Shown one piece after another: positions 1 through 64,000 of a stretch of DNA of 64,000 nucleotides. Positions within the stretch are counted from its first letter, which is position 1; each line of letters starts with the position of its first letter. Made by a program: the position numbers and the translations under genes. Source of the stretch: Halobaculum sp. MBLA0147 (GTDB lineage Archaea; Halobacteriota; Halobacteria; Halobacteriales; Haloferacaceae); contig NZ_JBGKAD010000002.1 of NCBI RefSeq assembly GCF_041361345.1, positions 186,001 through 250,000 of the forward strand. The letters are read 5' to 3'. The notes beneath the pieces were generated by a model. That model did no database searches. It saw only the letters and a program-made list of their open reading frames with translations, and was not told the origin of the DNA.

Positions 1-450
1 CTTATGCAACTCGGCATTATGGAGTTCCGCCTCATGCAACTCGGCATCATGGAGCTTCGCCTCATGCAACTCGGCATCATGGAGCTCCGCCTTATGCAAC
101 TCGGCGCTATTGAAGTTCGCCTCATGCAACTCGGCATCATCGAGGTTCGCCTCATGCAACTCGGCACTATTGAGCTTCGCCTCATGCAACTCGGCACCCC
201 AGAGTCTCGCCTCATGCAACTCGGCACCCAAGAGTTTCGCCTCATGCAACTCGGCACCCAAGGGTTTCGCCTTATGCAACTCGGCATCATGGAGTTCCGC
301 CTCATGCAACTCGGCACCCAAGAGTCTCGTCTTATGCAACTCGGCATCATGGAGTTCCGCCTTATGCAACTCGGCACTATTGAGCTTCGCCTCATGCAAC
401 TCGGCATTATGGAGTTCCGCCTCATGCAACTCGGCATTATCGAGTTTCGC
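1..450. repeat. 30-bp tandem repeat array encoding pentapeptide repeats
   Basis: About 15 contiguous copies of a 30-bp unit with core ctcatgcaactcggc, each varying mainly in the second half. There are no spacers between units, and the reverse strand encodes A-x-L-x-x pentapeptides. It is therefore coding repeat DNA and not a CRISPR array. Confidence 0.85.
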
Positions 451-786
451 ATCATTCAGATCTGCAGTACGGAGGCCTGTATTTTTTATATTTGAATTTT
501 TTAAAGATGAGCCAGAAAGATCTATAGTGTCATCTAATACCATATTTTTTATTATTGACCCATCTAAAATACAATTTACAGGAGAATTCATTTCTCGGAC
601 ATCAGAGGGTGCGAGCGCTGTCTGGAGGTTTTCAACTGTCTTGTGTTCAGTTTCGCTGGGACAAGCATGCCACGCACACCGGCTAGTATCTGGGAGTGAC
701 TCTCGATAACAGCAACCTATTTTATTCCCAAATATCGTTTCCGATGTATACGTGTAGCCGCAACGGTCAGACGGCTGATCACCCAT
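1..786 (-). CDS. Pentapeptide-repeat protein with Cys-rich N-terminus (3' end beyond window)
   Basis: The minus frame opens at an ATG (784-786) and stays open to the left edge, giving 262 visible residues. An in-frame stop lies just upstream, at 802-804, so this start is well bounded. The N-terminus is Cys/His-rich (DRCGY, GCCYRE, CAWHAC), which suggests a small metal-binding module. From about residue 75 it becomes a right-handed beta-helix type pentapeptide repeat of the form A(E/K/D)LH(D/E/N). The 30-bp DNA period at 1-450 encodes two pentapeptides per unit. Pentapeptide-repeat proteins often act as protein-interaction scaffolds or nucleic-acid mimics, so no specific function is claimed. 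The forward frame through the same repeats (MQLGIMEFR type) is a shadow. Confidence 0.8.
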   Translation of the reverse strand, partial: MGDQPSDRCGYTYTSETIFGNKIGCCYRESLPDTSRCAWHACPSETEHKTVENLQTALAPSDVREMNSPVNCILDGSIIKNMVLDDTIDLSGSSLKNSNIKNTGLRTADLNDAKLDNAELHEAELHNAELHEAKLNSAELHKAELHDAELHKTRLLGAELHEAELHDAELHKAKPLGAELHEAKLLGAELHEARLWGAELHEAKLNSAELHEANLDDAELHEANFNSAELHKAELHDAELHEAKLHDAELHEAELHNAELHK

Positions 787-906
787 ATTATATATAAGTT
801 GTCAAGGAATTGCTACTTATTCAGTATTCCGGTTCAGATCGTAGGAGAGTATCCATCTGCAGTGTGCTATATTTCTTTTAAACTTAACTTAATCATGCAA
901 TTATAG

Positions 907-1686
907 TTATTTTATATCAATATTAATATTCTGTAATGTGTTAAGTGACTTGTGCCTGAATGCACGCAGTGCCCGTACCCCACTATCGGTGAGGGTGAGC
1001 TTCTTGCTCCTACCACTGCTGTCCACACGTACGTACTCGTACTTTGAGTCTGGCCCAAGAGGAGAGATCAACTGTGACTGGAGTCGCTGTTGAGCCGTGT
1101 TCTTGTCAGTGCCACTCGTCGGATCAGCGAGATCTGTGGTGAGCGAATGCCCTACGTCGTCAGCACGCTGAATCACTGCGGACTTGTTCGGGCCAGTGCC
1201 GTTCGTTGTGAGCTCTTGGATGATCGCCATCAACGCAACCTGATCAGTCGTCGGCGAGTCGATTGGGTATGTCTCGAGCCGCTCAGTCGGGTCGTCATCA
1301 CCCTCTTGCTCCTCAGTGTGCGTGATGTACGCCGTCACATCTGTCGAGGTATCCATCGACCCGAGTGCAGCACCAATACTGGCCGGTCGTTTGCCTGTCG
1401 AGACGTTGAGGTACACCGTGTCGGACTCATGCTGATCTTGATCTGCGAGTGTAGTCACGAGCCCCAGCACATCGTAGAGGTCAGTGTGATCGCACTCGTA
1501 GATCTGCTCTACGCGAGCATCGGGAAATGCAGATGCTTCGAGTGCAGCCATCACATCAGCATCGAGGTGTTCGTGCACAAGGAGGTAACAAATGTCGGGA
1601 GACAACACCTCAGCAGCCTGGACCATCGTCGGAATGTCTGTTTCACCACTGTACAAGAACAGGTGTACACGACGAGTAACGTCCAT
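907..1686 (-). CDS. CARF-like / winged-helix transcriptional regulator (HFX_2341/DUF6293-like)
   Basis: A 259-residue protein. The N-terminal half looks like a Rossmann-type CARF sensor: an opening strand RRVHLFLYSGE and a conserved strand-loop VYLNVSTGKRPASIG near residues 90-107, comparable to the ligand loop of Csa3/HFX_2341-type regulators. The C-terminal half (about 145-245) reads as a winged helix, with a QLISPLGP-containing segment and a wing-like stretch ending in LTLTDSGVRALRAF. CARF domains typically bind cyclic oligonucleotides or related ligands. The gene is divergent from the AAA/tubulin/GTPase operon at 1888 with a 200-bp shared intergenic region, so it probably controls that operon and itself. 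The family call is from motif recall and the ligand is unknown. Confidence 0.7.
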   Translation of the reverse strand: MDVTRRVHLFLYSGETDIPTMVQAAEVLSPDICYLLVHEHLDADVMAALEASAFPDARVEQIYECDHTDLYDVLGLVTTLADQDQHESDTVYLNVSTGKRPASIGAALGSMDTSTDVTAYITHTEEQEGDDDPTERLETYPIDSPTTDQVALMAIIQELTTNGTGPNKSAVIQRADDVGHSLTTDLADPTSGTDKNTAQQRLQSQLISPLGPDSKYEYVRVDSSGRSKKLTLTDSGVRALRAFRHKSLNTLQNINIDIK

Positions 1687-1887
1687 TGGTACGGCTGATA
1701 GACAGCGACTGATAAGAGGTTGTCGTTAACAGTACACATCCGCCGTCAAAATGGCGGTGGGGTATCGATACTGTACCTCCACCCCGTCGGTGGGAGAGCA
1801 CAATCGCCAGGCCCCACTTTTGCACCTATCACAACGACTGGGTAGTACGACGCAGGTGGCGCCGCCACTTGCGCCCCGAGCCCACAC
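1687..1887. promoter_or_regulatory. Divergent intergenic region with palindromes (candidate operator)
   Basis: The region between the regulator and the AAA operon holds a hairpin with arms CCGCC (1740-1744) and GGCGG (1753-1757), a perfect 10-bp palindrome gtatcgatac (1762-1771), and an inverted pair acagta (1730-1735) / tactgt (1767-1772). A TATA-like cttatc on the minus strand lies about 25-30 bases before the regulator start. The operator role is an inference from the divergent layout. Confidence 0.4.
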
Positions 1888-3729
1888 ATGACAGAGAATA
1901 CGTCGAACGCTGATGGTGAGACGTGTACGGAGACGAGTAGTTTGGATACCGCGGCGTCTGCGGGCAGGAACTCGGACAGTGACCTGTCTCACTCGGCCAC
2001 GGGGCCGTCGAGCGAGTCGACCGATACGACGGAGCCTGCTGACCAGCGCACCCCCGAGGAGCAGTCGCCGACCACTGGTGGGGCTGAGTCGCGGTCTGGT
2101 AGCGAGCCGCCTGCGTCGGAGCAGGCGACGGCGTTGACGCTGCAGACGCCCCCGACGCAGTCGCTTGATGACGTTGCTGGGCTGCCGGACGTCAAGAACC
2201 GCATTCAGCAGACCGTGTTCCAGACGGCCGAGACGGAGGCGGGGCCGGCCGCGACGCCGAGCCTGCTGGTGCACGGCCAGCGCGGCAGCGGGTACCGGGC
2301 CATCGCGCAGAGTGTTGCCGGGTCGCTGGGTGACCGTGGGTATGCGTACGCGTACGTTGATGCCGTCGGGCACCACACGGGCGAGTTTGAGAACTTCACT
2401 AACTTGTTCGAGCAGGCGCGGGCTGCGGCGCCTGTCGTGCTCTTCTTGGAGTGTTTCGACGACATCTACGACCAGACTGCCATCAACGAGCTCCACACGC
2501 AGATGGAGCATCTGCGGGCCACGGACGCTGACGTGTTCGTGATCGGGACGGTGATGACCGAGTATGTCCAGGATGAGGTGCTCGCACAGTATGCTCGGGC
2601 GTTCGATGTGCGAGTTGGCATTGAAATTCCGGACCGCGACCGGCGGGCGAAGTTGCTCACCTCGGAGTTGGCGGCTATCGCCGACAGGGATGCGATTGCT
2701 GTCGAAGTGCCGGTGCATGTGCACGACCAGCTTGCCGTCGAGTTGGATGGCTATAGCCCGCGTGAGATTAGCGGTGTTGTGCGGCGTGCGGCTGCACGGG
2801 CCACGGCCACTGCCGACGATGACGAGACCCCAACAATCACTACGCCGGTGCTGCGAGAGACGATCGAGACGTGTCGGACGGAGCGCGTTGCGAATATCCA
2901 GGCGCGGACGGCGGTTGCTGACCTGGATATTGCTTCGGTTAGCTTTGATGATATCGGCGGGCTGCGCGACGCGAAAGCGCATCTTCAGGAACTGCTCACG
3001 CAGCCGCTTGAGCGGCGCGCCACGTACGAGGCGTGTGGGCTCACGACCGGCGGGGGTATCCTCCTGCACGGGCCGCCGGGCAATGGCAAGACCATGCTCG
3101 CGAAAGCGGTGGCCACGGAGACCGACCGGACGTTCATTTCGGTGACTGGCCCGAAACTCACGGGCGTCATGTCCTCCGCAGAGGAGCGCATCCACGCGCT
3201 GTTTGAGAAAGCGCGTCGGAATGCCCCGAGTGTCATCTTCTTCGATGAGTTCGATTCGATCGGCGTGCAGCGTGGGCACTACGATGGTGCGCGTGACGAC
3301 GTGACTAACACTCTGTTGACCGAGTTGGACGGCGTCCACGACAACGAGGATGTCATCGTCATGGCGGCGACCAACCGGCTGGACGCGCTCGACCCGGCCG
3401 TGTTGCGGCCGGGACGGTTCGAGCATCTCGTTGAGGTCACGACGCCGACTGACACTGCCCGGGCGGAGATCTTCCAGGTGCACACCAGCGAGGTCCCCCT
3501 TGCAGGCGATGTGACCCCGGAGTGGTTCAGTCGGACGGCGCCGGCGGAGTTGTCTGGGGCCGAGATTGCGGCGTTGGCTGAGCAGGCCGTCCGTGTCGCC
3601 ATCCGGCGGCAGCCGCACGCGGCCGAGGAGCCGCCTGTCGTGCATCGGTGCGATGTCACGACGGCGATCTCCGAGCGTGCCGAGTGGAGTGGGCAGTCGT
3701 CTGATGAGATGGACCGGATGTTCTGTTAG
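1888..3729 (+). CDS. CDC48-like tandem AAA+ ATPase with inactive first AAA domain
   Basis: A 613-residue protein. Residues 1-90 are a low-complexity acidic/Ser-Thr tail. The first AAA domain (about 93-330) is degenerate: the Walker A site reads HGQRGSGYR (129-137), with the nucleotide-binding Lys/Thr replaced, and the Walker B site reads LECFDD (188-192 region) in place of hydrophobic-DE. The second AAA domain (about 350-600) is canonical, with GPPGNGKT (395-402), IFFDEFD (450-456), sensor AATN (494-496) and arginine-finger LRPGRF (506-511). It resembles the VCP/CDC48 family but lacks that family's N-domain. It is the first gene of the operon that continues with the tubulin-like and GTPase genes. 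A likely role is remodelling of a partner protein by the second domain, with the first domain structural. Confidence 0.85.
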   Translation: MTENTSNADGETCTETSSLDTAASAGRNSDSDLSHSATGPSSESTDTTEPADQRTPEEQSPTTGGAESRSGSEPPASEQATALTLQTPPTQSLDDVAGLPDVKNRIQQTVFQTAETEAGPAATPSLLVHGQRGSGYRAIAQSVAGSLGDRGYAYAYVDAVGHHTGEFENFTNLFEQARAAAPVVLFLECFDDIYDQTAINELHTQMEHLRATDADVFVIGTVMTEYVQDEVLAQYARAFDVRVGIEIPDRDRRAKLLTSELAAIADRDAIAVEVPVHVHDQLAVELDGYSPREISGVVRRAAARATATADDDETPTITTPVLRETIETCRTERVANIQARTAVADLDIASVSFDDIGGLRDAKAHLQELLTQPLERRATYEACGLTTGGGILLHGPPGNGKTMLAKAVATETDRTFISVTGPKLTGVMSSAEERIHALFEKARRNAPSVIFFDEFDSIGVQRGHYDGARDDVTNTLLTELDGVHDNEDVIVMAATNRLDALDPAVLRPGRFEHLVEVTTPTDTARAEIFQVHTSEVPLAGDVTPEWFSRTAPAELSGAEIAALAEQAVRVAIRRQPHAAEEPPVVHRCDVTTAISERAEWSGQSSDEMDRMFC

Positions 3730-4054
3730 GCATCCCACGCGCACCATTGTTTCTTGATTGTGTCGCCACTGTGACAAGCCGTCCTCCTCGGAACTGCATA
3801 CAGACCAGCCATAGCCCCCGCCAACGTCCTCCGCGAAACGCGTCGCATCCTCTGTGGTCCTGCCATTGATGAGACCGGCTGTGATCCGCACCACACTCTC
3901 GCTGCAAACTGTCAGGACCACCCTGGTGTCGATGCACGTGGGTGTGATTGTTACCAGCACCCCCCAGGCCATCAACACAATAAGCGACCTGTATACACCT
4001 CCAGTACTGTTGGTGACTTCCTTCTAACCTACCTCCTCCAGTACTCAGTCGTGT
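3730..4054. other. Intergenic spacer inside the AAA/tubulin operon region
   Basis: A spacer of 325 bp with no convincing gene. Just before the tubulin-like start it holds two copies of ctccagtact (about 3999 and 4037). It may contain a second promoter for the tubulin-like gene, but I see no clear TATA box. Confidence 0.35.
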
Positions 4055-7000
4055 ATGACCTCGCTGTCAGCGCCGGACCGCGTCATTGGGATTGGCCACG
4101 GTGGTATCGAGCTTGTCAAGACGCTTTTCGAGCAGGAGTGGTACCTTGATGCCATCCTGGCGCCGCGTCATGGTGACCGGAACGAGGTGACGGTCCAGTT
4201 CATCGATACGGCGACTGCGGAGGCAAACGAGTTGACGACCTGGTGTAGCGAGCGGGAGGCGGCCATCGCCGAGCGGCAGGCCGAGTTGCGAGCGCCGGGG
4301 GAGGGCGATCTCGGTGACATCAGTTTCGAGACGACGATTGTCACCGAGAACATCCCGCAGACGGATGCGGTGGACCTGTGCGGGCCTGCCGTCGTTGAGG
4401 ATGTTGCTCGGGACCGTGGGTTTGACCCAGATGATTGGTGGATTGACCAGACTGATGTCTCGGAGACGCTGGACTTCGCGCAGGGGGTCTACCGGCGGCG
4501 CGGGCTGGCGAAAGCGACGCTGTTCAAAGCGCTGACTGAGGACCGCGACCTCATCAGCGATGTGGATATGATTATGCAGGGCGAGGTGGCGATTTGTGTC
4601 GGGCTGGGTGGCGGCACCGGGTCTGGGCTCGCGCTCGATGTCGCGCGGCTGATTCAGGAGAATGCGCCGTCCTCGGATGTCACGCTGTTCGGCGTGTTGC
4701 CGAGTGAGTACGAGCATGAGGATGACCGCGTCGGGGCGAACGCCTTCGCTGCGCTCTCCGAGTTGGAGTACGCGCAGGCCCACCAGGATGCGGGACCGCT
4801 CTTCCGTGATGTCGTCATCACGCCGATCGACGCGACTGGCTACGAGGGGAAGGGCGGTGATACGTTTGGGACGGCCACGTCGCTCGCGGAGTTCGATGAG
4901 GCGTTCAGTTCCGTGTTCGTCTCCTACTATCACAACCAGGAGGAGAATGCGTTCGATAAGACGCCGTCGCACGGTCCGTTCACCGTCGCGGTGCCCCAGA
5001 TTGCCCGGTATACGGTTGGCAATATTGACGATGCGTCGGCTGCTGTCGAGGAGGCGATCGACGCGCTTGAGTCGGAGTGTTCGGCGCTGGCTGCCCTGTA
5101 TGAGACGACAGCGGAGTTCCTGAGCAATTGCGGGGCGAGTCAGCGCCCCGCCGAGCTGACGAAGCAGGACCGTCGGAGTCTCCGGAATCGGCTGGAGTGG
5201 ATTGCTGACTTCGTCGACCAGGAGTTGTTCGACGAGTTGGAGTTCACGACGGCCACGCAGTTCCAGCGGAAGCTCGCCGATGCGCGTGACGAGGGTGGTG
5301 ATGATATCGTGGACGTGATCCAGACGCTGCAGTACCTCACCAAGACGCTGGCGTCTGACCAGACTGAGTTCGTGGATGAAACGGACCGGCGGCTGGCGGA
5401 GGTCCTCCAGCAGGCTGTGAAGACGCTGCAGACGCGGTCGGAAGTGCTCCAGCGGGTGGCCGATATCGAGAACAGCCGGATGGCCAAGCGGGTTCGGGAG
5501 ACGCTCCAGTTGCGCGATACCGACACTGACGATGTGTCGCTGATTCGCTCGACGCTCCAGACTAATCTCGACCACACGACGGAGACGGTCCGTGAGTTGG
5601 AAACCACGGTCGAGGACAAGGAGACGGCGTACGAGACGGCGATGCGTGAGCACGAGGAGACCGTCGCTGACCGGATGGACACGTGGCGCGTGGAGACGCA
5701 GAGCGCTCGTGACACGGTGCTGGCGCTTGACCCGACCCACGCTCGCCGGCAGGCGGTGCAGCTGAAGGACGCCCTGGTCGAGTTCATCACCGACCTCGAT
5801 GCCGTGACGGACCCCACGGAGGCGACGGAGGTGCCGACTGACGAGTTGGAGGCGGCTGCCCGGGAGTTGGCGACGACTCTCCAGCAGGGAGCTGAGACCT
5901 GGGAGACTGAGCAGCCGGCTTGGTGGGGGAACATCGCGGGTGCTGCGGACCAGCTCCGGCAGGCCCGCTGTGTCTTCCTCAAAGGGCAGGCTGACCCTGG
6001 CATGCGGAGTCACCTGCCGTGGATGACGGCGACTGAGCAGGAGCTCGCTCAGCATCACAAGCGTGCTGAGGAGCTTGCGACGTCGCTCCGGCGCGATGGC
6101 GTGTTTGACGTGCAGGTCACGGACGACACGTTCAGTGCGACGGTCACTGTGGACCCGGCTGTGGTCGAGACCGAGGCTCGCGAGCGGGTGCAGGCCGCGG
6201 TCGACCAGGTGCTGGCGGTGACGGGTGACCTTGCGACGATGGACCAGGCGACTGAGCGCGACCTGGAGACGCAGTTGCTGGAGGGTAACCTGGAGCGTGT
6301 TGAAGAGCGGGTGGCTGGCTGCATCGACACGAGTGTCGATGGTCCGACGGGTCTCAAGACGGACCTCGCTGACACGAAAGCGGACCTGGAGGCGGCTATC
6401 GATAAGCAGGAGCGTCTGCAGGCGTTGGACTCGTACTTCGATACGGTCGTGTCTGCTGGCTACCTCGATACGGTCGCGAACGCGCGGGCGACCCGTCAGG
6501 CGGCGATGGATGAGATTGACGAGACGCAGTATGTTGGCGACGGTGCGGACGAGTACACGTACATCAAGCGGGTTCACCCGGAGGACCCGCTGCAGCACGT
6601 GAACACGGCCGACTCGTTGGCGGCGTCGAGCCTCCTTGACGAGACCGAGCGGCAGCGCTTTGCTCGGGAGGTCGAGCAGTTGGCCAAGACGTCGCTGGAG
6701 TCGGAGTACAGCGGCCTCCGGGAGCGTCGGTTGACGCATGATGCGACGCGGTACCGCGATCTCAAGGTGAATGTCGGCCTCGTCAGCGCGGCGCTCGACC
6801 GGTTTGAGGGCGCGGACTTCGGGCTCCAGCAGATGATGACGAACGCCTTCGGCCTGCAAAACTCGGCGTCCGATTTCGGGACGCTGACTGCCGATGTCGG
6901 TGGGCCGTGGGATATGGGCGTTGCCGTCTTCATCGATGGGGTGTTCCTCGACAACCTGCGGAACGCCACCGAGTATAGGGAGTCGTACCAGGCGCGTGCC

Positions 7001-7297
7001 CGCGACGGGTCGAGCAGCATTCACCTGCACCACACCCTGGGGCTCGAGCAGGGCTGGCTCGTCCGGCGTGCGGACATGGTCAACGTCCGGAGTAGTGACC
7101 TCGCGGTCTACTTCGCGGCCGACCCGTTGACGACGATTCGCGAGGAGTACATTGAGCAGTGTCCCGTCGCTGCCACGCGGCAGGCGACCACCGCCACCGC
7201 CGCCGCGAACAGTGCTGATGACAGCGGGCAGGATGCCGGCAAGGAGACGGATACCAGTTTGGCCACGAGGTCTGATGACGTGGAGGTGACCGAGTAG
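4055..7297 (+). CDS. Large tubulin/FtsZ-superfamily GTPase-like protein (Tubulin_2/FtsZl type)
   Basis: A 1080-residue protein. The N-terminus has a nucleotide-binding opening VIGIGHGGIELV (10-21), and the tubulin signature GGGTGSG lies at 185-191, followed by a helix and by VTLFGVLPSEYE (209-220), as in the tubulin/FtsZ GTPase core. Long helical, Glu/Arg-rich segments, probably coiled coil, occupy about 430-570, and the remaining C-terminal 500 residues match no fold I recognise. It is far longer than FtsZ (about 370). Makarova and Koonin (2010) described FtsZ-like families proposed to act in membrane remodelling together with a distinct GTPase. The adjacent membrane GTPase here fits that proposal. 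Start chosen at the ATG at 4055. Long minus ORFs in this stretch are shadows. Confidence 0.8.
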   Translation: MTSLSAPDRVIGIGHGGIELVKTLFEQEWYLDAILAPRHGDRNEVTVQFIDTATAEANELTTWCSEREAAIAERQAELRAPGEGDLGDISFETTIVTENIPQTDAVDLCGPAVVEDVARDRGFDPDDWWIDQTDVSETLDFAQGVYRRRGLAKATLFKALTEDRDLISDVDMIMQGEVAICVGLGGGTGSGLALDVARLIQENAPSSDVTLFGVLPSEYEHEDDRVGANAFAALSELEYAQAHQDAGPLFRDVVITPIDATGYEGKGGDTFGTATSLAEFDEAFSSVFVSYYHNQEENAFDKTPSHGPFTVAVPQIARYTVGNIDDASAAVEEAIDALESECSALAALYETTAEFLSNCGASQRPAELTKQDRRSLRNRLEWIADFVDQELFDELEFTTATQFQRKLADARDEGGDDIVDVIQTLQYLTKTLASDQTEFVDETDRRLAEVLQQAVKTLQTRSEVLQRVADIENSRMAKRVRETLQLRDTDTDDVSLIRSTLQTNLDHTTETVRELETTVEDKETAYETAMREHEETVADRMDTWRVETQSARDTVLALDPTHARRQAVQLKDALVEFITDLDAVTDPTEATEVPTDELEAAARELATTLQQGAETWETEQPAWWGNIAGAADQLRQARCVFLKGQADPGMRSHLPWMTATEQELAQHHKRAEELATSLRRDGVFDVQVTDDTFSATVTVDPAVVETEARERVQAAVDQVLAVTGDLATMDQATERDLETQLLEGNLERVEERVAGCIDTSVDGPTGLKTDLADTKADLEAAIDKQERLQALDSYFDTVVSAGYLDTVANARATRQAAMDEIDETQYVGDGADEYTYIKRVHPEDPLQHVNTADSLAASSLLDETERQRFAREVEQLAKTSLESEYSGLRERRLTHDATRYRDLKVNVGLVSAALDRFEGADFGLQQMMTNAFGLQNSASDFGTLTADVGGPWDMGVAVFIDGVFLDNLRNATEYRESYQARARDGSSSIHLHHTLGLEQGWLVRRADMVNVRSSDLAVYFAADPLTTIREEYIEQCPVAATRQATTATAAANSADDSGQDAGKETDTSLATRSDDVEVTE

Positions 7298-7421
7298 CGA
7301 TGCCGGCCTGCTCTCCCGACCACCGTCCTGGCGGAGATCGCGTCGATCGACCTCCGCCGTGACCGCTATCGCCCATCGCGTCTCGTGCGCCAACTGCCAT
7401 TACACCCACACCACACACCCT

Positions 7422-8900
7422 ATGTCCACGGAACCAACCGGCCCGGTGTCGTACCTGCGTTCGAAGAGCGAGTTCATGATGCTCGGCGTCTATATCGTGG
7501 CGCTGGTGGGGCTCGCCCAGCCCGTCGCCAACCTCATCGTCCGAGGCTGGTGGGAGCAGCCGCACTCTGTCGTCTACCAGCTGGTGACGCTCGTGGCCGA
7601 TGTCGGGCTGGGCCTCGCGACGATCGAGGCCTTTGTCTTTGGCTTCGGCGCTGTCGCTCTCGTGTTGATGACAATCGATCGGGCTAAGCGCATTCAGGCT
7701 GCGCTGCTGTGGCTCGGGATTGCTGTCGCGGCCACGCAGTTCGTCACTCGTGGGTTCCTGTTCAAGGTGGCCGTGAACCCGCTGGCGCACCTGCCGGTCT
7801 TCGTTGTCGGGGCCATCGTCGGCGCCCGGCTCTTGCTGCCGCTCGCCGCTTGGCGGGCGCTGACCAACGGGACGATCCCGTCGACCCGGCGGTTCCCGCG
7901 GGCGCCGCTGGCCCTCGTCACTGGGCTTGCGATGGTCCTCATCGGTGCCTGGGTCGAGGCGCACGTCGTGTTCCCGGTTGCGGTTACCACCCTGCCGACA
8001 CTGCCGATTGCGACGCTCCAGCGGACGCTGCTGGAGGTCACCATTGTCCCGAATCGTCTCGCGATCGATTCTGTCGCGGCGATGGCGCTTCTGGCCGTTA
8101 CGCGTCGGTTTGTCGCGTACAAGTCGACGCGGTCGGTTGTCGTGCTCGGCCCGAAAGGGTCCGGCAAGACGACCTTCGGTCGCGGCGCGCTGGCTGATTG
8201 TGAGCGGTCGGCTGGCGTCGAGATGAATGGGTCGGACAATATGCTCTCTATCGGTGGTCACGGCACCGACGGTGACACCGCGACGGTGAGTAACACGCGG
8301 GAGAATATCGAGCGCTCGCTTACGATGCAGCGCGGGCAGCTGTTCCCGACTGACCTTACCATCTCGACGCTTGACCACGCCGGCGAGAATCTCAAGGGTC
8401 TGGCTATGTCGATGGAGGGGAAAGAGGAGATTGAGGGGCTCGGTCGTGTGAAGGTTGAGGAACTCCGTCAGGAAGTGGTTGCGGCTGACACCATCATTCT
8501 CCTCATCGACACTGCTGCCTATCAGAAGGGTGAGCCGGCGGGGCTTGACGCGTATGAGACCATCCTGGGTGAGATCGACCCGGAAACGCAGGTGCTCCTC
8601 GCGGCGAGTAAGGCCGACTACCTCGCTGAGGAGTTCCGCCAGGCTCGCCAGCTCAACCCGTTTGATTCCACGAACCTCCCGGTGTTCACCGAGTGGGTCA
8701 GCACCAAGCTGGGCGATCATAATGCTATCCGGGCGCTGTTGAACGCGGCTGACCAGGATACGATCTATCCCACGTACTTCGCGTCTGAGGCGGTGGCTGA
8801 TCCGGAGACGGTCGATGGCGTCGTCGACCGCGAGCCGGTCACCGACAACGGGAGTCGCCATCCCTACGGGTTCGTGGAGTTGCTCAAACAGATCCGCTAG
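7422..8900 (+). CDS. Membrane-anchored GTPase of the tubulin-like operon
   Basis: A 492-residue protein from the ATG at 7422; an upstream in-frame GTG would add 21 unconvincing residues. The N-terminal half has four or five hydrophobic segments (about 18-38, 50-78, 88-105, 118-136, 165-190). The C-terminal half is a P-loop GTPase: G1 GPKGSGKT (243-250), G3 DHAG (318-321) and G4 SKAD (396-399). The segment between G1 and G3 carries an extended insertion. The gene starts 124 bp after the tubulin-like gene. The layout suggests a GTPase facing the cytoplasm that could recruit the tubulin-like polymer to the membrane. GTPase motifs are seen directly; the membrane-recruitment role is inferred. Confidence 0.75.
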   Translation: MSTEPTGPVSYLRSKSEFMMLGVYIVALVGLAQPVANLIVRGWWEQPHSVVYQLVTLVADVGLGLATIEAFVFGFGAVALVLMTIDRAKRIQAALLWLGIAVAATQFVTRGFLFKVAVNPLAHLPVFVVGAIVGARLLLPLAAWRALTNGTIPSTRRFPRAPLALVTGLAMVLIGAWVEAHVVFPVAVTTLPTLPIATLQRTLLEVTIVPNRLAIDSVAAMALLAVTRRFVAYKSTRSVVVLGPKGSGKTTFGRGALADCERSAGVEMNGSDNMLSIGGHGTDGDTATVSNTRENIERSLTMQRGQLFPTDLTISTLDHAGENLKGLAMSMEGKEEIEGLGRVKVEELRQEVVAADTIILLIDTAAYQKGEPAGLDAYETILGEIDPETQVLLAASKADYLAEEFRQARQLNPFDSTNLPVFTEWVSTKLGDHNAIRALLNAADQDTIYPTYFASEAVADPETVDGVVDREPVTDNGSRHPYGFVELLKQIR

Positions 8901-8943
8901 TCGTGCGGCACCGTCTGCAAACCACCATCATCCACCCAATCCC

Positions 8944-9786
8944 ATGAACGTCACACTCTACGAGACGACTGGCAGCCGTATCACAACGACCGGCGATACT
9001 GCTGGACGGGGGCACGAGGCGCCGCCGGTGAGAGACTGGTTCCACGAGGACGTGTGTGCCGTTTTCCGTGCCGATGGCACGACGGCTATCGTCCTTCGAG
9101 GGCAGCGGCACGGTGCTGGTCGGATCGACCAGTTCTATGCCGTTTTGCACCCTGAGGCTGACGAGTTGCCGTTGAGCGAGCCTACGACAGTGCGCGCGGA
9201 GCAGCACTCCACGGCCCGGTCTACTCACGCGGGCAGTCGTCAGACCACGGCAGGCGGTCCAGAGTGGCTTCGTGCCACAATCCGTGAGGTGGCGGATATC
9301 GATATCGTCGCGCACGGGGAGCGGTTCGCCGAAGTCCACCGCAAGGTCTTCGAGAGTGGTGCCTGGCCTGGTGACGAGGCTATGCTCCAAGTCTTGGGGA
9401 CGGAACTTGAGCCTGAGGCCCCGGTCGTGTGGACAACGGGTCGGGTCAGCACGGCTGTCATCGCCGGACGGATTGCCAGCGAGCAGTTGTCAACAGGCGA
9501 AGTCCTGGTGACTGCCGGTGAGCAAGATCTCGGATGGCAGTCGACGCCGACGGTTGTCATCCGTGTGGATAGTGCCAGCCCGTCGACAGCGGTGCGCCCG
9601 ACTGACGCGACTAAAGCTGCCATTGACGAGGCACGGCTTACGGCTTTCCAGCAGGCTGTGGCCCATGAGGCCGATAAGCTGGTTGAGACGACCAAGTTCG
9701 ATCGAGCGCGGATCTGGCGTGCATTGCTTTCCGCATGGCCTGAGCGTCCTGCAGTCACGCAGCGTCTCATCAGTCGGCTCCGCTAG
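8944..9786 (+). CDS. Hypothetical protein, last gene of the AAA/tubulin/GTPase operon
   Basis: A 280-residue protein, start ATG at 8944 (MNVTLYETTG), 43 bp downstream of the membrane GTPase. No known domain was recognised and there are no membrane segments. The middle part (about 110-215) alternates hydrophobic strands and helices (EVADIDIVAHGERFAEV, PVVWTTGRVSTAVIAGRI) that look like a soluble alpha/beta fold. The C-terminus is helical and Arg-rich. Close spacing and matching codon use place it in the same transcription unit, so it is probably a partner of the tubulin/GTPase machinery. A longer ORF beginning inside the preceding gene is less likely to be the true start. Confidence 0.65.
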   Translation: MNVTLYETTGSRITTTGDTAGRGHEAPPVRDWFHEDVCAVFRADGTTAIVLRGQRHGAGRIDQFYAVLHPEADELPLSEPTTVRAEQHSTARSTHAGSRQTTAGGPEWLRATIREVADIDIVAHGERFAEVHRKVFESGAWPGDEAMLQVLGTELEPEAPVVWTTGRVSTAVIAGRIASEQLSTGEVLVTAGEQDLGWQSTPTVVIRVDSASPSTAVRPTDATKAAIDEARLTAFQQAVAHEADKLVETTKFDRARIWRALLSAWPERPAVTQRLISRLR

Positions 9787-9948
9787 TGATCACACATCGA
9801 AGGCCAGGACCGGCTCAGCTGTGGCATCCAAGACGAGCTTACTGAGCAGGAGGAGTCAACATTCGGATACCCTGTCTAAAGGCATCTATTCTCATTCAGT
9901 AGTCGATACAGCACTTAGAGCGTGTACTCATGCGCTGAATCACCCGAA

Positions 9949-9972
9949 CCCGGAAACCCGGAAACCCGGAAA
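9949..9972. repeat. Short tandem repeat upstream of the Orc1/Cdc6-like gene
   Basis: Three perfect copies of cccggaaa, preceded by a partial copy, lie 44-67 bp before the Orc1/Cdc6-like ATG. It does not match the haloarchaeal ORB consensus that I know. An origin or autoregulatory role is only a possibility. Confidence 0.4.
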
Positions 9973-10015
9973 CACCCCCATCGAACCTTTCAGTCTGGCA
10001 CCGAACCACTCGGCC

Positions 10016-11040
10016 ATGATCACGAACGCGAGCGTCCTGCAGGAGGGGTTCGTCCCCAACGACTCCATCCACCGGAACCGCGAGGTGAACGCCCTCTCGC
10101 GCTCGCTGGACCCACTCACCCGCGGCCGCGCCACCGACCCGGTCCTCCTGACCGGCCCGTCGGGTGTGGGGAAGACGACCTTTGCGCGCTTCGCCGTTGA
10201 CCAACTCCAAGCGACCGTCCCCGAGGTACGAGCGGTCCACGTCAACTGCTGGGAGAGTCACACACGTCGGGCCGCCCTGTTCGACGCCCTCGAGTCACTC
10301 CAACTGGCGACGGACCTCCACCGCACCTCGACGAGTCACGACGAACTCCTCGACCGCCTCGCCGACGTCGACGCGCCGGTGGTGCTCATCCTCGACGAGG
10401 TCGATCAGTTGGACGACGCGAGTGTCGTCTACGACTGCTACGCCACGGCGGGCGTGACCACGATCCTGATCACGAACGACGAAGGCGAACTGCTGCACGG
10501 GATGGACAGCCGCGTGCGGTCCCGGCTGCAAACGGCCGATCACATCCACTTCGACGCCTACACCTCCCGGCAACTCGCAGACATCCTCCAGGCACGTGTC
10601 GACCACGGGCTCGTCGCCGACGCGATCTCGGAAGCGCAACTCCTGGAGATCAGCGACGCCGCCGCTGGTGACGCCCGCGTCGCCCTCTCGATCCTCCGCA
10701 CAGCCGCCCAGACGGCCGCGTACGAGGAGCGAGCCACGATCACCGACGGCGACATCGACGACGCCATCCCACGCGGAAACAGGCTGTGCGCGCCCAGACA
10801 CTCGACACGCTCCGAGAACCACAACGGGAGTTGTTCCGCCACCTCCAGGAGGCAGGCGAGATCGCCCCCGGCGAGTTGTACGAGGAGTTCGCCGCCACAC
10901 GCTCAGACCCGCCCACCAAGCGGACCGTCCGGTCGTGGCTCCAGAAACTCGCCCACTACAACCTCGTCGAGCGATCGGGGAACGGCCCGACGCGAACGTA
11001 CGCGCCAGTGCAGGAAGCGACGCACGTTCCGTCACCGTGA
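10016..11040 (+). pseudogene. Orc1/Cdc6-like AAA+ ATPase, frameshifted near 10778
   Basis: The first frame (10016 to about 10780) gives an AAA+ ATPase: Walker A GPSGVGKT (47-54), Walker B VVLILDEVDQL with DE at 127-128, sensor 1 ITND, then the helical lid ending DGDIDDAIPRG. The winged-helix C-terminus (LDTLREPQRELFRHL through VERSGNGPTRTYAP) is in the +1-shifted frame, open at 10786-11040. Adding one A to the short A run at 10777-10779 joins both parts (AIPRGKQAVRAQTLDTL), giving about 341 residues, normal for short haloarchaeal Orc1/Cdc6 proteins. It is therefore a recently inactivated gene or a sequencing deletion. Its codon use is more G+C-rich than the operon before it, which fits a separate origin. 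Replication initiation function is inferred from the family. Confidence 0.8.
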
Positions 11041-11265
11041 CACGCTGTAGGCTCACGAGCACCCTGCCCGAATACACGCACTGCTCGCCGACTATCAGGT
11101 TAGACTGTACTAACCAACAGCGACACCCAGTCAGACGCTTGTGTTGGTTAGCTTTTCGTACTCACCTTTCGTCACAGTATCGTATAGTTCCATTCATAAA
11201 TTGGTGCTACACCATGTCTGACGGATCGCTAATAGTAAGTACTAGAGCAACAAGTATCTAGCAGT

Positions 11266-12072
11266 ATGGCAGATCACATCGACGCAGAGACGGGGGAAGA
11301 CCTCCTTGCAGAACTGTTCGCCGACGTTGACGGGACTGCGATTCTCGTCGCCCCGCCAGCATCGCTGTTGGCAACGCTCGGACAGGTAGACACAGACGCA
11401 CTTCCAGCGACGCTGGATGTCCTCGCCCGAGAGGACGCACTGAAGACTGCCCGCAGCGACTTCCTTGTCGCTTCGAATCTCGCAGACCACATCGAAGCCG
11501 ACCGCCTGGAACTGCGTGCGCTCACAGGGACGAACGAGACGACACTCCTTGCGAGCGAGAATACGCTCTCGACTGTGGTCGACACCGAGGGCCTTCGACC
11601 GATCGCAGTTCCCGCAACCGACGATACCGTCATCGCCGACGTGTACACGGCCTACCGTGAGCGGTTCGACGAAGCCGAGTCGTTCGACCTCCGTACACCA
11701 GGCCGGGCGCGGGCGCTGGACCAGCTTGCCTCCGATGTCGGCGCTGGTGTCCGTGATGATTTCGAGGCCGTGCTCGGGACCCTAGACGAGGTGAGCGACG
11801 ACACGATCGACGCCGTGACGCTCTCGTTGCTCATCGCCGCGCGCAACGAGGCACTGTTGTACGACATCTCGAAGTGGGGCGAGGACACAGGTGTCGCCTC
11901 GAAGGCGACCTTCTCTCGTACGAAGACGAACATCGAGGATCTCGGTCTGGTCACCACGGAGAAGGTCCCAATCGACGTGGGGCGGCCGCGACTGCGCCTT
12001 CTCCTCGCCGACGACGACCTCGCCGCGGCCGACCTGGACGCGTTCGCGACCGTCGCACAGCAGAAACTGTAG
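11266..12072 (+). CDS. tbsP: TbsP-like transcriptional regulator (DUF5821)
   Basis: A 268-residue protein. It matches my recollection of the haloarchaeal TbsP/DUF5821 family: an N-terminal alpha/beta domain opening MADHIDAETGEDLLAELF, the conserved LVAPPASLLATL and DFLVASNLADHIEADRLELRAL segments, a central FDLRTPGRARAL, and a C-terminal helix-turn-helix region (VTLSLLIAARNEALLYDISKWGEDTGVASKATFSRTKTNIED, in parts) followed by a wing (GLVTTEKVPIDVGRPRLRL). In Haloferax volcanii TbsP acts with TrmB on gapII and glycolysis/gluconeogenesis control. As an accessory copy beside a toxin-antitoxin pair, its target here is unknown. The symbol denotes family only. Confidence 0.7.
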   Translation: MADHIDAETGEDLLAELFADVDGTAILVAPPASLLATLGQVDTDALPATLDVLAREDALKTARSDFLVASNLADHIEADRLELRALTGTNETTLLASENTLSTVVDTEGLRPIAVPATDDTVIADVYTAYRERFDEAESFDLRTPGRARALDQLASDVGAGVRDDFEAVLGTLDEVSDDTIDAVTLSLLIAARNEALLYDISKWGEDTGVASKATFSRTKTNIEDLGLVTTEKVPIDVGRPRLRLLLADDDLAAADLDAFATVAQQKL

Positions 12073-12086
12073 ACGACGCGGAGCAG

Positions 12087-12476
12087 TCAGTACGTCTCGA
12101 CCTCGACATCGAGTCGGTCGAAGTCGTCGACGTTCCGAGTGAGCACGGGCTCGTCGATGACGGCCGCCGTCGCGGCGATGATCACGTCGCCGTCATCGAC
12201 TGGCGTCCCGTCGTTCTGTAACTCCCCGGCGAGTCGGCCGGCCTTCCGCATCACGGCCGTGTCGGCTGGGTGCACCGGCTTCGAGGCGAGTACCTCCTCG
12301 ACGGTCGAGCGCTCGGCCTCGGAGTCCGTCGCCCGGGCGACGCCGTAGTACAACTCGAACAGCGTCATCGCCGAGAGGCGTTGTTGGATGAGGTTCGCCT
12401 CGAGTTCCTGCGCCTTCGTGACAGCATCCGCGTCACCGTTCATTAGGTCGATCAGGAACGGAGTGTCGAGCAGCAC
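12087..12476 (-). CDS. vapC: VapC-type PIN-domain toxin RNase
   Basis: A 129-residue protein starting at GTG 12476, one base after the antitoxin stop, which is typical translational coupling. PIN-domain acidic residues are visible: D4 in LLDTPFLIDL, the Glu of SAMTLFELYYGVAR, and the Asp pair in VDDGDVIIAATA near residue 100. It ends TRNVDDFDRLDVEVETY, the usual VapC tail. VapC toxins cleave tRNA or rRNA and are neutralised by VapB. A 567-bp ORF starting upstream at 12653 is an artefact of the antitoxin's antisense frame. Confidence 0.88.
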   Translation of the reverse strand: MLLDTPFLIDLMNGDADAVTKAQELEANLIQQRLSAMTLFELYYGVARATDSEAERSTVEEVLASKPVHPADTAVMRKAGRLAGELQNDGTPVDDGDVIIAATAAVIDEPVLTRNVDDFDRLDVEVETY

Positions 12477-12477
12477 G

Positions 12478-12720
12478 CTACGCGTTCTCCAGTCGATCGG
12501 CCGTCGCCTCGAGATCGCCACGCCGCCGCTCGCGCCGCTCGGCAACAGCCTCCCGGACTGCGTCCGCCTCCTCGTCGTCGAGAATCCCAGCAAGGTCGAG
12601 CAACGATCGCTCACCGGCGAGCCGGAGAACCACATCCGAGAACGTCTCGTCATCCTCTTTATGGGCGGCGAGACGTCCGTAGGCCTCGTCCGAGAGCCTG
12701 ATACTCTTCGACATGTGCAT
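12478..12720 (-). CDS. vapB: VapB-type antitoxin
   Basis: An 80-residue protein. The N-terminal ribbon-helix-helix-like segment KSIRLSDEAYGRLAAHKEDDETFSDVVLRL is the classic archaeal VapB (DUF217-type) DNA-binding end. The acidic/Arg-rich C-terminus would bind the toxin. It precedes vapC in the same operon. The start is MHM at 12720, or the second Met at 12714. It likely represses its own promoter, located just upstream of 12720. Confidence 0.85.
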   Translation of the reverse strand: MHMSKSIRLSDEAYGRLAAHKEDDETFSDVVLRLAGERSLLDLAGILDDEEADAVREAVAERRERRRGDLEATADRLENA

Positions 12721-13232
12721 ACAGTTGTGTGCAGCCGCTCAAATGGCTTTCCCCGACCGTAGGGCCGACCGACCGTCGCGCGTCGACGGCCTGTCCACCA
12801 CGCCGCTCACTCGTGGGCTCTTCGACTCACGAGGTCGCCCCCGAGGACGCGGAGGTCGGCGAGACTGCCGAGCGTGTACACGAGCCACTAGACGCCATCG
12901 TACGCCAGCACGGGGAACTCGTGTGTCCCAACGGTCGTATCGAACCAGCCGGGCACGATTGTAACGCCGAATCCCATCGGTTGCCGATCAATCCCTTCGC
13001 TTCCGGATTGCTGCGCCTGCTTGTGCGTGTCCTCAAACCAGCCCAGAGGCCTGGTGAGTCTATGACGGGATGTGTAGCTACCACGGACTGTCTGATCCTT
13101 TTTGATTTGTATTGTAATGGCGCCGTAGAGGATATAACCAGATTATGTCCAACCACAGAGTAATCAGATGCCCCACACAGCGCGGATACCGCCAGCGATG
13201 AGGCTAAATGGTGAGCGCCCTATACAGAGAAC
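12721..13232. other. Intergenic region between vapB and the FIST gene
   Basis: About 510 bp. A plus frame at 12729-13163 has one protein-like stretch (VGETAERVHEPLDAIVRQHGEL, in parts, then LVCPNGRIEPAGHDC), which could be a decayed fragment of a small zinc-binding protein, but its ends are not convincing. I see no other gene. The last 40 bp before 13233 should carry the FIST promoter. Confidence 0.35.
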
Positions 13233-14381
13233 ATGATTACACGATTAACAGCCCTCCGCGCAGACGAACTCTGTGACGCTGCGACGGAAGTGGCAGCAAC
13301 TGAGGGAGTTGAGGGGCTCCTTGTGTTTGTCACAGACGGCGGTGCAGCGGTTGTTCAGGACAGTCTTTCCACCTTCCGTGATTTCTCCGTGCCGGTCTTT
13401 GGCGGCGTGTTTCCAACGCTAGTCCATGATGGACAGACCGTAGAGGATGGGGCACTGGTGTTCGGGCTTCCAACACGCCCTACTGTGACAGAGGTGACAG
13501 ACCTGAGCGACCCGACGGCAGACCTGAGCGCACAACTGGACCCGTCACTACTTGATACAGAAAATCAAACGGCGTTCGTCTTTGTTGACTCGTATGCTGA
13601 CCGGATTGGTGATATGATCAGATCACTGTTCGATACATACGGTGTTGAATTCAATTTCATCGGTGGTGGCACAGGGACGCTCAGCGATGAGGAACATCCG
13701 AGTCTGTTCACTGAGTCTGGTCTCCATACAGATGCTGCCGTGATTGCGACCGTTCCGTTATCAAGTTCTATTGGCGTCAATCATGGGTGGAAAGATATTG
13801 ACGGACCGTTTCGGGTCACAGAGGCAGACGGGACAACAATGAAATCGCTGGACGGTGAGCCAGCGTTTCAGGTGTACAAACGTGTTCTTACATCAGAGGC
13901 TGATGTGGATATTGACCGAGCAAACTTCTTTGAGACCGCAAAGGCGTATCCGTTCGGTCTCAGTCGAATGGGGACCGAACCCATCGTTAGAGATCCATAT
14001 ACAGTGAATAATGATGGATCGATGGAATGTTTTGGCGAGATTCCAACAGGTGAATACGTTCATATTCTTCATGGCGACTCACAAGAGTTAGTCGACGCAG
14101 CTGGGGCGGCTGCGACAACTGCAATTGACGGACCAACAGACTCCACTGCTGGTGATAACACCGACACATCTTCCAGCGAGGAGGAAGCGTTGCTTACGTT
14201 TGATTGTATTTCGCGTGTACTATACCTCAACGACGATTTCGAGCGTGAACTAGAGGCTATTGGGGCCAATGGCCACCGTCTCCATGGAGCACTCTCAATT
14301 GGTGAGGTTGCAAACGACGGTCACGGGCATCTTGAGTATTTCAACAAAACTACAGTTGTTGCATCGCTGTCTAACGAATGA
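13233..14381 (+). CDS. FIST-domain sensory protein
   Basis: A 382-residue protein. The N-terminal FIST_N region (about 25-215) includes VFGGVFPTLVHDG and FNFIGGGTGTLSD. The FIST_C part (about 215-380) follows GVNHGWKDIDGPFRVTEADG with LDGEPAFQVYKR, AKAYPFGL and a closing LTFDCISRVLYL. FIST domains are predicted to bind small ligands such as amino acids and feed signalling. The stop overlaps the start of the following kinase by 4 bp (ATGA), so the two are co-translated and probably form a sensor-transducer pair. Base composition is lower in G+C than the right half of the window. Confidence 0.85.
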   Translation: MITRLTALRADELCDAATEVAATEGVEGLLVFVTDGGAAVVQDSLSTFRDFSVPVFGGVFPTLVHDGQTVEDGALVFGLPTRPTVTEVTDLSDPTADLSAQLDPSLLDTENQTAFVFVDSYADRIGDMIRSLFDTYGVEFNFIGGGTGTLSDEEHPSLFTESGLHTDAAVIATVPLSSSIGVNHGWKDIDGPFRVTEADGTTMKSLDGEPAFQVYKRVLTSEADVDIDRANFFETAKAYPFGLSRMGTEPIVRDPYTVNNDGSMECFGEIPTGEYVHILHGDSQELVDAAGAAATTAIDGPTDSTAGDNTDTSSSEEEALLTFDCISRVLYLNDDFERELEAIGANGHRLHGALSIGEVANDGHGHLEYFNKTTVVASLSNE

Positions 14382-16813
14382 GTTCCAGAGAACAGCAGGT
14401 GCAGATCCTGTATGAGATCTCCCTTGCAATCGGCCGTGGTGGCAGCGTTGAGGCAGTCGCAAGAGAGGCTTTATCAGCTTATGTTCGAAAACTGAATTGT
14501 TCGGCTGGGGCAGTATTCGAACTGACAGACGATGCAGTCAGCGGGCAGGTGCTCAACCGTATCACTGCGATTCCTTCGCAGCCTGGAGTCAACGAGGCGT
14601 TTCAGACCGCTAATCAGCGACTCTCCGACCTCGTTGTGAACGGACAGATAGACGACGCCCTACCCGTCAGGTCCTCAATCGATGTGGGGGCCACTGCTCA
14701 TATCATGAAGCTCCCTCAGTTTGGCGTTCTCCTGTTGGTCAACTCCAGCGGTGAGATTCCAGCAGATGTATTGGCTGCTCTTGGAGAGCTTAATAAGAAG
14801 TTGGCCGACGCCTGTCAGGCTGAGCGTGTTGAGTCCGCACTCCGGACGCAAAAAACTAGATTTGAGACGCTTCTTGAGACGATTCCAGAGCCAATGGTCA
14901 GCGTCGCACAGCAACAAGGCCAACAAGTCGTTCGAACAATTAATACAGCGTTCGAACGGGTATTCGGCTGTAATGAGGCTGACGTGATAGGTCAGCCATT
15001 AGATGAACTACTGGTCGACCCGAATGGTGGTACCCCGGACGTGTCATGGACGACTAGTGGCGGTCCAGAGAAGCGCGATGTCGAACGGCAAACCGTTGAT
15101 GGTCCTCGAATATTCTCTCTCCGGTCTGCGTCTGTCTCACCACAGACAGATGGGACCGAGCGATTCGGTCTGTACGTTGACGTGACTGAACAGCGGAAGC
15201 GCGAAAAGACGCTAGAACAATTATATCAAGCCGCTGGTGATATTCTTACTACTACCGACCGGACAGCGGTCTGCAACCGAGCTGTCCAAGTTGCAACCGA
15301 TATACTCGACTTTTCTACAGTTGGGATCCACCTCTATGATCGAGATCGTGAGGGGTTGGCTCCAGTAGCCACAACAGGTACCGATAATGTCCTCAGCGAC
15401 AAGCCACCGGTCTATACAGATCGGGAAACAGTCGTCTGGGAAGTTTACGAGTCGGGAGAGACATCAGTGATTAATGATATAGCAGATGTTGATTATCGTC
15501 TGCCAGACCCCGATACACCAGTAGAGAGCGCACTCGTGTTACCGCTCGGCGATGAGGGAGTGATGATTGCTTCGTCACAGGTACCAAATGCATTTGACGG
15601 ATCTGATCGTCAATTCGGGAATCTTCTCGCCCGAATGGTTCACATCGCTCTTAACAGAGAACGGCGTGAACAGTCGTACGCCCTGATTCAAGAAGCTGCC
15701 AGAGAGATGATCACAGCCGAAGACGCGACAGGTGTCGCTAATCGGCTCGTTGAACGTACTGCGATGACAATCAGTGGTCCCTTCGTCGGGGTCTGGCGAC
15801 ACGATCCAGGAGGAGAAGGCCTTGTCCCCATCGCATGGACAGACGAGTCGGCAGAGGCCCTTGGCCAAATTCCGACGTTCGGCCCGGATGAAAGCATCGC
15901 GTGGGAAGTGTTTCAAGATGGGACGCCACGGCGTGTTCGTGATGTGCAAGCAGAGACAGGGGGAGTAGACCCTGATGGGCTGATTGAATCCGAATTACTG
16001 ATTCCCATTGACGATTATGGACTGTTAGCGGTTGGGTCGAAACATCCCCGTGACTTCACACAGACCGAGTTTGAGTTCGTTCGAACACTCGGAGCAACGG
16101 CGGAGTCGGCACTCCGGATCATCAATCAGCAGCAGGAACTGGATATGCTCGACGAGGTTCTTGCGCGTGTGCTACGTCACAACGTCCGTAACGAACTCAA
16201 CGTGATCCGAGGGCGTGCGTCACTAATACAGGAGGCAGGGTCATCAGAGTTGAGCAGCCACGCGGATGAGATCGTATCAGCGGCCGACCGGATTATCTCG
16301 ACAGCAGACCATGCGAGTGAAATTCGCGAAGTTGTGAACCAGCGTCGGGAGAAGGCAACGCTTCAATTGGACAGAATTGTCAGCAGGGTTGTCTCGAGTC
16401 TTACCGAGACACACCCGGGTGCAGACATTAGCCTCGGTGATATCCCACCAGTTGAGGTCTCCGTCCACCCACAGTTCGAGTTGGCTATCAGGCACGCCAT
16501 TGAGAACGGAGTCCAGCATCAGAGTGGTTCCAGGCCACATGTCGAGATCGACGCAAGACACTCTGCTGGTCATCTCACCATCGAAGTGCGTGATGACGGG
16601 CCAGGGATTCCCGAGTCCGAGCTCGAACCGCTCGTCGCAGGCGAAGAAACGCAGGTCGTCCATGGAAGCGGAGCAGGCCTGTGGATTATTGACCGGGTAG
16701 TGGACTATTCGAACGGCGTTGTTGATTTCGATATGTCTGATAGTGGGACAACTGTCCGCATCACGCTCGGTCGAGCGGCGATTTCAGGTAAGACACTCGA
16801 GAGTCCGACGTAG
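14378..16813 (+). CDS. GAF/PAS/GAF/GAF sensor histidine kinase
   Basis: An 811-residue soluble kinase. Order by sequence: a first GAF-like domain (about 5-150), a PAS domain (about 157-272, ending LYVDVTEQRKREK), two haloarchaeal-type GAF domains (about 280-425 and 430-585, with repeated VYESGE/VFQDGT and SALVLPLGDEG / SELLIPIDDYG motifs), then the H-box LRHNVRNELNV with phospho-acceptor H601. The HATPase has an N-box IENGVQHQSG, EVRDDGPGIPESE and GSGAGLWIIDRV. There are no membrane segments. Overlap with the FIST gene implies that FIST supplies input. No response regulator is adjacent, so the target is unknown. Confidence 0.88.
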   Translation: MSSREQQVQILYEISLAIGRGGSVEAVAREALSAYVRKLNCSAGAVFELTDDAVSGQVLNRITAIPSQPGVNEAFQTANQRLSDLVVNGQIDDALPVRSSIDVGATAHIMKLPQFGVLLLVNSSGEIPADVLAALGELNKKLADACQAERVESALRTQKTRFETLLETIPEPMVSVAQQQGQQVVRTINTAFERVFGCNEADVIGQPLDELLVDPNGGTPDVSWTTSGGPEKRDVERQTVDGPRIFSLRSASVSPQTDGTERFGLYVDVTEQRKREKTLEQLYQAAGDILTTTDRTAVCNRAVQVATDILDFSTVGIHLYDRDREGLAPVATTGTDNVLSDKPPVYTDRETVVWEVYESGETSVINDIADVDYRLPDPDTPVESALVLPLGDEGVMIASSQVPNAFDGSDRQFGNLLARMVHIALNRERREQSYALIQEAAREMITAEDATGVANRLVERTAMTISGPFVGVWRHDPGGEGLVPIAWTDESAEALGQIPTFGPDESIAWEVFQDGTPRRVRDVQAETGGVDPDGLIESELLIPIDDYGLLAVGSKHPRDFTQTEFEFVRTLGATAESALRIINQQQELDMLDEVLARVLRHNVRNELNVIRGRASLIQEAGSSELSSHADEIVSAADRIISTADHASEIREVVNQRREKATLQLDRIVSRVVSSLTETHPGADISLGDIPPVEVSVHPQFELAIRHAIENGVQHQSGSRPHVEIDARHSAGHLTIEVRDDGPGIPESELEPLVAGEETQVVHGSGAGLWIIDRVVDYSNGVVDFDMSDSGTTVRITLGRAAISGKTLESPT

Positions 16814-17247
16814 TCAGTTACGTGCCAAGCGCCGGTTTGAGCTAGATTTGACTAGTATTGCTACTCAAAACAGGATTGAGTTCTGGTCGCCGTGGAGTCT
16901 TGGGTTTCAGGTCGTCTTCGCAAGAATATCTCCTATTTCATTCCGAATCACTAAATATTTTGGACAGTGACGTTCCAGAGTTTGGATACAAACCATACCT
17001 GTCAGTCTAGCGCTTCTCTGGCCTGTGAGTGATTGGTGAAGCAACAAGCGTGTGTTCTGTGCGTGGCCTCCAACGCCCCACCTGTACTTATACGACTTTT
17101 TGAATAAGCGAGTGAAGCGTCAGTGTGTGGGTGTGGAGGGGTGTGTAGGCGTGGAGGGGGAATCGGATTCATCCCCGGCCCGAAGGCGGGATGTTCTATA
17201 CACTAGTTGTAAGAACCTGGTCTTTGCCACAGCTTACGTCTGAGGTT
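16814..17247. other. Intergenic region between kinase and lipoprotein genes
   Basis: About 430 bp with no gene. The right portion (17095-17210) is purine-rich with gtgtggagggg repeats and ends in a hairpin-like element described separately. Confidence 0.4.
17155..17200 (+). mobile_element. Possible 3'-end remnant of an IS1341/TnpB-type element
   Basis: The stretch gaatcggattcatccccgg followed by cccgaaggcggg resembles the right-end sequence, with a terminal hairpin, that follows tnpB genes of haloarchaeal IS200/IS605-group elements. Stem GCC/GGC closes on a cgaa loop, with an outer CCC/GGG stem across a bulge. No tnpB coding sequence remains upstream, so it would be a decayed end. Recognition is from memory of such ends. 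Confidence 0.35.
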
Positions 17248-18435
17248 TTATATATTGCTCTTCTTGAAGTACCCGAGAACTGCTCGTCGCGAGTAGAGAT
17301 CAACGTTCTCTCCAAATGGTTGCGGCGACACGTTGGATGGCCGCGTGCCACGAGCTAGTCCGAGACTTGGGAAGTTACCGGCCTCACCAGATCGATACAG
17401 ATACACATCTGTGTTTGTCGAAAGCCGATTGTCGAGCCTGATGCTGTATGAACTAGAGGGGATTCTATCAGTGAACACTGACACGAATGACCTGGATTTG
17501 AGTGGATTCCCCGAGCCGATTCGGAACCGTATAAATCGTCTATCATCGACCAGTTCTGCTGAAACCGTCGGTCGCTTCTTTTTTGCAGTGGATACCCACG
17601 ACGGCTTGGTGACGCTCGTCTCCCCGATGTTACTGATAGCGAACCTCGTCGTGAAGTTCTCTTTCGTGCCACCCTCTTCGGGGGAATCGGCAGTCTGATA
17701 TGACGCCTCGACACTCCGAATGACCCCGCGTTGATCAATCTGCATAGTTGCTGAGAGAGACGTCAGCGTTTCGTTCCGGTAACCAGGTGCATCAGCTCCC
17801 TCGGAAACCGTCTCTGTGGAAACTTCCCAGATGGCCGGTCGCGTGTCATTAACTCTTGTCGGGGAGCTCCAGTTGCCAGCCTCAAACAGTGATTTGATTT
17901 CTTCAGCCCACGTTATCTGCTCAATGCTCCAGCCGACACTATCTTCGCCGTACGTGTAGCCATCACCGGTATTCTCCCGCCACAGACACCCGTCGGTACG
18001 TGATCGGTAGATATCGGCTGGACCGCCCATCTCTCGTGCAGTTGCCCGACCAACGGCCTGTCCGACCCCGGCATCGTACTGTTTTCGCCATCTGAACTCA
18101 GACCTATCCCGATTGAGTTTCGACCACTTCACTCTAAAGCTGGTTGACCCCAACGTCGAGAGGTGGAAAGGGAATAAGATATTACTGACACCTTGATCAG
18201 TCAGCCCTTCTGGGTAGGATGGGTCGATCGGTGTTGGACTCTCTGTGTCAGTTGCAGTCTCTGTGGGATTGTCTGTTGGTGTCCGGGTCGGTGAGTCAGT
18301 TGGAAACTGGGTCGCAGTTGACGTACTACTTGATGAGCGTGTCGGTGATGCCGTAGAGTTGTTGTCGCTAGTCAACCTCAGGCATCCGGCTCCAACTGTC
18401 GACGCGAGTACACCAAGTACGTGCCGCCGATTCAC
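17248..18435 (-). CDS. Tat-type lipoprotein, function unknown
   Basis: A 395-residue protein. It starts MNRRHVLGVLASTVGAGC: twin Arg at 3-4, hydrophobic core, lipobox ending at C18, as in haloarchaeal Tat lipoproteins. A Ser/Thr-rich linker (about 24-75) follows, then a folded extracellular domain of about 310 residues with several Trp (VGWSIEQITWAEEI, RPAIWEVSTETVSEG). It resembles the haloarchaeal lipoproteins of the DUF7537 type in general organisation, but I do not assign a family. It would sit on the outer face of the cell membrane. It is convergent with the kinase operon at 14378 and divergent from the kinase at 18722. Confidence 0.75.
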   Translation of the reverse strand: MNRRHVLGVLASTVGAGCLRLTSDNNSTASPTRSSSSTSTATQFPTDSPTRTPTDNPTETATDTESPTPIDPSYPEGLTDQGVSNILFPFHLSTLGSTSFRVKWSKLNRDRSEFRWRKQYDAGVGQAVGRATAREMGGPADIYRSRTDGCLWRENTGDGYTYGEDSVGWSIEQITWAEEIKSLFEAGNWSSPTRVNDTRPAIWEVSTETVSEGADAPGYRNETLTSLSATMQIDQRGVIRSVEASYQTADSPEEGGTKENFTTRFAISNIGETSVTKPSWVSTAKKKRPTVSAELVDDRRFIRFRIGSGNPLKSRSFVSVFTDRIPSSSYSIRLDNRLSTNTDVYLYRSGEAGNFPSLGLARGTRPSNVSPQPFGENVDLYSRRAVLGYFKKSNI

Positions 18436-18721
18436 GACGCTTTATGCGTGTTCGACCTACTAAGCTTCTGTGGGATGTTGTGGAATTGGTGAAGAAGTCC
18501 GTCTGCGATACGACCGGTTGTATGAGCTTGATACCGGGAGCAAGCAGTTCTAAAACCGGAATAAGAGCGATAGGACTGCTAATACGACAATACAAGTCCT
18601 CTTTATTTATTTCAGTCGCTGTGCGACACCGTAGCTACCTATCACCGATGACTGGGCTCTATTTATCGACCCATAGGAGCGTCTCACAAAAATACTTAAT
18701 AAGATTCTCAACCCACCACAA
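18436..18721. promoter_or_regulatory. Divergent intergenic region with promoter of the receiver-kinase gene
   Basis: A BRE/TATA-like caaaaatacttaataag (18686-18701) ends about 20 bases before the GTG at 18722, which fits a leaderless haloarchaeal transcript. The lipoprotein gene is transcribed the other way from this region. Confidence 0.5.
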
Positions 18722-20986
18722 GTGACTGTGCTCGGTGCGAGTGACATACTGGACAACCCAATCCGCGTCCTCTACGTGAACCCAGATTCTGCGTTTACAG
18801 AACTAGTTCAAACCAAGCTTCAACAGACAAGTCCTGAGGTCGACTGTCTGCGTGCCAACGGTGTCGACGAAACCCTAGATAATCTCCACACGGAGCGGAT
18901 CGACTGTATCGTGACAGCATACTCGCTTGATGATGCCAACGGAATCGAACTCACGGATTCGATTCGGCAACGGGACGAGGATATCCCAATAATCCTCTTC
19001 ACTGGACAGGGAAGTGAGGAGATTGCAAGCGAAGCGACTCGGGCCGGGGTCTCAGACTACATTCCACTCCGGTCAGAACGTGATAACTTCACATTACTCG
19101 CGGCCCGCATTCAGACGCTCACGAGGGCTGCTCGCGAACGCGAAAATGCCGAGCAGACGAGACGGCGCTTCCAACGAACGCTCGAACGCACCACTGATGC
19201 GGTCTACGCTGTCGATAGCAAGTGGCGTATCGAGTATATGAACGAGCGAATGGCCAAGCGAGTTGATCGTGACCCGGACGCGGTCGTTGGCAAGACCATC
19301 TGGGAGGAGTTCCCATCAATCGTCGGGACAGAACTCGAAGCCAAGTACCGAACAGCGATGGAGACCGGTGAGCCGGTTTCTTTTGAACAGTATCTCGAAG
19401 AGCCGTTCAACTACTGGGTTGCAGTGCGAGTGTTTCCAGACAGTGATGGGCTGACTGTCTTCTCGCGTGAGATCACCGACGATCAAAAGCAGGAACTGAA
19501 GGCAGAGCCTGGTGCCGCGATTGTAGAAACCATTCGCGACATCGTATTCGTGCTCAATGAGACGGGACACATCACGTTCGCAAATACGGCTGCAAAGCGG
19601 GTCCTCGCTGGAAATCAGTCAGCCCAACTCACAGGACAACGGCTCGAAACGGTCGTCGGTGATCGAATCAGCGACTCCGATATGACGCGGTTCTCCAAGG
19701 CGATCAACTCAGCACGTGCCAATGCCAACAACGATCGTGGGTCCAGCGGGTTGTATGATACAGACCTCCAGCTCGACATCGTGGTCGGGACCAGCAAACA
19801 GACGTTCGACGTTCGGGCAACCACATTCCAGACGCAAGCGAGCAATCAAGTGCTCGCTGTCGCCCGTAACATCACCGAACAGAAACAGTTAGAAACGCGT
19901 CTTCGATCACTTCAAGAAACCGCCCAACAGTTGAGCCACGCTGAATCGAGCGACGAAATCGGGACCATCGCGGTGGATGCGGCTGCCAAGATCCTTGATC
20001 TTGAGATTACTGGAATCTGGGAATACGACGAACAAGAGGAAGCGCTCGTCCCGATTACGGAAACGCCCACAGCACGAGATCTTATTGGCGAGTCTCCGCG
20101 ATTTACGCCTGGCGACAGTCTTGCCTGGGATGCGTTTGAGTCCGGAGAAATCAATGTATACGATGATGTTCAAGCCGAGGGACAGCCCCTCAATCCGAAC
20201 ACGGAAATTCGAAGTGAAATCCTCGTCCCACTAGGTGGATACGGGCTCATGGCGACTGGATCAGCGTCCAAGCGAGTCTTCTCAGAGACAGATATCGACT
20301 TATTTCGGATTCTCGGTGCGACTGTCGAGGCAGCACTCGCACGAGCGAGCAGAGAAGAAGAGTTACAACGGCAGAACGAACGACTTGATCAGTTCGCGAG
20401 CGTCGTTGCCCACGATCTTCGAAACCCACTTTCTGTCGCAAGTGGGTTCCTCGAAGTGGCAAAAGAGACTGGGCAAGCAGAACATTTTGAGCGAGCTGAA
20501 TCTGCCCACGATCGAATTGGACGGCTCATTGATGATCTCCTGACGCTAGCGCGTGGAGAGACAACAATCGAGAATACCGAGCAGATCGAACTAGAGGATG
20601 TTGCGACGGAGGCGTGGGGATACGTTGACACTGACGCGGCGACACTCACCCTTGCAGATGACGTTCCCACGGTTGCCGGTGATGCAAAGCGGTTGACCCA
20701 ACTTTTCGAGAATCTCTTCCGGAATGCAGTCGAACACGGCGGTGCCGACGTAACTGTGACCGTGGGTGGACTAGACGACAGGTTATTTTACGTTGAGGAC
20801 ACTGGCAGTGGGATTCCCGAAGCAATGCGAGACGATGTGTTCGACCACGGCGTCACGTCACATGACGGTGGAACTGGCTTTGGGCTCTCGATCGTAGCCG
20901 ATATTGCGGAGGCACATGGCTGGACGGTGTCAGTGACAGACGGCACCGATGGTGGCGCACGCTTCAATTTCAAGCAGTCAAAATAG
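18722..20986 (+). CDS. Receiver-like/PAS/PAS/GAF histidine kinase with degenerate receiver
   Basis: A 754-residue protein. An N-terminal receiver fold (about 14-130: RVLYVNPDS, DCIVTAYSLDDANG, ILFTGQGSEEIASEA) lacks the phospho-acceptor: the position matching Asp in DCVVSDYE-type receivers is A66, and the acidic pocket DDD reads NPD. Two PAS domains follow (about 148-258 and 263-385), then a GAF domain (about 390-545). The H-box is VVAHDLRNPLS, with H564. The HATPase has LFRNAVEHGG, VEDTGSGIPEA and GTGFGLSIVADI. It is soluble. The pseudo-receiver probably acts as a protein-interaction or dimerisation module and is not expected to be phosphorylated. Confidence 0.88.
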   Translation: MTVLGASDILDNPIRVLYVNPDSAFTELVQTKLQQTSPEVDCLRANGVDETLDNLHTERIDCIVTAYSLDDANGIELTDSIRQRDEDIPIILFTGQGSEEIASEATRAGVSDYIPLRSERDNFTLLAARIQTLTRAARERENAEQTRRRFQRTLERTTDAVYAVDSKWRIEYMNERMAKRVDRDPDAVVGKTIWEEFPSIVGTELEAKYRTAMETGEPVSFEQYLEEPFNYWVAVRVFPDSDGLTVFSREITDDQKQELKAEPGAAIVETIRDIVFVLNETGHITFANTAAKRVLAGNQSAQLTGQRLETVVGDRISDSDMTRFSKAINSARANANNDRGSSGLYDTDLQLDIVVGTSKQTFDVRATTFQTQASNQVLAVARNITEQKQLETRLRSLQETAQQLSHAESSDEIGTIAVDAAAKILDLEITGIWEYDEQEEALVPITETPTARDLIGESPRFTPGDSLAWDAFESGEINVYDDVQAEGQPLNPNTEIRSEILVPLGGYGLMATGSASKRVFSETDIDLFRILGATVEAALARASREEELQRQNERLDQFASVVAHDLRNPLSVASGFLEVAKETGQAEHFERAESAHDRIGRLIDDLLTLARGETTIENTEQIELEDVATEAWGYVDTDAATLTLADDVPTVAGDAKRLTQLFENLFRNAVEHGGADVTVTVGGLDDRLFYVEDTGSGIPEAMRDDVFDHGVTSHDGGTGFGLSIVADIAEAHGWTVSVTDGTDGGARFNFKQSK

Positions 20987-22080
20987 TACCCGCTGCCAGT
21001 GTCCGACTCGTGTCAACGACATCTATATTGAGGTGGTCAGTCCCGGGGACTGGAGTGCGTGAACCCATGAACCGACTGACTGTCGGTCAGTCAAGGCTCG
21101 CCGTCGCGCAGGTATGCAATTCAGACGAGAACACCACCGTTCGAACCGCTCTACCACTGGCCATGAGAGGGGTCATTGAGGGTAGCTACTGTCAGTACCA
21201 CGGGTGAAGGATCCAGCCCGTTGACTCAGTGCTTCGAAATCGGTGGGGGTGTTACTAACCAACACCGTAGAGGATAGCGAAACAGGGGTGAGTAGCTACA
21301 TGTCTGGTACGCTCCATCTGTCAGCTAGTGTGAGTGGCCTGAGACGGCGTGAGCGATCGCGTAGTCCGTTGAGCCATTCACTGGGATTGTGCCCTCAACG
21401 AGCAGGGACTGGCTGTACACAGGAATTGAGAGGGGCGCAGTGCGCAGTGGCTCGGTCAGTGGAACGGAACTGGTGCCCACCAGTTGAGCGTTATTGTGAC
21501 GACTCAACGCACGCAGCAGCTGTGAGTGTGATGCTTGATCACCAAGCGCTCAAGTAATGCAGTCACCTAGTGTAGTCACCGGGTGTATTCCACGTACCAG
21601 ACTATCGTGTGCCCACACGGTACTGGTGTGGTCCTTCCCCGAGCCTTGCACCCGGTTGCCGATGGCCTGGTGAGTGCTGGCTGTTGGTACCCCTGTCCGG
21701 ACAAACTGCGCTGAGCGCGAGTGCGTTGCGTTGCCAGACGAGATGTGAGCGTGTCGACGCGGTATGTGGTGTCGAGCCATGCAAGTGTACGTGGGGCACG
21801 CCGTCGTGTCCCCCTGACGACACGGCCGTGTCCGCGGCCGGCAGCCTGGCCACTCGGACAGGCCAGCAACCGCGGCATCCACTCCTTCGTGTACGAGCTC
21901 CCGTGGGGTGTCCGTGTACGAGAGTGTGGTGACCCGACCGGGGCTGTCGGCGTCGCTACGGCGACGCTGCTGCACCGTCGCCACCGCCCTGTATGAGCGG
22001 CGACCGCGATGCGGTGGCGTTGAGCATTTGGCACCGAGTGTGATGCGCTCGTCTCGGGGTCCGACGACGAGCACGGGGTT
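20987..22080. other. Long gene-poor region, left part
   Basis: About 1.1 kb. Several overlapping frames on both strands reach 80-180 codons (for example minus 21550-22074 and 21576-22112), but none has a recognisable domain, a ribosome site or acidic haloarchaeal composition. It looks like decayed coding DNA. No RNA gene was seen. Confidence 0.4.
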
Positions 22081-22560
22081 GTTTCCTCAGCGACGCGACG
22101 AGCGTGTGGCAAACGGGTGCCCTCGTCGGAGACAGCAGTCGTGATCAGCGTCCCCCCTTAACGGAGGTGCAACCACGTCGTGATCAACGGGTGCCTCGGC
22201 AGAGGCAATCTCGTCGGAGACGGCAGTTGTGACCCACTGGCCCTGGTCGGAGGCTGTCTCATTAGAGTGGCGTCGCGATCAGGGTGGTGTCGGTGGTGAG
22301 TAGTCCACCGTAGTGAGCGGGTTCCTCGTCGGGGGGTGTCTCGTCAGAGTGGAGTTCGTGGTCAGCAGATACTTCGTCGAAGGCTGTCTCATCAGGTGGA
22401 GCTCGTGGTCAGCGTCGCTCGACTCCGGGGTGGTGCGTGTGTGGTGAGCGTTCCTCGTCGGAGGTGTGGTAGCCACATGTTCTGTACCTCATCGGAGGCA
22501 CTCTCGTCTCGTGTCGCCGTGCCTCGCCGGAGGCGGTAGTCCCACCCTGCGCTCGATCCA
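22080..22560 (-). pseudogene. Decayed acidic repeat-protein gene
   Basis: The plus strand shows at least six degenerate copies of a roughly 45-60-bp unit around ctcgtcggagg, gtctcatcagagtgg and cgtggtcagc. Read on the minus strand the pieces give acidic peptides such as ADHELHSDETPPDEE and TAVSDEIASAEAPVDHD, but small indels break the frame between units. It is best read as the remnant of a low-complexity acidic haloarchaeal protein; no complete frame survives. Confidence 0.45.
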
Positions 22561-22766
22561 CTATCAATTCCCCTACATGTCTGTGGGGCCCGGTTGCCCC
22601 CCGTTACGCAAATAGAGAATACCATATACCAGACGACCACCCCGAAATGCGGGGGTGCTCCAAACCCCTGCAAGAAAGGTAAGTTAAGCAGACTATATCC
22701 AGCAGAGGAGACTAGGAAAGTGACCCCTAAAGTCCTAAAACGCTGATTCTTGGTAACATTCAGGGG
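22561..22766. other. Gene-poor spacer before the iteron cluster
   Basis: No gene was seen. The base composition drops towards the iteron-like cluster that begins at 22760. Confidence 0.3.
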
Positions 22767-23004
22767 GTGTGAAGGTGCGTGTGAAGGTTTCAACCTTCAG
22801 GGGGTGTGAAGGCGCGCAGTATGGTAATTTTCGAGTTTGGATAGCACCTGTCAGCAGGGCTATATTTATATGTGCAAAAAAGTGGGGTGAACCTTCACAC
22901 CTTCATGACCAGATAGTGGGGTACTAAGCGTGAAAATCGAATATACACAATTATTTAGTTGCGACAAATGACGGCTCTTGTCAGGTGTGAAGGAGGTGTG
23001 AAGG
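22760..23004. repeat. Iteron-like gtgtgaagg repeat cluster (candidate replication or transfer origin)
   Basis: Five direct copies of gtgtgaagg (22767-22775, 22779-22787, 22804-22812, 22985-22993, 22996-23004) and one inverted copy (22892-22900) lie within 245 bp. Two copies sit in a longer direct repeat, ttcagggggtgtgaagg (22759 and 22796). Arms gaaggtt/aaccttc form a short palindrome at 22783-22798. An A+T-rich stretch (22860-22880, 22940-22960) lies inside the cluster. It follows the 3' end of the giant coupling-ATPase/primase gene. Iterons next to an A+T-rich segment are typical of plasmid origins; the function is inferred. Confidence 0.6.
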
Positions 23005-23170
23005 CCGACGCTGTATGGTTAATTCCGGGTTTATGATTTCAACTAGTCCACTGTGTATAGATATGGGCGAAAACGCTCTTCCTGGCGACGTAGACCACAT
23101 ATGCTACTCTGTAGAGTAGTCTCTTAAGTAGGGAGAGGGTCTAAAAAGAGATTACTCTGTCGTTAGTGGT

Positions 23171-26100
23171 TCAGAGCTCAATCCTTTCTCTTAGTTGTTC
23201 ACCAAGCTTGGTCAGTTGGCATGGGTACACTGCTTGCACGGATCCAGTAGAACTGTCAATCCACTTTTTGTCCTTATCAGCTTCTTCTGGGAGAAGGCTC
23301 ATAAGATTGTCATCTGATGAGAACTCCTGTTTGGAGTATGGCTCAATTTCAGTTTGTGACACGTATTCTTCAAACATCAACATAAGTGCGCGCGTCGAAA
23401 CCCTCCAATCAGGACCTACATCCGGTTCACTAGGGCTCTCTTTCACTTCTAATATGTCTTCAACAAACTTCCCCAGCGCATCTTCCTTCGACTGGAAATT
23501 TCTAGATAGAGATGGTGATAGCTTAGATCCAGGGGATGATGTTTCTGCTGATGCAGCAGATACAGACGAATTGTTGCTGGTATTACCATCAGTTTCACCA
23601 CGTTGGGCGCTCCCAGTCTCATTGTTCTGAGGTTCGTTCTGGTATCCGCTGCGGGGAGTCAACACTGGATCGATCGACTGATTCTCGCTGAAGTGTGTGA
23701 TCGCTCGGTTGTAGGCCTCATCTGAGAGACCGATGAATGAGCTGTTATCACCGTCGTCTCTCTGTACGGGCACCTTTTCGAGATCGTCAGGGCCGTCAAT
23801 GATCCCGTGGCGTTTGGCGTAGGCCGTGAGTGCTCGCGACGGGATTTTCCCTTCGTCTCGGTCCTCCGGAAGGAGGCCTTGGTGCTTCGCGTATGTCCAT
23901 ATCTGCAGGAGTTCATCAGCACTGATGTCGCGGTCAAGGTCATTAGAGGACGGCCAGCGGGCCCCGGACGCGACCAAGAGCGCGGTCGTCCCGTCGTACC
24001 ACGTTTTCGTATTGAAGTCGTAGCCTCTGACCCCAGCGTCCTTGTTAACGATCATGAAGTAGTCGTCGGAACCGCCGTGATTACCGAAGGGGTTCGGGCC
24101 ATGGTAGCCGACACTCTTCTGGCAGACATCCCTGAATTCGACATCATAGACGGCTGTCTTTTCAGTTCCAGACGCGTTGTCTAATGTATCGGCCAGCTGG
24201 TTGGGCACACTGAATCCAGGAATGGCCGCAATATCCGGCGAGGCAGCAGGGTGGTACTTCGCGTCAATCGCCGGGACCATTCCAAACCAGTCTGCTATCG
24301 GGAGGTCTTCAGGAATGTCCGCTGTTGGATTACGGGTGGGCGTCCAGTTGCCGGCCTCATCGGTCGGGGAGAGGGCGTCACCGAAGTGCCTGTCCATCCA
24401 CTGCCGTTCACGGCCTTTCGTGACCGGCTCGTCGTTGTCGTAGCCAATCTGGCTGTAGGGATCATCGTCGGGAGCGGCGTGACTCGATCCCGCTGAGGAG
24501 GGGATATGAGGCTTGTCGGCCCACCTGATTGCTGGCGAGAGGTCCTCGCGGCTGTCGATGGTGGCGTCTGTTGGCACCTCCGGTGTGGGATCTTCGAATG
24601 GCGGCTGGCCTCTGTCTGGCGCGTTTGAAGCCCCCCTCGTGTGCTGAGGCATGCACGCAGCGGTGTGACCGACATCGGTGGCCCGGGAGCTGATTTGCAT
24701 GTGCCCGTCACACGCTAGCTGAGTGATCCACGAGTCATCGGGGCCGGGATCGTATTGGTCGATGTCGTCGGTTCCAACTTCGCTGTAGACGTGGAACACC
24801 CACGGGACAGGGGGTATGAGTTCGAGCCACCCGCCCCGGAGGTAGTCGTCGAGGTCGACACCTTCGGGATCGAATCCTGGGAGGTACAGTATCCGGGCAT
24901 CAACATCGCTGCCGTTCTCAAGCTTTTCGCAGAGTGTGACTGCCCTTTTGATTCCAGCGCCGGAGCATTCGACGTTGAGTACGTCACCGATGGGGCCTTG
25001 TTGGCCGAGACTGACGTTGTGTCCCGCGTTGTGGAGTGACAGTGCGCCATCAATATCTTCACTTCCTGTACCTGCGGGGACAGGGAAGTTTAGTTTCACA
25101 CGGTAGGAGTCGGACACGAGTGCATTTGGCACGGTGACATCAGTGACGGTTTGACCTCTCTCGGGGTCCTGAGTTCCGTCAAGGCCGATAACCTGGTCAG
25201 CGAATTCCGGATCAGGGTTTGAACCTGTATTTTCGATAACTAGGTTCTCTCGTGTGATGGGACGGGCTGCGACGCGTTGCGCTTGTGCGTCTCGCTTGTA
25301 TTCTGTATCAGTTGTCGGGACATCTTGACCGTATCCTGTTGCTTCCAGAGAACTACTGAGGTTGGTCCTGAGTGTCACTTTCTCAGTGTTCTCCGCCTCA
25401 GTTGCGGCTACAGCAGTGGGGACATCGGTACCGTTGACGATGTAGACGGTCGGAATGTCGAATTCATCAATGAGTCGGGTTACTGGATCGATATATTTGT
25501 CCTTGGATTGGGTCGTCACCGGTGAGATCGCCGGAATGCCGAAGTCGTGGCAGGTGATCGCGTCTGCAATCCCCTCCGTGATAACGAGTGGTTCGCCTTC
25601 GTTGATCGAGGGAATCCCATAGATTGGCTCCTCAACGAACGTGTGGTCTGCGCTCTGGGAGAGTTTTTTATACTTCGGGCCGTCGTCTGTGTGTGGCGGC
25701 CGTCTCGTGATGAAGTATACAGGGTCTCCCTGGCTGTTGAAGTATGGAAAGACGAAGCGGTTTTTGAACGTCTTTGGGACCTTCACATCGTAATACTCAG
25801 TCAGTGAGCCGTCGTGGTCGTCAGGCATCGGATCGACCGGGTACGCAGATTCCTCTTCTGTCGTGGGGATCGAGGATGGGTCTGCTGGAATGTAGCCGAG
25901 TTCTCGGGCTGTCTCACTGGGACCGAGCTCATCAAGATCGGCGTGAGGCTTGAATAGGGAGGCAGCGAGCATCTGTTCGCGGGTGATATCTTTCTGTAGG
26001 AGGCGTTTAAGCAGCGCTTCTGAATCGTTTAGAGCATACCCGAGGTACTTTTCGTCAGCGATGTCCTCACTCCACCCGCGTGAGGTGACAGTGTAGAGCT

Positions 26101-29100
26101 GACCTTTGAGGTCGTGTTTGCGGTGGTCCGAGAGTCTGTCTGGGGAGTGGCGAGTGAGGCTGACATCCCCATTGTCGACTGTTAACTCGTACAGCGCGTC
26201 GGTGAAGTAGTCCTCAGGATGAATCGGTGGGAGCCCGCCTTCGTCGGTCGGGGGACTGAGTGTGGCGATCTCCTCAACCGTCCAGTCGCCAGGAAAAGCG
26301 TCTGGATCGTACGGGAGCGTTTGTTCCCACCGGCAGTTCGCGTCTTCGTAACCGCGTTCGCCGTTGTAGCGTCGAGCTGCTTCGAGAACTCTCCAGTGAG
26401 GGAGTTCTCCGCCGTTCTCGTCAACGATCGATTGGACGTTATCAAGCCACGTGTTTACGCTGTGCGTCGTCGCGGTGAGGAATGGACTTGCGGCCTTCGC
26501 CTGCTCAAGTGTCTGCGGGGCGAGCGCAGCCGCGCGGAAGGCCTCTGCCGCCGCCGTGAGTGCCTCCTGAACTGGAGTGCTTGGTTCGCTATCCACCTCT
26601 CCAAGGTCAGGTGTGTTGACCTTGGTGTCTGCCATGACTGCTTCGCGTACAGTGTCATAGGGCTGTTCGGTTTCAGTGTCGGTACTGTCGGATTCACCGT
26701 CTGAATCATCGTCAAGTTCGTTTTCTGCGTTCAATACCCCGGGGTTAGTCTCGGTCCCATCAGCGTCGGCTCCGGTCGTAGAGTCATCGGAAGTGTTTGT
26801 TCGGTCGTTATCGCTGCCAGCGAGTTCCGACATATGGGTGTCGACAGTGTGGTCATTGGTGTCCCCGGTGTTGGTATTATTTTTCTGTGGATTGTTGGAT
26901 TCCGAGTTGGGTCCTGGATCATCGTCGTTGTCGTCCTCCCAGTGAGCGTTCGCATGCCCTGATCCGGTTCCTAGCCCAATTGGGACCGCTCTGTACTGAC
27001 CATTGTCTTCTTCGATTGCCCCTGCGTCAACGAGTCGGGTGACTTCTGCCTTTGCTTGTTCAAAACCAGCGGATGATGTTTGCTGAGCGCTATCGAGAAG
27101 CAAGTCCCAGGTGAGTGGATCTTCTCCGATTGTGTACGGGCTATATTCCCAGATGTCGACGACACGCGGATCGTACCGTGTCCTGATTCGTTCGTACAGG
27201 TGTCGATCAGTGTCGGGCCCCGTCTCGCTCTCGGGTCGGGTCTCGACGTGCTGAATATGAGTATTGATTACACCTAGCTGGAGGAGAGATTTTGTGATAA
27301 TCTCTGTCGGGACGCCCCTAGTGACGTTCTCATCTTTCCTTCTAATTGCGACTCTGATGGCTTGCGTGAGCGCACGCTCCATCCTCGCTGCCTCCGGCGG
27401 TCCAGCGGCTTCGAAGATGGATTCCCAGTTGGCCGCTGTGAACCGGTGTTCTGGCGGGATGAGTTCACCTGGCCGGGTTTTTGGCGTGACAACTGTGAAG
27501 AACGGTGTGTCCGCCTCCACGTCAGGAAGTTGCATGATAGCACTCTCCCATGCGTCGCCTCCGATCTGCCGGAAGTAGTCCTCAGCTGTCGTTGTGAGGA
27601 GCCAGCCCGCTTCAAGCCCGATATCAATCGCGTCGTCCGCGGGGCCGTCAACAGTGATGCCGGTGTTCTGGATAATCATCCCACGAAGTTGGTTCCGCGT
27701 AACGACTTCGCCGTCTCCAAGTTTGGTATCTGGAATGTTCTGATCAACCGGTGTGTCTTCGGGACCTGTGAGTTCAGGTTCAACCAGTTGTAACCAGAAG
27801 TCGTAGGTACTTGCCTGTTCGGCGGTCGTTGCGGCTTGCTTGACGACGTCTGCCTTCGTGGGGTCGAAGCGAGTGTAGGTTGTCGTCTGTGCGGGTGTGT
27901 ATCGATCAAGATGTTTCATTGGTCGGGATGGTGTGTCGACAGTGCTGGATGCAGACTGCTCAGATGCGGTATCGTCGCCGAGATACTCTCCGTCCTGCTC
28001 GGCGAGTTCGTCGCTCGGGTGGCTACTGACAGGCTCAAGTGCTGTGTCTCGACTAGCAAGTGTTTCCATCCGGTGGACCCCCTCACGGTACTCGGTCAGA
28101 AGCTTGATATGCTGTTCACCTGCTTTTGGGTTGCCTGTAATGTCGTCGACGATCTGTTTATCCTCCCACTCATCGGGGGAGAAAAGCCACTCATAGTCAC
28201 CGCGATTATACATCAGTGGAAGCTTGGAGGCACGAATCCACACCTCTTCGTCAGCATCTGCATCTGCTGGGTACTGGGGCGGCGTGTAATGTGCAAGACG
28301 GCCACTGTGGCCCGCCTCAGTCTTATCACCTCTATTTTCGTTTATGGGGTTATCATCGGGCGAGCTACCATCGTCTGCACTTTGCTGTGCGTCTGCTTGG
28401 CGTGTCACTGCAGGCGCTCTATGGAGGACCTGATAGTCGAACTGCGTCGGGTCGTCAATGTTGAATTCGACACGCGGAACAAGTGGTTGTGGAACAATTA
28501 GATACTCTCGCTCAAGTGTGGACTTGTTATCAACCGTCTCTTCACCACTAGAGTGATGAACAGTATAACTACCATCTGAATTCTCTTCAGCGTATATTTT
28601 AAATTCAGTGCAATCAGCGTTAGCTACCGCTTCAGGACTCAGTGACGCCCACTCTGTCGCGTCTGGTCCTCGGTCATCGTAAAGTCGAATCCTGTCGTCG
28701 TCTGGACGCGATACCCACCACGCCTGGTCGCGTCCGCTTCCAGACCGCTCAATCAGCGGGTAGAAGGTGGCGTTTGAGTTGATATTAAGTGGGAGTGGGT
28801 TGCGCTTATTATACAAGATATCGGCTTCCCGGTTTAATGGGTGAGACTCCGACATCCCCGGTGGTGTGAGTGTTTGCTCCTTCCGTAGTACTGGCTCTTG
28901 AAATACATCAGTAAGCACGCTTGGTGCGTATCCTATGTCTCGGTCTCTACCATCGTTGATATCATTCACGTGTGGGGTCACGTAGACGGGGACTCGGCCA
29001 GCATCATCCGCTCGTGATGCTTTCATGATAACCATACCAGGCTTCTTAAACGTGCTCGATTCAGATTCGATCCGGAGCGGTCGGCCGTCAGATAAACGAG

Positions 29101-32100
29101 ACACTACCTCGTTTTTCTCTATGAATGCATCGAGCCGCTCGCTGAGGACAGAGATCGGAGCGCTATCACGATCAACTGGGATGAGACCTTCCCCGTCAGG
29201 AGCCTCTTGTTGTGCTTGTTGCTGTTTGACAGTTGGAACATAGCCGGTTTTTGCGAGGAAAGCAAAGATCTCACGGATCCCATACTTGTGAGAGTCCTTT
29301 TGTCGGTTAGTCGGATCGCCACTCTGAAGCACGTGCTGTATCCCGGCTTCAGTGATACTCACCTCAATCGATGGGTGGGCAAGATGCTCGAGTGGAACCT
29401 CTTTGTCTTCGTGCTGCTCAGTCGCCGTGTTTGTTGCTCGCTCTGCGTCTCGTGGGTACACACAGTCGACAAACGCTGTCGGGATGTACACGCCATCTGT
29501 GAGATCTTCGAAGTCGGTGTTGTATCGCTGGTTGAACTGCGGAATTACTTCCTTGAGTGGGAGCCGTCCCGTTCCGGTGTCATTCCGGATTTCGCTTTCC
29601 CAGATTGCTTCGAGCATACAGTGCCGGGCGAGGCCGTCGCGCTCGGCACGATCAAGGATCAACTCAAGTTCTGAGAGAGCATCCTGGTTTGGCTCTTTCC
29701 CGGTTTCATCAAGTCGCTCTCGGAGGCGTTCTGTCACCTCGTTGCGGGTCCAGCGTGGTGGCGTCGGCGGGAGTGATTGAACTGTCGTGGCCTTCCCAGG
29801 GACGATCCCAGCGTCCAAGCCGTCGTCAATCAGCGGCTTGTGTTTGAACAAGTACTGCGGGAGCCCACTGAGGTCACCTCCCTCTACCGTCTCATCGAAC
29901 TGCTTGGCGATTCGCTCGGCGTCTTCGTCGTTTTCCAACTGGAACGCTGCCTGATACTTGGTATTCCCGAAAATCTGATCCAAGACGTCGGCGTCGATCT
30001 GTGACGGGTTCTGCGAGGCGACATACAGCCCGAGGTTGGCCGATCGGGCGAGAGCGAGGATTTCCGGTAGTCGGAAATTTTTGTTGATGATCTCGTGTAG
30101 CTCGTCGATGAACGCGAAAAACGGGGGCAGGTCTTTGCCCTCCTCTTGCCGGGACCGCACTGCAGACCAGATCCGGCGGATGACAGCCACCGCAATCAAG
30201 CGCTTTGAGGATCTTTTTTGAACGGAGGGAGAAACGACGATGATTTTCCCCTCGTCGACAGCCTTGTCGAAGTCGACGGTTGACTCGCGGTTGGCGATGA
30301 TACTCCGAGTGATGGGATTTTCAGCCCACTGCTTGATCCGGCGAATCAACGGCTCGATTAACTCATGGTCCATCTGCCGGATGGTCTCGGCGAACTCAGA
30401 CTCAATCTCTAGGCCTTCGTCTTTCACCGAGTCGACGAACGTGTCCAGTGCCTCGGGGTCGTTGAGGATCTTGAACATATCCACCAGCGTGTAGTTGCGC
30501 CGAGAGCGGATCATCGCGTTCGCCATCGTTTGAGCAATTCCATCCATTCGAGCGCCGAACACGTCGTCGCCTTTCAGTGCGCCGACGAGGTCTTCGATCT
30601 GTGACTCAATGGCGGTGTTCTTCTCGATCTCGGACGGCTTGTTCGGCTCTTCGAGGAAGTTGAGAGCCACTGATTTGCTGAACCGCTTGTCGGCCGGGTC
30701 GATGTAAATCACGTCGTCCCAGCGGTCTTCGGGAACACGGCGCAGTACTTCGGTGACGAAGTCGCCCTTCGGATCGATCAAGAGCGTCCCATGACCTTTC
30801 TCGATTACCTGGTGCGCTTTGTTGATGAACGATGTCGTCTTCCCGGCTCCGGAGGATCCGAATTCCCAGCCGTGGACGTTCCACGCCGCTTTGGGAATCC
30901 CGACTTCGCGATAGCCAGCACTCCGTCCCTGGGCGAGTCCCATGAAAATGGGCTGATCGGGATGTTCGCTCTGGCTCTGGATGAGTAGTTCGTCGAGGTC
31001 TCGACCGAGGAGCGGCCCCTCTTCTTCGGTGTGGACGACAGTCTCGATCTCGCCTCGCCAGCCGGACTTTGGTGACGTGTACAGTTCGCGCTTGGTGTCT
31101 GTGATAGTGAGGTCAAGCGGTGTATCGTAGGATGCTCCGCTGGGAGCTTCGACAGGCCCCGGCTCAGAGGGTCTGATTTCGACATCGTCTTCACTGCTGT
31201 CTGCGTAGGTTGTGTCAGTTGAGCCGGGCTCCGAGTCGTCAGCGGTGGAAGTCCGTTCGGGAAGGTTTTCTGAGTGACTTGCTGCGGATGCAGCTGCTGT
31301 GGTATCAGTGGTACTGCTGGGTGTCGGATCAGTGGTCGACTGTGCGTGCGTCTCTGTGGTGGCCGTGTCCTCAATTGGCGATTGCCCGCTGTCAGCTGAT
31401 CGATGAGCGGATACGGTGGAGTTCGGCGTGGAGTTGTCGGGTGAGGGTGCTTGTTGCTGGGTTTGGTCGGCAGGCGACGTCTCGGCTTCCTCCGACACCG
31501 TCTCTCCCTCTGCTGTGGGTTCTTCAGTATGTATGTCTTTTTCGGGTGTTGGGTGCGGGGTGGGAGATCCTTCTGTGTGGGTTGTGACGAGACAGTCCGG
31601 GCGTCGCCCTTCGTCGTACAGTGCAGTGTCAAGATCATCGGGCGTTTCAATCTCGTTTTGAATTGCCCACGTGACCTTGTCTCCATGACCTGTGTACACG
31701 CCTGCTATCGCGTCGATGCTGAGTCCAGCGTTGTGGTATTTCTCGTAGTGTGTGTCGTACCCGCTGGTCGTGAGGATGTTCCGAAGCAGTTCCACTTCGT
31801 CGTCATCGAGTTGACGGATCGAGGCGAAGTCTTCCGGGTCATCGAATCCGTGAGTATCGTGGAGGATTTCTCCGTCACCCGTTTCTGCCGACCCCGACGA
31901 CAGGCGTGTGTGCGCGATTGAGCTGGCGGACTGGGCGAGCCGGGTGACACGCTTGAGTGGCTGCGTGATCAGTGCCTTTGTTTGAGTGAATGGGTGCCGG
32001 TTCCACGTCTGCTTGTAACGGTGGTAGCGCCAGCGGAGACTCCGGTTATCCTCACCTGGCTCGACGTGTTTGCCTTGGAATTTATCTGGAATTGGTGGGG

Positions 32101-33340
32101 CTGTGGTGGTGATCGAGGTGTCGGTGGTGATTTTCTCAGTGATGTCGGTTTCGCCGGTGGCTTCAGTGAACGATTCTTCGCCAGCGTGATCGCCTTCTGT
32201 ACGACCGATCCCACCACCACCGCTGTTCGTCCAAGAGATAGCCGGTGAGACTACTGTCTTGTTTGGCGGGTGGACGATCCCAGCGAGTTCTGTGGCGGTG
32301 AGAGTGACTTCTCGGTCGACGAGATCACGCCGACCGGCCCGGGTGAGCGCGTCCTCCATGTTCACCGCGTGGATGGGAAGTGCTTTGAAGCGCTGTTTGT
32401 ACTTGGGCGTCTGGAACCGTCGTTCAAACGTCTGGCCGATGTCGCTGGCTGTTCTTGAAGCCGACTGGGCGCGTGGGGAGAAGACAAAGTACCGGATGTT
32501 GACATCGAAGGCCGTCTGCTCATCTAGGCCTTTCAGATAGTCAGAGTAGTCCTGCTCCCACTCTTTCGGATCGCGGTTGCGGTAGGAGAATGGACCGGTC
32601 TTCTCAAACTGCTGCATGTCATAGTATTTTCCGATGGTTTCGGCCGGCTCTTCGTAGAAGCGGCCTTTGGTCCAGTTATTCGCGGCGGGCCGCATCACGA
32701 CTTGGACGAGGACTTTTTCATCGGTGCGTGCAGCAATTGACCCCGTAAGTGATTTTAGTGGGTCTGGGTCCCGGTCTGGCTTGTAATTAGCCTCTTCATC
32801 AATCTCGTATGTCTCAATTGGTCGGTAGCGTGGGTTTTTGAGTTCAAAAGTCCCTCCACTGACATAGTAGTGGCTACCAACCTCAGGCCAGACTCGCTCT
32901 CGTGTCGTGAGTTCTGAGTCGGGATAGTAATCAGAGACAAGCTCGTTAAGTGCCGCATAAGATCGGTCGTTCGGCACTATATAGTTCAAATCCAGGTATT
33001 CACCATCCCACCAGAACTCGTATGAGACGGGGTCTGGTGCACCTATAATCTCCCCACTCAACAGGTGTTGAGTTTTTGAATATTCCCATATATAAGTGTG
33101 AAGTCCTGAGACAAACTCTTCCCCGACGAGGAGTCCGTCACCTTCCCGATATGGCCGAAGCCCAAGCACTGCTGAGTCTTTATGAACTGATAGAGCCTCT
33201 TGTAACGCAGTGCGAAGTTCCCTATTGAAGTGAACTGGCTCGTACGGAACCTGCATCTTATATTTCTGAATGATAGTTTCTATGATACTACTAACTGCTC
33301 CTGAGGGACTGGTCAGTTGTGAGCTGTTTGTTCCGGTCAT
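23171..33340 (-). CDS. Giant fusion: conjugative coupling ATPase (VirD4/TraG-HerA-like) plus Toprim/primase-like region
   Basis: A single uninterrupted 3389-residue frame. Residues 1-570 are an N-terminal region of the kind found in haloarchaeal conjugation ATPases. A Ser/Thr/Asp/Glu linker spans about 585-740. The FtsK/HerA-type ATPase has Walker A GSSGAGKT (828-835), LLIDPKGDF, Walker B FFAFIDELHEI (D1079, E1080) and ARSANLGLYVASQNP, as in type IV coupling proteins. The central 1250-2170 region has winged-helix-like and Trp-rich segments with further acidic linkers. Near 2480-2680 a primase/helicase-like part contains FVFPYFNSQGDPVYFITRRP, then Toprim motifs VITEGIADA (E2589) and YIVNGTD (about 2634-2639). 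The last 700 residues are unknown. It would pump DNA to a recipient and possibly prime it. A TATA-like element (ttaaga, minus) lies about 20 bases upstream. Confidence 0.78.
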   Translation of the reverse strand: MTGTNSSQLTSPSGAVSSIIETIIQKYKMQVPYEPVHFNRELRTALQEALSVHKDSAVLGLRPYREGDGLLVGEEFVSGLHTYIWEYSKTQHLLSGEIIGAPDPVSYEFWWDGEYLDLNYIVPNDRSYAALNELVSDYYPDSELTTRERVWPEVGSHYYVSGGTFELKNPRYRPIETYEIDEEANYKPDRDPDPLKSLTGSIAARTDEKVLVQVVMRPAANNWTKGRFYEEPAETIGKYYDMQQFEKTGPFSYRNRDPKEWEQDYSDYLKGLDEQTAFDVNIRYFVFSPRAQSASRTASDIGQTFERRFQTPKYKQRFKALPIHAVNMEDALTRAGRRDLVDREVTLTATELAGIVHPPNKTVVSPAISWTNSGGGGIGRTEGDHAGEESFTEATGETDITEKITTDTSITTTAPPIPDKFQGKHVEPGEDNRSLRWRYHRYKQTWNRHPFTQTKALITQPLKRVTRLAQSASSIAHTRLSSGSAETGDGEILHDTHGFDDPEDFASIRQLDDDEVELLRNILTTSGYDTHYEKYHNAGLSIDAIAGVYTGHGDKVTWAIQNEIETPDDLDTALYDEGRRPDCLVTTHTEGSPTPHPTPEKDIHTEEPTAEGETVSEEAETSPADQTQQQAPSPDNSTPNSTVSAHRSADSGQSPIEDTATTETHAQSTTDPTPSSTTDTTAAASAASHSENLPERTSTADDSEPGSTDTTYADSSEDDVEIRPSEPGPVEAPSGASYDTPLDLTITDTKRELYTSPKSGWRGEIETVVHTEEEGPLLGRDLDELLIQSQSEHPDQPIFMGLAQGRSAGYREVGIPKAAWNVHGWEFGSSGAGKTTSFINKAHQVIEKGHGTLLIDPKGDFVTEVLRRVPEDRWDDVIYIDPADKRFSKSVALNFLEEPNKPSEIEKNTAIESQIEDLVGALKGDDVFGARMDGIAQTMANAMIRSRRNYTLVDMFKILNDPEALDTFVDSVKDEGLEIESEFAETIRQMDHELIEPLIRRIKQWAENPITRSIIANRESTVDFDKAVDEGKIIVVSPSVQKRSSKRLIAVAVIRRIWSAVRSRQEEGKDLPPFFAFIDELHEIINKNFRLPEILALARSANLGLYVASQNPSQIDADVLDQIFGNTKYQAAFQLENDEDAERIAKQFDETVEGGDLSGLPQYLFKHKPLIDDGLDAGIVPGKATTVQSLPPTPPRWTRNEVTERLRERLDETGKEPNQDALSELELILDRAERDGLARHCMLEAIWESEIRNDTGTGRLPLKEVIPQFNQRYNTDFEDLTDGVYIPTAFVDCVYPRDAERATNTATEQHEDKEVPLEHLAHPSIEVSITEAGIQHVLQSGDPTNRQKDSHKYGIREIFAFLAKTGYVPTVKQQQAQQEAPDGEGLIPVDRDSAPISVLSERLDAFIEKNEVVSRLSDGRPLRIESESSTFKKPGMVIMKASRADDAGRVPVYVTPHVNDINDGRDRDIGYAPSVLTDVFQEPVLRKEQTLTPPGMSESHPLNREADILYNKRNPLPLNINSNATFYPLIERSGSGRDQAWWVSRPDDDRIRLYDDRGPDATEWASLSPEAVANADCTEFKIYAEENSDGSYTVHHSSGEETVDNKSTLEREYLIVPQPLVPRVEFNIDDPTQFDYQVLHRAPAVTRQADAQQSADDGSSPDDNPINENRGDKTEAGHSGRLAHYTPPQYPADADADEEVWIRASKLPLMYNRGDYEWLFSPDEWEDKQIVDDITGNPKAGEQHIKLLTEYREGVHRMETLASRDTALEPVSSHPSDELAEQDGEYLGDDTASEQSASSTVDTPSRPMKHLDRYTPAQTTTYTRFDPTKADVVKQAATTAEQASTYDFWLQLVEPELTGPEDTPVDQNIPDTKLGDGEVVTRNQLRGMIIQNTGITVDGPADDAIDIGLEAGWLLTTTAEDYFRQIGGDAWESAIMQLPDVEADTPFFTVVTPKTRPGELIPPEHRFTAANWESIFEAAGPPEAARMERALTQAIRVAIRRKDENVTRGVPTEIITKSLLQLGVINTHIQHVETRPESETGPDTDRHLYERIRTRYDPRVVDIWEYSPYTIGEDPLTWDLLLDSAQQTSSAGFEQAKAEVTRLVDAGAIEEDNGQYRAVPIGLGTGSGHANAHWEDDNDDDPGPNSESNNPQKNNTNTGDTNDHTVDTHMSELAGSDNDRTNTSDDSTTGADADGTETNPGVLNAENELDDDSDGESDSTDTETEQPYDTVREAVMADTKVNTPDLGEVDSEPSTPVQEALTAAAEAFRAAALAPQTLEQAKAASPFLTATTHSVNTWLDNVQSIVDENGGELPHWRVLEAARRYNGERGYEDANCRWEQTLPYDPDAFPGDWTVEEIATLSPPTDEGGLPPIHPEDYFTDALYELTVDNGDVSLTRHSPDRLSDHRKHDLKGQLYTVTSRGWSEDIADEKYLGYALNDSEALLKRLLQKDITREQMLAASLFKPHADLDELGPSETARELGYIPADPSSIPTTEEESAYPVDPMPDDHDGSLTEYYDVKVPKTFKNRFVFPYFNSQGDPVYFITRRPPHTDDGPKYKKLSQSADHTFVEEPIYGIPSINEGEPLVITEGIADAITCHDFGIPAISPVTTQSKDKYIDPVTRLIDEFDIPTVYIVNGTDVPTAVAATEAENTEKVTLRTNLSSSLEATGYGQDVPTTDTEYKRDAQAQRVAARPITRENLVIENTGSNPDPEFADQVIGLDGTQDPERGQTVTDVTVPNALVSDSYRVKLNFPVPAGTGSEDIDGALSLHNAGHNVSLGQQGPIGDVLNVECSGAGIKRAVTLCEKLENGSDVDARILYLPGFDPEGVDLDDYLRGGWLELIPPVPWVFHVYSEVGTDDIDQYDPGPDDSWITQLACDGHMQISSRATDVGHTAACMPQHTRGASNAPDRGQPPFEDPTPEVPTDATIDSREDLSPAIRWADKPHIPSSAGSSHAAPDDDPYSQIGYDNDEPVTKGRERQWMDRHFGDALSPTDEAGNWTPTRNPTADIPEDLPIADWFGMVPAIDAKYHPAASPDIAAIPGFSVPNQLADTLDNASGTEKTAVYDVEFRDVCQKSVGYHGPNPFGNHGGSDDYFMIVNKDAGVRGYDFNTKTWYDGTTALLVASGARWPSSNDLDRDISADELLQIWTYAKHQGLLPEDRDEGKIPSRALTAYAKRHGIIDGPDDLEKVPVQRDDGDNSSFIGLSDEAYNRAITHFSENQSIDPVLTPRSGYQNEPQNNETGSAQRGETDGNTSNNSSVSAASAETSSPGSKLSPSLSRNFQSKEDALGKFVEDILEVKESPSEPDVGPDWRVSTRALMLMFEEYVSQTEIEPYSKQEFSSDDNLMSLLPEEADKDKKWIDSSTGSVQAVYPCQLTKLGEQLRERIEL

Positions 33341-33792
33341 ATTATGTTGTGACTATCTTAACCGCCGCACCTGTTGAGCGGGTAATCAAACACGCCTCCA
33401 GACGGTGATCAGAGCAAACCTGTCGAGACCACTGTAGCTGAGTCAAAAGAGTGGCTGGTTTATAAGTTAACAAACTAATCGTAGATTGTTTAATTCGCCC
33501 GATTATTCTGACTATTAATATTATATTAATTAACATTAATTATACGAAATTGTTGTGGGAGAAAATAGCCGTATCATCTCACTCTGAGAATTTGGGATTA
33601 TCTGAGTCCCAGGACATAGTTCACCGACAACATGCACCTGATCCACCCGTACGTTAAGCTTCGTATATATCCTTTTCGTGTGATATGCCCGTTTAGCATT
33701 GACCGCCAGCTTTGCTCCAGTGTATGGCAGTGCCTGGTGGAGTATATCCAATAAATAAGTCAACCATATAATTTTAATTATTTTCTCAGATT
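33341..33792. other. A+T-rich intergenic region
   Basis: About 450 bp with much lower G+C than its surroundings. It includes the promoter of the giant gene (minus). A minus frame of 75 codons (33536-33763) exists, but I recognise nothing in it and its composition follows the A+T-rich spacer, so it is left unannotated. Confidence 0.4.
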
Positions 33793-33942
33793 CTACTCCT
33801 CCAGCGGACTACCTGGGAACTCGTCAACGCGCTCAGGATGGACGGACTCAACATGAGTGTAAACAGTGTGGTGGCGCACCTTAGGGTCGATCCCACGCCC
33901 CTCAACCCCACAGTACGGGCAGGTTGTGACGAGTTCGTCCAT
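33793..33942 (-). CDS. Small zinc-finger protein
   Basis: A 49-residue protein from ATG 33942 (MDELVTTCPYCGVEGRG). One CPYC pair and spaced His (VRHHTVYTHVESVHPERVDEF) form a C2H2-like finger. The longer frame extending to 34140 adds non-acidic, Arg-rich residues that do not look coded. Such micro-zinc-finger proteins are abundant in haloarchaea and often regulatory. It lies upstream of the giant gene on the same strand, 452 bp away. Confidence 0.65.
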   Translation of the reverse strand: MDELVTTCPYCGVEGRGIDPKVRHHTVYTHVESVHPERVDEFPGSPLEE

Positions 33943-34501
33943 CGGTCTACAGACAACTACTCGCCGAGTAGTAACAGTGTTGTGGGCGTTCCCGACACGT
34001 GGTGAGCCGTGGTGACGAGCCGCAGGAATCTGGAAGCGATTCTGTGGCGTGCGGCGACTCCACTTGGCAACGGGCCCATGGGCGATGGAGTGGTCGCCGG
34101 TGTTCAACCGGAGACGACGTGAGCCCATGCGCGAGAACACTCGTACGGTGGTGTGTGAAGGGACGAGTATTATTCTACGTCAAAATTCTATTTGCCGCTT
34201 CCGAGCGTCAGGTGCAGCAGTTTTCCGCTCGAGATGGTTCTCTCGAGGGAATATAGAACACTCTGACCGCTTCCAAGCCAACTTCTCGTGGGAATTACAG
34301 CCTTGTTCGGTAATCCGTTCCGTAAGTAAGGTAATAGAGATGTCATGATTCTGCCACGGCGGTCGTGGTCGACGCGACGGTGAGCCGGTGCCGTTTCGAC
34401 AGGATCGGATTATGAAGTGTCCGAGTCGTTCGAATATCATACAACAGCAGTCGAAAAGTTCAGCAGAAGAGGCTAAGTGTGTCTGGAGAGACCAGCCGCC
34501 A
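33943..34501. other. Intergenic region at the accessory/high-G+C boundary
   Basis: About 560 bp with no gene. It contains two gctcgag/tctcgag motifs near 34228-34250 and a weak TATA-like ctaagtg (34471-34477) about 25 bases before the LOV kinase ATG. The base composition rises sharply at its right end. Confidence 0.4.
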
Positions 34502-36838
34502 ATGGACGCGTCAACCGCCGTTCTCTGTCTGTCTCCGCCCGGCTCGGAGACCGTCGCGTTCGAGGGGGCACTCGACGACGCGTCGGGGGTCGAGGTGACC
34601 GTCCGTCCGATCGACGACATCCCCGCCGACCCGAGCACGACGTTCGACTACGCCGTCGTCCCGACCAGCGTGTTGGACACCGGTGATCCAGACGAACTGT
34701 TCACGGCCTCGCTCCCGGTCGTCGTCTCCGACGGCGGCCAGGTCTCCATCGGGGAGACCGTCGACCGCGTCACGCGACGCGCCGCGGCGGGCCAGGAGAC
34801 GGACCCCGTCGCGGCGCGAGCGACGACGCCGGACGGGGAGAGCCGCGCGTCGGCCCTGGCCGACGCCGCCGCGGAGTACACCGACGAGGAGACCTTCGAT
34901 CCGACACTCCTCAAACAAGCCATCGACGCGGCTCACACCCCGCTGACGCTCAGTGACCCACGGCAGCCGGACAACCCGCTCGTGTACGTCAACGAGGCGT
35001 TCGAGCGCGTGACCGGCTACGACGCCGAGCAGTGTGTCGGGCGGAACTGTCGGTTCCTCCAGGGGCCGCGGACGGAGACGGAGACACTGGACCGGCTCCG
35101 CGAGGGAATCGCCGCCGAGGAACCCGTCACGGTGGAGTTGAACAACTACACCGCCGACGGGGAGCTGTTCCGGAACCGCCTGACGGTGACGCCGATCTAC
35201 GACGGCGACGGGGAGTTGGTCCACTTCCTCGGCTCCCAGGAAGACGTGACCGAGGAGTGGCGCGCCCACCGCGACGCCGAACTCGTGCGGACGCTCGTCA
35301 ACGAGGCCAACGACATCGTCCTCGTCGCGGAGGCCGACACCGGCGAGATCGTCGACGCCAACGAGACGGCGTGTGAGGCGCTCGGCTACGACTACGCGAC
35401 GCTGACGGCGGAACACGTCTCGGCGCTCGCCTTCGAGTCGCGGGAGCGAGCCGACTACCACGGCAGCGTCGACATCGACGAGACGGTGCCGGGGACCGAC
35501 ACCGCCGACCGGACGCTGGTGCGAGCCGACGGCACGCGGTTCCCGGCGGAGGTGACGACCCGCGAGACGCAGTTCGACGACCACACGTACCGACTGTACG
35601 TCGCCCGCGACGTGACGGAACGGGTGCGACGAGAGCGACGACGGGAGGAGTTGTCCGACGCGATCCAACACCTCCACGAGACGACGACTCCCGAGGCGGT
35701 GTCGACGACCGTCGTCGAGGCCACCCGCCGTGCGCTGGATCTGACCGTCGCCGGCGTCTGGTTCCACGACGAGCGGGCGGAGACGCTGGAGCCGGTGGCC
35801 GTCGACCGTGAGGAGACGACGGGGAGAGACGAGACCGGAGCGACAGACGCCGAGGTCGACGACGGTGACTCCGAGCGGGACCGCACCGAGACACCCGCGT
35901 CGACGGCGTATCCGGTCGACGGCGAGAGTCCACAGGCACGAGCGTTCCGGGCGGGAGAGGCCACCGCGGGTGACTCGCCTGCGGGCGTCGAGACGGGGTC
36001 CCCGGTCGAGTCGACCGTCTGTCTCCCGCTTGGCGATCACGGCGTGCTCGTGCTGGGCGTCGGGCCGGCGGGTCGGCTGACAGACGGCGACGTGCGACTC
36101 GCCGAGCTGTTCGCGGGGAACGTCCGAGCGGCACTCGACCGGCTCTCCTCGGAGCGGCGCGTCCGCGAGCAGCGCGACGATCTGCAGGTACTCAACCGGA
36201 TGATGCGCCACGACATCGGGAACGATCTCCAGGCGTCGCTGGCGTTCGCCAACGCCATCGAGGAGCAGACCGAGGGCGAACCCGCCGAGTTGGCGAGCCG
36301 GATCGCGCGCAACACCCACGACGCCATCGACGTGACCGAGAGCGCGCGAGAACTGAGTCGGACCGTTCTGGACCCCGAGCAGAGTGTCGCCCCCGCGCCG
36401 TTCGCCGCGACCGTCCGCGACCACGTCGAGACGATCCGTGCGACCGCACCCGAGGCGACCGTCGAGATCGACGGGCACCTCCCCGAGGTGGCGGTCCTCG
36501 TCGACGACATGTTCGGGTCGGCCGTGCGGAACCTCCTGACGAACGCCGTCTCGCACAACGACACCGAGGAGCCACGTGTGACCGTCTCCGCGACGCGATC
36601 CGACGACGGCGAGCGAGTGACACTACGCGTCGCCGACGACGGACCGGGTGTCGACCCGGACCACCGCGAGACCATCTTCGGGCGCGGCGAGAAGGGGCTC
36701 GGGAGCGACGGGACTGGGATCGGCCTCTACCTCGTCCAGACGTTCGTCGACACGGTCGACGGTGACGTGTGGGTCACGGACAACGACCCGCGCGGAGCGG
36801 TGTTCGGGCTCGAACTCCCGGTGGCGACCGAGGAGTGA
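34502..36838 (+). CDS. LOV-domain photoreceptor histidine kinase (LOV-PAS-GAF-HK)
   Basis: A 778-residue protein, start ATG 34502. Residues 1-130 form an acidic, receiver-like N-terminal region. The LOV domain (about 135-252) carries the flavin-adduct motif GRNCRFLQG, with the photoactive Cys at 183, plus NYTADGELFRNRLTVTPIYD and LVHFLGSQEDVTE, matching blue-light LOV sensors. A PAS domain (about 262-375, ending RLYVARDVTER) and a GAF domain with a low-complexity insertion (about 385-550) follow. The H-box is RMMRHDIGNDLQ, with H570. The HATPase has LLTNAVSHND, RVADDGPGVDPD and GSDGTGIGLYLV. It is soluble. Output is unknown because no regulator is adjacent. A longer frame from 34388 is not needed. 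Confidence 0.9.
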   Translation: MDASTAVLCLSPPGSETVAFEGALDDASGVEVTVRPIDDIPADPSTTFDYAVVPTSVLDTGDPDELFTASLPVVVSDGGQVSIGETVDRVTRRAAAGQETDPVAARATTPDGESRASALADAAAEYTDEETFDPTLLKQAIDAAHTPLTLSDPRQPDNPLVYVNEAFERVTGYDAEQCVGRNCRFLQGPRTETETLDRLREGIAAEEPVTVELNNYTADGELFRNRLTVTPIYDGDGELVHFLGSQEDVTEEWRAHRDAELVRTLVNEANDIVLVAEADTGEIVDANETACEALGYDYATLTAEHVSALAFESRERADYHGSVDIDETVPGTDTADRTLVRADGTRFPAEVTTRETQFDDHTYRLYVARDVTERVRRERRREELSDAIQHLHETTTPEAVSTTVVEATRRALDLTVAGVWFHDERAETLEPVAVDREETTGRDETGATDAEVDDGDSERDRTETPASTAYPVDGESPQARAFRAGEATAGDSPAGVETGSPVESTVCLPLGDHGVLVLGVGPAGRLTDGDVRLAELFAGNVRAALDRLSSERRVREQRDDLQVLNRMMRHDIGNDLQASLAFANAIEEQTEGEPAELASRIARNTHDAIDVTESARELSRTVLDPEQSVAPAPFAATVRDHVETIRATAPEATVEIDGHLPEVAVLVDDMFGSAVRNLLTNAVSHNDTEEPRVTVSATRSDDGERVTLRVADDGPGVDPDHRETIFGRGEKGLGSDGTGIGLYLVQTFVDTVDGDVWVTDNDPRGAVFGLELPVATEE

Positions 36839-36935
36839 CCGCCGGTTCGGGGGGCGTCGTCACTCCTCGTGTCGGAGACGTTCGTGTCGAGACCGCCGAC
36901 AACTGTTTTGTGTGTCGCCGTGACACGTGGTACCT

Positions 36936-39590
36936 ATGGGCGAGCCGATCCGGGTACTCCACGTCGACGACGACCCGCAGTTCCTCGACCTGACCGAACT
37001 CCACCTGGACCGGGCGGCGACGGCGTTCGAGGTGGTGTCAGTCGGAGATCCGGAGAGGGCGCTCGATCGGCTCGACGACAGCGTCGACTGTGTCGTGTCC
37101 GACTACGAGATGCCCGGTCGCGACGGCGTCGAGTTCCTCCGTGCGGTCCGCGAGCGGGCCCCCGATCTCCCGTTCGTCCTCTTCACCGGTCGTGGGTCCG
37201 AGGCGGTCGCGAGCGAGGCGATCTCGGCGGGCGTGACGGACTACCTCCAGAAGGAGCAGGCGCCCGAACAGTTCGAGTTGCTCGCCAACCGGATCGAGAA
37301 CGCCGTCTCGGCACGGACGGCCCGCGAGGCCGCCGACCGCGAACGACACCGACTCGACCAGATCCTCAAGACGGTCCCCTCCTGTGTCGTCCAGTTGAAC
37401 CCCGACGGAGAGTTCGTGTTCGCCAACGACCGGGCCCGCGAGGTGCTCGGGTTGACGGAGTCGGAGCTGTCCGACAGGGAGTACGACGACCCAGAGTGGG
37501 ACATCAGAGACCCCGACGGCGAGCCGCTGCCGGAGTCGGAACTCCCGTTCAGGCGCGTCGTCGACACGGAGGAACCGATCCGTGACGTGCGCCACTCGAT
37601 CCAGTGGCCCGACGGCGAGCGGCGCGTGTTGGAGGTGAGCGGCGCACCGGTGTTCGAGGACGGGGAGTTGTCCAGCGTCGTCTTCTCGTTGACGGACGTG
37701 ACCGACCAGGTTCGCCGCGAGACGGAACTCGAACGGATCCGCGAGCGGTTCTCGTTGGCGTTGGAGGAGACGGACACCGGCATCTGGGAGTGGCGTGCAG
37801 CGACCGACGAGGTGGTGTGGGACGACACGATGGAGCGACTGTTCGGGATGGAACCCGGCTCGTTCGCGGGCACCTACGAGGCGTTCCTCGACCGCGTCGT
37901 CCCGGCCGACCGGCCGCGCGTCGAGCGCGCCGCCAGGACGGCCCTCGAGAACGACGAGCCGTACCAGTGTGAGTTCCGGATGTTCGACACGGACGGTGGT
38001 GTCGTCTGGGTCGCCGCCCGCGCACAGGTGTTCGAAGACGACGACGGGAGCCGTCGGTTGCTCGGTGTGGCGACGGACGTCGACGAACGCGAACGCTACC
38101 GGCGGGCGCTGGCGGCGGCCGACGAGCGGTACCGCACGCTCGTGGACAACTTCCCGGAGGGAGCGGTGTTCCTCTTCGACGCGGATCGCGAGTTCGTCCT
38201 CGTCGGCGGCAGCGACGTACAGGCGGGCTCGGTGGACCCGAGCGAGTACGTCGGTCGTCGTCCAGCCGACGTGTTCCCCGACGAGATGGCGGCGCGGATC
38301 GAACGCCACCAGCGACGCGTCCTCGACGGCGAGGAGACGAGCCTCGAAGTCCAGTACGACGGCCAGACGTACAGCGTGGACCTCTACCCGCTCGACACGG
38401 ACGACGGGGACGACCACCCTGACGGACGGAGCGGAGAGCGAACCGACGGCGTGGCCCGCGCCGACCGGCGACCGCGAGACGACGACCGTGTCGACCCACC
38501 GCTGGAGCGGGCGGACGCGGCCGGGATGGCCGTGGCACGGAACGTCACCGACCGGCGGCTGGCCGAACACAGACTCCACACCCTGTTGGAGAACACGGGC
38601 AACGTCGTCTTCCTGAAAGACCGCGACGGCAGGTACAGACTCGCCAACGACGAGTTCGCGAGTCTGTTCGACCGCGATCCGGCGGCGGTACACGGGACAG
38701 TGTCGACGGAGCTACAACCGACATCGGTCGCGGCGACGAGCCGCGAGACGGACGAGCGTGTCCTCGAGACGGAGGAGTCGGTGACGGAGGAGGTGACAGT
38801 GCCACGGCCCGACGGCGACGTGATCCTACTGGTGAACAAGTTCCCGTACTACGGGCCGACCGGCGAGTTGGAGGGTGTGATGGGAGTCGGACAGGAGATC
38901 ACGGAGCGGACGGAGCGCGCAGAGCGGTTGGCACGGAAGAACCGTCGGTTGGAGCGGTTCGCGAGCATCGTCAGCCACGACTTGCGGAACCCACTGAACC
39001 TGGCGAGCGGCCGCCTCGAACTGCTCGCAGAGGAGACGGACAGCGACCACGTCGCGACCGTCAGGGAGGCACACGAACGGATGGACGAGTTGATCGAGAG
39101 TCTCCTGACACTGGCGAGACAGGGCCGACTCGTCGACGAGGACGACCTCGAGACCGTCGCGGTCGGCGAGATAGCGCGGTCGGCCTGGGCACCGCACGAC
39201 TGTGCCGGCGCGACGCTGTCGGTCGAGACCGACCGGCAGGTGCGTGCGGACCCGGACAGACTCCAACAGTTGCTCGGGAACCTCTTCCGCAACGCCGTCG
39301 AGCACGCCGGCCCCGAGGTGTCGGTCACCGTCGGCGCGGCGGCCGACACACTGTTCGTCGCCGACGACGGCCCGGGGTTCCCGGACGACATCGACGTGTT
39401 CGCGGCGGGGAACGCCGGCGAGCGAGACGCCCCGGGACTCGGGACCACCATCGTCCGCGACATCGCCGAGGCACACGGGTGGGACGTGCGAGCGACGGTG
39501 TCCGAGAGCGGGGGTGCGCGTGTCGACCTCGATCGTGTCACCTTCGTTGCCGAGGACCCGGCGGAGGACCCCTTCGGTGCCGTGGAGTGA
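36936..39590 (+). CDS. Receiver/multi-PAS hybrid histidine kinase
   Basis: An 884-residue protein from ATG 36936; an in-frame GTG at 36927 adds three residues. The receiver domain (1-122) is complete: acidic pocket DDD (11-13), phospho-acceptor D56 in DCVVSDYEMPG, FTGRG and the Lys in DYLQK. Four PAS domains follow (about 132-258, 265-385, 390-545, 550-665). The third contains an acidic low-complexity insertion. The H-box is SIVSHDLRNPLN, with H681. The HATPase has LFRNAVEHAGPE, FVADDGPGFPDD and GLGTTIVRDIAEAHGW. It starts 97 bp after the LOV kinase and may be read with it, so its receiver is a candidate acceptor for the LOV kinase phosphate. Confidence 0.88.
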   Translation: MGEPIRVLHVDDDPQFLDLTELHLDRAATAFEVVSVGDPERALDRLDDSVDCVVSDYEMPGRDGVEFLRAVRERAPDLPFVLFTGRGSEAVASEAISAGVTDYLQKEQAPEQFELLANRIENAVSARTAREAADRERHRLDQILKTVPSCVVQLNPDGEFVFANDRAREVLGLTESELSDREYDDPEWDIRDPDGEPLPESELPFRRVVDTEEPIRDVRHSIQWPDGERRVLEVSGAPVFEDGELSSVVFSLTDVTDQVRRETELERIRERFSLALEETDTGIWEWRAATDEVVWDDTMERLFGMEPGSFAGTYEAFLDRVVPADRPRVERAARTALENDEPYQCEFRMFDTDGGVVWVAARAQVFEDDDGSRRLLGVATDVDERERYRRALAAADERYRTLVDNFPEGAVFLFDADREFVLVGGSDVQAGSVDPSEYVGRRPADVFPDEMAARIERHQRRVLDGEETSLEVQYDGQTYSVDLYPLDTDDGDDHPDGRSGERTDGVARADRRPRDDDRVDPPLERADAAGMAVARNVTDRRLAEHRLHTLLENTGNVVFLKDRDGRYRLANDEFASLFDRDPAAVHGTVSTELQPTSVAATSRETDERVLETEESVTEEVTVPRPDGDVILLVNKFPYYGPTGELEGVMGVGQEITERTERAERLARKNRRLERFASIVSHDLRNPLNLASGRLELLAEETDSDHVATVREAHERMDELIESLLTLARQGRLVDEDDLETVAVGEIARSAWAPHDCAGATLSVETDRQVRADPDRLQQLLGNLFRNAVEHAGPEVSVTVGAAADTLFVADDGPGFPDDIDVFAAGNAGERDAPGLGTTIVRDIAEAHGWDVRATVSESGGARVDLDRVTFVAEDPAEDPFGAVE

Positions 39591-39683
39591 GCGAGTCGGC
39601 GGTGACGGCCGAGTGGTGACTACCGGACAGTGACACCACCGAGGCGCGATCAGACCCAGACCGTAATCAGCATCCGACTGCGG

Positions 39684-40430
39684 TCAGAACCGCTCGTGGA
39701 CGTCCCGACGGAACAGGTCGAGTTCGGCGACGGCACCGGGTGCGTCCTGTGTGACGGCCGTGGCGACCGCGTCGGCCACGTCGGCGGCCGAGACGGTCGC
39801 GTCGGGGTCGAGTGTCTGGGCGTTGGGAGTCCCGCGGGTGTCCCGACCGAAGGAGGTTGGCACGCCGGTCGGGTTGATCACGGAGACGGCGACGCCGTCC
39901 GGGCCGACACGACCCGCGAGGCTGTGAGCGAACCCGCGGAGCCACCACTTCGAGGCGGCGTACACCGGCGTCGACGTGCTCGGGAACTTCCCCTTGTAGC
40001 TGCCGAGGAAGACGAGCGTCCCCTCGGTGTCGCGCAGGGCCGGCAGCGTCGCCCGTGCGGTGTAGAACGCGCCGTCGACGTTCGTCGCGCGGACGGTCTC
40101 GTACTCCGACAGAGACAACTCGTCCAGCGGGACGTTCCGCCGTTCGCCGACGCCCGCGTTGACGACCGTCACGTCGATCCGACCCAGTCGGTCGACGGTT
40201 GTCTCCGCCAGCGCCGCCACCTCGTCGGGGTCGGTCACGTCCGTCGGTACCGCGTGTGCAGTCACGTCGTGCTCGCGTGCTACCTCACTCGCGACGCGCT
40301 GCAGTGTGTTCTCGCTACGGGCGGCCAAGACGAGATCGTACCCGTCGGCACCCAGTCGTCTGGCCGTCGCCGCGCCGATCCCGCGGCTCGCGCCGGTGAT
40401 CACCGCGACCGGTCGGTCTGTCGTGGTCAC
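39684..40430 (-). CDS. Short-chain dehydrogenase/reductase
   Basis: A 248-residue protein from GTG 40430. The NAD(P) motif TGASRGIG lies near residues 12-19, NAG in VTVVNAGVG near 91-97, and the catalytic YxxxK in VYAASKWW with an upstream Ser in FLGSYKG. It is a standard classical SDR. The substrate cannot be read from sequence. It is divergent from thiE with a 169-bp spacer. It is convergent with the hybrid kinase. Confidence 0.88.
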   Translation of the reverse strand: MTTTDRPVAVITGASRGIGAATARRLGADGYDLVLAARSENTLQRVASEVAREHDVTAHAVPTDVTDPDEVAALAETTVDRLGRIDVTVVNAGVGERRNVPLDELSLSEYETVRATNVDGAFYTARATLPALRDTEGTLVFLGSYKGKFPSTSTPVYAASKWWLRGFAHSLAGRVGPDGVAVSVINPTGVPTSFGRDTRGTPNAQTLDPDATVSAADVADAVATAVTQDAPGAVAELDLFRRDVHERF

Positions 40431-40599
40431 ACCCGTCCCTCGGGGCGCCCGACGCCTCACCGTTCGGGTTCCGGCGCGGGAGAGTTGGTGCCGCCGCCCG
40501 GTCCCCGATCTCGGTGGACGAACTCGTGGTGGCCGAGGTCGTGCCGGACGGGATCGTGCCGGACGGTACACTGATACTCGCCGCGGACGGAGGTGTGTC

Positions 40600-41307
40600 G
40601 TGGACTGGAGTACGTACCTCGTGACGCAGGGGAGTCTCTCCGGCGACCGGACGACGCCCGAGGTGGTCGAGGCGGCTCTCGAGAGTGGTGTGGACGTGGT
40701 CCAACTGCGCGACAAGGGGACGACGGCCCGCGACAGGCTCGCGATCGGACGGGAGGTGCGACGACTCACGCGCCAGGCCGGGGTGCCGTTGATCGTCAAC
40801 GACCGTGTGGATCTCGCCGTCGCCATCGGCGCCGACGGCGTCCACCTCGGCGACGAGGACCTCCCCGTGTCGGTCGCTCGCGAGCAGCTCGGCCCGGACG
40901 CGGTGATCGGGCGATCCGTGTCGACTGCGTCGGCGGCACGCGACGCCGTCACTGCCGGCGCGGACTACCTCGGCGTCGGTGCGATCTACGCGACGGACTC
41001 GAAGTCTGACATCGACGACGCAGAGTACGACCTCGGGCTGGACCCGATCCAGGCCATCGACGAGGCCGTCGACGTGCCGTTCGTCGGAATCGGTGGCGTC
41101 ACCGCCGAGAACGCGAGCGAGGTCGTCGCCGCGGGTGCCGACGGCGTCGCCGTGATCAGCGAGATCACCGCCGCGGACGACCCGGCGGCCGCCACGCGAC
41201 GGCTGCGTCGTGCGGTCGAGAGCGGTCGCCGGGAGCGAGACGAGGAGGAACGGGGCGAGAGGGAGAGCGCGACGAGGGGGAGCGAGACGACCGAAGAGAG
41301 TGAGTGA
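40600..41307 (+). CDS. thiE: Thiamine-phosphate synthase
   Basis: A 235-residue TIM-barrel protein. It joins HMP pyrophosphate to thiazole phosphate to make thiamine monophosphate. Visible motifs are VVQLRDKGTTARD (about 34-46), VPLIVNDRVDLAVAIGADGVHLGDEDLP (about 63-90, in parts), IGRSVST, DYLGVGAIYATDSK and VGIGGVTAENASEVVAAGADGVAVIS near the phosphate site. The start is GTG 40600 (MDWSTYLVTQG); the next upstream codons give Arg-rich, non-acidic sequence. The C-terminal 25 residues are Arg/Glu-rich and dispensable in the family. The following zinc-ribbon gene starts 6 bp after the stop, suggesting one transcript. Confidence 0.9.
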   Translation: MDWSTYLVTQGSLSGDRTTPEVVEAALESGVDVVQLRDKGTTARDRLAIGREVRRLTRQAGVPLIVNDRVDLAVAIGADGVHLGDEDLPVSVAREQLGPDAVIGRSVSTASAARDAVTAGADYLGVGAIYATDSKSDIDDAEYDLGLDPIQAIDEAVDVPFVGIGGVTAENASEVVAAGADGVAVISEITAADDPAAATRRLRRAVESGRRERDEEERGERESATRGSETTEESE

Positions 41308-41313
41308 CCACAC

Positions 41314-41538
41314 GTGGATCTGAGCCAGACCGACTGTCCGCGGTGTGGCGAGCGACCCGGCGAGTTCGCCGGCTACCCCGGCGAGGTCGGCGACGGCCGA
41401 GCGACCGTCGGGTTCACCTGTGACGGCTGTGGCGCACCGCTGCAGTTGGTGATCGAGCCGCCGAGTGACCGCGGCGGCTCCGGCTCCATTGGGTCCGTCG
41501 GCGTCTGGGTGGAGGACCGTCGCGACGACCGGGAGTGA
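41314..41538 (+). CDS. Small zinc-ribbon protein
   Basis: A 74-residue protein starting at GTG 41314. Two CxxC knuckles (CPRCG at about 8-12 and CDGCG at about 36-40) form a zinc ribbon; the rest is acidic and short. It lies 6 bp after thiE. Function is unknown; small zinc-ribbon proteins of this kind are common in haloarchaea. Confidence 0.7.
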   Translation: MDLSQTDCPRCGERPGEFAGYPGEVGDGRATVGFTCDGCGAPLQLVIEPPSDRGGSGSIGSVGVWVEDRRDDRE

Positions 41539-41647
41539 ACGGACGGCTGGCCGACGACCGGCCCCGACGGTGGCGGTCACTCTGGAGCCGGGACCGACAC
41601 CGACCCCTGGTCGGGTCTTTATCAGTCACCTGTGCGTACAGGGGTGT

Positions 41648-43606
41648 GTGACGACAGAGCCCTCCGACGTGGGTCGCGCCGTCCTGGCAGAGAGCGTGGA
41701 CCTCGTGACGGTGGTGGACGCGGACGGCGTCGTCCAGTACCAGAACCCGGCGAGCGAGCCTGTGCTCGGCTACGGCCCCGAGCGTCTCGAGGGTGCACAC
41801 GTCGGCGAGTTCCTCCACCCCGAGGACGCGAGTCGGGCCGCAGGGCTGTTCGAACGAGGTGAAGACTCCCAGAGTGACGACTCGCGAGCCGACGGCGGGA
41901 CCGAGCCGCTCGACGACGCCACCGAATCGGCCGACGGCGATCGACCCCCGACGGGTGACATCTCGCAGTCCGGAGCTGCGAGTGAACCGAACGAGGCGAC
42001 GGTCCGGGTGCGAGCGGCCGACGACTCCTGGGTTGCGCTCGCGACGCGGTCGAGTGGGCGTCGCCGCGACGACCTCGGCGGCTACGTCGTGACGAGTCGG
42101 CCGGTCGGGACCGACGACGACCCCGACTCGGGCGAGATCCTCGACCGGATGACGGACGGGTTCCTCGCGTTGGACGAGGACTGGCGGGTGGTGTACGCCA
42201 ACACCACCGCTCGCGAGGTGATCGCGACCGCGACCGGGCGCGACCCCGACGAGAGCGTCGTCGGCCTCGACTTCTGGGCGGTCATGCCCGACGCCGAGGA
42301 GACCCCGTTCTACGACCGCTACGAGGAGGCTGTGACCACCGGCGAGTCCGTCTCCTTCGAGGAGTACTACGCCCCGCTCGACACGTGGTTCGACGTGCGA
42401 GCGTACCCCTCGCCGTCGGGACTGTCCGTCTACTTCCGCGACTGTACGGAGGAGCGACGCACGCGAGAGGCACTCGCCCACCGCGAGACGGTGCTGCGAG
42501 AGATCCACGACGTGATCGCGGATCGCGAGAAGTCGTTCCGCGAACAGGTGCGGACCCTCCTGGAGTTGGGGCGTCGCGAGTTGGACATGACCAACGCGAC
42601 GCTGTCGCACATCGACGGCGAGGAGTACGTCTTCGAGGTGGTGAGTTCCGGCGACGGGAGCGTCGCCGAGGGGGACGTGGCACCGACCGCGGCGACGAAC
42701 TGCGAGATCGTCGCGGCCGACGAGGAGTCGTTGGCGCTGGGTGACGTGTTGCGCGACGCACCCGAGCAGGCGGACCGAGCCGGCTACACGGGGTGGGGGA
42801 TCACCTGCTACCTCGGTGCACCGGTGTTCCTCGGCGACGAGGTGTACGGCACCTTCTGTTTCTTCGACACGGAGCCGCGCGACGGCCAGTTCTCCGACTG
42901 GGAGGTGACGTTCGTCGACCTACTCAGTCAGTGGGCCAGCTACGAACTCCAGCGCGAACGCCGTCGCGAGGAGTTGGCCGCACAGAACGACCGCCTCGAG
43001 GAGTTCGCCTCCATCGTCAGCCACGACCTCCGGAACCCACTGAACGTCCTCGACGGGTCGCTGGAACTGGTGGCGACGAGTGACGACCCCGAACACCTCG
43101 AACGGTGTCGCCGCTCCGTCGAGCGGATGGAGACGATGATCGACGAGCTCCTGACACTGGCCCGGAGTGGGGAGTTGCGCGACGACCCCGCGCCGCAGTC
43201 GCTGGAGACGGTCGTTCGAGAGAGTTGGGACCAGGTTGCGACGGCCGACGCGACGCTGCGGGTCGAGGGGACGGCGACGATCCGTGCCGACGAGACGCGA
43301 CTCCGCCAGTTGGTCGAGAACCTCCTGCGGAACGCGGTCCAACACGGCGGGGAGGACGTGACCGTCACCGTGCGGACGACCGACGACGGGTTCACCGTCG
43401 GCGACGACGGCCCCGGAATCCCACCGGCGGACCGCGAGCAGGTGCTGGAGTCCGGCTACTCGACGGAGCCGGACGGCACCGGCTACGGGCTCGGGATCGT
43501 GAGCGAGATCGCCGCCGCCCACGGCTGGACGGTCGAGGTGACGGAGAGTCCAGCCGACGGCGCAGAGTTCGTGTTCGCGGGCGTCGAGACCGCCGCGGAC
43601 GAGTGA
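41648..43606 (+). CDS. PAS/PAS/GAF sensor histidine kinase
   Basis: A 652-residue protein from GTG 41648 (MTTEPSDVGRAVL). The first PAS domain (about 8-160) carries an acidic insertion of some 50 residues. A second PAS (about 165-275) includes SFEEYYAPLDTWFDVRAY, the conserved PAS_4 end. A GAF domain (about 285-440) follows, then the H-box SIVSHDLRNPLN with H459. The HATPase has LLRNAVQHGGE, VGDDGPGIPPAD and GTGYGLGIVSEIAAAHGW. It is soluble, and its second PAS domain and H-box closely resemble those of the hybrid kinase at 36936, suggesting duplication. No adjacent regulator is present. Confidence 0.88.
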   Translation: MTTEPSDVGRAVLAESVDLVTVVDADGVVQYQNPASEPVLGYGPERLEGAHVGEFLHPEDASRAAGLFERGEDSQSDDSRADGGTEPLDDATESADGDRPPTGDISQSGAASEPNEATVRVRAADDSWVALATRSSGRRRDDLGGYVVTSRPVGTDDDPDSGEILDRMTDGFLALDEDWRVVYANTTAREVIATATGRDPDESVVGLDFWAVMPDAEETPFYDRYEEAVTTGESVSFEEYYAPLDTWFDVRAYPSPSGLSVYFRDCTEERRTREALAHRETVLREIHDVIADREKSFREQVRTLLELGRRELDMTNATLSHIDGEEYVFEVVSSGDGSVAEGDVAPTAATNCEIVAADEESLALGDVLRDAPEQADRAGYTGWGITCYLGAPVFLGDEVYGTFCFFDTEPRDGQFSDWEVTFVDLLSQWASYELQRERRREELAAQNDRLEEFASIVSHDLRNPLNVLDGSLELVATSDDPEHLERCRRSVERMETMIDELLTLARSGELRDDPAPQSLETVVRESWDQVATADATLRVEGTATIRADETRLRQLVENLLRNAVQHGGEDVTVTVRTTDDGFTVGDDGPGIPPADREQVLESGYSTEPDGTGYGLGIVSEIAAAHGWTVEVTESPADGAEFVFAGVETAADE

Positions 43607-43633
43607 CTCTCGGCGGAGCGTCTGGGGTCGACC

Positions 43634-44626
43634 TCACCAGCGGTGGTGGACGTGTTCGCGGACGTACTCGTCGTACACGTCGCGGACGGCACCGTGGGTC
43701 TGGTGTGACAACGGCGACAACTCGGCCGCGGCCGCGTTCTCGGCGACGTGCTCGGGTGTGGTCGATCCGGGGATCACCGTCGTCACGGCGTCGTGGTCGA
43801 GAATCCACCGGAGTGTGAACTGCGCCATCGTCTGTCCCTCGGGGACGTGCGGGCGGAGTGCGTCGACGGCCGCCAGCCCCGCCTCGAACGGGACCCCCGC
43901 GAACGTCTCGCCTCCCTTCGTGCCGACGCCAGCCGCGACACCCTCGTGGATGGCCGCGTGACGGTGGTCACTCTCCTCGAAGGTCGTCTCCGCGTCGAAG
44001 GCGTCCGCGAGCAGCCCGGAGGCCAGCGGCACGCGGACGATCACGCCCACGTCGCGTGCGCTCGCCGCCTCGAAGAACCGCTCGCGTGGCCGGAGTCGCA
44101 GCGGGTTGAAGATAATCTGGACGGACTCCACCACGTCGTACTCGATCGCCTTCTGTGCCTGTTCGATCAACTCGACGCTGACACCCGCGCTCGCGATCTT
44201 CCCCTCCGCCTCCAGCGTCTCCAACACGTCGAACACGTCGGGATCGTAGTACGCCGCCGTGTCGGGACAGTGGAGTTGGACGAGGTCGAGACAGTCGACG
44301 CCGAGTCTGTCGAGTGACCCCTCGACGGACGCCCGGAGTCCAGACTCCGAGTGACCGCCGTCGGGATCGGGTTTCGCCTTCGTCACCACGTCGATCTCGT
44401 CGCCGTCCGGCCGCTCGGCGAGCACGTCGCCGATCAGCCGTTCCGCCCGTCCGTCGCCGTACACCTCGGCCGTGTCGAGGAAGGTGACTCCCTCGTCGAG
44501 GGCCGTCCGGATCGCCTCCCGGACCCGCTCGTCGCTCGCGTCCTCCCAGACTGGGCCGACGTTCCACGTCCCGAGGCCGATCACGGTCGCGTCGATCCCC
44601 GTCTGCCCGAGTGGTCGTGTCTCCAT
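43634..44626 (-). CDS. Aldo/keto reductase
   Basis: A 330-residue protein starting at ATG 44626 (METRPLGQTGIDATVIGLG). AKR motifs are FLDTAEVYGDGRAE with the catalytic Asp and Tyr, the Lys in VVTKAKPDPDG, DLVQLHCPD, and a C-terminal TTVIPGSTTPEHVAENAAA that binds NADPH. It acts on an unknown carbonyl or sugar. It is convergent with the kinase at 41648 and divergent from the ABC exporter, sharing a 269-bp spacer with a long palindrome. Confidence 0.9.
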   Translation of the reverse strand: METRPLGQTGIDATVIGLGTWNVGPVWEDASDERVREAIRTALDEGVTFLDTAEVYGDGRAERLIGDVLAERPDGDEIDVVTKAKPDPDGGHSESGLRASVEGSLDRLGVDCLDLVQLHCPDTAAYYDPDVFDVLETLEAEGKIASAGVSVELIEQAQKAIEYDVVESVQIIFNPLRLRPRERFFEAASARDVGVIVRVPLASGLLADAFDAETTFEESDHRHAAIHEGVAAGVGTKGGETFAGVPFEAGLAAVDALRPHVPEGQTMAQFTLRWILDHDAVTTVIPGSTTPEHVAENAAAAELSPLSHQTHGAVRDVYDEYVREHVHHRW

Positions 44627-44723
44627 ACGGTCCGACTGCGGCGCGGGCGGCAAAACGCTGTGGACACCGGCGGTCGCGTGCGAGGGTGTGGGTGCTCGGC
44701 AGCCTCGGACCCGTCTCGACAGC

Positions 44724-44759
44724 CCACGTCCGACCGCCGGAGCCGGCAGTCGGACGTGG
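44724..44759. promoter_or_regulatory. Near-perfect 36-bp palindrome in a divergent promoter region
   Basis: Outer arms ccacgtccgac (44724-44734) and gtcggacgtgg (44749-44759) are perfect complements, and inner arms gccgg/ccggc also pair, giving a 16-bp stem with one mismatch around a two-base loop. It sits between the aldo/keto reductase and ABC exporter starts, so an operator is more likely than a terminator. Confidence 0.5.
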
Positions 44760-44895
44760 CCTCCGCAAGGGGTATCCCGGTCGCCGGCAGAGAACGGGTC
44801 TACGTGACTGTCTCTGTACGAGATCACCTGTGCGTCGACGGCGAGTCGGCACACGGGGTACGAGTGCGCGACGGCGGAGAACGGAGGGACGCGTC

Positions 44896-46839
44896 GTGAG
44901 CGGCGACCACGGTGGGTTCGAGGAGATCAGACAGAACGTCGACGGCCACCCGATGGTGCGTCTGTTGCGGTACGCGACCCGCTACTGGCCCCGTCTCGCG
45001 GTCGGAATCTTCGCGGCCGTGTTGACGCGACTCTCGCGGCTGGTGCCGCCGGTGGTGGTCGCGACGGCCATCGACCGGATCGTCCTCCAGTCCGGACAGC
45101 CCGGGCTGCTCACCGACGCCGGAATCCTGCCGGGCGGCACCATCGCCGGGCGCGCGGCGCGGCTGGCACTGCTCGAACGGCTCGTCGTGATCGCCATCCT
45201 GGCGTACCTGATCAGGTCGATCACGCGGTTCGGCTCCCGGTATCTCCTGCAGTCGTCCGCACAGAAAGTCCAACGGGACCTGCGGAACGACTCGTACGAT
45301 CACCTCCAACGGCTCTCGATGGACTTCTACGCCGACCACCAGACCGGCGGGATGATGTCTATCCTCAACAGCGACGTGAACCGCCTCGAACAGTTCCTCA
45401 ACACGGAGTTCCGGCAGGCGGTCCGCGTCGTCGCCACGGTCGGTGGGATCGCCGCCGTGTTGTGGTACTACTCCCCGACGCTGGCGCTGGTGGCGCTCGC
45501 TCCGGTGCCGCTGGTCGGGATCGCCAGCGCCGGCTTCCTACGCGCGATCGAGCCGCGGTACAAGTCCATCCGCGAGACGGTCGCCCGGCTCAACTCGCGG
45601 CTGGAGAACAACCTCGGCGGCGTCGCCGTCGTGAAGGCGTTCGACCGGTACGCGTTCGAGCACGGCCGCGTCGCCGAGCAGAGCGAGGCGTACCACGACG
45701 AGCAGGTCGGCGCACTCCGGATCAGACGCGCGTTCTTCGCCGGGCTCCGACTCGTCACCGGAATCGTGTTCGTCGTCGTGTTGTTCCTCGGCGGGCGGTC
45801 GATCATCGCCACCGGCGGCGGCGAGGCGGCGCTCGTCTCGACGGGTGCGTTCGCCGCCTTCTTCCTCTACCTGCGGCGCCTCTACTCCCCGATGCGACGG
45901 ATCGGCCGCTCCGCGAACAAGTACCAACAGGCGAAGTCGAGTGCGGAACGGGTGTTCGGCCTGCTCGGGCGCGAACCGGCGTTGACGAACCCCGAGAACC
46001 CACACGTCCCCGAACACGTCGACGGGGCCGTCTCGTTCGAGGACGTGACCTTCGGCTACACGGAGCGCGAGACGGTGTTGGACGACGTCTCGCTGGACGT
46101 AGAGCCGGGCCAGACGGTCGGACTCGTCGGCGAGACCGGCGCGGGCAAGTCGACACTGGTCAACCTCGTGCCGCGGTTCCACGACGTCGACGAGGGGCGG
46201 GTCACCGTCGACGGCGTGGACGTGCGCGAGTACGACCTGCAGGCGCTCCGCAGCGAGATCGCGGTGATCGAGCAGAACCCGTACCTCTTCTCGGGGACCG
46301 TCGCCGAGAACGTCGCGTACGGCGACGACGCGGTGTTGGCCGCCGAGAGCGACGTGGACGCCGAGGGGGTCGGTCCCGATGGGGACGGGTTGTCCGCCAA
46401 CGAGGCACGCGAGCGGGTCGTCGAGGCGGCGGAGGCGGCGGTCGCCCACGAGTTCGTCTCGGAACTCCCGGAGGGGTACGACACGCAGATCGGCGAACGC
46501 GGCGTGAAGCTGTCGGGTGGGCAGCGCCAGCGGCTCGCCATCGCCCGGGCACTGTTGAACGATCCGGCGATCATCGTCTTCGACGAGGCGACCAGCGACG
46601 TGGACACGAAGACGGAGGAACAGATCCAGGCGAGTGTCGACCGGTTGATCGAGGACCGGACGGCGTTCGTCATCGCACACCGGCTCTCGACCATCGACGA
46701 CGCCGACCGCGTGGTCGTGATGGACGACGGCGAGATCGTCGAGTCCGGCACCCACGAGGCCCTCGTCGCCGCCTCCGGCGAGTACGCCGAGTTGTGGGAC
46801 GCACAGGCCGGCGAGGCGTCCGTCCTCGGCTCCGACTGA
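44896..46839 (+). CDS. ABC-type multidrug/lipid exporter half-transporter
   Basis: A 647-residue protein from GTG 44896 (MSGDHGGFEEI). An N-terminal six-helix transmembrane domain (about 20-340) is fused to a nucleotide-binding domain (about 375-640): Walker A GETGAGKST, Q-loop VIEQNPYLFSG, signature LSGGQRQRLAIAR, Walker B IIVFDEATS and switch His in IAHRLS. A short acidic, poorly conserved insertion follows the Q-loop. It should work as a homodimer. The substrate is unknown; this MsdA/MsbA-like group covers drugs, lipids and peptides. Confidence 0.9.
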   Translation: MSGDHGGFEEIRQNVDGHPMVRLLRYATRYWPRLAVGIFAAVLTRLSRLVPPVVVATAIDRIVLQSGQPGLLTDAGILPGGTIAGRAARLALLERLVVIAILAYLIRSITRFGSRYLLQSSAQKVQRDLRNDSYDHLQRLSMDFYADHQTGGMMSILNSDVNRLEQFLNTEFRQAVRVVATVGGIAAVLWYYSPTLALVALAPVPLVGIASAGFLRAIEPRYKSIRETVARLNSRLENNLGGVAVVKAFDRYAFEHGRVAEQSEAYHDEQVGALRIRRAFFAGLRLVTGIVFVVVLFLGGRSIIATGGGEAALVSTGAFAAFFLYLRRLYSPMRRIGRSANKYQQAKSSAERVFGLLGREPALTNPENPHVPEHVDGAVSFEDVTFGYTERETVLDDVSLDVEPGQTVGLVGETGAGKSTLVNLVPRFHDVDEGRVTVDGVDVREYDLQALRSEIAVIEQNPYLFSGTVAENVAYGDDAVLAAESDVDAEGVGPDGDGLSANEARERVVEAAEAAVAHEFVSELPEGYDTQIGERGVKLSGGQRQRLAIARALLNDPAIIVFDEATSDVDTKTEEQIQASVDRLIEDRTAFVIAHRLSTIDDADRVVVMDDGEIVESGTHEALVAASGEYAELWDAQAGEASVLGSD

Positions 46840-47814
46840 GACGCGGCGTCTCTGGTGGTGGGCGCCCGAGTCGTTGATCGTCCCGATACCCTGATCGGCT
46901 CGGCTACCTCAGGTGGCTGAGCTACCTACGCTAGCTTGAGTACGCTAGGTGAATCAGCCGGCCGAGGAGCCGAGTACCCCGAGGGAGACCCCAGACGGCG
47001 CGGCAGACCAGACTGGCCGTGAGAGTCGTCGGTGTCGAGGCGAGCGCGTGTGGCACGATCACCCCGAGACCACAGTGTTACGAAGCGTCTGAGGTGGCTC
47101 AGTTGCCTCAGGTGACGGAGGTGAGCTAGGTGGGTCGTCCGGCGTAGGTGAGGATTCCAGCCACTCCGGCGTGAGCGGGGAGTCCAGACGCGGTCGGATA
47201 CTCGCTCGTGTCGATCGGCCGTACGAACACTCTCCGTACCCCCATACCTCTGGTGGCTCGTGTCCCCCGGTCGGCCGGACCAGTTCGACCGAGACGGGTA
47301 CCTGGTCTACCTCAGTGAGTTTAGCTACCTCAGTTACCTTGTCCTCGGACCCAGCCGACCCACTCACACTCCCAGTCGAGCTGCCGACACCGTATCCGTC
47401 GGCCACGTCGTCCCTCGGGTCAGACCGGTGGTCTCGATCACCTGCGTTACTTGTTCTACGTACGGCACATGACTTGCCTGATTCACCTGAGTTCGATCAG
47501 GCACCTGAGTCTGTACCCCTCCGTGTCGAATCCAGTCGTGCCAGGACCTCTTCTTCCGATTCTCCCACACGCGTCCGACGACCGTCAGACACGAGCAGTA
47601 GACATAAGCCACAGTCGGCCCCACGGACAGACACGGAACGACCCGACTCACCTGCCTCACCGGAGTCAGCTACCTCAGGTACCTCAGGTGGTTCAGCGAG
47701 TGCAGGTGAGCCAGTCGAGGCAACTGGTTCACCTGAGCCACCTGCAGTATCCGAGTCACCCGGTCCGTGGGGGAGCCGACACCGGCGGGCGGGAGTCGGG
47801 GACCGGAGAGACCC
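46840..47814. repeat. Repeat-rich region with scattered ctcaggt/acctgag motifs, candidate partition site
   Basis: About 975 bp with no convincing gene upstream of parA. Short motifs of the type ctacctcagg and its complement cctgaggtag recur at about 46903-46920, 47088-47115, 47310-47345, 47468-47505 and 47650-47755. In the last block several stand almost head to tail (ctacctcaggtacctcagg). The clusters are spaced roughly 100-200 bp. Some frames run through this region, but their composition follows the repeats. By position it could be the centromere-like site bound by the adjacent ParA partner. This is inference. Confidence 0.5.
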
Positions 47815-48693
47815 ATGAGCACACGAGAGCCACGCGCCGTCGCCGTCACACTCCTGAAAGGCGGCATCGGTAAGTCGACGACCGCGACCAACACGGCACG
47901 GGAGCTGGCCCACCGCGGCCACGAGACACTGCTGATCGACCTCGATCCGAACGGGCACGCGACGACGAGTCTCGGACTCGACGACGCGTTCGGCGCGGAC
48001 ACGCACCTCGGGGACGTACTGATCGAGGAGACACACGAGGCGACCGACCTGATCCGGTCGACGGAGTACGGGATCGACGTCCTGCCGAGCAACGACGAGA
48101 TCGAGTCCGTCGAGGACGACCTCGGCGGAGTGATGATGGGAACCGCACGGCTGAAGAACAACGTCGTAGACCCACTCCTGGGCGAGAGGTACGACTACGT
48201 CGTGATCGACTGCCCGGCCGCGCGGGGGAAGTTAAACGACAACGCGCTATACGCAGCACAGAACATGATCCTCCCCCTGCGGCCAGACTCCGGGGCGCTC
48301 TCGGGACTCGACAAGACTATCGAGCGGCTGATCCAGCCCGCCCGCGATCACTTCGAGTTGGAGATTCTCGCCGTCGCACCGACGGATCTCTCGGACCGGA
48401 TCGACCAGGATCGCTCGACACGGAAGTTGATCGAGCCGCTGGTGCGGTCCGAGAACATCCGGCCGCGTGTGCCGAACTTCGCGTACGTCGACCCCGAGTT
48501 CTTCGACGCGGTCGACGACGGACAGTGGGACGAGCCGCTCCCGAAGCCCGGGATTCGACACCGCGCCGCCATCGACAACGCGATCCGAGAGGGGATGCCC
48601 GTCAGGGACTACGACGACACCTGCGACCAGCTCGCGTGTTACGAGGAGTTGGCCGCCATCGTCGAGCGCGGGGAGGTGGTCCGCGATGAGTGA
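47815..48693 (+). CDS. parA: ParA-family partition ATPase
   Basis: A 292-residue protein from ATG 47815. The deviant Walker A is KGGIGKST (about 15-22), followed by LLIDLDPNGHATTSLGL and Walker B-like YDYVVIDCPAARG, as in ParA/Soj proteins. It should bind nonspecific DNA in the ATP state and move or segregate DNA with a partner protein. The stop overlaps the next ORF by 8 bp (start ATG 48686), so the two are co-translated. It probably segregates this replicon, although orphan ParA proteins can have other cargo. Confidence 0.88.
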   Translation: MSTREPRAVAVTLLKGGIGKSTTATNTARELAHRGHETLLIDLDPNGHATTSLGLDDAFGADTHLGDVLIEETHEATDLIRSTEYGIDVLPSNDEIESVEDDLGGVMMGTARLKNNVVDPLLGERYDYVVIDCPAARGKLNDNALYAAQNMILPLRPDSGALSGLDKTIERLIQPARDHFELEILAVAPTDLSDRIDQDRSTRKLIEPLVRSENIRPRVPNFAYVDPEFFDAVDDGQWDEPLPKPGIRHRAAIDNAIREGMPVRDYDDTCDQLACYEELAAIVERGEVVRDE

Positions 48694-49300
48694 CCCGTTC
48701 GGTGACTTGGACGAGACGCTGGGCGACGACGGAGAGACGGACGGAGAGGCCGAGGAGACCGAGGAGACCGAGGAGGCGGAGGGAGACGACCCCACGACGG
48801 GAGGGGCAGCAGCCGCGAGCGGGCAGACGGACGACGGGACAGGGTCACGGGCGTCCGCGGCGTCCGCGGCGTCCGCGGGTGACACCGACATCGCAGACAC
48901 GACCGGAACCGAGTCCGAAGATTCTGAGACGAGTGGAGACGACACCGCGAGTGGCAGATCGGAGGAGACAGACGAACTCGGCCAGAGCCGTACTGGGTCC
49001 GAGGGTGTCTCGGGAGACGACGCCGAGACCGACGACGGCGAGTCGGAGCGCAGTGGTGCCGGCCTCTCGGAGCCGGCGTTCCCGTTCGCGGAGAGCGACC
49101 AACGTGCGGTGTACCCGAGGGCAGAGACGTGGTCGGACCTCGAGGACTTCCTCGACTTCGAGGTGCGGCGACAGCTCCGCGAGCACGGCGTGCGCGACGA
49201 CACCAAGCGGGAACTGCACGAGGCGGCGTTCCAAGTCGTCCAGCGACACGCGGACGAGGTGACCGAGCAGTTCCTCGCCAACCGTCGCGAAGGGGAGTAG
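48686..49300 (+). CDS. Acidic partner protein of ParA
   Basis: A 204-residue protein. Residues 1-120 are a low-complexity Glu/Asp/Ser/Thr stretch, extreme even for a haloarchaeon. The C-terminal 75 residues (WSDLEDFLDFEVRRQLREHG, then DTKRELHEAAFQVVQRHADEVTEQFL) are helical and look folded. It is translationally coupled to ParA, so it likely serves as the adaptor that binds DNA or ParA. It has no ParB signature. The same architecture is often found after ParA in haloarchaeal plasmids, as far as I recall. Confidence 0.7.
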   Translation: MSDPFGDLDETLGDDGETDGEAEETEETEEAEGDDPTTGGAAAASGQTDDGTGSRASAASAASAGDTDIADTTGTESEDSETSGDDTASGRSEETDELGQSRTGSEGVSGDDAETDDGESERSGAGLSEPAFPFAESDQRAVYPRAETWSDLEDFLDFEVRRQLREHGVRDDTKRELHEAAFQVVQRHADEVTEQFLANRREGE

Positions 49301-49326
49301 TCGATCGGACGGTCCGACTCGGATCG

Positions 49327-49388
49327 GTCAGACGGGCGCGCCGACCACGTCCTCCGACAAGTCAGACCGGCGCGCCGACCACGTCCTC
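49327..49388. repeat. 28-bp direct repeat at the 3' end of glpA
   Basis: Copies at 49327-49354 and 49361-49388 (core cggcgcgccgaccacgtcct) differ by one base, with an offset of 34. The second lies over the end of glpA and contains its stop, the first lies after it, so a short duplication copied the gene tail without changing the frame. Confidence 0.7.
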
Positions 49389-50588
49389 GTCGGTCGGGCC
49401 CTGTCCGTCGTACCGCGCCACGAACTCGTCGAGTCGCTCGGGGTTGTCAGCGCCCGGCAGGCGCTGGTCGGCGGTCTCACAGGCTGCGTCGACACCCAGC
49501 CGATCACACACCAAGTCGGCAGTCGCCTCGGCCATCTGCCGGTAGGTCGTCAGCTTCCCGCCGACGACGCTGGCGAAGTTCTCGACGCCGTCCTCCGCGT
49601 GATCCAACGTGAAGAACCCGCGCGAGATCCCGCGCCGGTCCTCGCTCGACTCGTCGGGTTCGTACAGCGGGCGGACACCCCACCACGTCCGGACCACGTC
49701 GGCGTCCGCGACCGGTGGCAACATCGCCGCACACTCCTCGACGGACCGTTCGACCTCCCAGTCGGCCCGCTCGTACTCCTCCGGATCGTCGACGGGCACG
49801 CTGGTCGTGCCGAGCACCGTCTCGCCGACGTGCGGGACGACGATGTCGCCGTCGTCGGGGTCGCGACACCGGTTCAACACCGGGTGCGGGCCGTCGTAGT
49901 CGACGGAGACCATCACGCCTCGCGCGGGTGCCATCCCCACCTGCACGCCCGCCATCGCGGCCAGTTCGCCGGCCCACGCACCCGTCGCGTTGACGACGTA
50001 CTCCGGATCCACTGTCGTGTCGGCGTCGCCACCGACCGACACGTCGTCGATCGCGCCGTCGGAGACGGTGACGGCCTCGACGGGCGCGTTCGTGTGGACC
50101 GTCGCGCCGTTGGCCTCCGCGTCGGCGGCGTTGGCCGCCACGAGTCGAGAGGGGTAGATCACGCCGTCCGGGACCGCCATCCCGCGGACCACGTCGTCCG
50201 TCACGTCCGGGACGCGCTCGCGGATCTCGTCGGGAGTCAGCTCCTCCGTCGGGATACCCACAGACGCGCAGGCGTCGCGCTTCTCCGCGAAGTAGGCGTC
50301 CGAATCGTCCTCCAGTTGGAGGAACAGTCCACCCGTGTCGCGGACACAGTCGCCGGCGATGTCGCGGACGACGCGCGACTCGCGGATACACTCCTCCGCG
50401 CCGACCGGGTCGCCCTCGGCGTACCGGGCGCCGCTGTGTAACAGGCCGTGCGAGCGGCCGGTCGTCCCACCCGAGAGACCCTCACGCTCGACGAGTGTCA
50501 CGTCGACACCGCGCAACGCGAGGTCGCGTGCGAGGCCCACACCCGTCGCACCACCACCGACGATCAAGACGGTCGTATCCAGTCCCAT
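49362..50588 (-). CDS. glpA: Short glycerol-3-phosphate dehydrogenase, FAD subunit (GlpA-like)
   Basis: A 408-residue protein. The N-terminal FAD motif is VLIVGGGATGVGLARDLALRGVDVTLVE, in parts; GTTGRSHGLLHSGARYA, VNATGAWAGELA, and ENFASVVGGKLTTYRQMAE are GlpA/GlpD landmarks. It would oxidise glycerol-3-phosphate to DHAP. Haloarchaeal GlpA of the GlpABC complex usually runs to about 570-590 residues with a C-terminal iron-sulfur (BFD-like) segment; this one ends shortly after LPGADNPERLDEFVARYDGQ. No glpB or glpC is adjacent. It may use a different electron acceptor, or be a separate short paralog. It is divergent from glpK, 428 bp away. Confidence 0.82.
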   Translation of the reverse strand: MGLDTTVLIVGGGATGVGLARDLALRGVDVTLVEREGLSGGTTGRSHGLLHSGARYAEGDPVGAEECIRESRVVRDIAGDCVRDTGGLFLQLEDDSDAYFAEKRDACASVGIPTEELTPDEIRERVPDVTDDVVRGMAVPDGVIYPSRLVAANAADAEANGATVHTNAPVEAVTVSDGAIDDVSVGGDADTTVDPEYVVNATGAWAGELAAMAGVQVGMAPARGVMVSVDYDGPHPVLNRCRDPDDGDIVVPHVGETVLGTTSVPVDDPEEYERADWEVERSVEECAAMLPPVADADVVRTWWGVRPLYEPDESSEDRRGISRGFFTLDHAEDGVENFASVVGGKLTTYRQMAEATADLVCDRLGVDAACETADQRLPGADNPERLDEFVARYDGQGPTDEDVVGAPV

Positions 50589-51016
50589 GCGTCACACGTC
50601 ACTCTCCACACACTTCACTTGACCGCCGGGCCCGAAGCGCTCGTAACGAATCTCTCGGACTGTCTCGTGGTGCGTCCGGTGGCGCTCGTTCGACAGATGT
50701 CGGTCGGCTGGAGAGATCCGCGTCGAGAGCTAGTCACGTGGCGTATTCCCAGACGCCGTTGCCGTGTCGGACCGACGACACCGGGCGACCGTCCGTCGTC
50801 GGTGGCGTGTCACACGAGCACGGGTGACACGGCACACGGACGAGCGTCTCGACGGTCACTCGGGGAGGCTGTCCACACCCGTAACACCACTATACACCTT
50901 GTAGACTGCCTGTATCCTGGGATTCCAACGCAGTGGTAACACTTATAATGATGGTACATGATGTTTACTGATGGAGTGCCACTGACAGTGAACAACACGA
51001 CACACGGAGGCGGCCG
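50589..51016. promoter_or_regulatory. Divergent glpA/glpK promoter region
   Basis: Intergenic of 428 bp. A TATA-like cttataatg (50942-50950) lies about 70 bp before glpK, with nearby gtggtaacac, a possible operator half-site. A strong ribosome site ggaggcgg (51006-51013) precedes the glpK ATG, so glpK is likely translated from a leadered transcript. No gene was seen. Confidence 0.5.
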
Positions 51017-52549
51017 ATGACGGACAGCTACGTGGGTGCGATCGACCAGGGGACCACCGGAACACGGTTCATGGTGTTCGATCACGACGGACAGGTGGTC
51101 ACGAACGCCTACGAGAGACACGAGCAGATCTACCCCGAGCCCGGGTGGGTCGAGCACGACCCGATCGAGATCTGGGAGAACACGCAGACCGTCGTCCAGG
51201 ACGGACTGGCAGACGCGAACCTCGACGCCGATCAGCTGGCGGCACTGGGGATCACGAACCAGCGCGAGACAACCATCGTGTGGGACCGCGAGACCGGGAA
51301 GCCGGTCCACAACGCCCTCGTCTGGCAGGACCGGCGGACGACGGACCGGGTGGAGGAACTCGAAGCGGACGGCAAGGTCGAGGAGATCCGCGAGAAGACG
51401 GGGCTGGAGGCGGACGCGTACTTCTCGGCGACCAAGACGGAGTGGATCCTCGACAACGCGGAGCCGTTGAAGATGCAGAGTTCGCGCTCGCGAGACCTCC
51501 GCGACCGAGCTCGTGACGGCGAGTTGTTGATGGGGACGATCGACGCGTGGTTGATCTACAACCTCACCGGGAACCACGTCACGGACGTGACCAACGCCTC
51601 GCGGACGATGCTGTACGACATCGAGGCGATGGAGTGGGACGACGACCTGCTGGCGGAGTTCGACGTGCCACACGAGATGCTCCCGGAGGTGCGGCCCTCC
51701 TCCGACGAGGCGACGTACGGCTCGACGGACCCGGACGGGTTCCTCGGCGCCGAGGTGCCGGTGGCCGGGGCGCTGGGTGACCAGCAGGCGGCGCTGTTCG
51801 GGCAGACCTGCTTCGACGCGGGTGACGCGAAGAACACCTACGGCACCGGGTCGTTCTACCTGATGAACACCGGCGAGGAGGCCGTCGCCTCCGACAACGG
51901 ACTGCTCACGACGATCGGGTTCCAGTTGTCCGGCGAGCCGGTCCACTACGCGCTGGAGGGGTCGATCTTCGTCACGGGGGCAGCCATCGAGTTCTTGGAG
52001 GACGTAGACCTCATCAACAACGCCGCCCAGACGGCCGAACTCGCCAGCGCCGTCGACTCGACGGAGGGCGTGTACATGGTGCCGGCGTTCACCGGACTCG
52101 GCGCGCCACACTGGGACGGTCGTGCCCGCGGGACCATCGTCGGGATGACACGCGGGACGAAGAAGGAACACATCGTCCGGGCGACGCTGGAGTCGATCGC
52201 CTACCAGACGCGCGACATCGCGGAGGCGATGGAGGCCGACTCCGGCGTCGAGACCACCTCGCTGCGGGTCGACGGCGGTGCGGTGAAGAACGACTTCCTC
52301 TGTGGCCTCCAGGCAGACGTGATCCAGACGGAGATCGCACGCCCGGAGGTCGACGAGACGACCGCGCTCGGCTCGGCGTACGCGGCCGGACTCGCCGTCG
52401 GCTACTGGGAGGATCTCGACTCGCTGCGCTCGAACTGGCAGATCGACGAGACGTTCACGCCGGAGATGGATCCGTCGCAGGCCGACGCGATGTACGACCG
52501 GTGGGGCGACGCCGTGGAACGCTCGCTGGACTGGGCACAGGAGGACTGA
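51017..52549 (+). CDS. glpK: Glycerol kinase
   Basis: A 510-residue FGGY-family kinase. It phosphorylates glycerol to sn-glycerol-3-phosphate. Visible marks are phosphate-1 AIDQGTTGTRFMVF (9-22), ITNQRETTIVWDR, HNALVWQDRRT, GDQQAALFGQ, KNTYGTGSFYLMNTG and FTGLGAPHWDGRARGTIVGMTR, in parts. Full length is as in the family. Three bp separate it from the next gene, so the two form an operon. It faces glpA across the divergent promoter, an arrangement common in haloarchaeal glycerol clusters. Confidence 0.95.
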   Translation: MTDSYVGAIDQGTTGTRFMVFDHDGQVVTNAYERHEQIYPEPGWVEHDPIEIWENTQTVVQDGLADANLDADQLAALGITNQRETTIVWDRETGKPVHNALVWQDRRTTDRVEELEADGKVEEIREKTGLEADAYFSATKTEWILDNAEPLKMQSSRSRDLRDRARDGELLMGTIDAWLIYNLTGNHVTDVTNASRTMLYDIEAMEWDDDLLAEFDVPHEMLPEVRPSSDEATYGSTDPDGFLGAEVPVAGALGDQQAALFGQTCFDAGDAKNTYGTGSFYLMNTGEEAVASDNGLLTTIGFQLSGEPVHYALEGSIFVTGAAIEFLEDVDLINNAAQTAELASAVDSTEGVYMVPAFTGLGAPHWDGRARGTIVGMTRGTKKEHIVRATLESIAYQTRDIAEAMEADSGVETTSLRVDGGAVKNDFLCGLQADVIQTEIARPEVDETTALGSAYAAGLAVGYWEDLDSLRSNWQIDETFTPEMDPSQADAMYDRWGDAVERSLDWAQED

Positions 52550-52552
52550 CAG

Positions 52553-53680
52553 ATGGCGACCGGACTCACGCAGGCCGTCGTCGCCACACAGGTCGCCGGG
52601 ATCGGCGCACTCCCGGTCCTCCCACAGCTACCGATCGTCGGTGTCGGACTCGAGGAGTTCCTCCTGCTGGCGATCACGGCGCTGGCGGGTGGCGCGTTCG
52701 GTGCCGCCATCGGCGCACTGCCGGCGTTCATCTTCACCGGGTTCCTCGTGTTCCTCGGCGAGGGGATCGCGATCCTCCAGCGAGAGATCGGCACCGAGTT
52801 GGCAGTCACCAGCGGCGAGATCGCGACCGGGCTCACGGGTGTGATCGGGTTCGGCCCGATCACGGGACCACACATCGCCTTCGCGGGTGGGGTCGCCGCC
52901 TCGGCGTATGCCGGGAAGAAGTACCCGGAGATGGGCGCGGCGGACGGCGAGTACCACTTCGGGAAGGACATCACCTACGCCTTCGGTACGAAGCCGGACA
53001 TCCTCGCCGTCGGCGCGGTGTTCGGACTGCTCGGAATGGTGATCGCACGCGTCAGCGGTGGCTTGGGCGTCCCGACGGACGGGATCGCCCTCTCGGTCGT
53101 GTTGACGGCCGTGATCGCGCGCGTCGTGTTCGACTACCCGGTGATCGGACGGCCGGCGGGCGACGGACTGCTCGACATGTCACCGTTCGAACGTGGTGAC
53201 ACGAAGACACTCACCGACGGCGGCGTGAACGTCTCGCGGCCGGCGACGGAGCCCTGGCTGCCACACCAGTACGAGTGGTCCGGTGTCACCGTCATCGGTG
53301 TCGTCGGCGGCGTGCTGGCCGGGTTCATCTGGCTGAAGACCGGGAGTATCTTCCTCGGCTACGCCATCTCGGCGATGAGCCTGCTGTTCCTCCAGTTGGG
53401 CGTCGAGAAGATCCCGGTCACACACCACATCACGCTGATGGGGTCGGTCGGGGCCGTCGTCGCGGACACACTCGTCGCGAGTACGCCGCTGATCGCACTC
53501 GTCGCGGGGTTGTTCGGGGCGATCAGCGGGTTGATCGGCGAGGTCACCCAGCGAGTGTTCTACTCGCACTCGGGGACACACGTCGACCCACCGGCGATGG
53601 CGATCGCCATCGTGATGCTGATCGTCGGCGTCCTGTCGCTGTTGAACGTCCTCTCCACCGCGGGGTACCTCGCTCTGTGA
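52553..53680 (+). CDS. Polytopic membrane protein of the glycerol cluster, putative glycerol facilitator (non-MIP)
   Basis: A 375-residue protein with eight or more hydrophobic segments (for example about 35-60, 62-82, 96-116, 150-172, 185-205, 245-265, 270-292, 300-330, 350-372). There are no NPA motifs, so it is not an aquaglyceroporin. It follows glpK by 3 bp. The corresponding position in the Haloferax glp operon carries a protein annotated as a glycerol facilitator of unrelated type, and this looks like that family by position. Transport of glycerol is inferred from context. Confidence 0.65.
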   Translation: MATGLTQAVVATQVAGIGALPVLPQLPIVGVGLEEFLLLAITALAGGAFGAAIGALPAFIFTGFLVFLGEGIAILQREIGTELAVTSGEIATGLTGVIGFGPITGPHIAFAGGVAASAYAGKKYPEMGAADGEYHFGKDITYAFGTKPDILAVGAVFGLLGMVIARVSGGLGVPTDGIALSVVLTAVIARVVFDYPVIGRPAGDGLLDMSPFERGDTKTLTDGGVNVSRPATEPWLPHQYEWSGVTVIGVVGGVLAGFIWLKTGSIFLGYAISAMSLLFLQLGVEKIPVTHHITLMGSVGAVVADTLVASTPLIALVAGLFGAISGLIGEVTQRVFYSHSGTHVDPPAMAIAIVMLIVGVLSLLNVLSTAGYLAL

Positions 53681-53855
53681 GGGGGTGCGGCTCCGTGCGA
53701 CCACTCGGCGTGTCGGGTGGTGCGCGGTTCGGCCTCCGGTCGAGGGGAGACGGTACGTGGAGGCGAGGCGCCCGCCCGCGACGGCACGCGACAGAGAGTG
53801 ACGGACTCTTTACGACCGACACGCAACCACGAGACACACGCGGAGGGGGAGGTTC

Positions 53856-55031
53856 GTGAACCTACGAGATCGAGTCGAACGGCGACGGCGAGACACTGCG
53901 GGGCCGGACCTCGTCAGAGACTGGGAAGCGCTGTCGCCGTTGGTCCACGTCGGCGAGCCGTCGAACCGTGGGCCCGTCGTCGAGCGACTCCTCGACCACC
54001 TCGACCCCGTCTTCGAAGATCGACTCCCACCGAACGGCTACGTCCACGGGCCGGCCGGAACGGGGAAGTCGGCGGTCGTCACCGCGCTGTTCGAGCAGTT
54101 GGCGGCACAACCCGGTGCCGGGCGGTCGGTGATGTACACGACCACCCGCGCCGAGCCACGTCGCCAGTTACAGTTCGTCACCGTCGACGGTCGGACGGCG
54201 ACCAGCGAGTTCGCCTTCTTCCGGAGCGTCCTGGACGGGCTCGTCGCCGAGTCGGTCCCGGAACACGGCGTCGGGACGGCGGAGGTCCACGACCGGATCG
54301 TGTCGGCGCTACGCGGTACCGACACCGGTGCGGTGGTCGCCGTCGACCACGTCGGGGAGGCGGGGAGTCTCGACGCCGAGAGTCTCGTCGAGTTGGTCGC
54401 GGAGCTGCCGAGTAACACGAGTTGGCTCGCCGTCGGGCGCACGCCACCGGCGGAGACGCTGCTGTCGGCGTACACCGGGTCGACGGTCGCGTTCGACCCG
54501 TACGACACCCAAGTGCTGGTCGACGTGTTGACGACGCGAGCCGCGACGGGACTGACGCGGCGGGGGCTGCCCCACGAGGCCGCGCGACGGATCGCCGAGT
54601 GGGCAGACGGTGACGCTCACGACGCGCTCGCGGCGCTGTTCGTCGCCGCCGACCGAGCGGTCGAGAGAGACGACCTCCAGATCACGCCGAGGGACGTGGA
54701 CGACGCCCTCGACGCCGTTCCACGGCCGAGTGTCTCCGTGTCGCGGCTGTTCGCGCTCCCGACGAACAAACGGCGAGTCGTGCGGGCGCTCACCGACCTG
54801 TCGGCCGACGAACGGTGTTCCGTGAGTCGGACGACGACGGCGGTGACCGGCCACCCGCTCGTCGACCTCTCGGAGAACACCGTCGAACGGTTCCTGTACG
54901 AACTCGCGGAACTCGGCGTCGTCGAGCGCGTGCGAGCGCCCGACGCGACGAGTAGCGGGCGCCCACCGAGTCGCGTCGAACTCCGCTTCGCACCGACGCT
55001 GTTCCGACGACTGTACGACCGGCGACGGTGA
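53856..55031 (+). CDS. Orc1/Cdc6-like AAA+ ATPase with altered Walker B
   Basis: A 391-residue protein from GTG 53856, with a ggagggggagg ribosome site upstream. The AAA core has Walker A GPAGTGKS (65-72). At the Walker B position the sequence is VVAVDHVGEAG (D164, H165), so the catalytic Glu is missing. A helical lid follows, with a C-terminal winged helix (about 300-390). It resembles Cdc6/Orc1 in length and order. The loss of the Glu suggests slow hydrolysis or a non-initiator role. No ORB-like repeats were seen nearby. Confidence 0.75.
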   Translation: MNLRDRVERRRRDTAGPDLVRDWEALSPLVHVGEPSNRGPVVERLLDHLDPVFEDRLPPNGYVHGPAGTGKSAVVTALFEQLAAQPGAGRSVMYTTTRAEPRRQLQFVTVDGRTATSEFAFFRSVLDGLVAESVPEHGVGTAEVHDRIVSALRGTDTGAVVAVDHVGEAGSLDAESLVELVAELPSNTSWLAVGRTPPAETLLSAYTGSTVAFDPYDTQVLVDVLTTRAATGLTRRGLPHEAARRIAEWADGDAHDALAALFVAADRAVERDDLQITPRDVDDALDAVPRPSVSVSRLFALPTNKRRVVRALTDLSADERCSVSRTTTAVTGHPLVDLSENTVERFLYELAELGVVERVRAPDATSSGRPPSRVELRFAPTLFRRLYDRRR

Positions 55032-55235
55032 GTCTGTCCGCACCACGAGACAGGTGTGAGACGGAACGGACACGAGCGGCGTGAGACGCCAGCGACACAC
55101 GGGCGATTCCGACTCGAATTGATTTTCGACCGCCGGATCCCCAGGACTGCGCCCTACTGTGTGTGGTAGAGACACATCTATTTCCAGCCAGAGCGTTTCG
55201 TTGCTGTTAAATTCTCTCTGAACACCGCTCCTAAC

Positions 55236-56462
55236 GTGAGAGACCCGGTCGGCCGAGCGCTCGGGGGGGCCGTACTCGTCGGCTTGGCAGTGGCCGGTCT
55301 CGGGTGGCCGGCGGTCGCTGCCACGGTCGGGTTGGCGCCCGACACCCCACACTGGGGTGTCACCGTCGCGTTGGGCTTCCCACTGGTCGTGGGCACCGTG
55401 TTCGTCGGCTACCTCTGGGAGGCACGCGACCACGAGCACTGGGGTCACCTGTTGGAGTACGCCGGCACCGGCGGCCTCCTCGGGGCCGCGGTGCTCGTCG
55501 TCCCGGGACTCGTGATCGTCCTCCAGCAACGAGCCGTCGGCGCGTCGATCCGCAACGCAGACGTGTTCCTCGTCGAACTCGCACTCGGCGGTGCGGTGGT
55601 CGGTCTCGCCGCCGGCCACCTCTACGCCGTGAGTCGCGCAGAGCGGAAGCGGCTCGAACGCCGCGAGACGGCAGTCGAGCGACACAGACAGCGCCTCTCG
55701 GTGCTGAATCGGGTGTTGCGTCACGACGTGCGCAACCACATGAACGTCGTCTTGGGGAGTGTCGCACAGCTCCCGGACGAGGAGGTGCCGAGAGAGCCCC
55801 TGGATCGGGTCAGACGCCACAGTCGGAAGATTCTCGAGATCAGCGAGAACGTCCACCACATCGAGTCGTTGACCAGAGGTGCGCCGGGGCCGCGGGCGAC
55901 GGTGAACCTCGTCGACACCGTTCGCGCTGTCGTCGCGGAGACGCAGCGCGAGCACCCGGCGGCGACGCTGACGGTGACGACACCGGAGGCTGCCTACGTC
56001 GAGTCGGCCGGACATCTCCAGGCGGCCGTCGAGAACGTCGTCGAGAACGCGGTGGAACACAACGACGCCGACGAGCCGCGGGTGGACGTGACGGTCGAGG
56101 TCGACGAGGCGAACCAGACGGTGGATCTCTCGGTTGTCGACGACGGGCCCGGGTTCCCGGAACAGGAACGGACCGTGTTCGAGCGCGGGACGGAGACGGA
56201 CCTCCACCACAGCGACGGACTCGGACTGTGGGTGGTGCGGTGGATCGTCGACGACGCCGACGGGCGGCTGCAGATCGAGAACAAGGCAGATCGGGGTGCC
56301 GTCGTCACCGTCCGCCTACCGCTTGCTCGGGCGGACGGAGAGACAGAGTCCGAGCGAGGAACCAACGGTGCGGACGCCCCGCAGTCGAGCAGGAACGCGG
56401 CGGGAGCCGCCGTCGGCCCTGACGGAGCCGCCGTCGTCGGTGGGGACGACACCTCGAAGTAG
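55236..56462 (+). CDS. Membrane-bound sensor histidine kinase
   Basis: A 408-residue protein from GTG 55236. Four transmembrane segments (about 8-30, 38-60, 72-95, 105-130) are followed by a coiled stretch, H-box RVLRHDVRNHMNV with H163, and a HATPase with VENAVEHNDAD, VVDDGPGFPEQE and HSDGLGLWVVRWIV. A TATA-like ttaaat (55207-55212) about 25 bases upstream fits a leaderless transcript. Input comes through the membrane part and no extracellular domain is seen. The next gene starts 21 bp later. Confidence 0.85.
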   Translation: MRDPVGRALGGAVLVGLAVAGLGWPAVAATVGLAPDTPHWGVTVALGFPLVVGTVFVGYLWEARDHEHWGHLLEYAGTGGLLGAAVLVVPGLVIVLQQRAVGASIRNADVFLVELALGGAVVGLAAGHLYAVSRAERKRLERRETAVERHRQRLSVLNRVLRHDVRNHMNVVLGSVAQLPDEEVPREPLDRVRRHSRKILEISENVHHIESLTRGAPGPRATVNLVDTVRAVVAETQREHPAATLTVTTPEAAYVESAGHLQAAVENVVENAVEHNDADEPRVDVTVEVDEANQTVDLSVVDDGPGFPEQERTVFERGTETDLHHSDGLGLWVVRWIVDDADGRLQIENKADRGAVVTVRLPLARADGETESERGTNGADAPQSSRNAAGAAVGPDGAAVVGGDDTSK

Positions 56463-56483
56463 CTGCGTCTCGCCCGCGTCGGT

Positions 56484-57119
56484 ATGTGGGATCTGACACA
56501 CCCGATCGAGTCGGGGATGCAGACGTTCCCCGGCGATCCGCCGGTCGCCGTCACCTCGGCGGCGACTGTCGACGAGGACGGCTACGCGGTCCGGACCGTC
56601 GAACTCGGGAGTCACACCGGGACACACGTCGACGCACCGGCACACGTCGTCGCCGACGGACGGACACTGGACGAGTACGAGCCGTCCGCGTTCGTGTTCG
56701 ACGCCGCCGTCGTCGACTGCCGCGACCTGGGTGCGCGAGCGGCGATTCCACCGGACCGCGTCCCGACCGACGACGCGCTCGACTGTGTCGTGTTCCACAC
56801 CGGCTGGGACGACCACTGGGGAACCGACGCCTACCGCGACCACCCGTCCGTCTCGCCCGCCGCCGCCGAGGTGTGTGTCGAGCGCGGACTCGCTGTGGCG
56901 ACGGACACACTCAACCCCGACCCGACGCCGAGTCCGGCCGCCGGCCCCGACGAGCCGGACGGGGTGCCGGTCCACGAGACCGTGTTGGGCGCCGGGCTGC
57001 TCGTGATCGAGAACCTCACCGGGCTGGAGAGCGTGCCAGATCGGTTCCGTCTGTCCGCGCAACCGCTCGCGCTCGGGGGTGACGGTGCCCCGGTCCGTGC
57101 CGTCGGGCGAGTGCCGTGA
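56484..57119 (+). CDS. Cyclase-family hydrolase (kynurenine formamidase-like)
   Basis: A 211-residue protein. The metal-binding HTGTHVDAPAHV motif (about 48-59) and DLTHPIESGM at the N-terminus define the cyclase/formamidase-like (PF04199) fold, with VFHTGWDDHW and VLGAGLLVIENL as further conserved parts. These enzymes hydrolyse cyclic amides or formamides; the exact substrate is unknown. Its last codons and stop lie inside the first unit of the 45-bp array, so the array began from the 3' end of this gene. Confidence 0.85.
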   Translation: MWDLTHPIESGMQTFPGDPPVAVTSAATVDEDGYAVRTVELGSHTGTHVDAPAHVVADGRTLDEYEPSAFVFDAAVVDCRDLGARAAIPPDRVPTDDALDCVVFHTGWDDHWGTDAYRDHPSVSPAAAEVCVERGLAVATDTLNPDPTPSPAAGPDEPDGVPVHETVLGAGLLVIENLTGLESVPDRFRLSAQPLALGGDGAPVRAVGRVP

Positions 57120-57445
57120 ACGGACGACGTGTGGACGCCGTGTGCCGTCGGGCGAGTGCCGTGAACGGACGACGTGTGGACGCCGTGTGCCGTCGGGCGA
57201 GTGCCGTGAACGGACGGCGTGTGGACGACGTGTGCCGTCGGGCGAGTGCCGTGAACGGACGGCGTGTGGACGCCGTGTGCCGTCGGGCGAGTGCCGTGAA
57301 CGGACGGCGTGTGGACGCCGTGTGCCGTCGGGCGAGTGCCGTGAACGGACGGCGTGTGGACGACGTGTGCCGTCGGGCGAGTGCCGTGAACGGACGGCGT
57401 GTGGACGACGTGTGCCGTCGGACGAGTGCCGTGAACGGACGGCGT
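57091..57445. repeat. 45-bp tandem repeat array (about 8 units)
   Basis: Units of exactly 45 bp share the core tgccgtcgggcgagtgccgt followed by gaacggac. The marker gtgaa recurs at 57116, 57161, 57206, 57251, 57296, 57341, 57386 and 57431. Variation is limited to a few positions. Because 45 is a multiple of 3, frames stay open on both strands, which creates false ORFs. The first unit overlaps the end of the cyclase gene. Confidence 0.95.
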
Positions 57446-57474
57446 GGCGAGGGTGCTCCACCCCGGCAGAGCGG

Positions 57475-57909
57475 TCACTCGGAGCGGAGGTCCGCGACGG
57501 CCCGCTCGACGTGGTCGACGATCGCCGGGTGTGGGTGACTCTGCGGGTGGCGATCGGCGATCTCGTCGAGCGCGTCACGCACCGTCGTCTCCGTCCCCTC
57601 CCGGAGTGCGAGTCCGGCGGCGGCAACACCCACCGAGCGAGACGCCCCCGCCGAACAGTGGACGAACACCGTCTCGCCCGCCGTCAGTCGATCGCGGAGT
57701 GTCTCGACCGCGTGGCGAGTGTCGGCCAGATCGTTCTGTGGACCGTCGAGGAGCGGGACACGCTCGACGCGAACCGACTCCGGGTACGGGCGATCGGGGT
57801 CCGCGTGCGCCAGCGAGAGCACCGTGTCGATCCCGGCACGCTCGTAGTTCTCGTGACGTGCCGCGTGCTGGATGTCGCCCACGTACAGCTCGTCTCGGAT
57901 CGGAGTCAC
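57475..57909 (-). CDS. Dual-specificity protein phosphatase
   Basis: A 144-residue protein. The signature VFVHCSAGASRSVGVAA has catalytic Cys at 85 and Arg at 91, and a preceding Asp/Asn stretch (LLDGPQNDL, about 53-61) offers the general acid. It is of minimal DSP size, cytosolic and likely to remove phosphate from Ser/Thr/Tyr. It lies directly after the 45-bp array and is convergent with the cyclase gene. It starts at a GTG (57909). Confidence 0.85.
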   Translation of the reverse strand: MTPIRDELYVGDIQHAARHENYERAGIDTVLSLAHADPDRPYPESVRVERVPLLDGPQNDLADTRHAVETLRDRLTAGETVFVHCSAGASRSVGVAAAGLALREGTETTVRDALDEIADRHPQSHPHPAIVDHVERAVADLRSE

Positions 57910-58044
57910 GTCTCGCGTCGAGTTCCCGAACCGACAAATCTCTTCGGTCGCGGCGACACGTCTCTGCGGTCACACCGGCGACGACCGCCGGTCGCGGCGA
58001 GGTGTCGTCCGTACACGACGCTCGCCGTCTTCGATCGCGGAACA

Positions 58045-58101
58045 CGACTCGCGTCGTCTCCGAGTGTGAGACGCGACTCGCGTCGTCTCCGAGTGTGAGA
58101 C
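58045..58101. repeat. 29-bp tandem repeat, two copies
   Basis: Core cgactcgcgtcgtctccgag repeats at 58045 and 58074. It lies just upstream of the M48 protease promoter. Confidence 0.8.
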
Positions 58102-58109
58102 ACGACCCG

Positions 58110-58122
58110 AACGGATATACTG
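58110..58122 (+). promoter_or_regulatory. TATA-like promoter of the M48 protease gene
   Basis: Sequence ggatatactg lies about 25-32 bases before the GTG at 58144, in the place expected for a leaderless haloarchaeal promoter. Confidence 0.45.
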
Positions 58123-58143
58123 ATCGCTACACCACTGGAGTCT

Positions 58144-59880
58144 GTGTCCGAACTGTCCAGCCGACGGCGGTACGGACTGTGGGTGCGTGTGGTCGTCGCC
58201 ACACTCGTGGTCGCGCTCCTCGGCGTCGCGCTCGTCGCGGCGGAGGCGACGCTGATCGGCGTCGTCGCCTACGCCGTGCTGCGTGTCGGCGGCGGCGCAC
58301 TCGGTGTTCTCGGCGCCGACCCGACCGCCGCGCTCGTCGGAGCGGCGGTCGGCTGTGGCGGTCTCCTCTGGGTCGTCGGCGCAGTCCACCGGACGGCAGA
58401 GCGTGCCGACGAGGGATTCGCGTTCGCTCCGCGACTACTCGCGTACGCCTACGTCTCGCTGTTCGGCGCCTCGGTGTGGGTCGTCTGGTACGGGTTCCAA
58501 CAGTTCGGTGTGCCACGGTGGGCACAGGTGCTGTCGGGACTGTTGTTGATCGCCTCCTTCTACCCGGCGATGGGATACATGGCGAGTCGAGCGGGCTTCG
58601 AGACGGACCTCGAGGCACAGACAGACTCGGAGGCGTACCCGTGGCGCGAAGACGCGGACGAGTCGCCACCGGAGAGTGGGTACGGAGCCGTCGGCTCGCT
58701 GCTCGCGGCTGCCGACACGAGTGGGGGTCGACTCCGGACGCTCGTCGGCGTGGTCGTCGTCCTCCCGCAGTGGGTCGCCGTCGGGACGCGCGAGCGCCTG
58801 CGAGGGGCCGGTGCTCGGGTGGCGGCGGGGGCGTCGGAGCTCCGAACGACCGCGGCGGAGTGGATCGGGTTCGGTCGCCGCGTCGTCGCCGTCGGGACGG
58901 AGCCGCTACGTGCCTCCTACCGGCGAGTCGGTGTCGTCGGCCCGGTCGCCGTCGTCGCCGTCCTCGTCGGGGGAGTCGCGACGCTGTGGCTCGCCGCCCG
59001 TCGTGGCGATCCGACCAGACTGTACAGACCGACGGCAGCCGTCCTCGCCGTCGTCGCCACCACGGCACACGTCGCCGGTGACCTGCGGTCCGAGTTGATC
59101 GAGAGTTCCGTCCTCGTCGACCTCGAAGAGCGACTCGGGACGGCGACTGTGGAGTCCAACCGGAACGACGGGAACGCGCCCGAGGGATCGGCACCGACGG
59201 CGGTAGTCGGGACGGGCGAAGGGTCGGACGCCGTCGCCACGCTGGACCGCCGACTGACGCGACTCGCCGGACAGGCGTCGATCCCGACGCCCGACCTGCA
59301 GGTGCTCGACACGCGGAGTCCGGTCGCGGCCGCGGTGGGGTACCGGGTGTCGGACGCGACGGTGGTCGTGTCGACGGGACTCGTCGAGGCGCTCGACGAG
59401 AGAGAGCTGGACGCGGTGTTGGCACACGAGGTGGCACACGTCGCCAACCGAGACACTGCCGTCCTGACGGCGCTGTCGTTCCCGCGTGTCGCTGCACGTC
59501 GGGTGTTCCGGCGGTACACGCTCAACCCACTGTTCGTCGTGTTCGCCCTGGTCGCCGGGACGACGAGTCGACTGTGTGTCGCCGTCGTCGCCCGAGCCCG
59601 AGAGCACGCGGCGGACGACGGGGGGATCGCGATCACCGGCGACCCCGCCGCACTCGCGAGTGCACTCGCGACGCTCGACGAGACGGTCGGCCACCGCGCC
59701 GCGGAGGATCTCCGCTCGGCGGCCGCCTTCTCCGTGGTTCCACCGGCGTGGGAGGACCACCGCTTCTTCGACCGGACCCGCCGTCTGATCCAGCGTGGGC
59801 TCTTCGGGACACACCCGGACACGAGCGAGCGGATCGAGCGGCTCCGCGAGCGGACCCGCGAGCTGGAGCGAAGTGGGTGA
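58144..59880 (+). CDS. M48-family membrane metalloprotease (HtpX-like)
   Basis: A 578-residue protein from GTG 58144. The zinc motif HEVAH in VLAHEVAHVANRDT has H428, E429 and H432, and a downstream Glu in ARAREHAADDGG would be the third ligand. Hydrophobic segments lie near 15-38, 42-65, 78-90, 98-120, 130-150 and before and after the zinc site, so the active site faces the cytoplasm or the membrane surface. The N-terminal half is longer than in bacterial HtpX. It likely degrades damaged membrane proteins. Confidence 0.85.
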   Translation: MSELSSRRRYGLWVRVVVATLVVALLGVALVAAEATLIGVVAYAVLRVGGGALGVLGADPTAALVGAAVGCGGLLWVVGAVHRTAERADEGFAFAPRLLAYAYVSLFGASVWVVWYGFQQFGVPRWAQVLSGLLLIASFYPAMGYMASRAGFETDLEAQTDSEAYPWREDADESPPESGYGAVGSLLAAADTSGGRLRTLVGVVVVLPQWVAVGTRERLRGAGARVAAGASELRTTAAEWIGFGRRVVAVGTEPLRASYRRVGVVGPVAVVAVLVGGVATLWLAARRGDPTRLYRPTAAVLAVVATTAHVAGDLRSELIESSVLVDLEERLGTATVESNRNDGNAPEGSAPTAVVGTGEGSDAVATLDRRLTRLAGQASIPTPDLQVLDTRSPVAAAVGYRVSDATVVVSTGLVEALDERELDAVLAHEVAHVANRDTAVLTALSFPRVAARRVFRRYTLNPLFVVFALVAGTTSRLCVAVVARAREHAADDGGIAITGDPAALASALATLDETVGHRAAEDLRSAAAFSVVPPAWEDHRFFDRTRRLIQRGLFGTHPDTSERIERLRERTRELERSG

Positions 59881-59952
59881 CACTCGCGAGGTGGAACAGG
59901 GCAGGTGAGACGAGGAGGTGACACTCGCGAGGTGGAACAGGGCAGGTGAGAC
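59877..59952. repeat. 35-bp direct repeat, two copies
   Basis: Core gtgacactcgcgaggtggaa begins at 59877 and again at 59918 (offset 41). The first copy includes the stop of the M48 gene, which again shows duplication of a gene end. Confidence 0.8.
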
Positions 59953-60128
59953 AGGGCGAATGCCGATGGCTCGGCCTCCGGTGACGTTCGGGTGAGGTGC
60001 CGGTCGGTGTCGAGACCCGTCGTCACCACACGTCGAGACGCGGTGTCGTCACGAGGTCTGTCCGGTCCGCGGGCAGAGACCCACCGACGGCGAAAGCCGT
60101 TTTCGTGTGAGACGCGGAGGAGAGAGCA

Positions 60129-61076
60129 GTGGTACTCGACAGGGGACGGACGGAGCTACCGAGCACCCGACGGATCGTCGGGACTGGCGCGGTCGTCGCG
60201 ACCGGTCTGGTGTGTTGGTACGCCGGCAGTGTGATCTCGACGACGGGTGTTCCGGGTGTGGTCGGCGTGGAGACAGACCTCGCGGAGATCGTCGCGCGCG
60301 TCGTCTACACGGTCGCGACACTGCTGGTGGCGACCGCCGTCGTCCGGGCCGCCGACGACTCGTCGATCGTACTCGAAGATCGGGCGGTCTTCACGCCCCA
60401 TCAGACGGAGGTCGCGTACCGCGCCGCACAGGTCGCGGCGTTCGGCGGCGCCACCGCACTCGTCGTCGTCGGCGTCTGGGGTGTCAGTCTGACGAACGTG
60501 CTCTTGGGCGCCGGTGTGACGAGCGTCGTGGTCGCACTCGCGGCACGACAGACGCTCTCGTCGGTGTTCGCCGGCCTGACGCTGATCTCCACGGACGTGT
60601 TCCGCGTCGGCGACTGGGTGAAGATCGACAGCCGGTTCGGGAAGATCGAGCAGATCTCGCTGTTCAACACGACGATGGAGAGTCCACGCGGCGAGACACA
60701 CGTCATCCCGAACGACGAGGTGATCACGCGGGACATCACCAACCTCGGGAAGGGCCGGTACCGCAACGACGTGCTGGTCGGCGTCGCCTACGAGACGGAC
60801 ATCGACCACGCCACGGGTGTCTGCGACGAGGTGCTGAAGGAGTTGACCGACGACGACGAGACGAACATCGACGGGTACCAGCCGACGACGGTGAAGGACT
60901 TCGACGACTCCCAGATCACGCTCGCGGTCAAGATGTGGGTCGACGAGCCGAAGCCGATGGCGATCAACCGCGCACAGACGGCCGTCCTCGCGGGGATCCA
61001 GGACCGCTTCGCCGAGGAGGACATCACGATCCCGTTCCCGCAACGCACCGTCGTCGAACGGGACGCGACGGCGTGA
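60129..61076 (+). CDS. mscS: MscS-family mechanosensitive channel
   Basis: A 315-residue protein from GTG 60129, with ggagga just upstream. Four hydrophobic segments (about 14-37, 46-66, 88-110, 112-132) are followed by the pore-lining helix LGAGVTSVVVALAARQTLSSVFAG, in parts. The beta domain starts VFRVGDWVKI and continues EQISLFNTTM and VIPNDEVITRDITNL. It opens on membrane tension to relieve osmotic stress, a clear need for halophiles. Function is high-confidence; ion preference is unknown. Confidence 0.9.
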   Translation: MVLDRGRTELPSTRRIVGTGAVVATGLVCWYAGSVISTTGVPGVVGVETDLAEIVARVVYTVATLLVATAVVRAADDSSIVLEDRAVFTPHQTEVAYRAAQVAAFGGATALVVVGVWGVSLTNVLLGAGVTSVVVALAARQTLSSVFAGLTLISTDVFRVGDWVKIDSRFGKIEQISLFNTTMESPRGETHVIPNDEVITRDITNLGKGRYRNDVLVGVAYETDIDHATGVCDEVLKELTDDDETNIDGYQPTTVKDFDDSQITLAVKMWVDEPKPMAINRAQTAVLAGIQDRFAEEDITIPFPQRTVVERDATA

Positions 61077-61215
61077 CGTGCGGTGGGACTGCGGGGGCGA
61101 CGAGTCGGTCTGGGCTAGGTTCGTGCTCGCGGCCGCGGTCGGTGTGATTCACACCCACGGGGTCCCGTCCCGCGGGTGCGGTACACTCTTGTGACCGGTC
61201 TCGCAGGTCGGAGTC

Positions 61216-61977
61216 GTGACAGACGCGGACCAGTACACCGAGGCGTTCGCACAGTTCTACGAGGCGACTCACCGCGACCGCGAGGTGGGTGACGAGACGT
61301 TCTACACCGAGGCGGCACGCGACGCCGACGGGCCGGTGTTGGAGGGTGCCTGTGGCACCGGGCGGCTCTACCTGGAGTTGCTGCGGGCGGGTGTCGACGC
61401 CGACGGGTTCGACGTGTCGCCGGCGATGCTGGACATCCTCCGCGAGACGGCCGCCGACGAGGGGCTCGACCCCTCGGTGTGGCAGGGGGACCTTCGCTCG
61501 CCCGGTGCCGACCGGACGTACGAACTCGTCTTCGTGCCGTACAACTCCTTCGCAGCGCTGACTACGGTGGAGGATCAGCTCACGGGACTGCGGGCACTGT
61601 ACGACCTGCTCGAACCAGGTGGCCGGTTGCTGTTCGACGCCTTCGTCCCACGGTACGAGGTGATCGCCGACTCGTTCGGCGAGTGGCAGCCGGTCCGGGA
61701 GGTGACGTACGACGGCGAGACGCTCCGTGGCCGGACGAAGACCACCGTCGAGAGCGAGGTGGCGCAGACCTACCGCGGAGAACGCCAGTTGCTGTCCACC
61801 GACGACGAGGTCGTCGCGACGGAGTCGTACGTCAGCGCCCACCTGCCCCCACAGCAGGTCGAACTGTTGGCGCGTCGGTCCCCGTTCGAGACGTGGACGA
61901 GCTACGGCGGGTTCGACGGCGAACCCCTCGAAGACGGCGCGAGTGTGCAGGTGTGGGAGTTGGAACGAGAGGGGTGA
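61216..61977 (+). CDS. Class I SAM-dependent methyltransferase
   Basis: A 253-residue protein from GTG 61216. Motif I LEGACGTGRLYLELLRAG (about 44-58, in parts) is the SAM-binding loop, followed by VDADGFDVSPAML and ELVFVPYNSFAAL. It resembles the group with an additional beta-rich insertion late in the fold (VTYDGETLRGRTKTTVESEV, in parts). The substrate is unknown. Confidence 0.85.
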   Translation: MTDADQYTEAFAQFYEATHRDREVGDETFYTEAARDADGPVLEGACGTGRLYLELLRAGVDADGFDVSPAMLDILRETAADEGLDPSVWQGDLRSPGADRTYELVFVPYNSFAALTTVEDQLTGLRALYDLLEPGGRLLFDAFVPRYEVIADSFGEWQPVREVTYDGETLRGRTKTTVESEVAQTYRGERQLLSTDDEVVATESYVSAHLPPQQVELLARRSPFETWTSYGGFDGEPLEDGASVQVWELEREG

Positions 61978-62091
61978 GTTCCGACACAGTCTCTCGTCCT
62001 CGTCCCCTGTTCCCGCGACACCTGCTGGGTCGCCTGGGCGAAGCGGCCGAGGTTCAGACCGAGGTGATCCCACTTCGTAGAGTCACGTTGG

Positions 62092-63360
62092 CTACCCCGC
62101 CACGAGCCCACCGTCACCGTCGTACGACAGCGCGACCACGCGCCCGTCGCCGTAGCGGACGAGCACCTCCGCACGCCCGTCGCCGTCCGTGTCCGTGACC
62201 GTCGAGAACGTCCAGATCGGCACCGCGCGCTCGTAGACGGCCCGTTGGGCGCCGGTCTCGGGCGAGAGCACCGCCACGCTCCCGTCGTTGGTGACCGCGA
62301 CGAGTTCCGTCTCGTCGTCGCCGTCCACGTCACCCGACACGGGCGAAGGTGTCGGGCCGTCGGCGGTCGACACCGTCGTCGACCACTGCGTCGTGCCGCT
62401 TGCGCCGTCGAGTGCGAGCACCTCGCCACCCGGCCGGCCGGCAAACAGTTCCACCGCGCCGTCGCCGTCCACGTCGGTCGTCTCGCGCACGCGAACGTTC
62501 GTCAGTGACCGCTCCCACTGCGTCTCACCCGTCGCGCCGTCGTATGCGACGACGCCGCCGGTGTCACCCGTGAACAGCTCCAGCGCGGGGTCGTCGTCCG
62601 CCTGTCCGACCGCCGCGTACGTCGCGGCCCCCTCGCGAGTCCACTCCACGCTACCCGTGGCGGAGAAGACCACCGGGCCACGGTTCGTCGCGATCAGCAC
62701 CTCCGGCGCGTCGTCTGCGTCCAGATCCGCGACGACCGGCGCACGCCAGACGCTCACCGCCGAGCCGTCGACGCCCGCCTCCGCCACGCTCGTCCGCCAC
62801 GCGACCGTCCCGTTGCCGTGGACCGCGACGACTTCACCGCCCACGTCACTGGCGACCACTTCGAGTCCGGGGCCGGCAGTCACGTCCGCGACCGTCGGTC
62901 GCCCGTAGCCGTACTGCTCGACACCCACGCGCCACTCCTCGGTGCCGTCGGTCGCCGACCGCGCGATCACCGCTCCCTCCGTCGAGGCGACCACCACCTC
63001 GCGAGTGTCGTCGCCGTCCACGTCCGCGATCGCCGGTTCGGTGAGCGCGTGTGTGAAACAGTCACCCGCTGGGACGCCCGCTCGCCACTGTGTGGCGCCT
63101 GTCTCGGGGCGGAGTCTGACGAGTGCACAGGAGGTGTCGGTCAACTGCTCGTCCCCGTTCGGCACCGCCGCGACGGGCGCGACGACGACGTCTCCCGTGG
63201 GACCGACGCCGACGGCGTGGTGGTTGACCTCGTTGGCACGCGGGGTATCGCTGATCCACCGCTCCGCGAGGCCACCGTCGCCCACGCCGAGACCGACGAC
63301 GACGGCCCCCGCGAGGAGTCCGCAGACGGCTACCACCGCGACCAGCGTCCGTCGGTTCAC
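62092..63360 (-). CDS. Membrane-anchored VCBS/PQQ-like beta-propeller protein
   Basis: A 422-residue protein from GTG 63360 (VNRRTLVAVVAV). A short N-terminal signal/anchor (about 4-26) is followed by repeated units with DVDGDDTREVVVAS, ADLDADDAPEVLIAT, TDVDGDGAVELFAG, GDVDGDDETELVAV and DTDGDGRAEVLV. These DxDGD motifs, probably Ca-binding, alternate with Trp-rich strands TGETQWERSL and SGTTQWSTT, as in FG-GAP/PQQ-like propellers. It sits outside the cell. A longer frame to 63624 adds non-acidic residues. It is divergent from the next gene. Confidence 0.8.
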   Translation of the reverse strand: MNRRTLVAVVAVCGLLAGAVVVGLGVGDGGLAERWISDTPRANEVNHHAVGVGPTGDVVVAPVAAVPNGDEQLTDTSCALVRLRPETGATQWRAGVPAGDCFTHALTEPAIADVDGDDTREVVVASTEGAVIARSATDGTEEWRVGVEQYGYGRPTVADVTAGPGLEVVASDVGGEVVAVHGNGTVAWRTSVAEAGVDGSAVSVWRAPVVADLDADDAPEVLIATNRGPVVFSATGSVEWTREGAATYAAVGQADDDPALELFTGDTGGVVAYDGATGETQWERSLTNVRVRETTDVDGDGAVELFAGRPGGEVLALDGASGTTQWSTTVSTADGPTPSPVSGDVDGDDETELVAVTNDGSVAVLSPETGAQRAVYERAVPIWTFSTVTDTDGDGRAEVLVRYGDGRVVALSYDGDGGLVAG

Positions 63361-63436
63361 GGCCGTCGTAGACGACTCGTCGGTAAGTACCTGCTCGTCT
63401 CGTCCGGGCGGACGGACGGTGGAGTGGAACCGTGTC

Positions 63437-63445
63437 GATTTAACC
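63437..63445 (+). promoter_or_regulatory. TATA-like promoter of the right-edge membrane gene
   Basis: Sequence gatttaacc lies 23-31 bases before ATG 63468, as in leaderless haloarchaeal promoters. Confidence 0.5.
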
Positions 63446-63467
63446 GTCGTGTCACGGAGTGTGCTCG

Positions 63468-64000
63468 ATGCGAACGTCGGAATCGGGGAGCGACGGGGCG
63501 GTTCGGGCGTGTGTGGTTCGGCTCCTCGGAGTCTCCGTCGCCGTCGCGGCGCTGTGTACGGTCGCCGTCGCCCCGGCGGCGGCACACGACGTGACCGGGT
63601 CGCGGTTCGCAGCGCCGCTCCCACTCCCGTGGCTGTTGGCTGGCGCCGGTGCGACCGTGGCGGTGACGGCGCTGTGGCTCGGCGTCACCGACGCCGACGC
63701 GGCTCGACTCGAGACGCCGCCACTCGGAACGGTCGGACCACGGATCACTGGACTCGGTCGCGTGGCGGGGCGTGGACTCTTCCTCGTCGCGGTCCTCGCC
63801 GTGCTCGCGAGTGGGTTCTTCGGACGCCGAGTCGCGACGGCGAACTTCGCGACGGTGTTCACGTGGCCGGTGTGGTTCCGTGGACTCGCCGCACTGTCCG
63901 TGCTCGTCGGGTCGCCGTGGCCGGCGCTGTCTCCGTGGCGGACGCTGTACGACGGCCTGTGTCGACTGGAGGGTGGCGAGGTAGCGCTCGCCGGCGACGG
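63468..64000 (+). CDS. Polytopic membrane protein, 3' end beyond window
   Basis: Open from ATG 63468 to the right edge (177 codons). The first 40 residues contain a hydrophobic stretch, VVRLLGVSVAVAALCTVAVAPAAAHD in parts, that reads as a cleavable signal or first membrane helix. Further hydrophobic segments are at about 52-72 (PWLLAGAGATVAVTALWL), 98-115 and 132-150, with the motif WPALSPWRTLYDGL. Similar NPWRxL-type motifs occur in unnamed actinobacterial and haloarchaeal membrane proteins. Function is unknown. Confidence 0.65.
   Translation, partial: MRTSESGSDGAVRACVVRLLGVSVAVAALCTVAVAPAAAHDVTGSRFAAPLPLPWLLAGAGATVAVTALWLGVTDADAARLETPPLGTVGPRITGLGRVAGRGLFLVAVLAVLASGFFGRRVATANFATVFTWPVWFRGLAALSVLVGSPWPALSPWRTLYDGLCRLEGGEVALAGD

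Follow-up and report, generated by a model that had tools for sequence, protein, structure and literature searches.

A replicon-specific iteron array with a constant core element beside a giant ATPase-primase gene: a candidate replication origin module of haloarchaeal replicons

Is a compact array of short repeats lying just past the 3′-end of a giant haloarchaeal gene part of a replication origin and, if so, with which part of the neighbouring protein does it belong? The array lies in contig C2 (451,027 bp) of Halobaculum sp. MBLA0147, the genome of which comprises 4.29 Mb in six contigs. The window analysed is a stretch of 64,000 nucleotides (bases 186001–250000 of C2); coordinates are those of the window unless a contig is named. 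An earlier note, made from the sequence alone, had described an iteron-like cluster with origin-like features at this place, composed of six copies of a 9-mer, a 17-bp direct repeat, a palindrome and an A+T-rich segment, ∼170 bp from a gene for a coupling ATPase/primase.

The window contains eight copies of the 9-mer, GTGTGAAGG, where 0.50 would be expected and where none of 100 shuffles gave more than three. Six of the eight cluster at 22767–23004, well beyond chance: five on the plus strand (22767–22775, 22779–22787, 22804–22812, 22985–22993 and 22996–23004) and one inverted, on the minus strand (22892–22900). The 17-bp repeat TTCAGGGGGTGTGAAGG was found in two exact copies starting at 22759 and 22796, which enclose the first and third iterons (22759–22775 and 22796–22812), and the palindrome TGAAGGTT-TC-AACCTTCA at 22782–22799; the 25-nt pair around the 17-bp repeat and palindrome is 92% identical. 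The distance to the gene was also as described, the array ending at 23004 and the minus-strand reading frame at 23171, which places the array 166–404 bp beyond the stop codon of the gene, the product of which has 3389 aa. An A+T-rich segment is indeed present, although a mild one (62–66% in 50-bp windows that begin at 22825 and 22925, versus 37% for the whole window). Conservation of GTGTGAAGG itself was considered and rejected, the 10-mer GGTGTGAAGG clustering only here in the host genome. DNA searches gave no match for the array region against plasmids, nor for the gene-poor gap of ∼2.2 kb (20986–23171) that extends beyond the stop of the giant gene. Gaps of ∼2.2–2.8 kb without annotated genes also lie 3′ of the giant gene in other replicons (L059, L060, L083 and L084).

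The giant gene (23171–33340, minus strand) encodes an N-terminal part, a TraD/HerA-type ATPase region (residues 781–1230; 29651–31000, minus strand) with TraG-D_C, TrwB and HerA matches and a TIGR03743 match at 6.5e-10, a DnaG-type primase region (residues 2480–2622; 25475–25903, minus strand), and a winged-helix domain in its last 130 codons (23174–23563, minus strand), the predicted origin-binding domain. The primase part, of Toprim/DnaG type, matches PF08275 at 5.4e-6, over the cut-off, and TIGR01391 at 4e-9, far under the cut-off. When the full-length protein was scanned against Pfam at E-values up to 1, the only matches were DNAG_N, TraG-D_C, HerA_C, TrwB and DUF87, with no SF3/D5 helicase. 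Elsewhere in the window (4055–7297), a 1080-aa protein bears a tubulin-like GTPase domain.

Relatives of the primase part were found in 40 of 391 genomes of the class and in 14 of 72,556 plasmid records. All 19 distinct intact loci examined at which the gene terminates in this type of winged-helix domain have, within 1.1 kb downstream of the gene, a replicon-specific repeat array adjoining one constant element. These loci are C2, C4, L059, L062, L063, L064, L065, L066, L067, L068, L070, L081, L083, L086, L168 and those of genomes G010 (L256), G013 (L257/L137), G115 (L265) and G047 (L262); 17 were reached by protein similarity, while for L168 and L262 the core element was the only route, and a biased one. 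Duplicates (L073, L082, L060, one of L083/L069, L084 and L085) were excluded before counting, as was L057, the gene of which extends over the end of its record; G007, matched by protein, stands outside the 19, being a broken remnant that lacks both the winged helix and the core element. The array is therefore not missing from the other elements that carry the giant gene, but present at every intact winged-helix homologue examined. The repeats themselves vary from locus to locus (TATCCGGGGG, GGTCAAGGGG, TGTCCGGGGG, TGTCGGAGGGG, GGTGTGCAGGGG, CTGTGCGGGGG, GCGGACAGGGG, GGTGGGCAGGGGG, GGTTGCAGGGG and others), most of them ending in a G-run, GGGG, and the distance of the array past the stop is similar within groups (about 290–735, 660–1040 and 166–430 bp). 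Repeat counts in the arrays exceeded those of dinucleotide shuffles but, at several loci, not those found where the coding sequence of the gene is itself repetitive; since counts alone do not always rise above coding sequence, the case for the array rests on its place, its form and the constant element. The description as an origin-like iteron cluster is thus well supported, with the correction that the repeat is replicon-specific rather than conserved, the constant part being the adjacent TGAAAATAACCAKACGG.

The homologue at L083, on a plasmid of Halorubrum sp. PV6, is broken into two open reading frames and its array is retained. Primase homologues of ∼1100–1800 aa on other plasmids (13 loci: L055, L056, L058, L061, L071, L072 and L074–L080) have another C-terminal end, and showed no repeat array that stood out from the repeats within their own coding sequence. 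Three of these, L055, L056 and L058, are complete plasmids of 10.8–23.7 kb with shorter primase homologues (coding sequences of 1246–1764 aa), possibly representing another replication module. At L093 (G197:C29), the gene for a stand-alone TraD-like ATPase is followed, at a distance of 758–1213 bp, by a degenerate GATAGGTG repeat field of an unrelated kind. When phage records were compared with the primase part, only two weak Listeria phage matches were obtained.

Every array contains TGAAAATAACCAKACGG, or a near copy, beside its repeat clusters and oriented as the gene. There are two copies in the window, both on the minus strand: AACTCGAAAATTACCATACTGCGCGCC at 22811–22837 and AACCCGGAATTAACCATACAGCGTCGG at 23005–23031. 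When both strands of the 450 kb of C2 were scanned with a matrix built from 23 sites of other replicons (C2 and C4 being left out), these copies ranked first (21.8) and second (20.8), the third-best hit scoring 14.0; in C4, the array copies ranked first (23.6) and fourth (12.1). The pattern GAAAATAAYYAKACG gave 19 matches in 16 of the 391 genomes, 16 of them inside such arrays (in 13 of the 16 matching genomes); the remaining three (G020, G099 and G220) had no array within 160 bp on each side, and the reversed pattern had no match in the genomes listed. A further pattern, GAAAATNAMCAKAC, composed after the C2 and C4 arrays had been seen, occurs exactly three times in the whole host genome, always in these two arrays. 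Exact core-pattern scans of genome contigs, where most matches were chance ones in A+T-rich bacteria, and of viral contigs, where 38 stretches matched, yielded between them at least two useful haloarchaeal loci (L137 and L168).

The earlier note had described the array as lying next to a giant transfer gene. Of the parts of this gene, it is the primase/winged-helix part that the array follows, not the transfer (coupling-ATPase) part. The complete plasmid pHG3 (113,655 bp) has the array and the core element with no ATPase hit, its version of the primase/winged-helix part comprising 1117 aa, and a complete H. rubrum plasmid (93,698 bp) has both with only a ∼75-aa remnant of the ATPase. At L086 (G129:C2), a gene of 2441 aa with no detectable primase part retains the winged helix, the iterons and the core element. 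In contrast, L087, an ATPase-only gene, has no such array past its 3′-end, and seven stand-alone ATPase loci lack the GGGG-type array and core element. Taken together, these loci link the array to the winged helix.

AlphaFold predicts a winged helix for the last ∼110 residues of the giant protein, with a mean pLDDT of 81.3 for the domain of L063 and 70.6 (moderate confidence) for that of C2. When compared by VIA-align with 1ka8, the origin-binding domain of the P4 protein, the L063 model gave Z 7.1 (80 residues, 2.6 Å) and the C2 model Z 6.6 (85 residues, 3.1 Å); the tail of the African swine fever virus primase gave 7.2 and 6.4, and values under 8 can reflect a common arrangement. The top structural match was the RFX DNA-binding domain (Z 8.9 and 8.3), the tail domains of NrS-1 and pRN1 were not among the high ranks, and the winged-helix relaxosome protein 5vfx appeared among the weak matches (Z 3.6). 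With the L063 model, Foldseek gave no match that reached E 0.001, and Pfam Pox_D5 matched 6 of 13 members with a best E of 4.3e-4, below the curated cut-off. The models are suggestive of a P4-like winged-helix fold for the tail.

A second replicon of the same genome, C4 (226,510 bp), bears a paralogous giant gene (3375 aa; 92% identity over the ATPase region), downstream of the stop of which there are eight copies of GGGTGCAACA: the same layout as in C2, but a different repeat. A single long homologous DNA segment is shared by C2 and C4, consisting of the gap and the giant gene (C2 207748–219179). Per 100 alignment columns, the two proteins share 55–96 residues up to column 3200, and beyond it 47 of 93 and then 24 of 83. 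Between flanks of 77% and 80% identity lies a block with no alignable C2/C4 DNA (22679–23633, equivalent to C2 208679–209633), made up of the array and the last ∼154 codons, which we propose to be a specificity cassette. On the far side of the array, a non-coding block (22560–22678; C4:206581–206700) is 89% identical in the two replicons and, among 170 genomes of the family, present only in the host. The possibility that 22560–22690 encodes an RNA was discarded, with no Rfam match and folding z-scores of −0.18 and −0.04. The gene-poor gap also contains a second repeat family, CTCGTCGGAGG and its variants (22100–22535; 206.7–207.2 kb in C4), which, unlike the iterons, is the same in C2 and C4.

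The comparison across loci showed the same kind of replacement. Among 34 related pairs, many of them non-independent, the array was alignable over 33% or less in 27 of the 29 pairs with different iterons, although the upstream gene could be aligned in those pairs wherever its sequence was included. The two exceptions were L081/L065 (96% of the array covered) and L083/L168 (78%). In pairs with the same iteron the array was unbroken in four of five, the exception being L068/L081 (19%). Homology often came back 0.5–1.1 kb past the stop. Replacement, then, usually takes in the array together with the domain-coding gene end, as one block.

Within this block, the repeat and the wing of ∼12 residues vary jointly, replicon by replicon, in lock-and-key fashion. 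The domains of L064 and L168 are 85% identical, yet their wings differ (PSVEGGKQVRT versus PRFENKPRKTV), and so do their iterons; L168 and L083, 74% identical, have the same wing type and the same iteron type. Conversely, the domains of L068 and L081 are only 44% identical, but the wing is near-identical (EGRGRPRC) and the iteron the same. Over 17 loci, iteron distance tracked wing distance (Mantel r 0.45, P = 0.0001). A partial Mantel test controlling for the rest of the domain gave P = 0.0014, P = 0.013 when two near-duplicates were dropped (15 loci) and P = 0.043 when a third locus was dropped; the reverse partial test was not significant (0.067–0.10). Since wing columns and iteron consensus were set by eye and the loci are related, these P values are to be taken as a guide.

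The array, the constant element, the predicted fold of the domain, the co-variation of wing and iteron and the replacement of the block make up the findings, and are best accounted for by an iteron-type replication origin that belongs to the giant gene and has the array as its initiator-binding part, a reading to which we assign a probability of roughly 0.68. The organisation would resemble that of SaPI Rep and P4 alpha, except that the primase is of DnaG type, the motor is of TraD/HerA type and an SF3 helicase was not detected. By analogy with those systems, the giant protein is likely to dock on the iterons: its C-terminal winged helix would bind the replicon-specific repeats, the wing reading their variable half. 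Binding would bring the protein's own primase and ring-forming-type ATPase to TGAAAATAACCAKACGG, where, and in the A+T-richer DNA between the clusters, the strands would be opened and primed; that the TraD/HerA-type motor, which is of the transfer/translocase kind, does the melting is conjecture. With the array right next to the domain-coding 3′-end, the specificity of recognition could be exchanged as one cassette, which would allow replicons related to each other, C2 and C4 among them, to coexist in one cell.

The same arrangement might instead serve transfer, the array being an oriT, or a relaxosome or coupling site, and the giant protein a conjugative coupling ATPase that also primes the transferred strand, with the winged helix tying the motor to oriT. 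The ATPase region fits TraD/VirD4-type models (TIGR03743, TraG-D_C and TrwB), its stand-alone relatives bear the annotation of type IV secretion coupling proteins, and the relaxosome protein 5vfx is found among the weak fold matches. We nevertheless regard this as unlikely: array and core element persist on pHG3 and on the H. rubrum plasmid, so that linkage to a coupling ATPase does not hold in every case, while L087 and the seven stand-alone ATPase loci lack both; moreover, 14 of 14 plasmids with the primase part were typed as non-mobilizable, by a typing scheme that was not made for archaea. Iteron arrays act as operators and centromeres in many plasmids, and an operator or partition centromere for the giant protein or for another plasmid protein, with no role in replication start, would also sit well with the second repeat family, CTCGTCGGAGG, in the same gene-poor gap. 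This appears more improbable still, given that the array is downstream of the gene, that most loci have no annotated gene start within ∼1 kb on its far side, and that the co-variation of wing and iteron points to a primase-linked protein and not to one resembling ParB. The least probable of the alternatives, to which we give very little credence, is an Orc1/Cdc6 origin with the GGGG-ended repeats as origin recognition boxes (ORBs) carrying the haloarchaeal G-string. There is an Orc1/Cdc6 gene in the window (9518–11050), and haloarchaeal ORBs end in a G-string (PMC3528665), as do most of the iterons here; however, known origins of this type in haloarchaea have inverted ORBs directly adjacent to orc/cdc6 (PMC3528665). 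Five of the six iterons in C2 are direct, the nearest Cdc6 gene is ∼12 kb from the array, and differences in the repeat go along with differences in the giant protein's winged helix.

Whether the module drives replication of C2 is a separate matter. GC skew, taken as a mark of the origin, went against the array as the main origin of C2: cumulative skew has its extremes at ∼57 and ∼255 kb in C2 and at ∼7 and 158 kb in C4, away from the arrays (208.9 and 206.3 kb, respectively). The C2 maximum at ∼255 kb adjoins an Orc1/Cdc6 gene at 253.5 kb, and this region is likely the main origin of C2. Since C2 and C4 carry their own Orc1/Cdc6 genes, the array need not be a working origin; with the skew extremes away from it, replication of C2 may start mostly at another site, and the module may be auxiliary or dormant in this replicon. 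It may even be a passenger, i.e. a replication cassette captured from another plasmid and dormant while C2 fires from its Orc1 origin. This would agree with the gap and giant gene being the only long segment shared by C2 and C4, with the 53–56% GC of the 200–220 kb region (66–70% to its right) and with the position of the skew peak. Against it, the gene (3389 aa), both core elements and all six iterons are intact. We take the passenger state to be a serious possibility, albeit one that we would not favour; it is compatible with the array being by nature the initiator-binding part of an iteron-type origin.

That kind of organisation has precedents. In staphylococcal islands, the initiators SaPI Rep and SCCmec Cch2 have a C-terminal DNA-binding domain by which iterons immediately downstream of their own gene are recognised (PMC7581432); the giant gene has the same layout. 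They differ in having SF3/D5-type or DUF927-type helicases and archaeo-eukaryotic primases, where the archaeal giant protein, of 3.1–3.4 kaa, joins an ATPase of TraD/HerA type to a primase of DnaG type and the array has a constant core element. P4 alpha is far smaller than the giant protein and has an SF3 helicase. Such a helicase (D5-type) in the same protein, a trait of the P4 alpha/pRN1 ORF904 family, was not found in the giant protein. P4 alpha, with its ori/crr iterons, pairs a primase of the Toprim (DnaG) type with a winged helix at its C-terminus by which repeats are bound (PMC4234260); the giant protein has the same type of primase and a predicted winged helix at the same end, the modelled tail being similar in fold to the P4 domain, 1ka8. 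The pRN1 ORF904 replicon of Sulfolobus is likewise an archaeal plasmid, with its origin downstream of the primase-helicase gene (PMC4234260), but that origin is a 100-nt stem-loop without iterons, and the protein has a prim/pol primase and an SF3 helicase. With the haloarchaeal Orc1/Cdc6-ORB origins the array has in common a terminal G-run, putative reading of the repeats by a winged helix and linkage between initiator family and repeat (PMC3528665); it differs in having no adjacent orc/cdc6, mostly direct repeats and a different initiator. The organisation is therefore known, but the protein architecture and the archaeal wing/iteron cassette do not appear to be described in the PMC open-access papers that were searched.

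A broader proposal, which we advance tentatively and consider rather doubtful as a whole, is that these proteins form a new class of archaeal initiators: one protein of 3.1–3.4 kaa that combines an exchangeable winged helix and a primase of DnaG type with a motor of the TraD/HerA conjugation type, and in which a transfer motor would act as origin helicase (or would link replication to transfer). The origin would consist of one constant element and replicon-specific iterons, and the swappable wing/iteron cassette would set compatibility groups, providing a natural recognition code. The replication of large haloarchaeal plasmids is usually attributed to Orc1/Cdc6 origins; if the array and the giant protein do act as origin and initiator, there would be a second, widespread type of initiator, which can be found by one constant element. 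It would also offer many natural wing/iteron pairs for the study of the recognition code and of plasmid compatibility, and would raise the question of whether a conjugation-type motor can serve as an origin helicase.

Follow-up and report, generated by a model that had tools for sequence, protein, structure and literature searches.

Movement and replication start of haloarchaeal megaplasmids are poorly known. The closest described systems fall into three groups. Coupling proteins of the VirD4/TraG/TrwB type are represented in haloarchaea by the VirB4/VirD4 region of Haloferax volcanii (PMC2841640) and by fusexin-bearing elements (PMC9259645). The conjugative Toprim primases, such as TraC of RP4 and SogL of R64, belong to elements with T4SS-like transfer, and the large polyvalent cases are almost all bacterial (PMC5512222). 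A text search of that survey returned no mention of VirD4/TraG. The third group reads repeats or starts replication. The pRN1 origin lies downstream of the gene for the Rep protein ORF904, and the P4 origin, served by the alpha protein, is made of repeats (PMC4234260). In Streptomyces, the TraB pump recognizes short plasmid repeats (clt/TRS) and works without a full T4SS (PMC4170104, PMC3218068).

The window analysed here is a stretch of 64,000 nucleotides from Halobaculum sp. MBLA0147. One uninterrupted reading frame of 3,389 codons lies on its minus strand, a strand that the first-pass annotation does not name, with an ATG at 33340 and no internal stop codon. At the same G+C, about 133 stops are expected at random in 3,389 codons, and the probability of finding none is about 1e-59. 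The first-pass annotation described the product as a coupling-ATPase/primase fusion with several acidic linkers. Both descriptions are borne out: the frame is intact, the fusion is conserved as a family with profile and fold support, and acidic linkers are present (for example, the linker listed here, with 4% K+R).

23171-33340, minus strand: gene for the 3,389-residue coupling-ATPase/primase fusion (open reading frame, full-length homologues and selection)
26531-26950, minus strand: acidic low-complexity linker, residues 2131-2270 (27% D+E)

The genome has a second giant of 3,375 residues on a different contig (C4; the window contig is C2), which is 75.8% identical to the window copy over the whole length. 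Collinear homologues of 3,114-3,344 residues occur in Halorubrum distributum, H. persicum, H. laminariae (two copies), Halorubrum sp. Atlit-26R, Haloferax elongans and Natronorubrum thiooxidans; Natronorubrum belongs to a different family, the Natrialbaceae. Giants are also present in Halobaculum marinum and Halobaculum magnesiiphilum, and the RefSeq names are 'hypothetical protein' or 'DUF87 domain-containing protein'. Between the window and C4 copies, dN/dS is 0.14 in the N-domain, 0.07 in the ATPase, 0.14 in the DnaG/Toprim core and 0.23 in a cysteine-free domain. Because intact homologues occur in other genomes and on C4, and because these values lie between 0.07 and 0.23, sequence comparison identifies the frame as one gene under purifying selection across all named domains. 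A chance open frame or sequencing artefact is ruled out by the stop statistics, the intact homologues and the purifying selection. The family is conserved on haloarchaeal plasmids and joins a conjugation-type pump to a bacterial-type primase in 3,100-3,400 residues. We hold this anatomy and family assignment with high confidence. A literature search whose reach largely excluded subscription journals found no paper describing a fusion of this kind.

The window copy lacks one catalytic Asp, and some relatives are split, frameshifted or interrupted by insertion sequences, as would be expected if the long frame were a product of misassembly or misannotation, or a decayed, functionless fusion. For the family, this reading is refuted by the purifying selection in all named domains and by at least ten copies whose frames run unbroken for more than 3,100 codons, and it is extremely improbable. 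One truncated giant, at L089:10525-11606 on a H. ezzemoulense megaplasmid, begins beside an IS630-type transposase and lacks the N-domain and the start of the ATPase; it is a natural broken copy. Among the Halorubrum giants, synonymous divergence at residues 1201-2000 is severalfold above that of the flanks between some close copies, which suggests segment exchange by recombination. The sole match in annotated phages is weak (Bacillus phage G, 24% identity). Automatic patterns found no relative in viral contigs, and such patterns were also blank on genomes, where a Toprim alignment succeeded. A viral origin of the giant was set aside on the weak phage G match and the negative pattern search.

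The N-terminal half of the giant contains the following features.

32210-33298, minus strand: N-terminal domain, residues 15-377, with homologues encoded by a stand-alone gene of about 390 aa
29621-31033, minus strand: ATPase domain assigned to the VirD4/TraG lineage by profiles and tree, residues 770-1240
30833-30862, minus strand: Walker A motif FGSSGAGKTT, residues 827-836
30089-30121, minus strand: Walker B motif FFAFIDELHEI, residues 1074-1084
28241-29620, minus strand: region of residues 1241-1700, partly common to the C-terminal part of stand-alone coupling ATPases

Coupling-ATPase profile matches span residues 811-1148. The TraG-D_C profile scores 22.9 bits, just over its cut-off of 22. 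SXT_TraD matches the giant with an E value of 6.5e-10, yet far below its cut-off. TrwB_AAD_bind, the full-length coupling-protein profile, scores 17.9 bits on the giant against a cut-off of 20.5 and 33.3 bits on a stand-alone relative, and a search of the whole genome that contains the window found no TrwB_AAD_bind match. The one close stand-alone relative tested passes both Pfam T4SS-DNA_transf and TrwB_AAD_bind. Together with the two Walker motifs, the TraG-D_C match and this relative uphold the earlier reading of a VirD4/TraG-type pump.

Relatives of the ATPase were collected from a class-wide sample of 292 genomes. A VirB4-like gene is present at 18 of the 20 stand-alone ATPase loci examined, and the N-domain gene lies directly before the ATPase gene in most of the 20. 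This separate N-domain gene, about 390 aa in length, is found between the VirB4 and VirD4 genes of haloarchaeal T4SS-like clusters. Both stand-alone clusters tested (n=2) contain TrbL/VirB6. In the ATPase tree, all 11 giants form one group (support 92/85), and the window and C4 copies form a pair on a long branch beside the remaining giants. Since the stand-alone relatives cluster with VirB4 and VirB6/TrbL, the ATPase of the giant is assigned to the VirD4/TraG lineage on sequence grounds. A simple hydropathy scan found no transmembrane-like segment in any giant or in the examined stand-alone haloarchaeal relatives.

At L045:12348-13616 and nine similar loci, a prim-pol-like gene of about 420 aa is next downstream of the coupling ATPase gene. 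The one protein scanned contains an NrS-1 HBD domain. The motifs VDLDD, SGTGYH and RFFTVTGD of the prim-pol-like proteins are presumably AEP-like (archaeo-eukaryotic primase) motifs. In these ten separate-gene clusters, the same pump is thus paired with an unrelated primase.

A primase core follows in the C-terminal half.

25241-25930, minus strand: DnaG-type catalytic core with Toprim domain, from profiles and predicted fold, residues 2471-2700
25556-25582, minus strand: Toprim Glu motif ITEGIADAI, residues 2587-2595 (Glu kept)
25424-25447, minus strand: Toprim DxD site VYIVNGTD, residues 2632-2639 (first Asp replaced by Gly)
24839-24859, minus strand: VDLDDYL motif, typical of the end of a DnaG core
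23801-24163, minus strand: cysteine-free conserved domain, residues about 3060-3180, at the position where a primase zinc-ribbon substitute would lie

The DNAG_N profile is over its cut-off at residues 2480-2558, and TIGR01391 matches residues 2480-2622. Searched against the PDB, the family profile has a DnaG core as its best match (E 7e-17). The top 19 Foldseek matches of the predicted core are all DnaG catalytic cores (probability 1.00); the mean pLDDT of the Toprim model is 54.9, which is low overall, with high confidence only in the Toprim core. Profile and predicted fold both identify the Toprim region as the core of a DnaG-type primase. A Toprim fold had been proposed near residues 2575-2660, and profile and fold searches place a Toprim/DnaG core at residues 2480-2700. 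Pfam gave no CHC2 zinc-binding domain match in the giant, and no profile supports the cysteine-free domain as a zinc-ribbon counterpart.

At the acidic pair of the DxD site, nearly all relatives have QD(S/N/A)(D/E). The C4 copy has NDTD there, and the window copy has NGTD. Among the copies compared, only the window copy lacks the first Asp. With this residue lost, priming by the window copy appears doubtful, and the surrounding core is still under purifying selection. The copies in genomes G148 and G283 lack Toprim and retain the N-domain (partial in copy G283a), the ATPase, a winged-helix-like end and the box described below. The G148 copy is nested among Toprim-bearing giants in the ATPase tree, and Toprim was therefore probably lost there. 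The priming activity claimed at first is consistent with the DnaG-type core of the family but is weakened by the damaged site in the window copy and by the relatives without Toprim.

The C-terminal half also occurs alone. A C-half-only gene of 1,216 aa is present on a 93-kb Halobaculum rubrum plasmid and is 56% identical to the matching part of the Halobaculum magnesiiphilum giant. Similar Toprim proteins are also found on small plasmids, and all 13 of the 13 plasmid records matched by the primase core are non-mobilizable by standard typing. Parts of the giant do, then, exist as separate genes elsewhere (the N-domain and ATPase genes of the VirB4/TrbL clusters and the C-half gene of the H. rubrum plasmid), but these are homologous to the giant rather than unrelated to it.

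Downstream of every giant lies a stretch without genes, which measures 2.2-2.8 kb where its end is visible.

20987-23170, no strand assigned: gene-free stretch that follows the giant; putative origin or transfer site, conserved in part at the C4 copy
22819-22832, minus strand: family-wide box GAAAATTACCATAC, exact match in the box search
23013-23026, minus strand: second, weaker box copy with 2 mismatches, from the same search
22755-23005, no strand assigned: repeat cluster CCTTCACACC, five exact copies and one near copy, direct and inverted

The box GAAAATWANCANAC is found within 1.7 kb downstream in 17 of 17 giants (allowing one mismatch), on the sense strand every time. The background at other loci is 7 mostly weak matches in 2.0 Mb of strand, two of which adjoin C-half genes. 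The box also lies behind three C-half genes (L070, L076 and L096). The window has six copies of CCTTCACAC, one of them inverted, 167-405 bp past the stop codon, and the C4 copy has eight copies of GTTGCACCC. The Halorubrum and Natronorubrum giants are followed by three repeats of about 50 bp at fixed positions of about 300, 520 and 700 bp. No exact 14-mer repeats were found behind the two Halobaculum copies or the G148 copy; imperfect copies are visible by eye in G148. This box-bearing gene-free stretch, usually with repeats, is new here and was absent from the first-pass annotation.

Other explanations of the stretch were tried. Rfam gave nothing in the window part, and other loci matched only the unrelated sot0042 element, so a known RNA family was rejected. 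A hidden gene was rejected as well, since substitutions in the Halorubrum alignment show no codon periodicity. In Halorubrum, a further non-coding segment of about 1.4 kb is conserved beyond the box. This element contains several hairpins (L089:19700-21200; also L062, L064, L065, L067, L068 and L095) and has no Rfam match in the scanned loci. Of 170 genomes of the family, 8 have a match to it, and those with known surroundings carry a giant or its remains. Columns 301-480 (about 180) give a strong conserved-fold signal (z about -5.5), and the rest gives a weak signal or none. The element is possibly a large RNA or DNA structure; a large structured RNA is not claimed because the strong signal is confined to that one part. 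BLAST found no homology between the window stretch and this element, and the two have only the box and the repeat layout in common.

The extreme C-terminus of the giant corresponds to one further feature.

23174-23548, minus strand: predicted C-terminal winged-helix region, residues 3265-3389, from the model of the H. distributum relative; exchanged between otherwise similar copies

The H. distributum C-terminus was modelled with a pLDDT of 75, and its best PDB match is the RFX5 DNA-binding domain (probability 1.00, E 0.019); the window copy is too divergent to be covered by this model. The prediction supports a winged helix at the C-terminus of the giant. Winged-helix segments had been described in the first pass. 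One at the extreme C-terminus is supported by the model of the relative, and Pfam found none between the ATPase and Toprim. RFX proteins read DNA mainly through the wing. The wing is GKQVRTWF in copies with the first repeat type (H. distributum, H. ezzemoulense and H. laminariae-A), PRKTVWF in those with the second (Atlit-26R and PV6) and GRGRxxCW/Y in those with the third (H. persicum, H. laminariae-B, H. yunnanense and Natronorubrum). Over the whole C-terminus, H. distributum is nearest to Atlit-26R (86%) and H. laminariae-A is nearest to PV6 (85%). These pairs cross repeat types, and the wing therefore follows the repeats and not overall similarity. The two H. laminariae copies differ in both wing and repeat type. 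The window and C4 copies are 23-27% identical at the C-terminus and 66-92% identical elsewhere in the named domains, and their repeats differ. From these patterns we infer a wing-repeat specificity code, and the giant probably docks on the repeats beside its own gene. Wing and repeats are close together on the DNA, so recombination could pass them on jointly and give the appearance of recognition.

The origin-like repeats and conserved box that come directly after the gene, as in pRN1, would also be expected if the giant were mainly a plasmid replication initiator in the style of P4 alpha and the pRN1 Rep. The winged helix would bind the origin repeats, the ATPase would open or move the DNA, and the primase would start the strand. 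P4 alpha likewise contains a Toprim primase together with a winged helix that binds repeats (PMC4234260). The C-half gene on the 93-kb plasmid, which keeps the box in the absence of the pump, fits replication better than transfer. Copies in the same cell diverge in C-terminus and repeats, as compatible replicons should, and VirB4 is missing in several carriers. However, the ATPase and N-domain derive from conjugation-type clusters and not from replication helicases, the Toprim-less G148 and G283 copies keep the pump, the C-terminal domain and the box, and the contigs already contain Orc1/Cdc6-type genes, three on C2 and one on C4. A predominantly replicative role is a serious possibility, at somewhat over one chance in three. 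The Orc1/Cdc6-type genes of C2 are as follows.

9518-11050 of the window, plus strand: Orc1/Cdc6-type gene
G000:C2:240522 and C2:253465: two further Orc1/Cdc6-type genes

Elsewhere in the window, positions 4055-7297 of the plus strand encode a protein of 1,080 residues whose tubulin-like domain matches Tubulin_2 and Tubulin/FtsZ; two open reading frames without a Pfam match follow.

The surroundings of the giants are not uniform. No VirB4 match was found in 5 of the 12 giant-bearing genomes, three of which are in 2-4 contigs. A VirB4-dependent channel is thus not general to the family. In the genome of the window, VirB4 lies beside the C4 copy only. At G000:C4:169331-206053 (L099, L031), the C4 giant is near genes for a PilB-like ATPase, a T2SSF membrane protein, pilin-sized proteins, a VirB4-like protein and bPH_2; by its gene content, this neighbourhood appears to be a transfer- or pilus-like cluster. 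The giant had been presented as a DNA export and conjugation module. Its pump lineage agrees with this, but conjugation itself is an extrapolation, given the carriers with no VirB4 match and the position of the window copy away from VirB4. Conjugation by the giant is plausible.

Transfer is supported by the lineage to which the pump and its partner domain belong, both of them under strong purifying selection, by the prim-pol gene beside the separate pump and by the VirB4 and pilus-type cluster on C4. The C-terminal winged helix would dock on the box and repeats that follow its own gene at a distance of 0.2-0.9 kb, as wing-repeat co-variation and conservation suggest. The soluble VirD4/TraG-type ATPase and the fused N-terminal partner domain would assemble there and drive plasmid DNA, an action that the ATPase lineage would predict. 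The DnaG-type Toprim core would then lay a primer on the exposed or transferred strand; its fold and motifs are present in the family, and such priming is doubtful in the window copy. The likeliest use would be plasmid transfer to another cell with immediate priming. Against transfer are the carriers with no VirB4 match, the lack of a transmembrane segment in the hydropathy scan, the pump-less H. rubrum C-half that keeps the box and the damaged Toprim of the window copy. An origin-binding DNA pump with an onboard primase, used for plasmid transfer and/or replication start and with transfer as the main role, is tentatively preferred at a little under an even chance. We lean only slightly towards transfer over replication initiation, which is nearly as likely. 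A stronger version, in which one protein targets itself by the wing-repeat code, exports its own plasmid and primes the new strand with no dedicated VirB4 channel or relaxase, and in which the repeats define compatibility groups, is rather unlikely.

The ATPase also resembles pumps of the HerA/FtsK class, there is a single plasmid site, and some carriers have ParA genes in the vicinity. A partition or segregation device, in which an FtsK/HerA-like pump reads the plasmid repeats and clears copies at division while the primase is a leftover of replication, would account for these features. The ParA neighbours are inconstant, however, the nearest ATPase relatives sit in T4SS-like clusters, and a leftover is at odds with a primase core under purifying selection (dN/dS 0.14). 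Partition is therefore improbable as the main role.

One chain here combines a pump, a primase and probable origin recognition, functions usually spread over separate proteins. The family supplies a defined gene, a candidate cis site and a directly testable specificity rule. If the docking is true, the giant may be a one-protein machine for plasmid movement or copy initiation.

Compared with VirD4/TraG/TrwB coupling proteins, the giant belongs to the same ATPase lineage, but it has no detected membrane anchor, is three times longer and is usually not beside VirB4. Its chain further includes a partner domain, a primase and a DNA-binding domain. Polyvalent proteins and conjugative Toprim primases are likewise large multidomain plasmid proteins with a Toprim primase (PMC5512222). 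Unlike standard DnaG, the core of the giant has no CHC2 domain. P4 alpha and ORF904 resemble the giant in combining a primase, an ATPase and a C-terminal winged helix (PMC4234260). Their ATPase is a replicative helicase (SF3), whereas that of the giant is a VirD4-type pump, and the giant has another domain order and is about three times larger. TraB of Streptomyces is an FtsK-type pump that lacks a primase; repeat binding is proven for TraB, whereas for the giant we infer it. By analogy, the giant would work like the TraB of Streptomyces combined with a conjugative primase of the TraC/Sog type. It would unite the work of a coupling protein with that of a conjugative primase and of an initiator that reads repeats.
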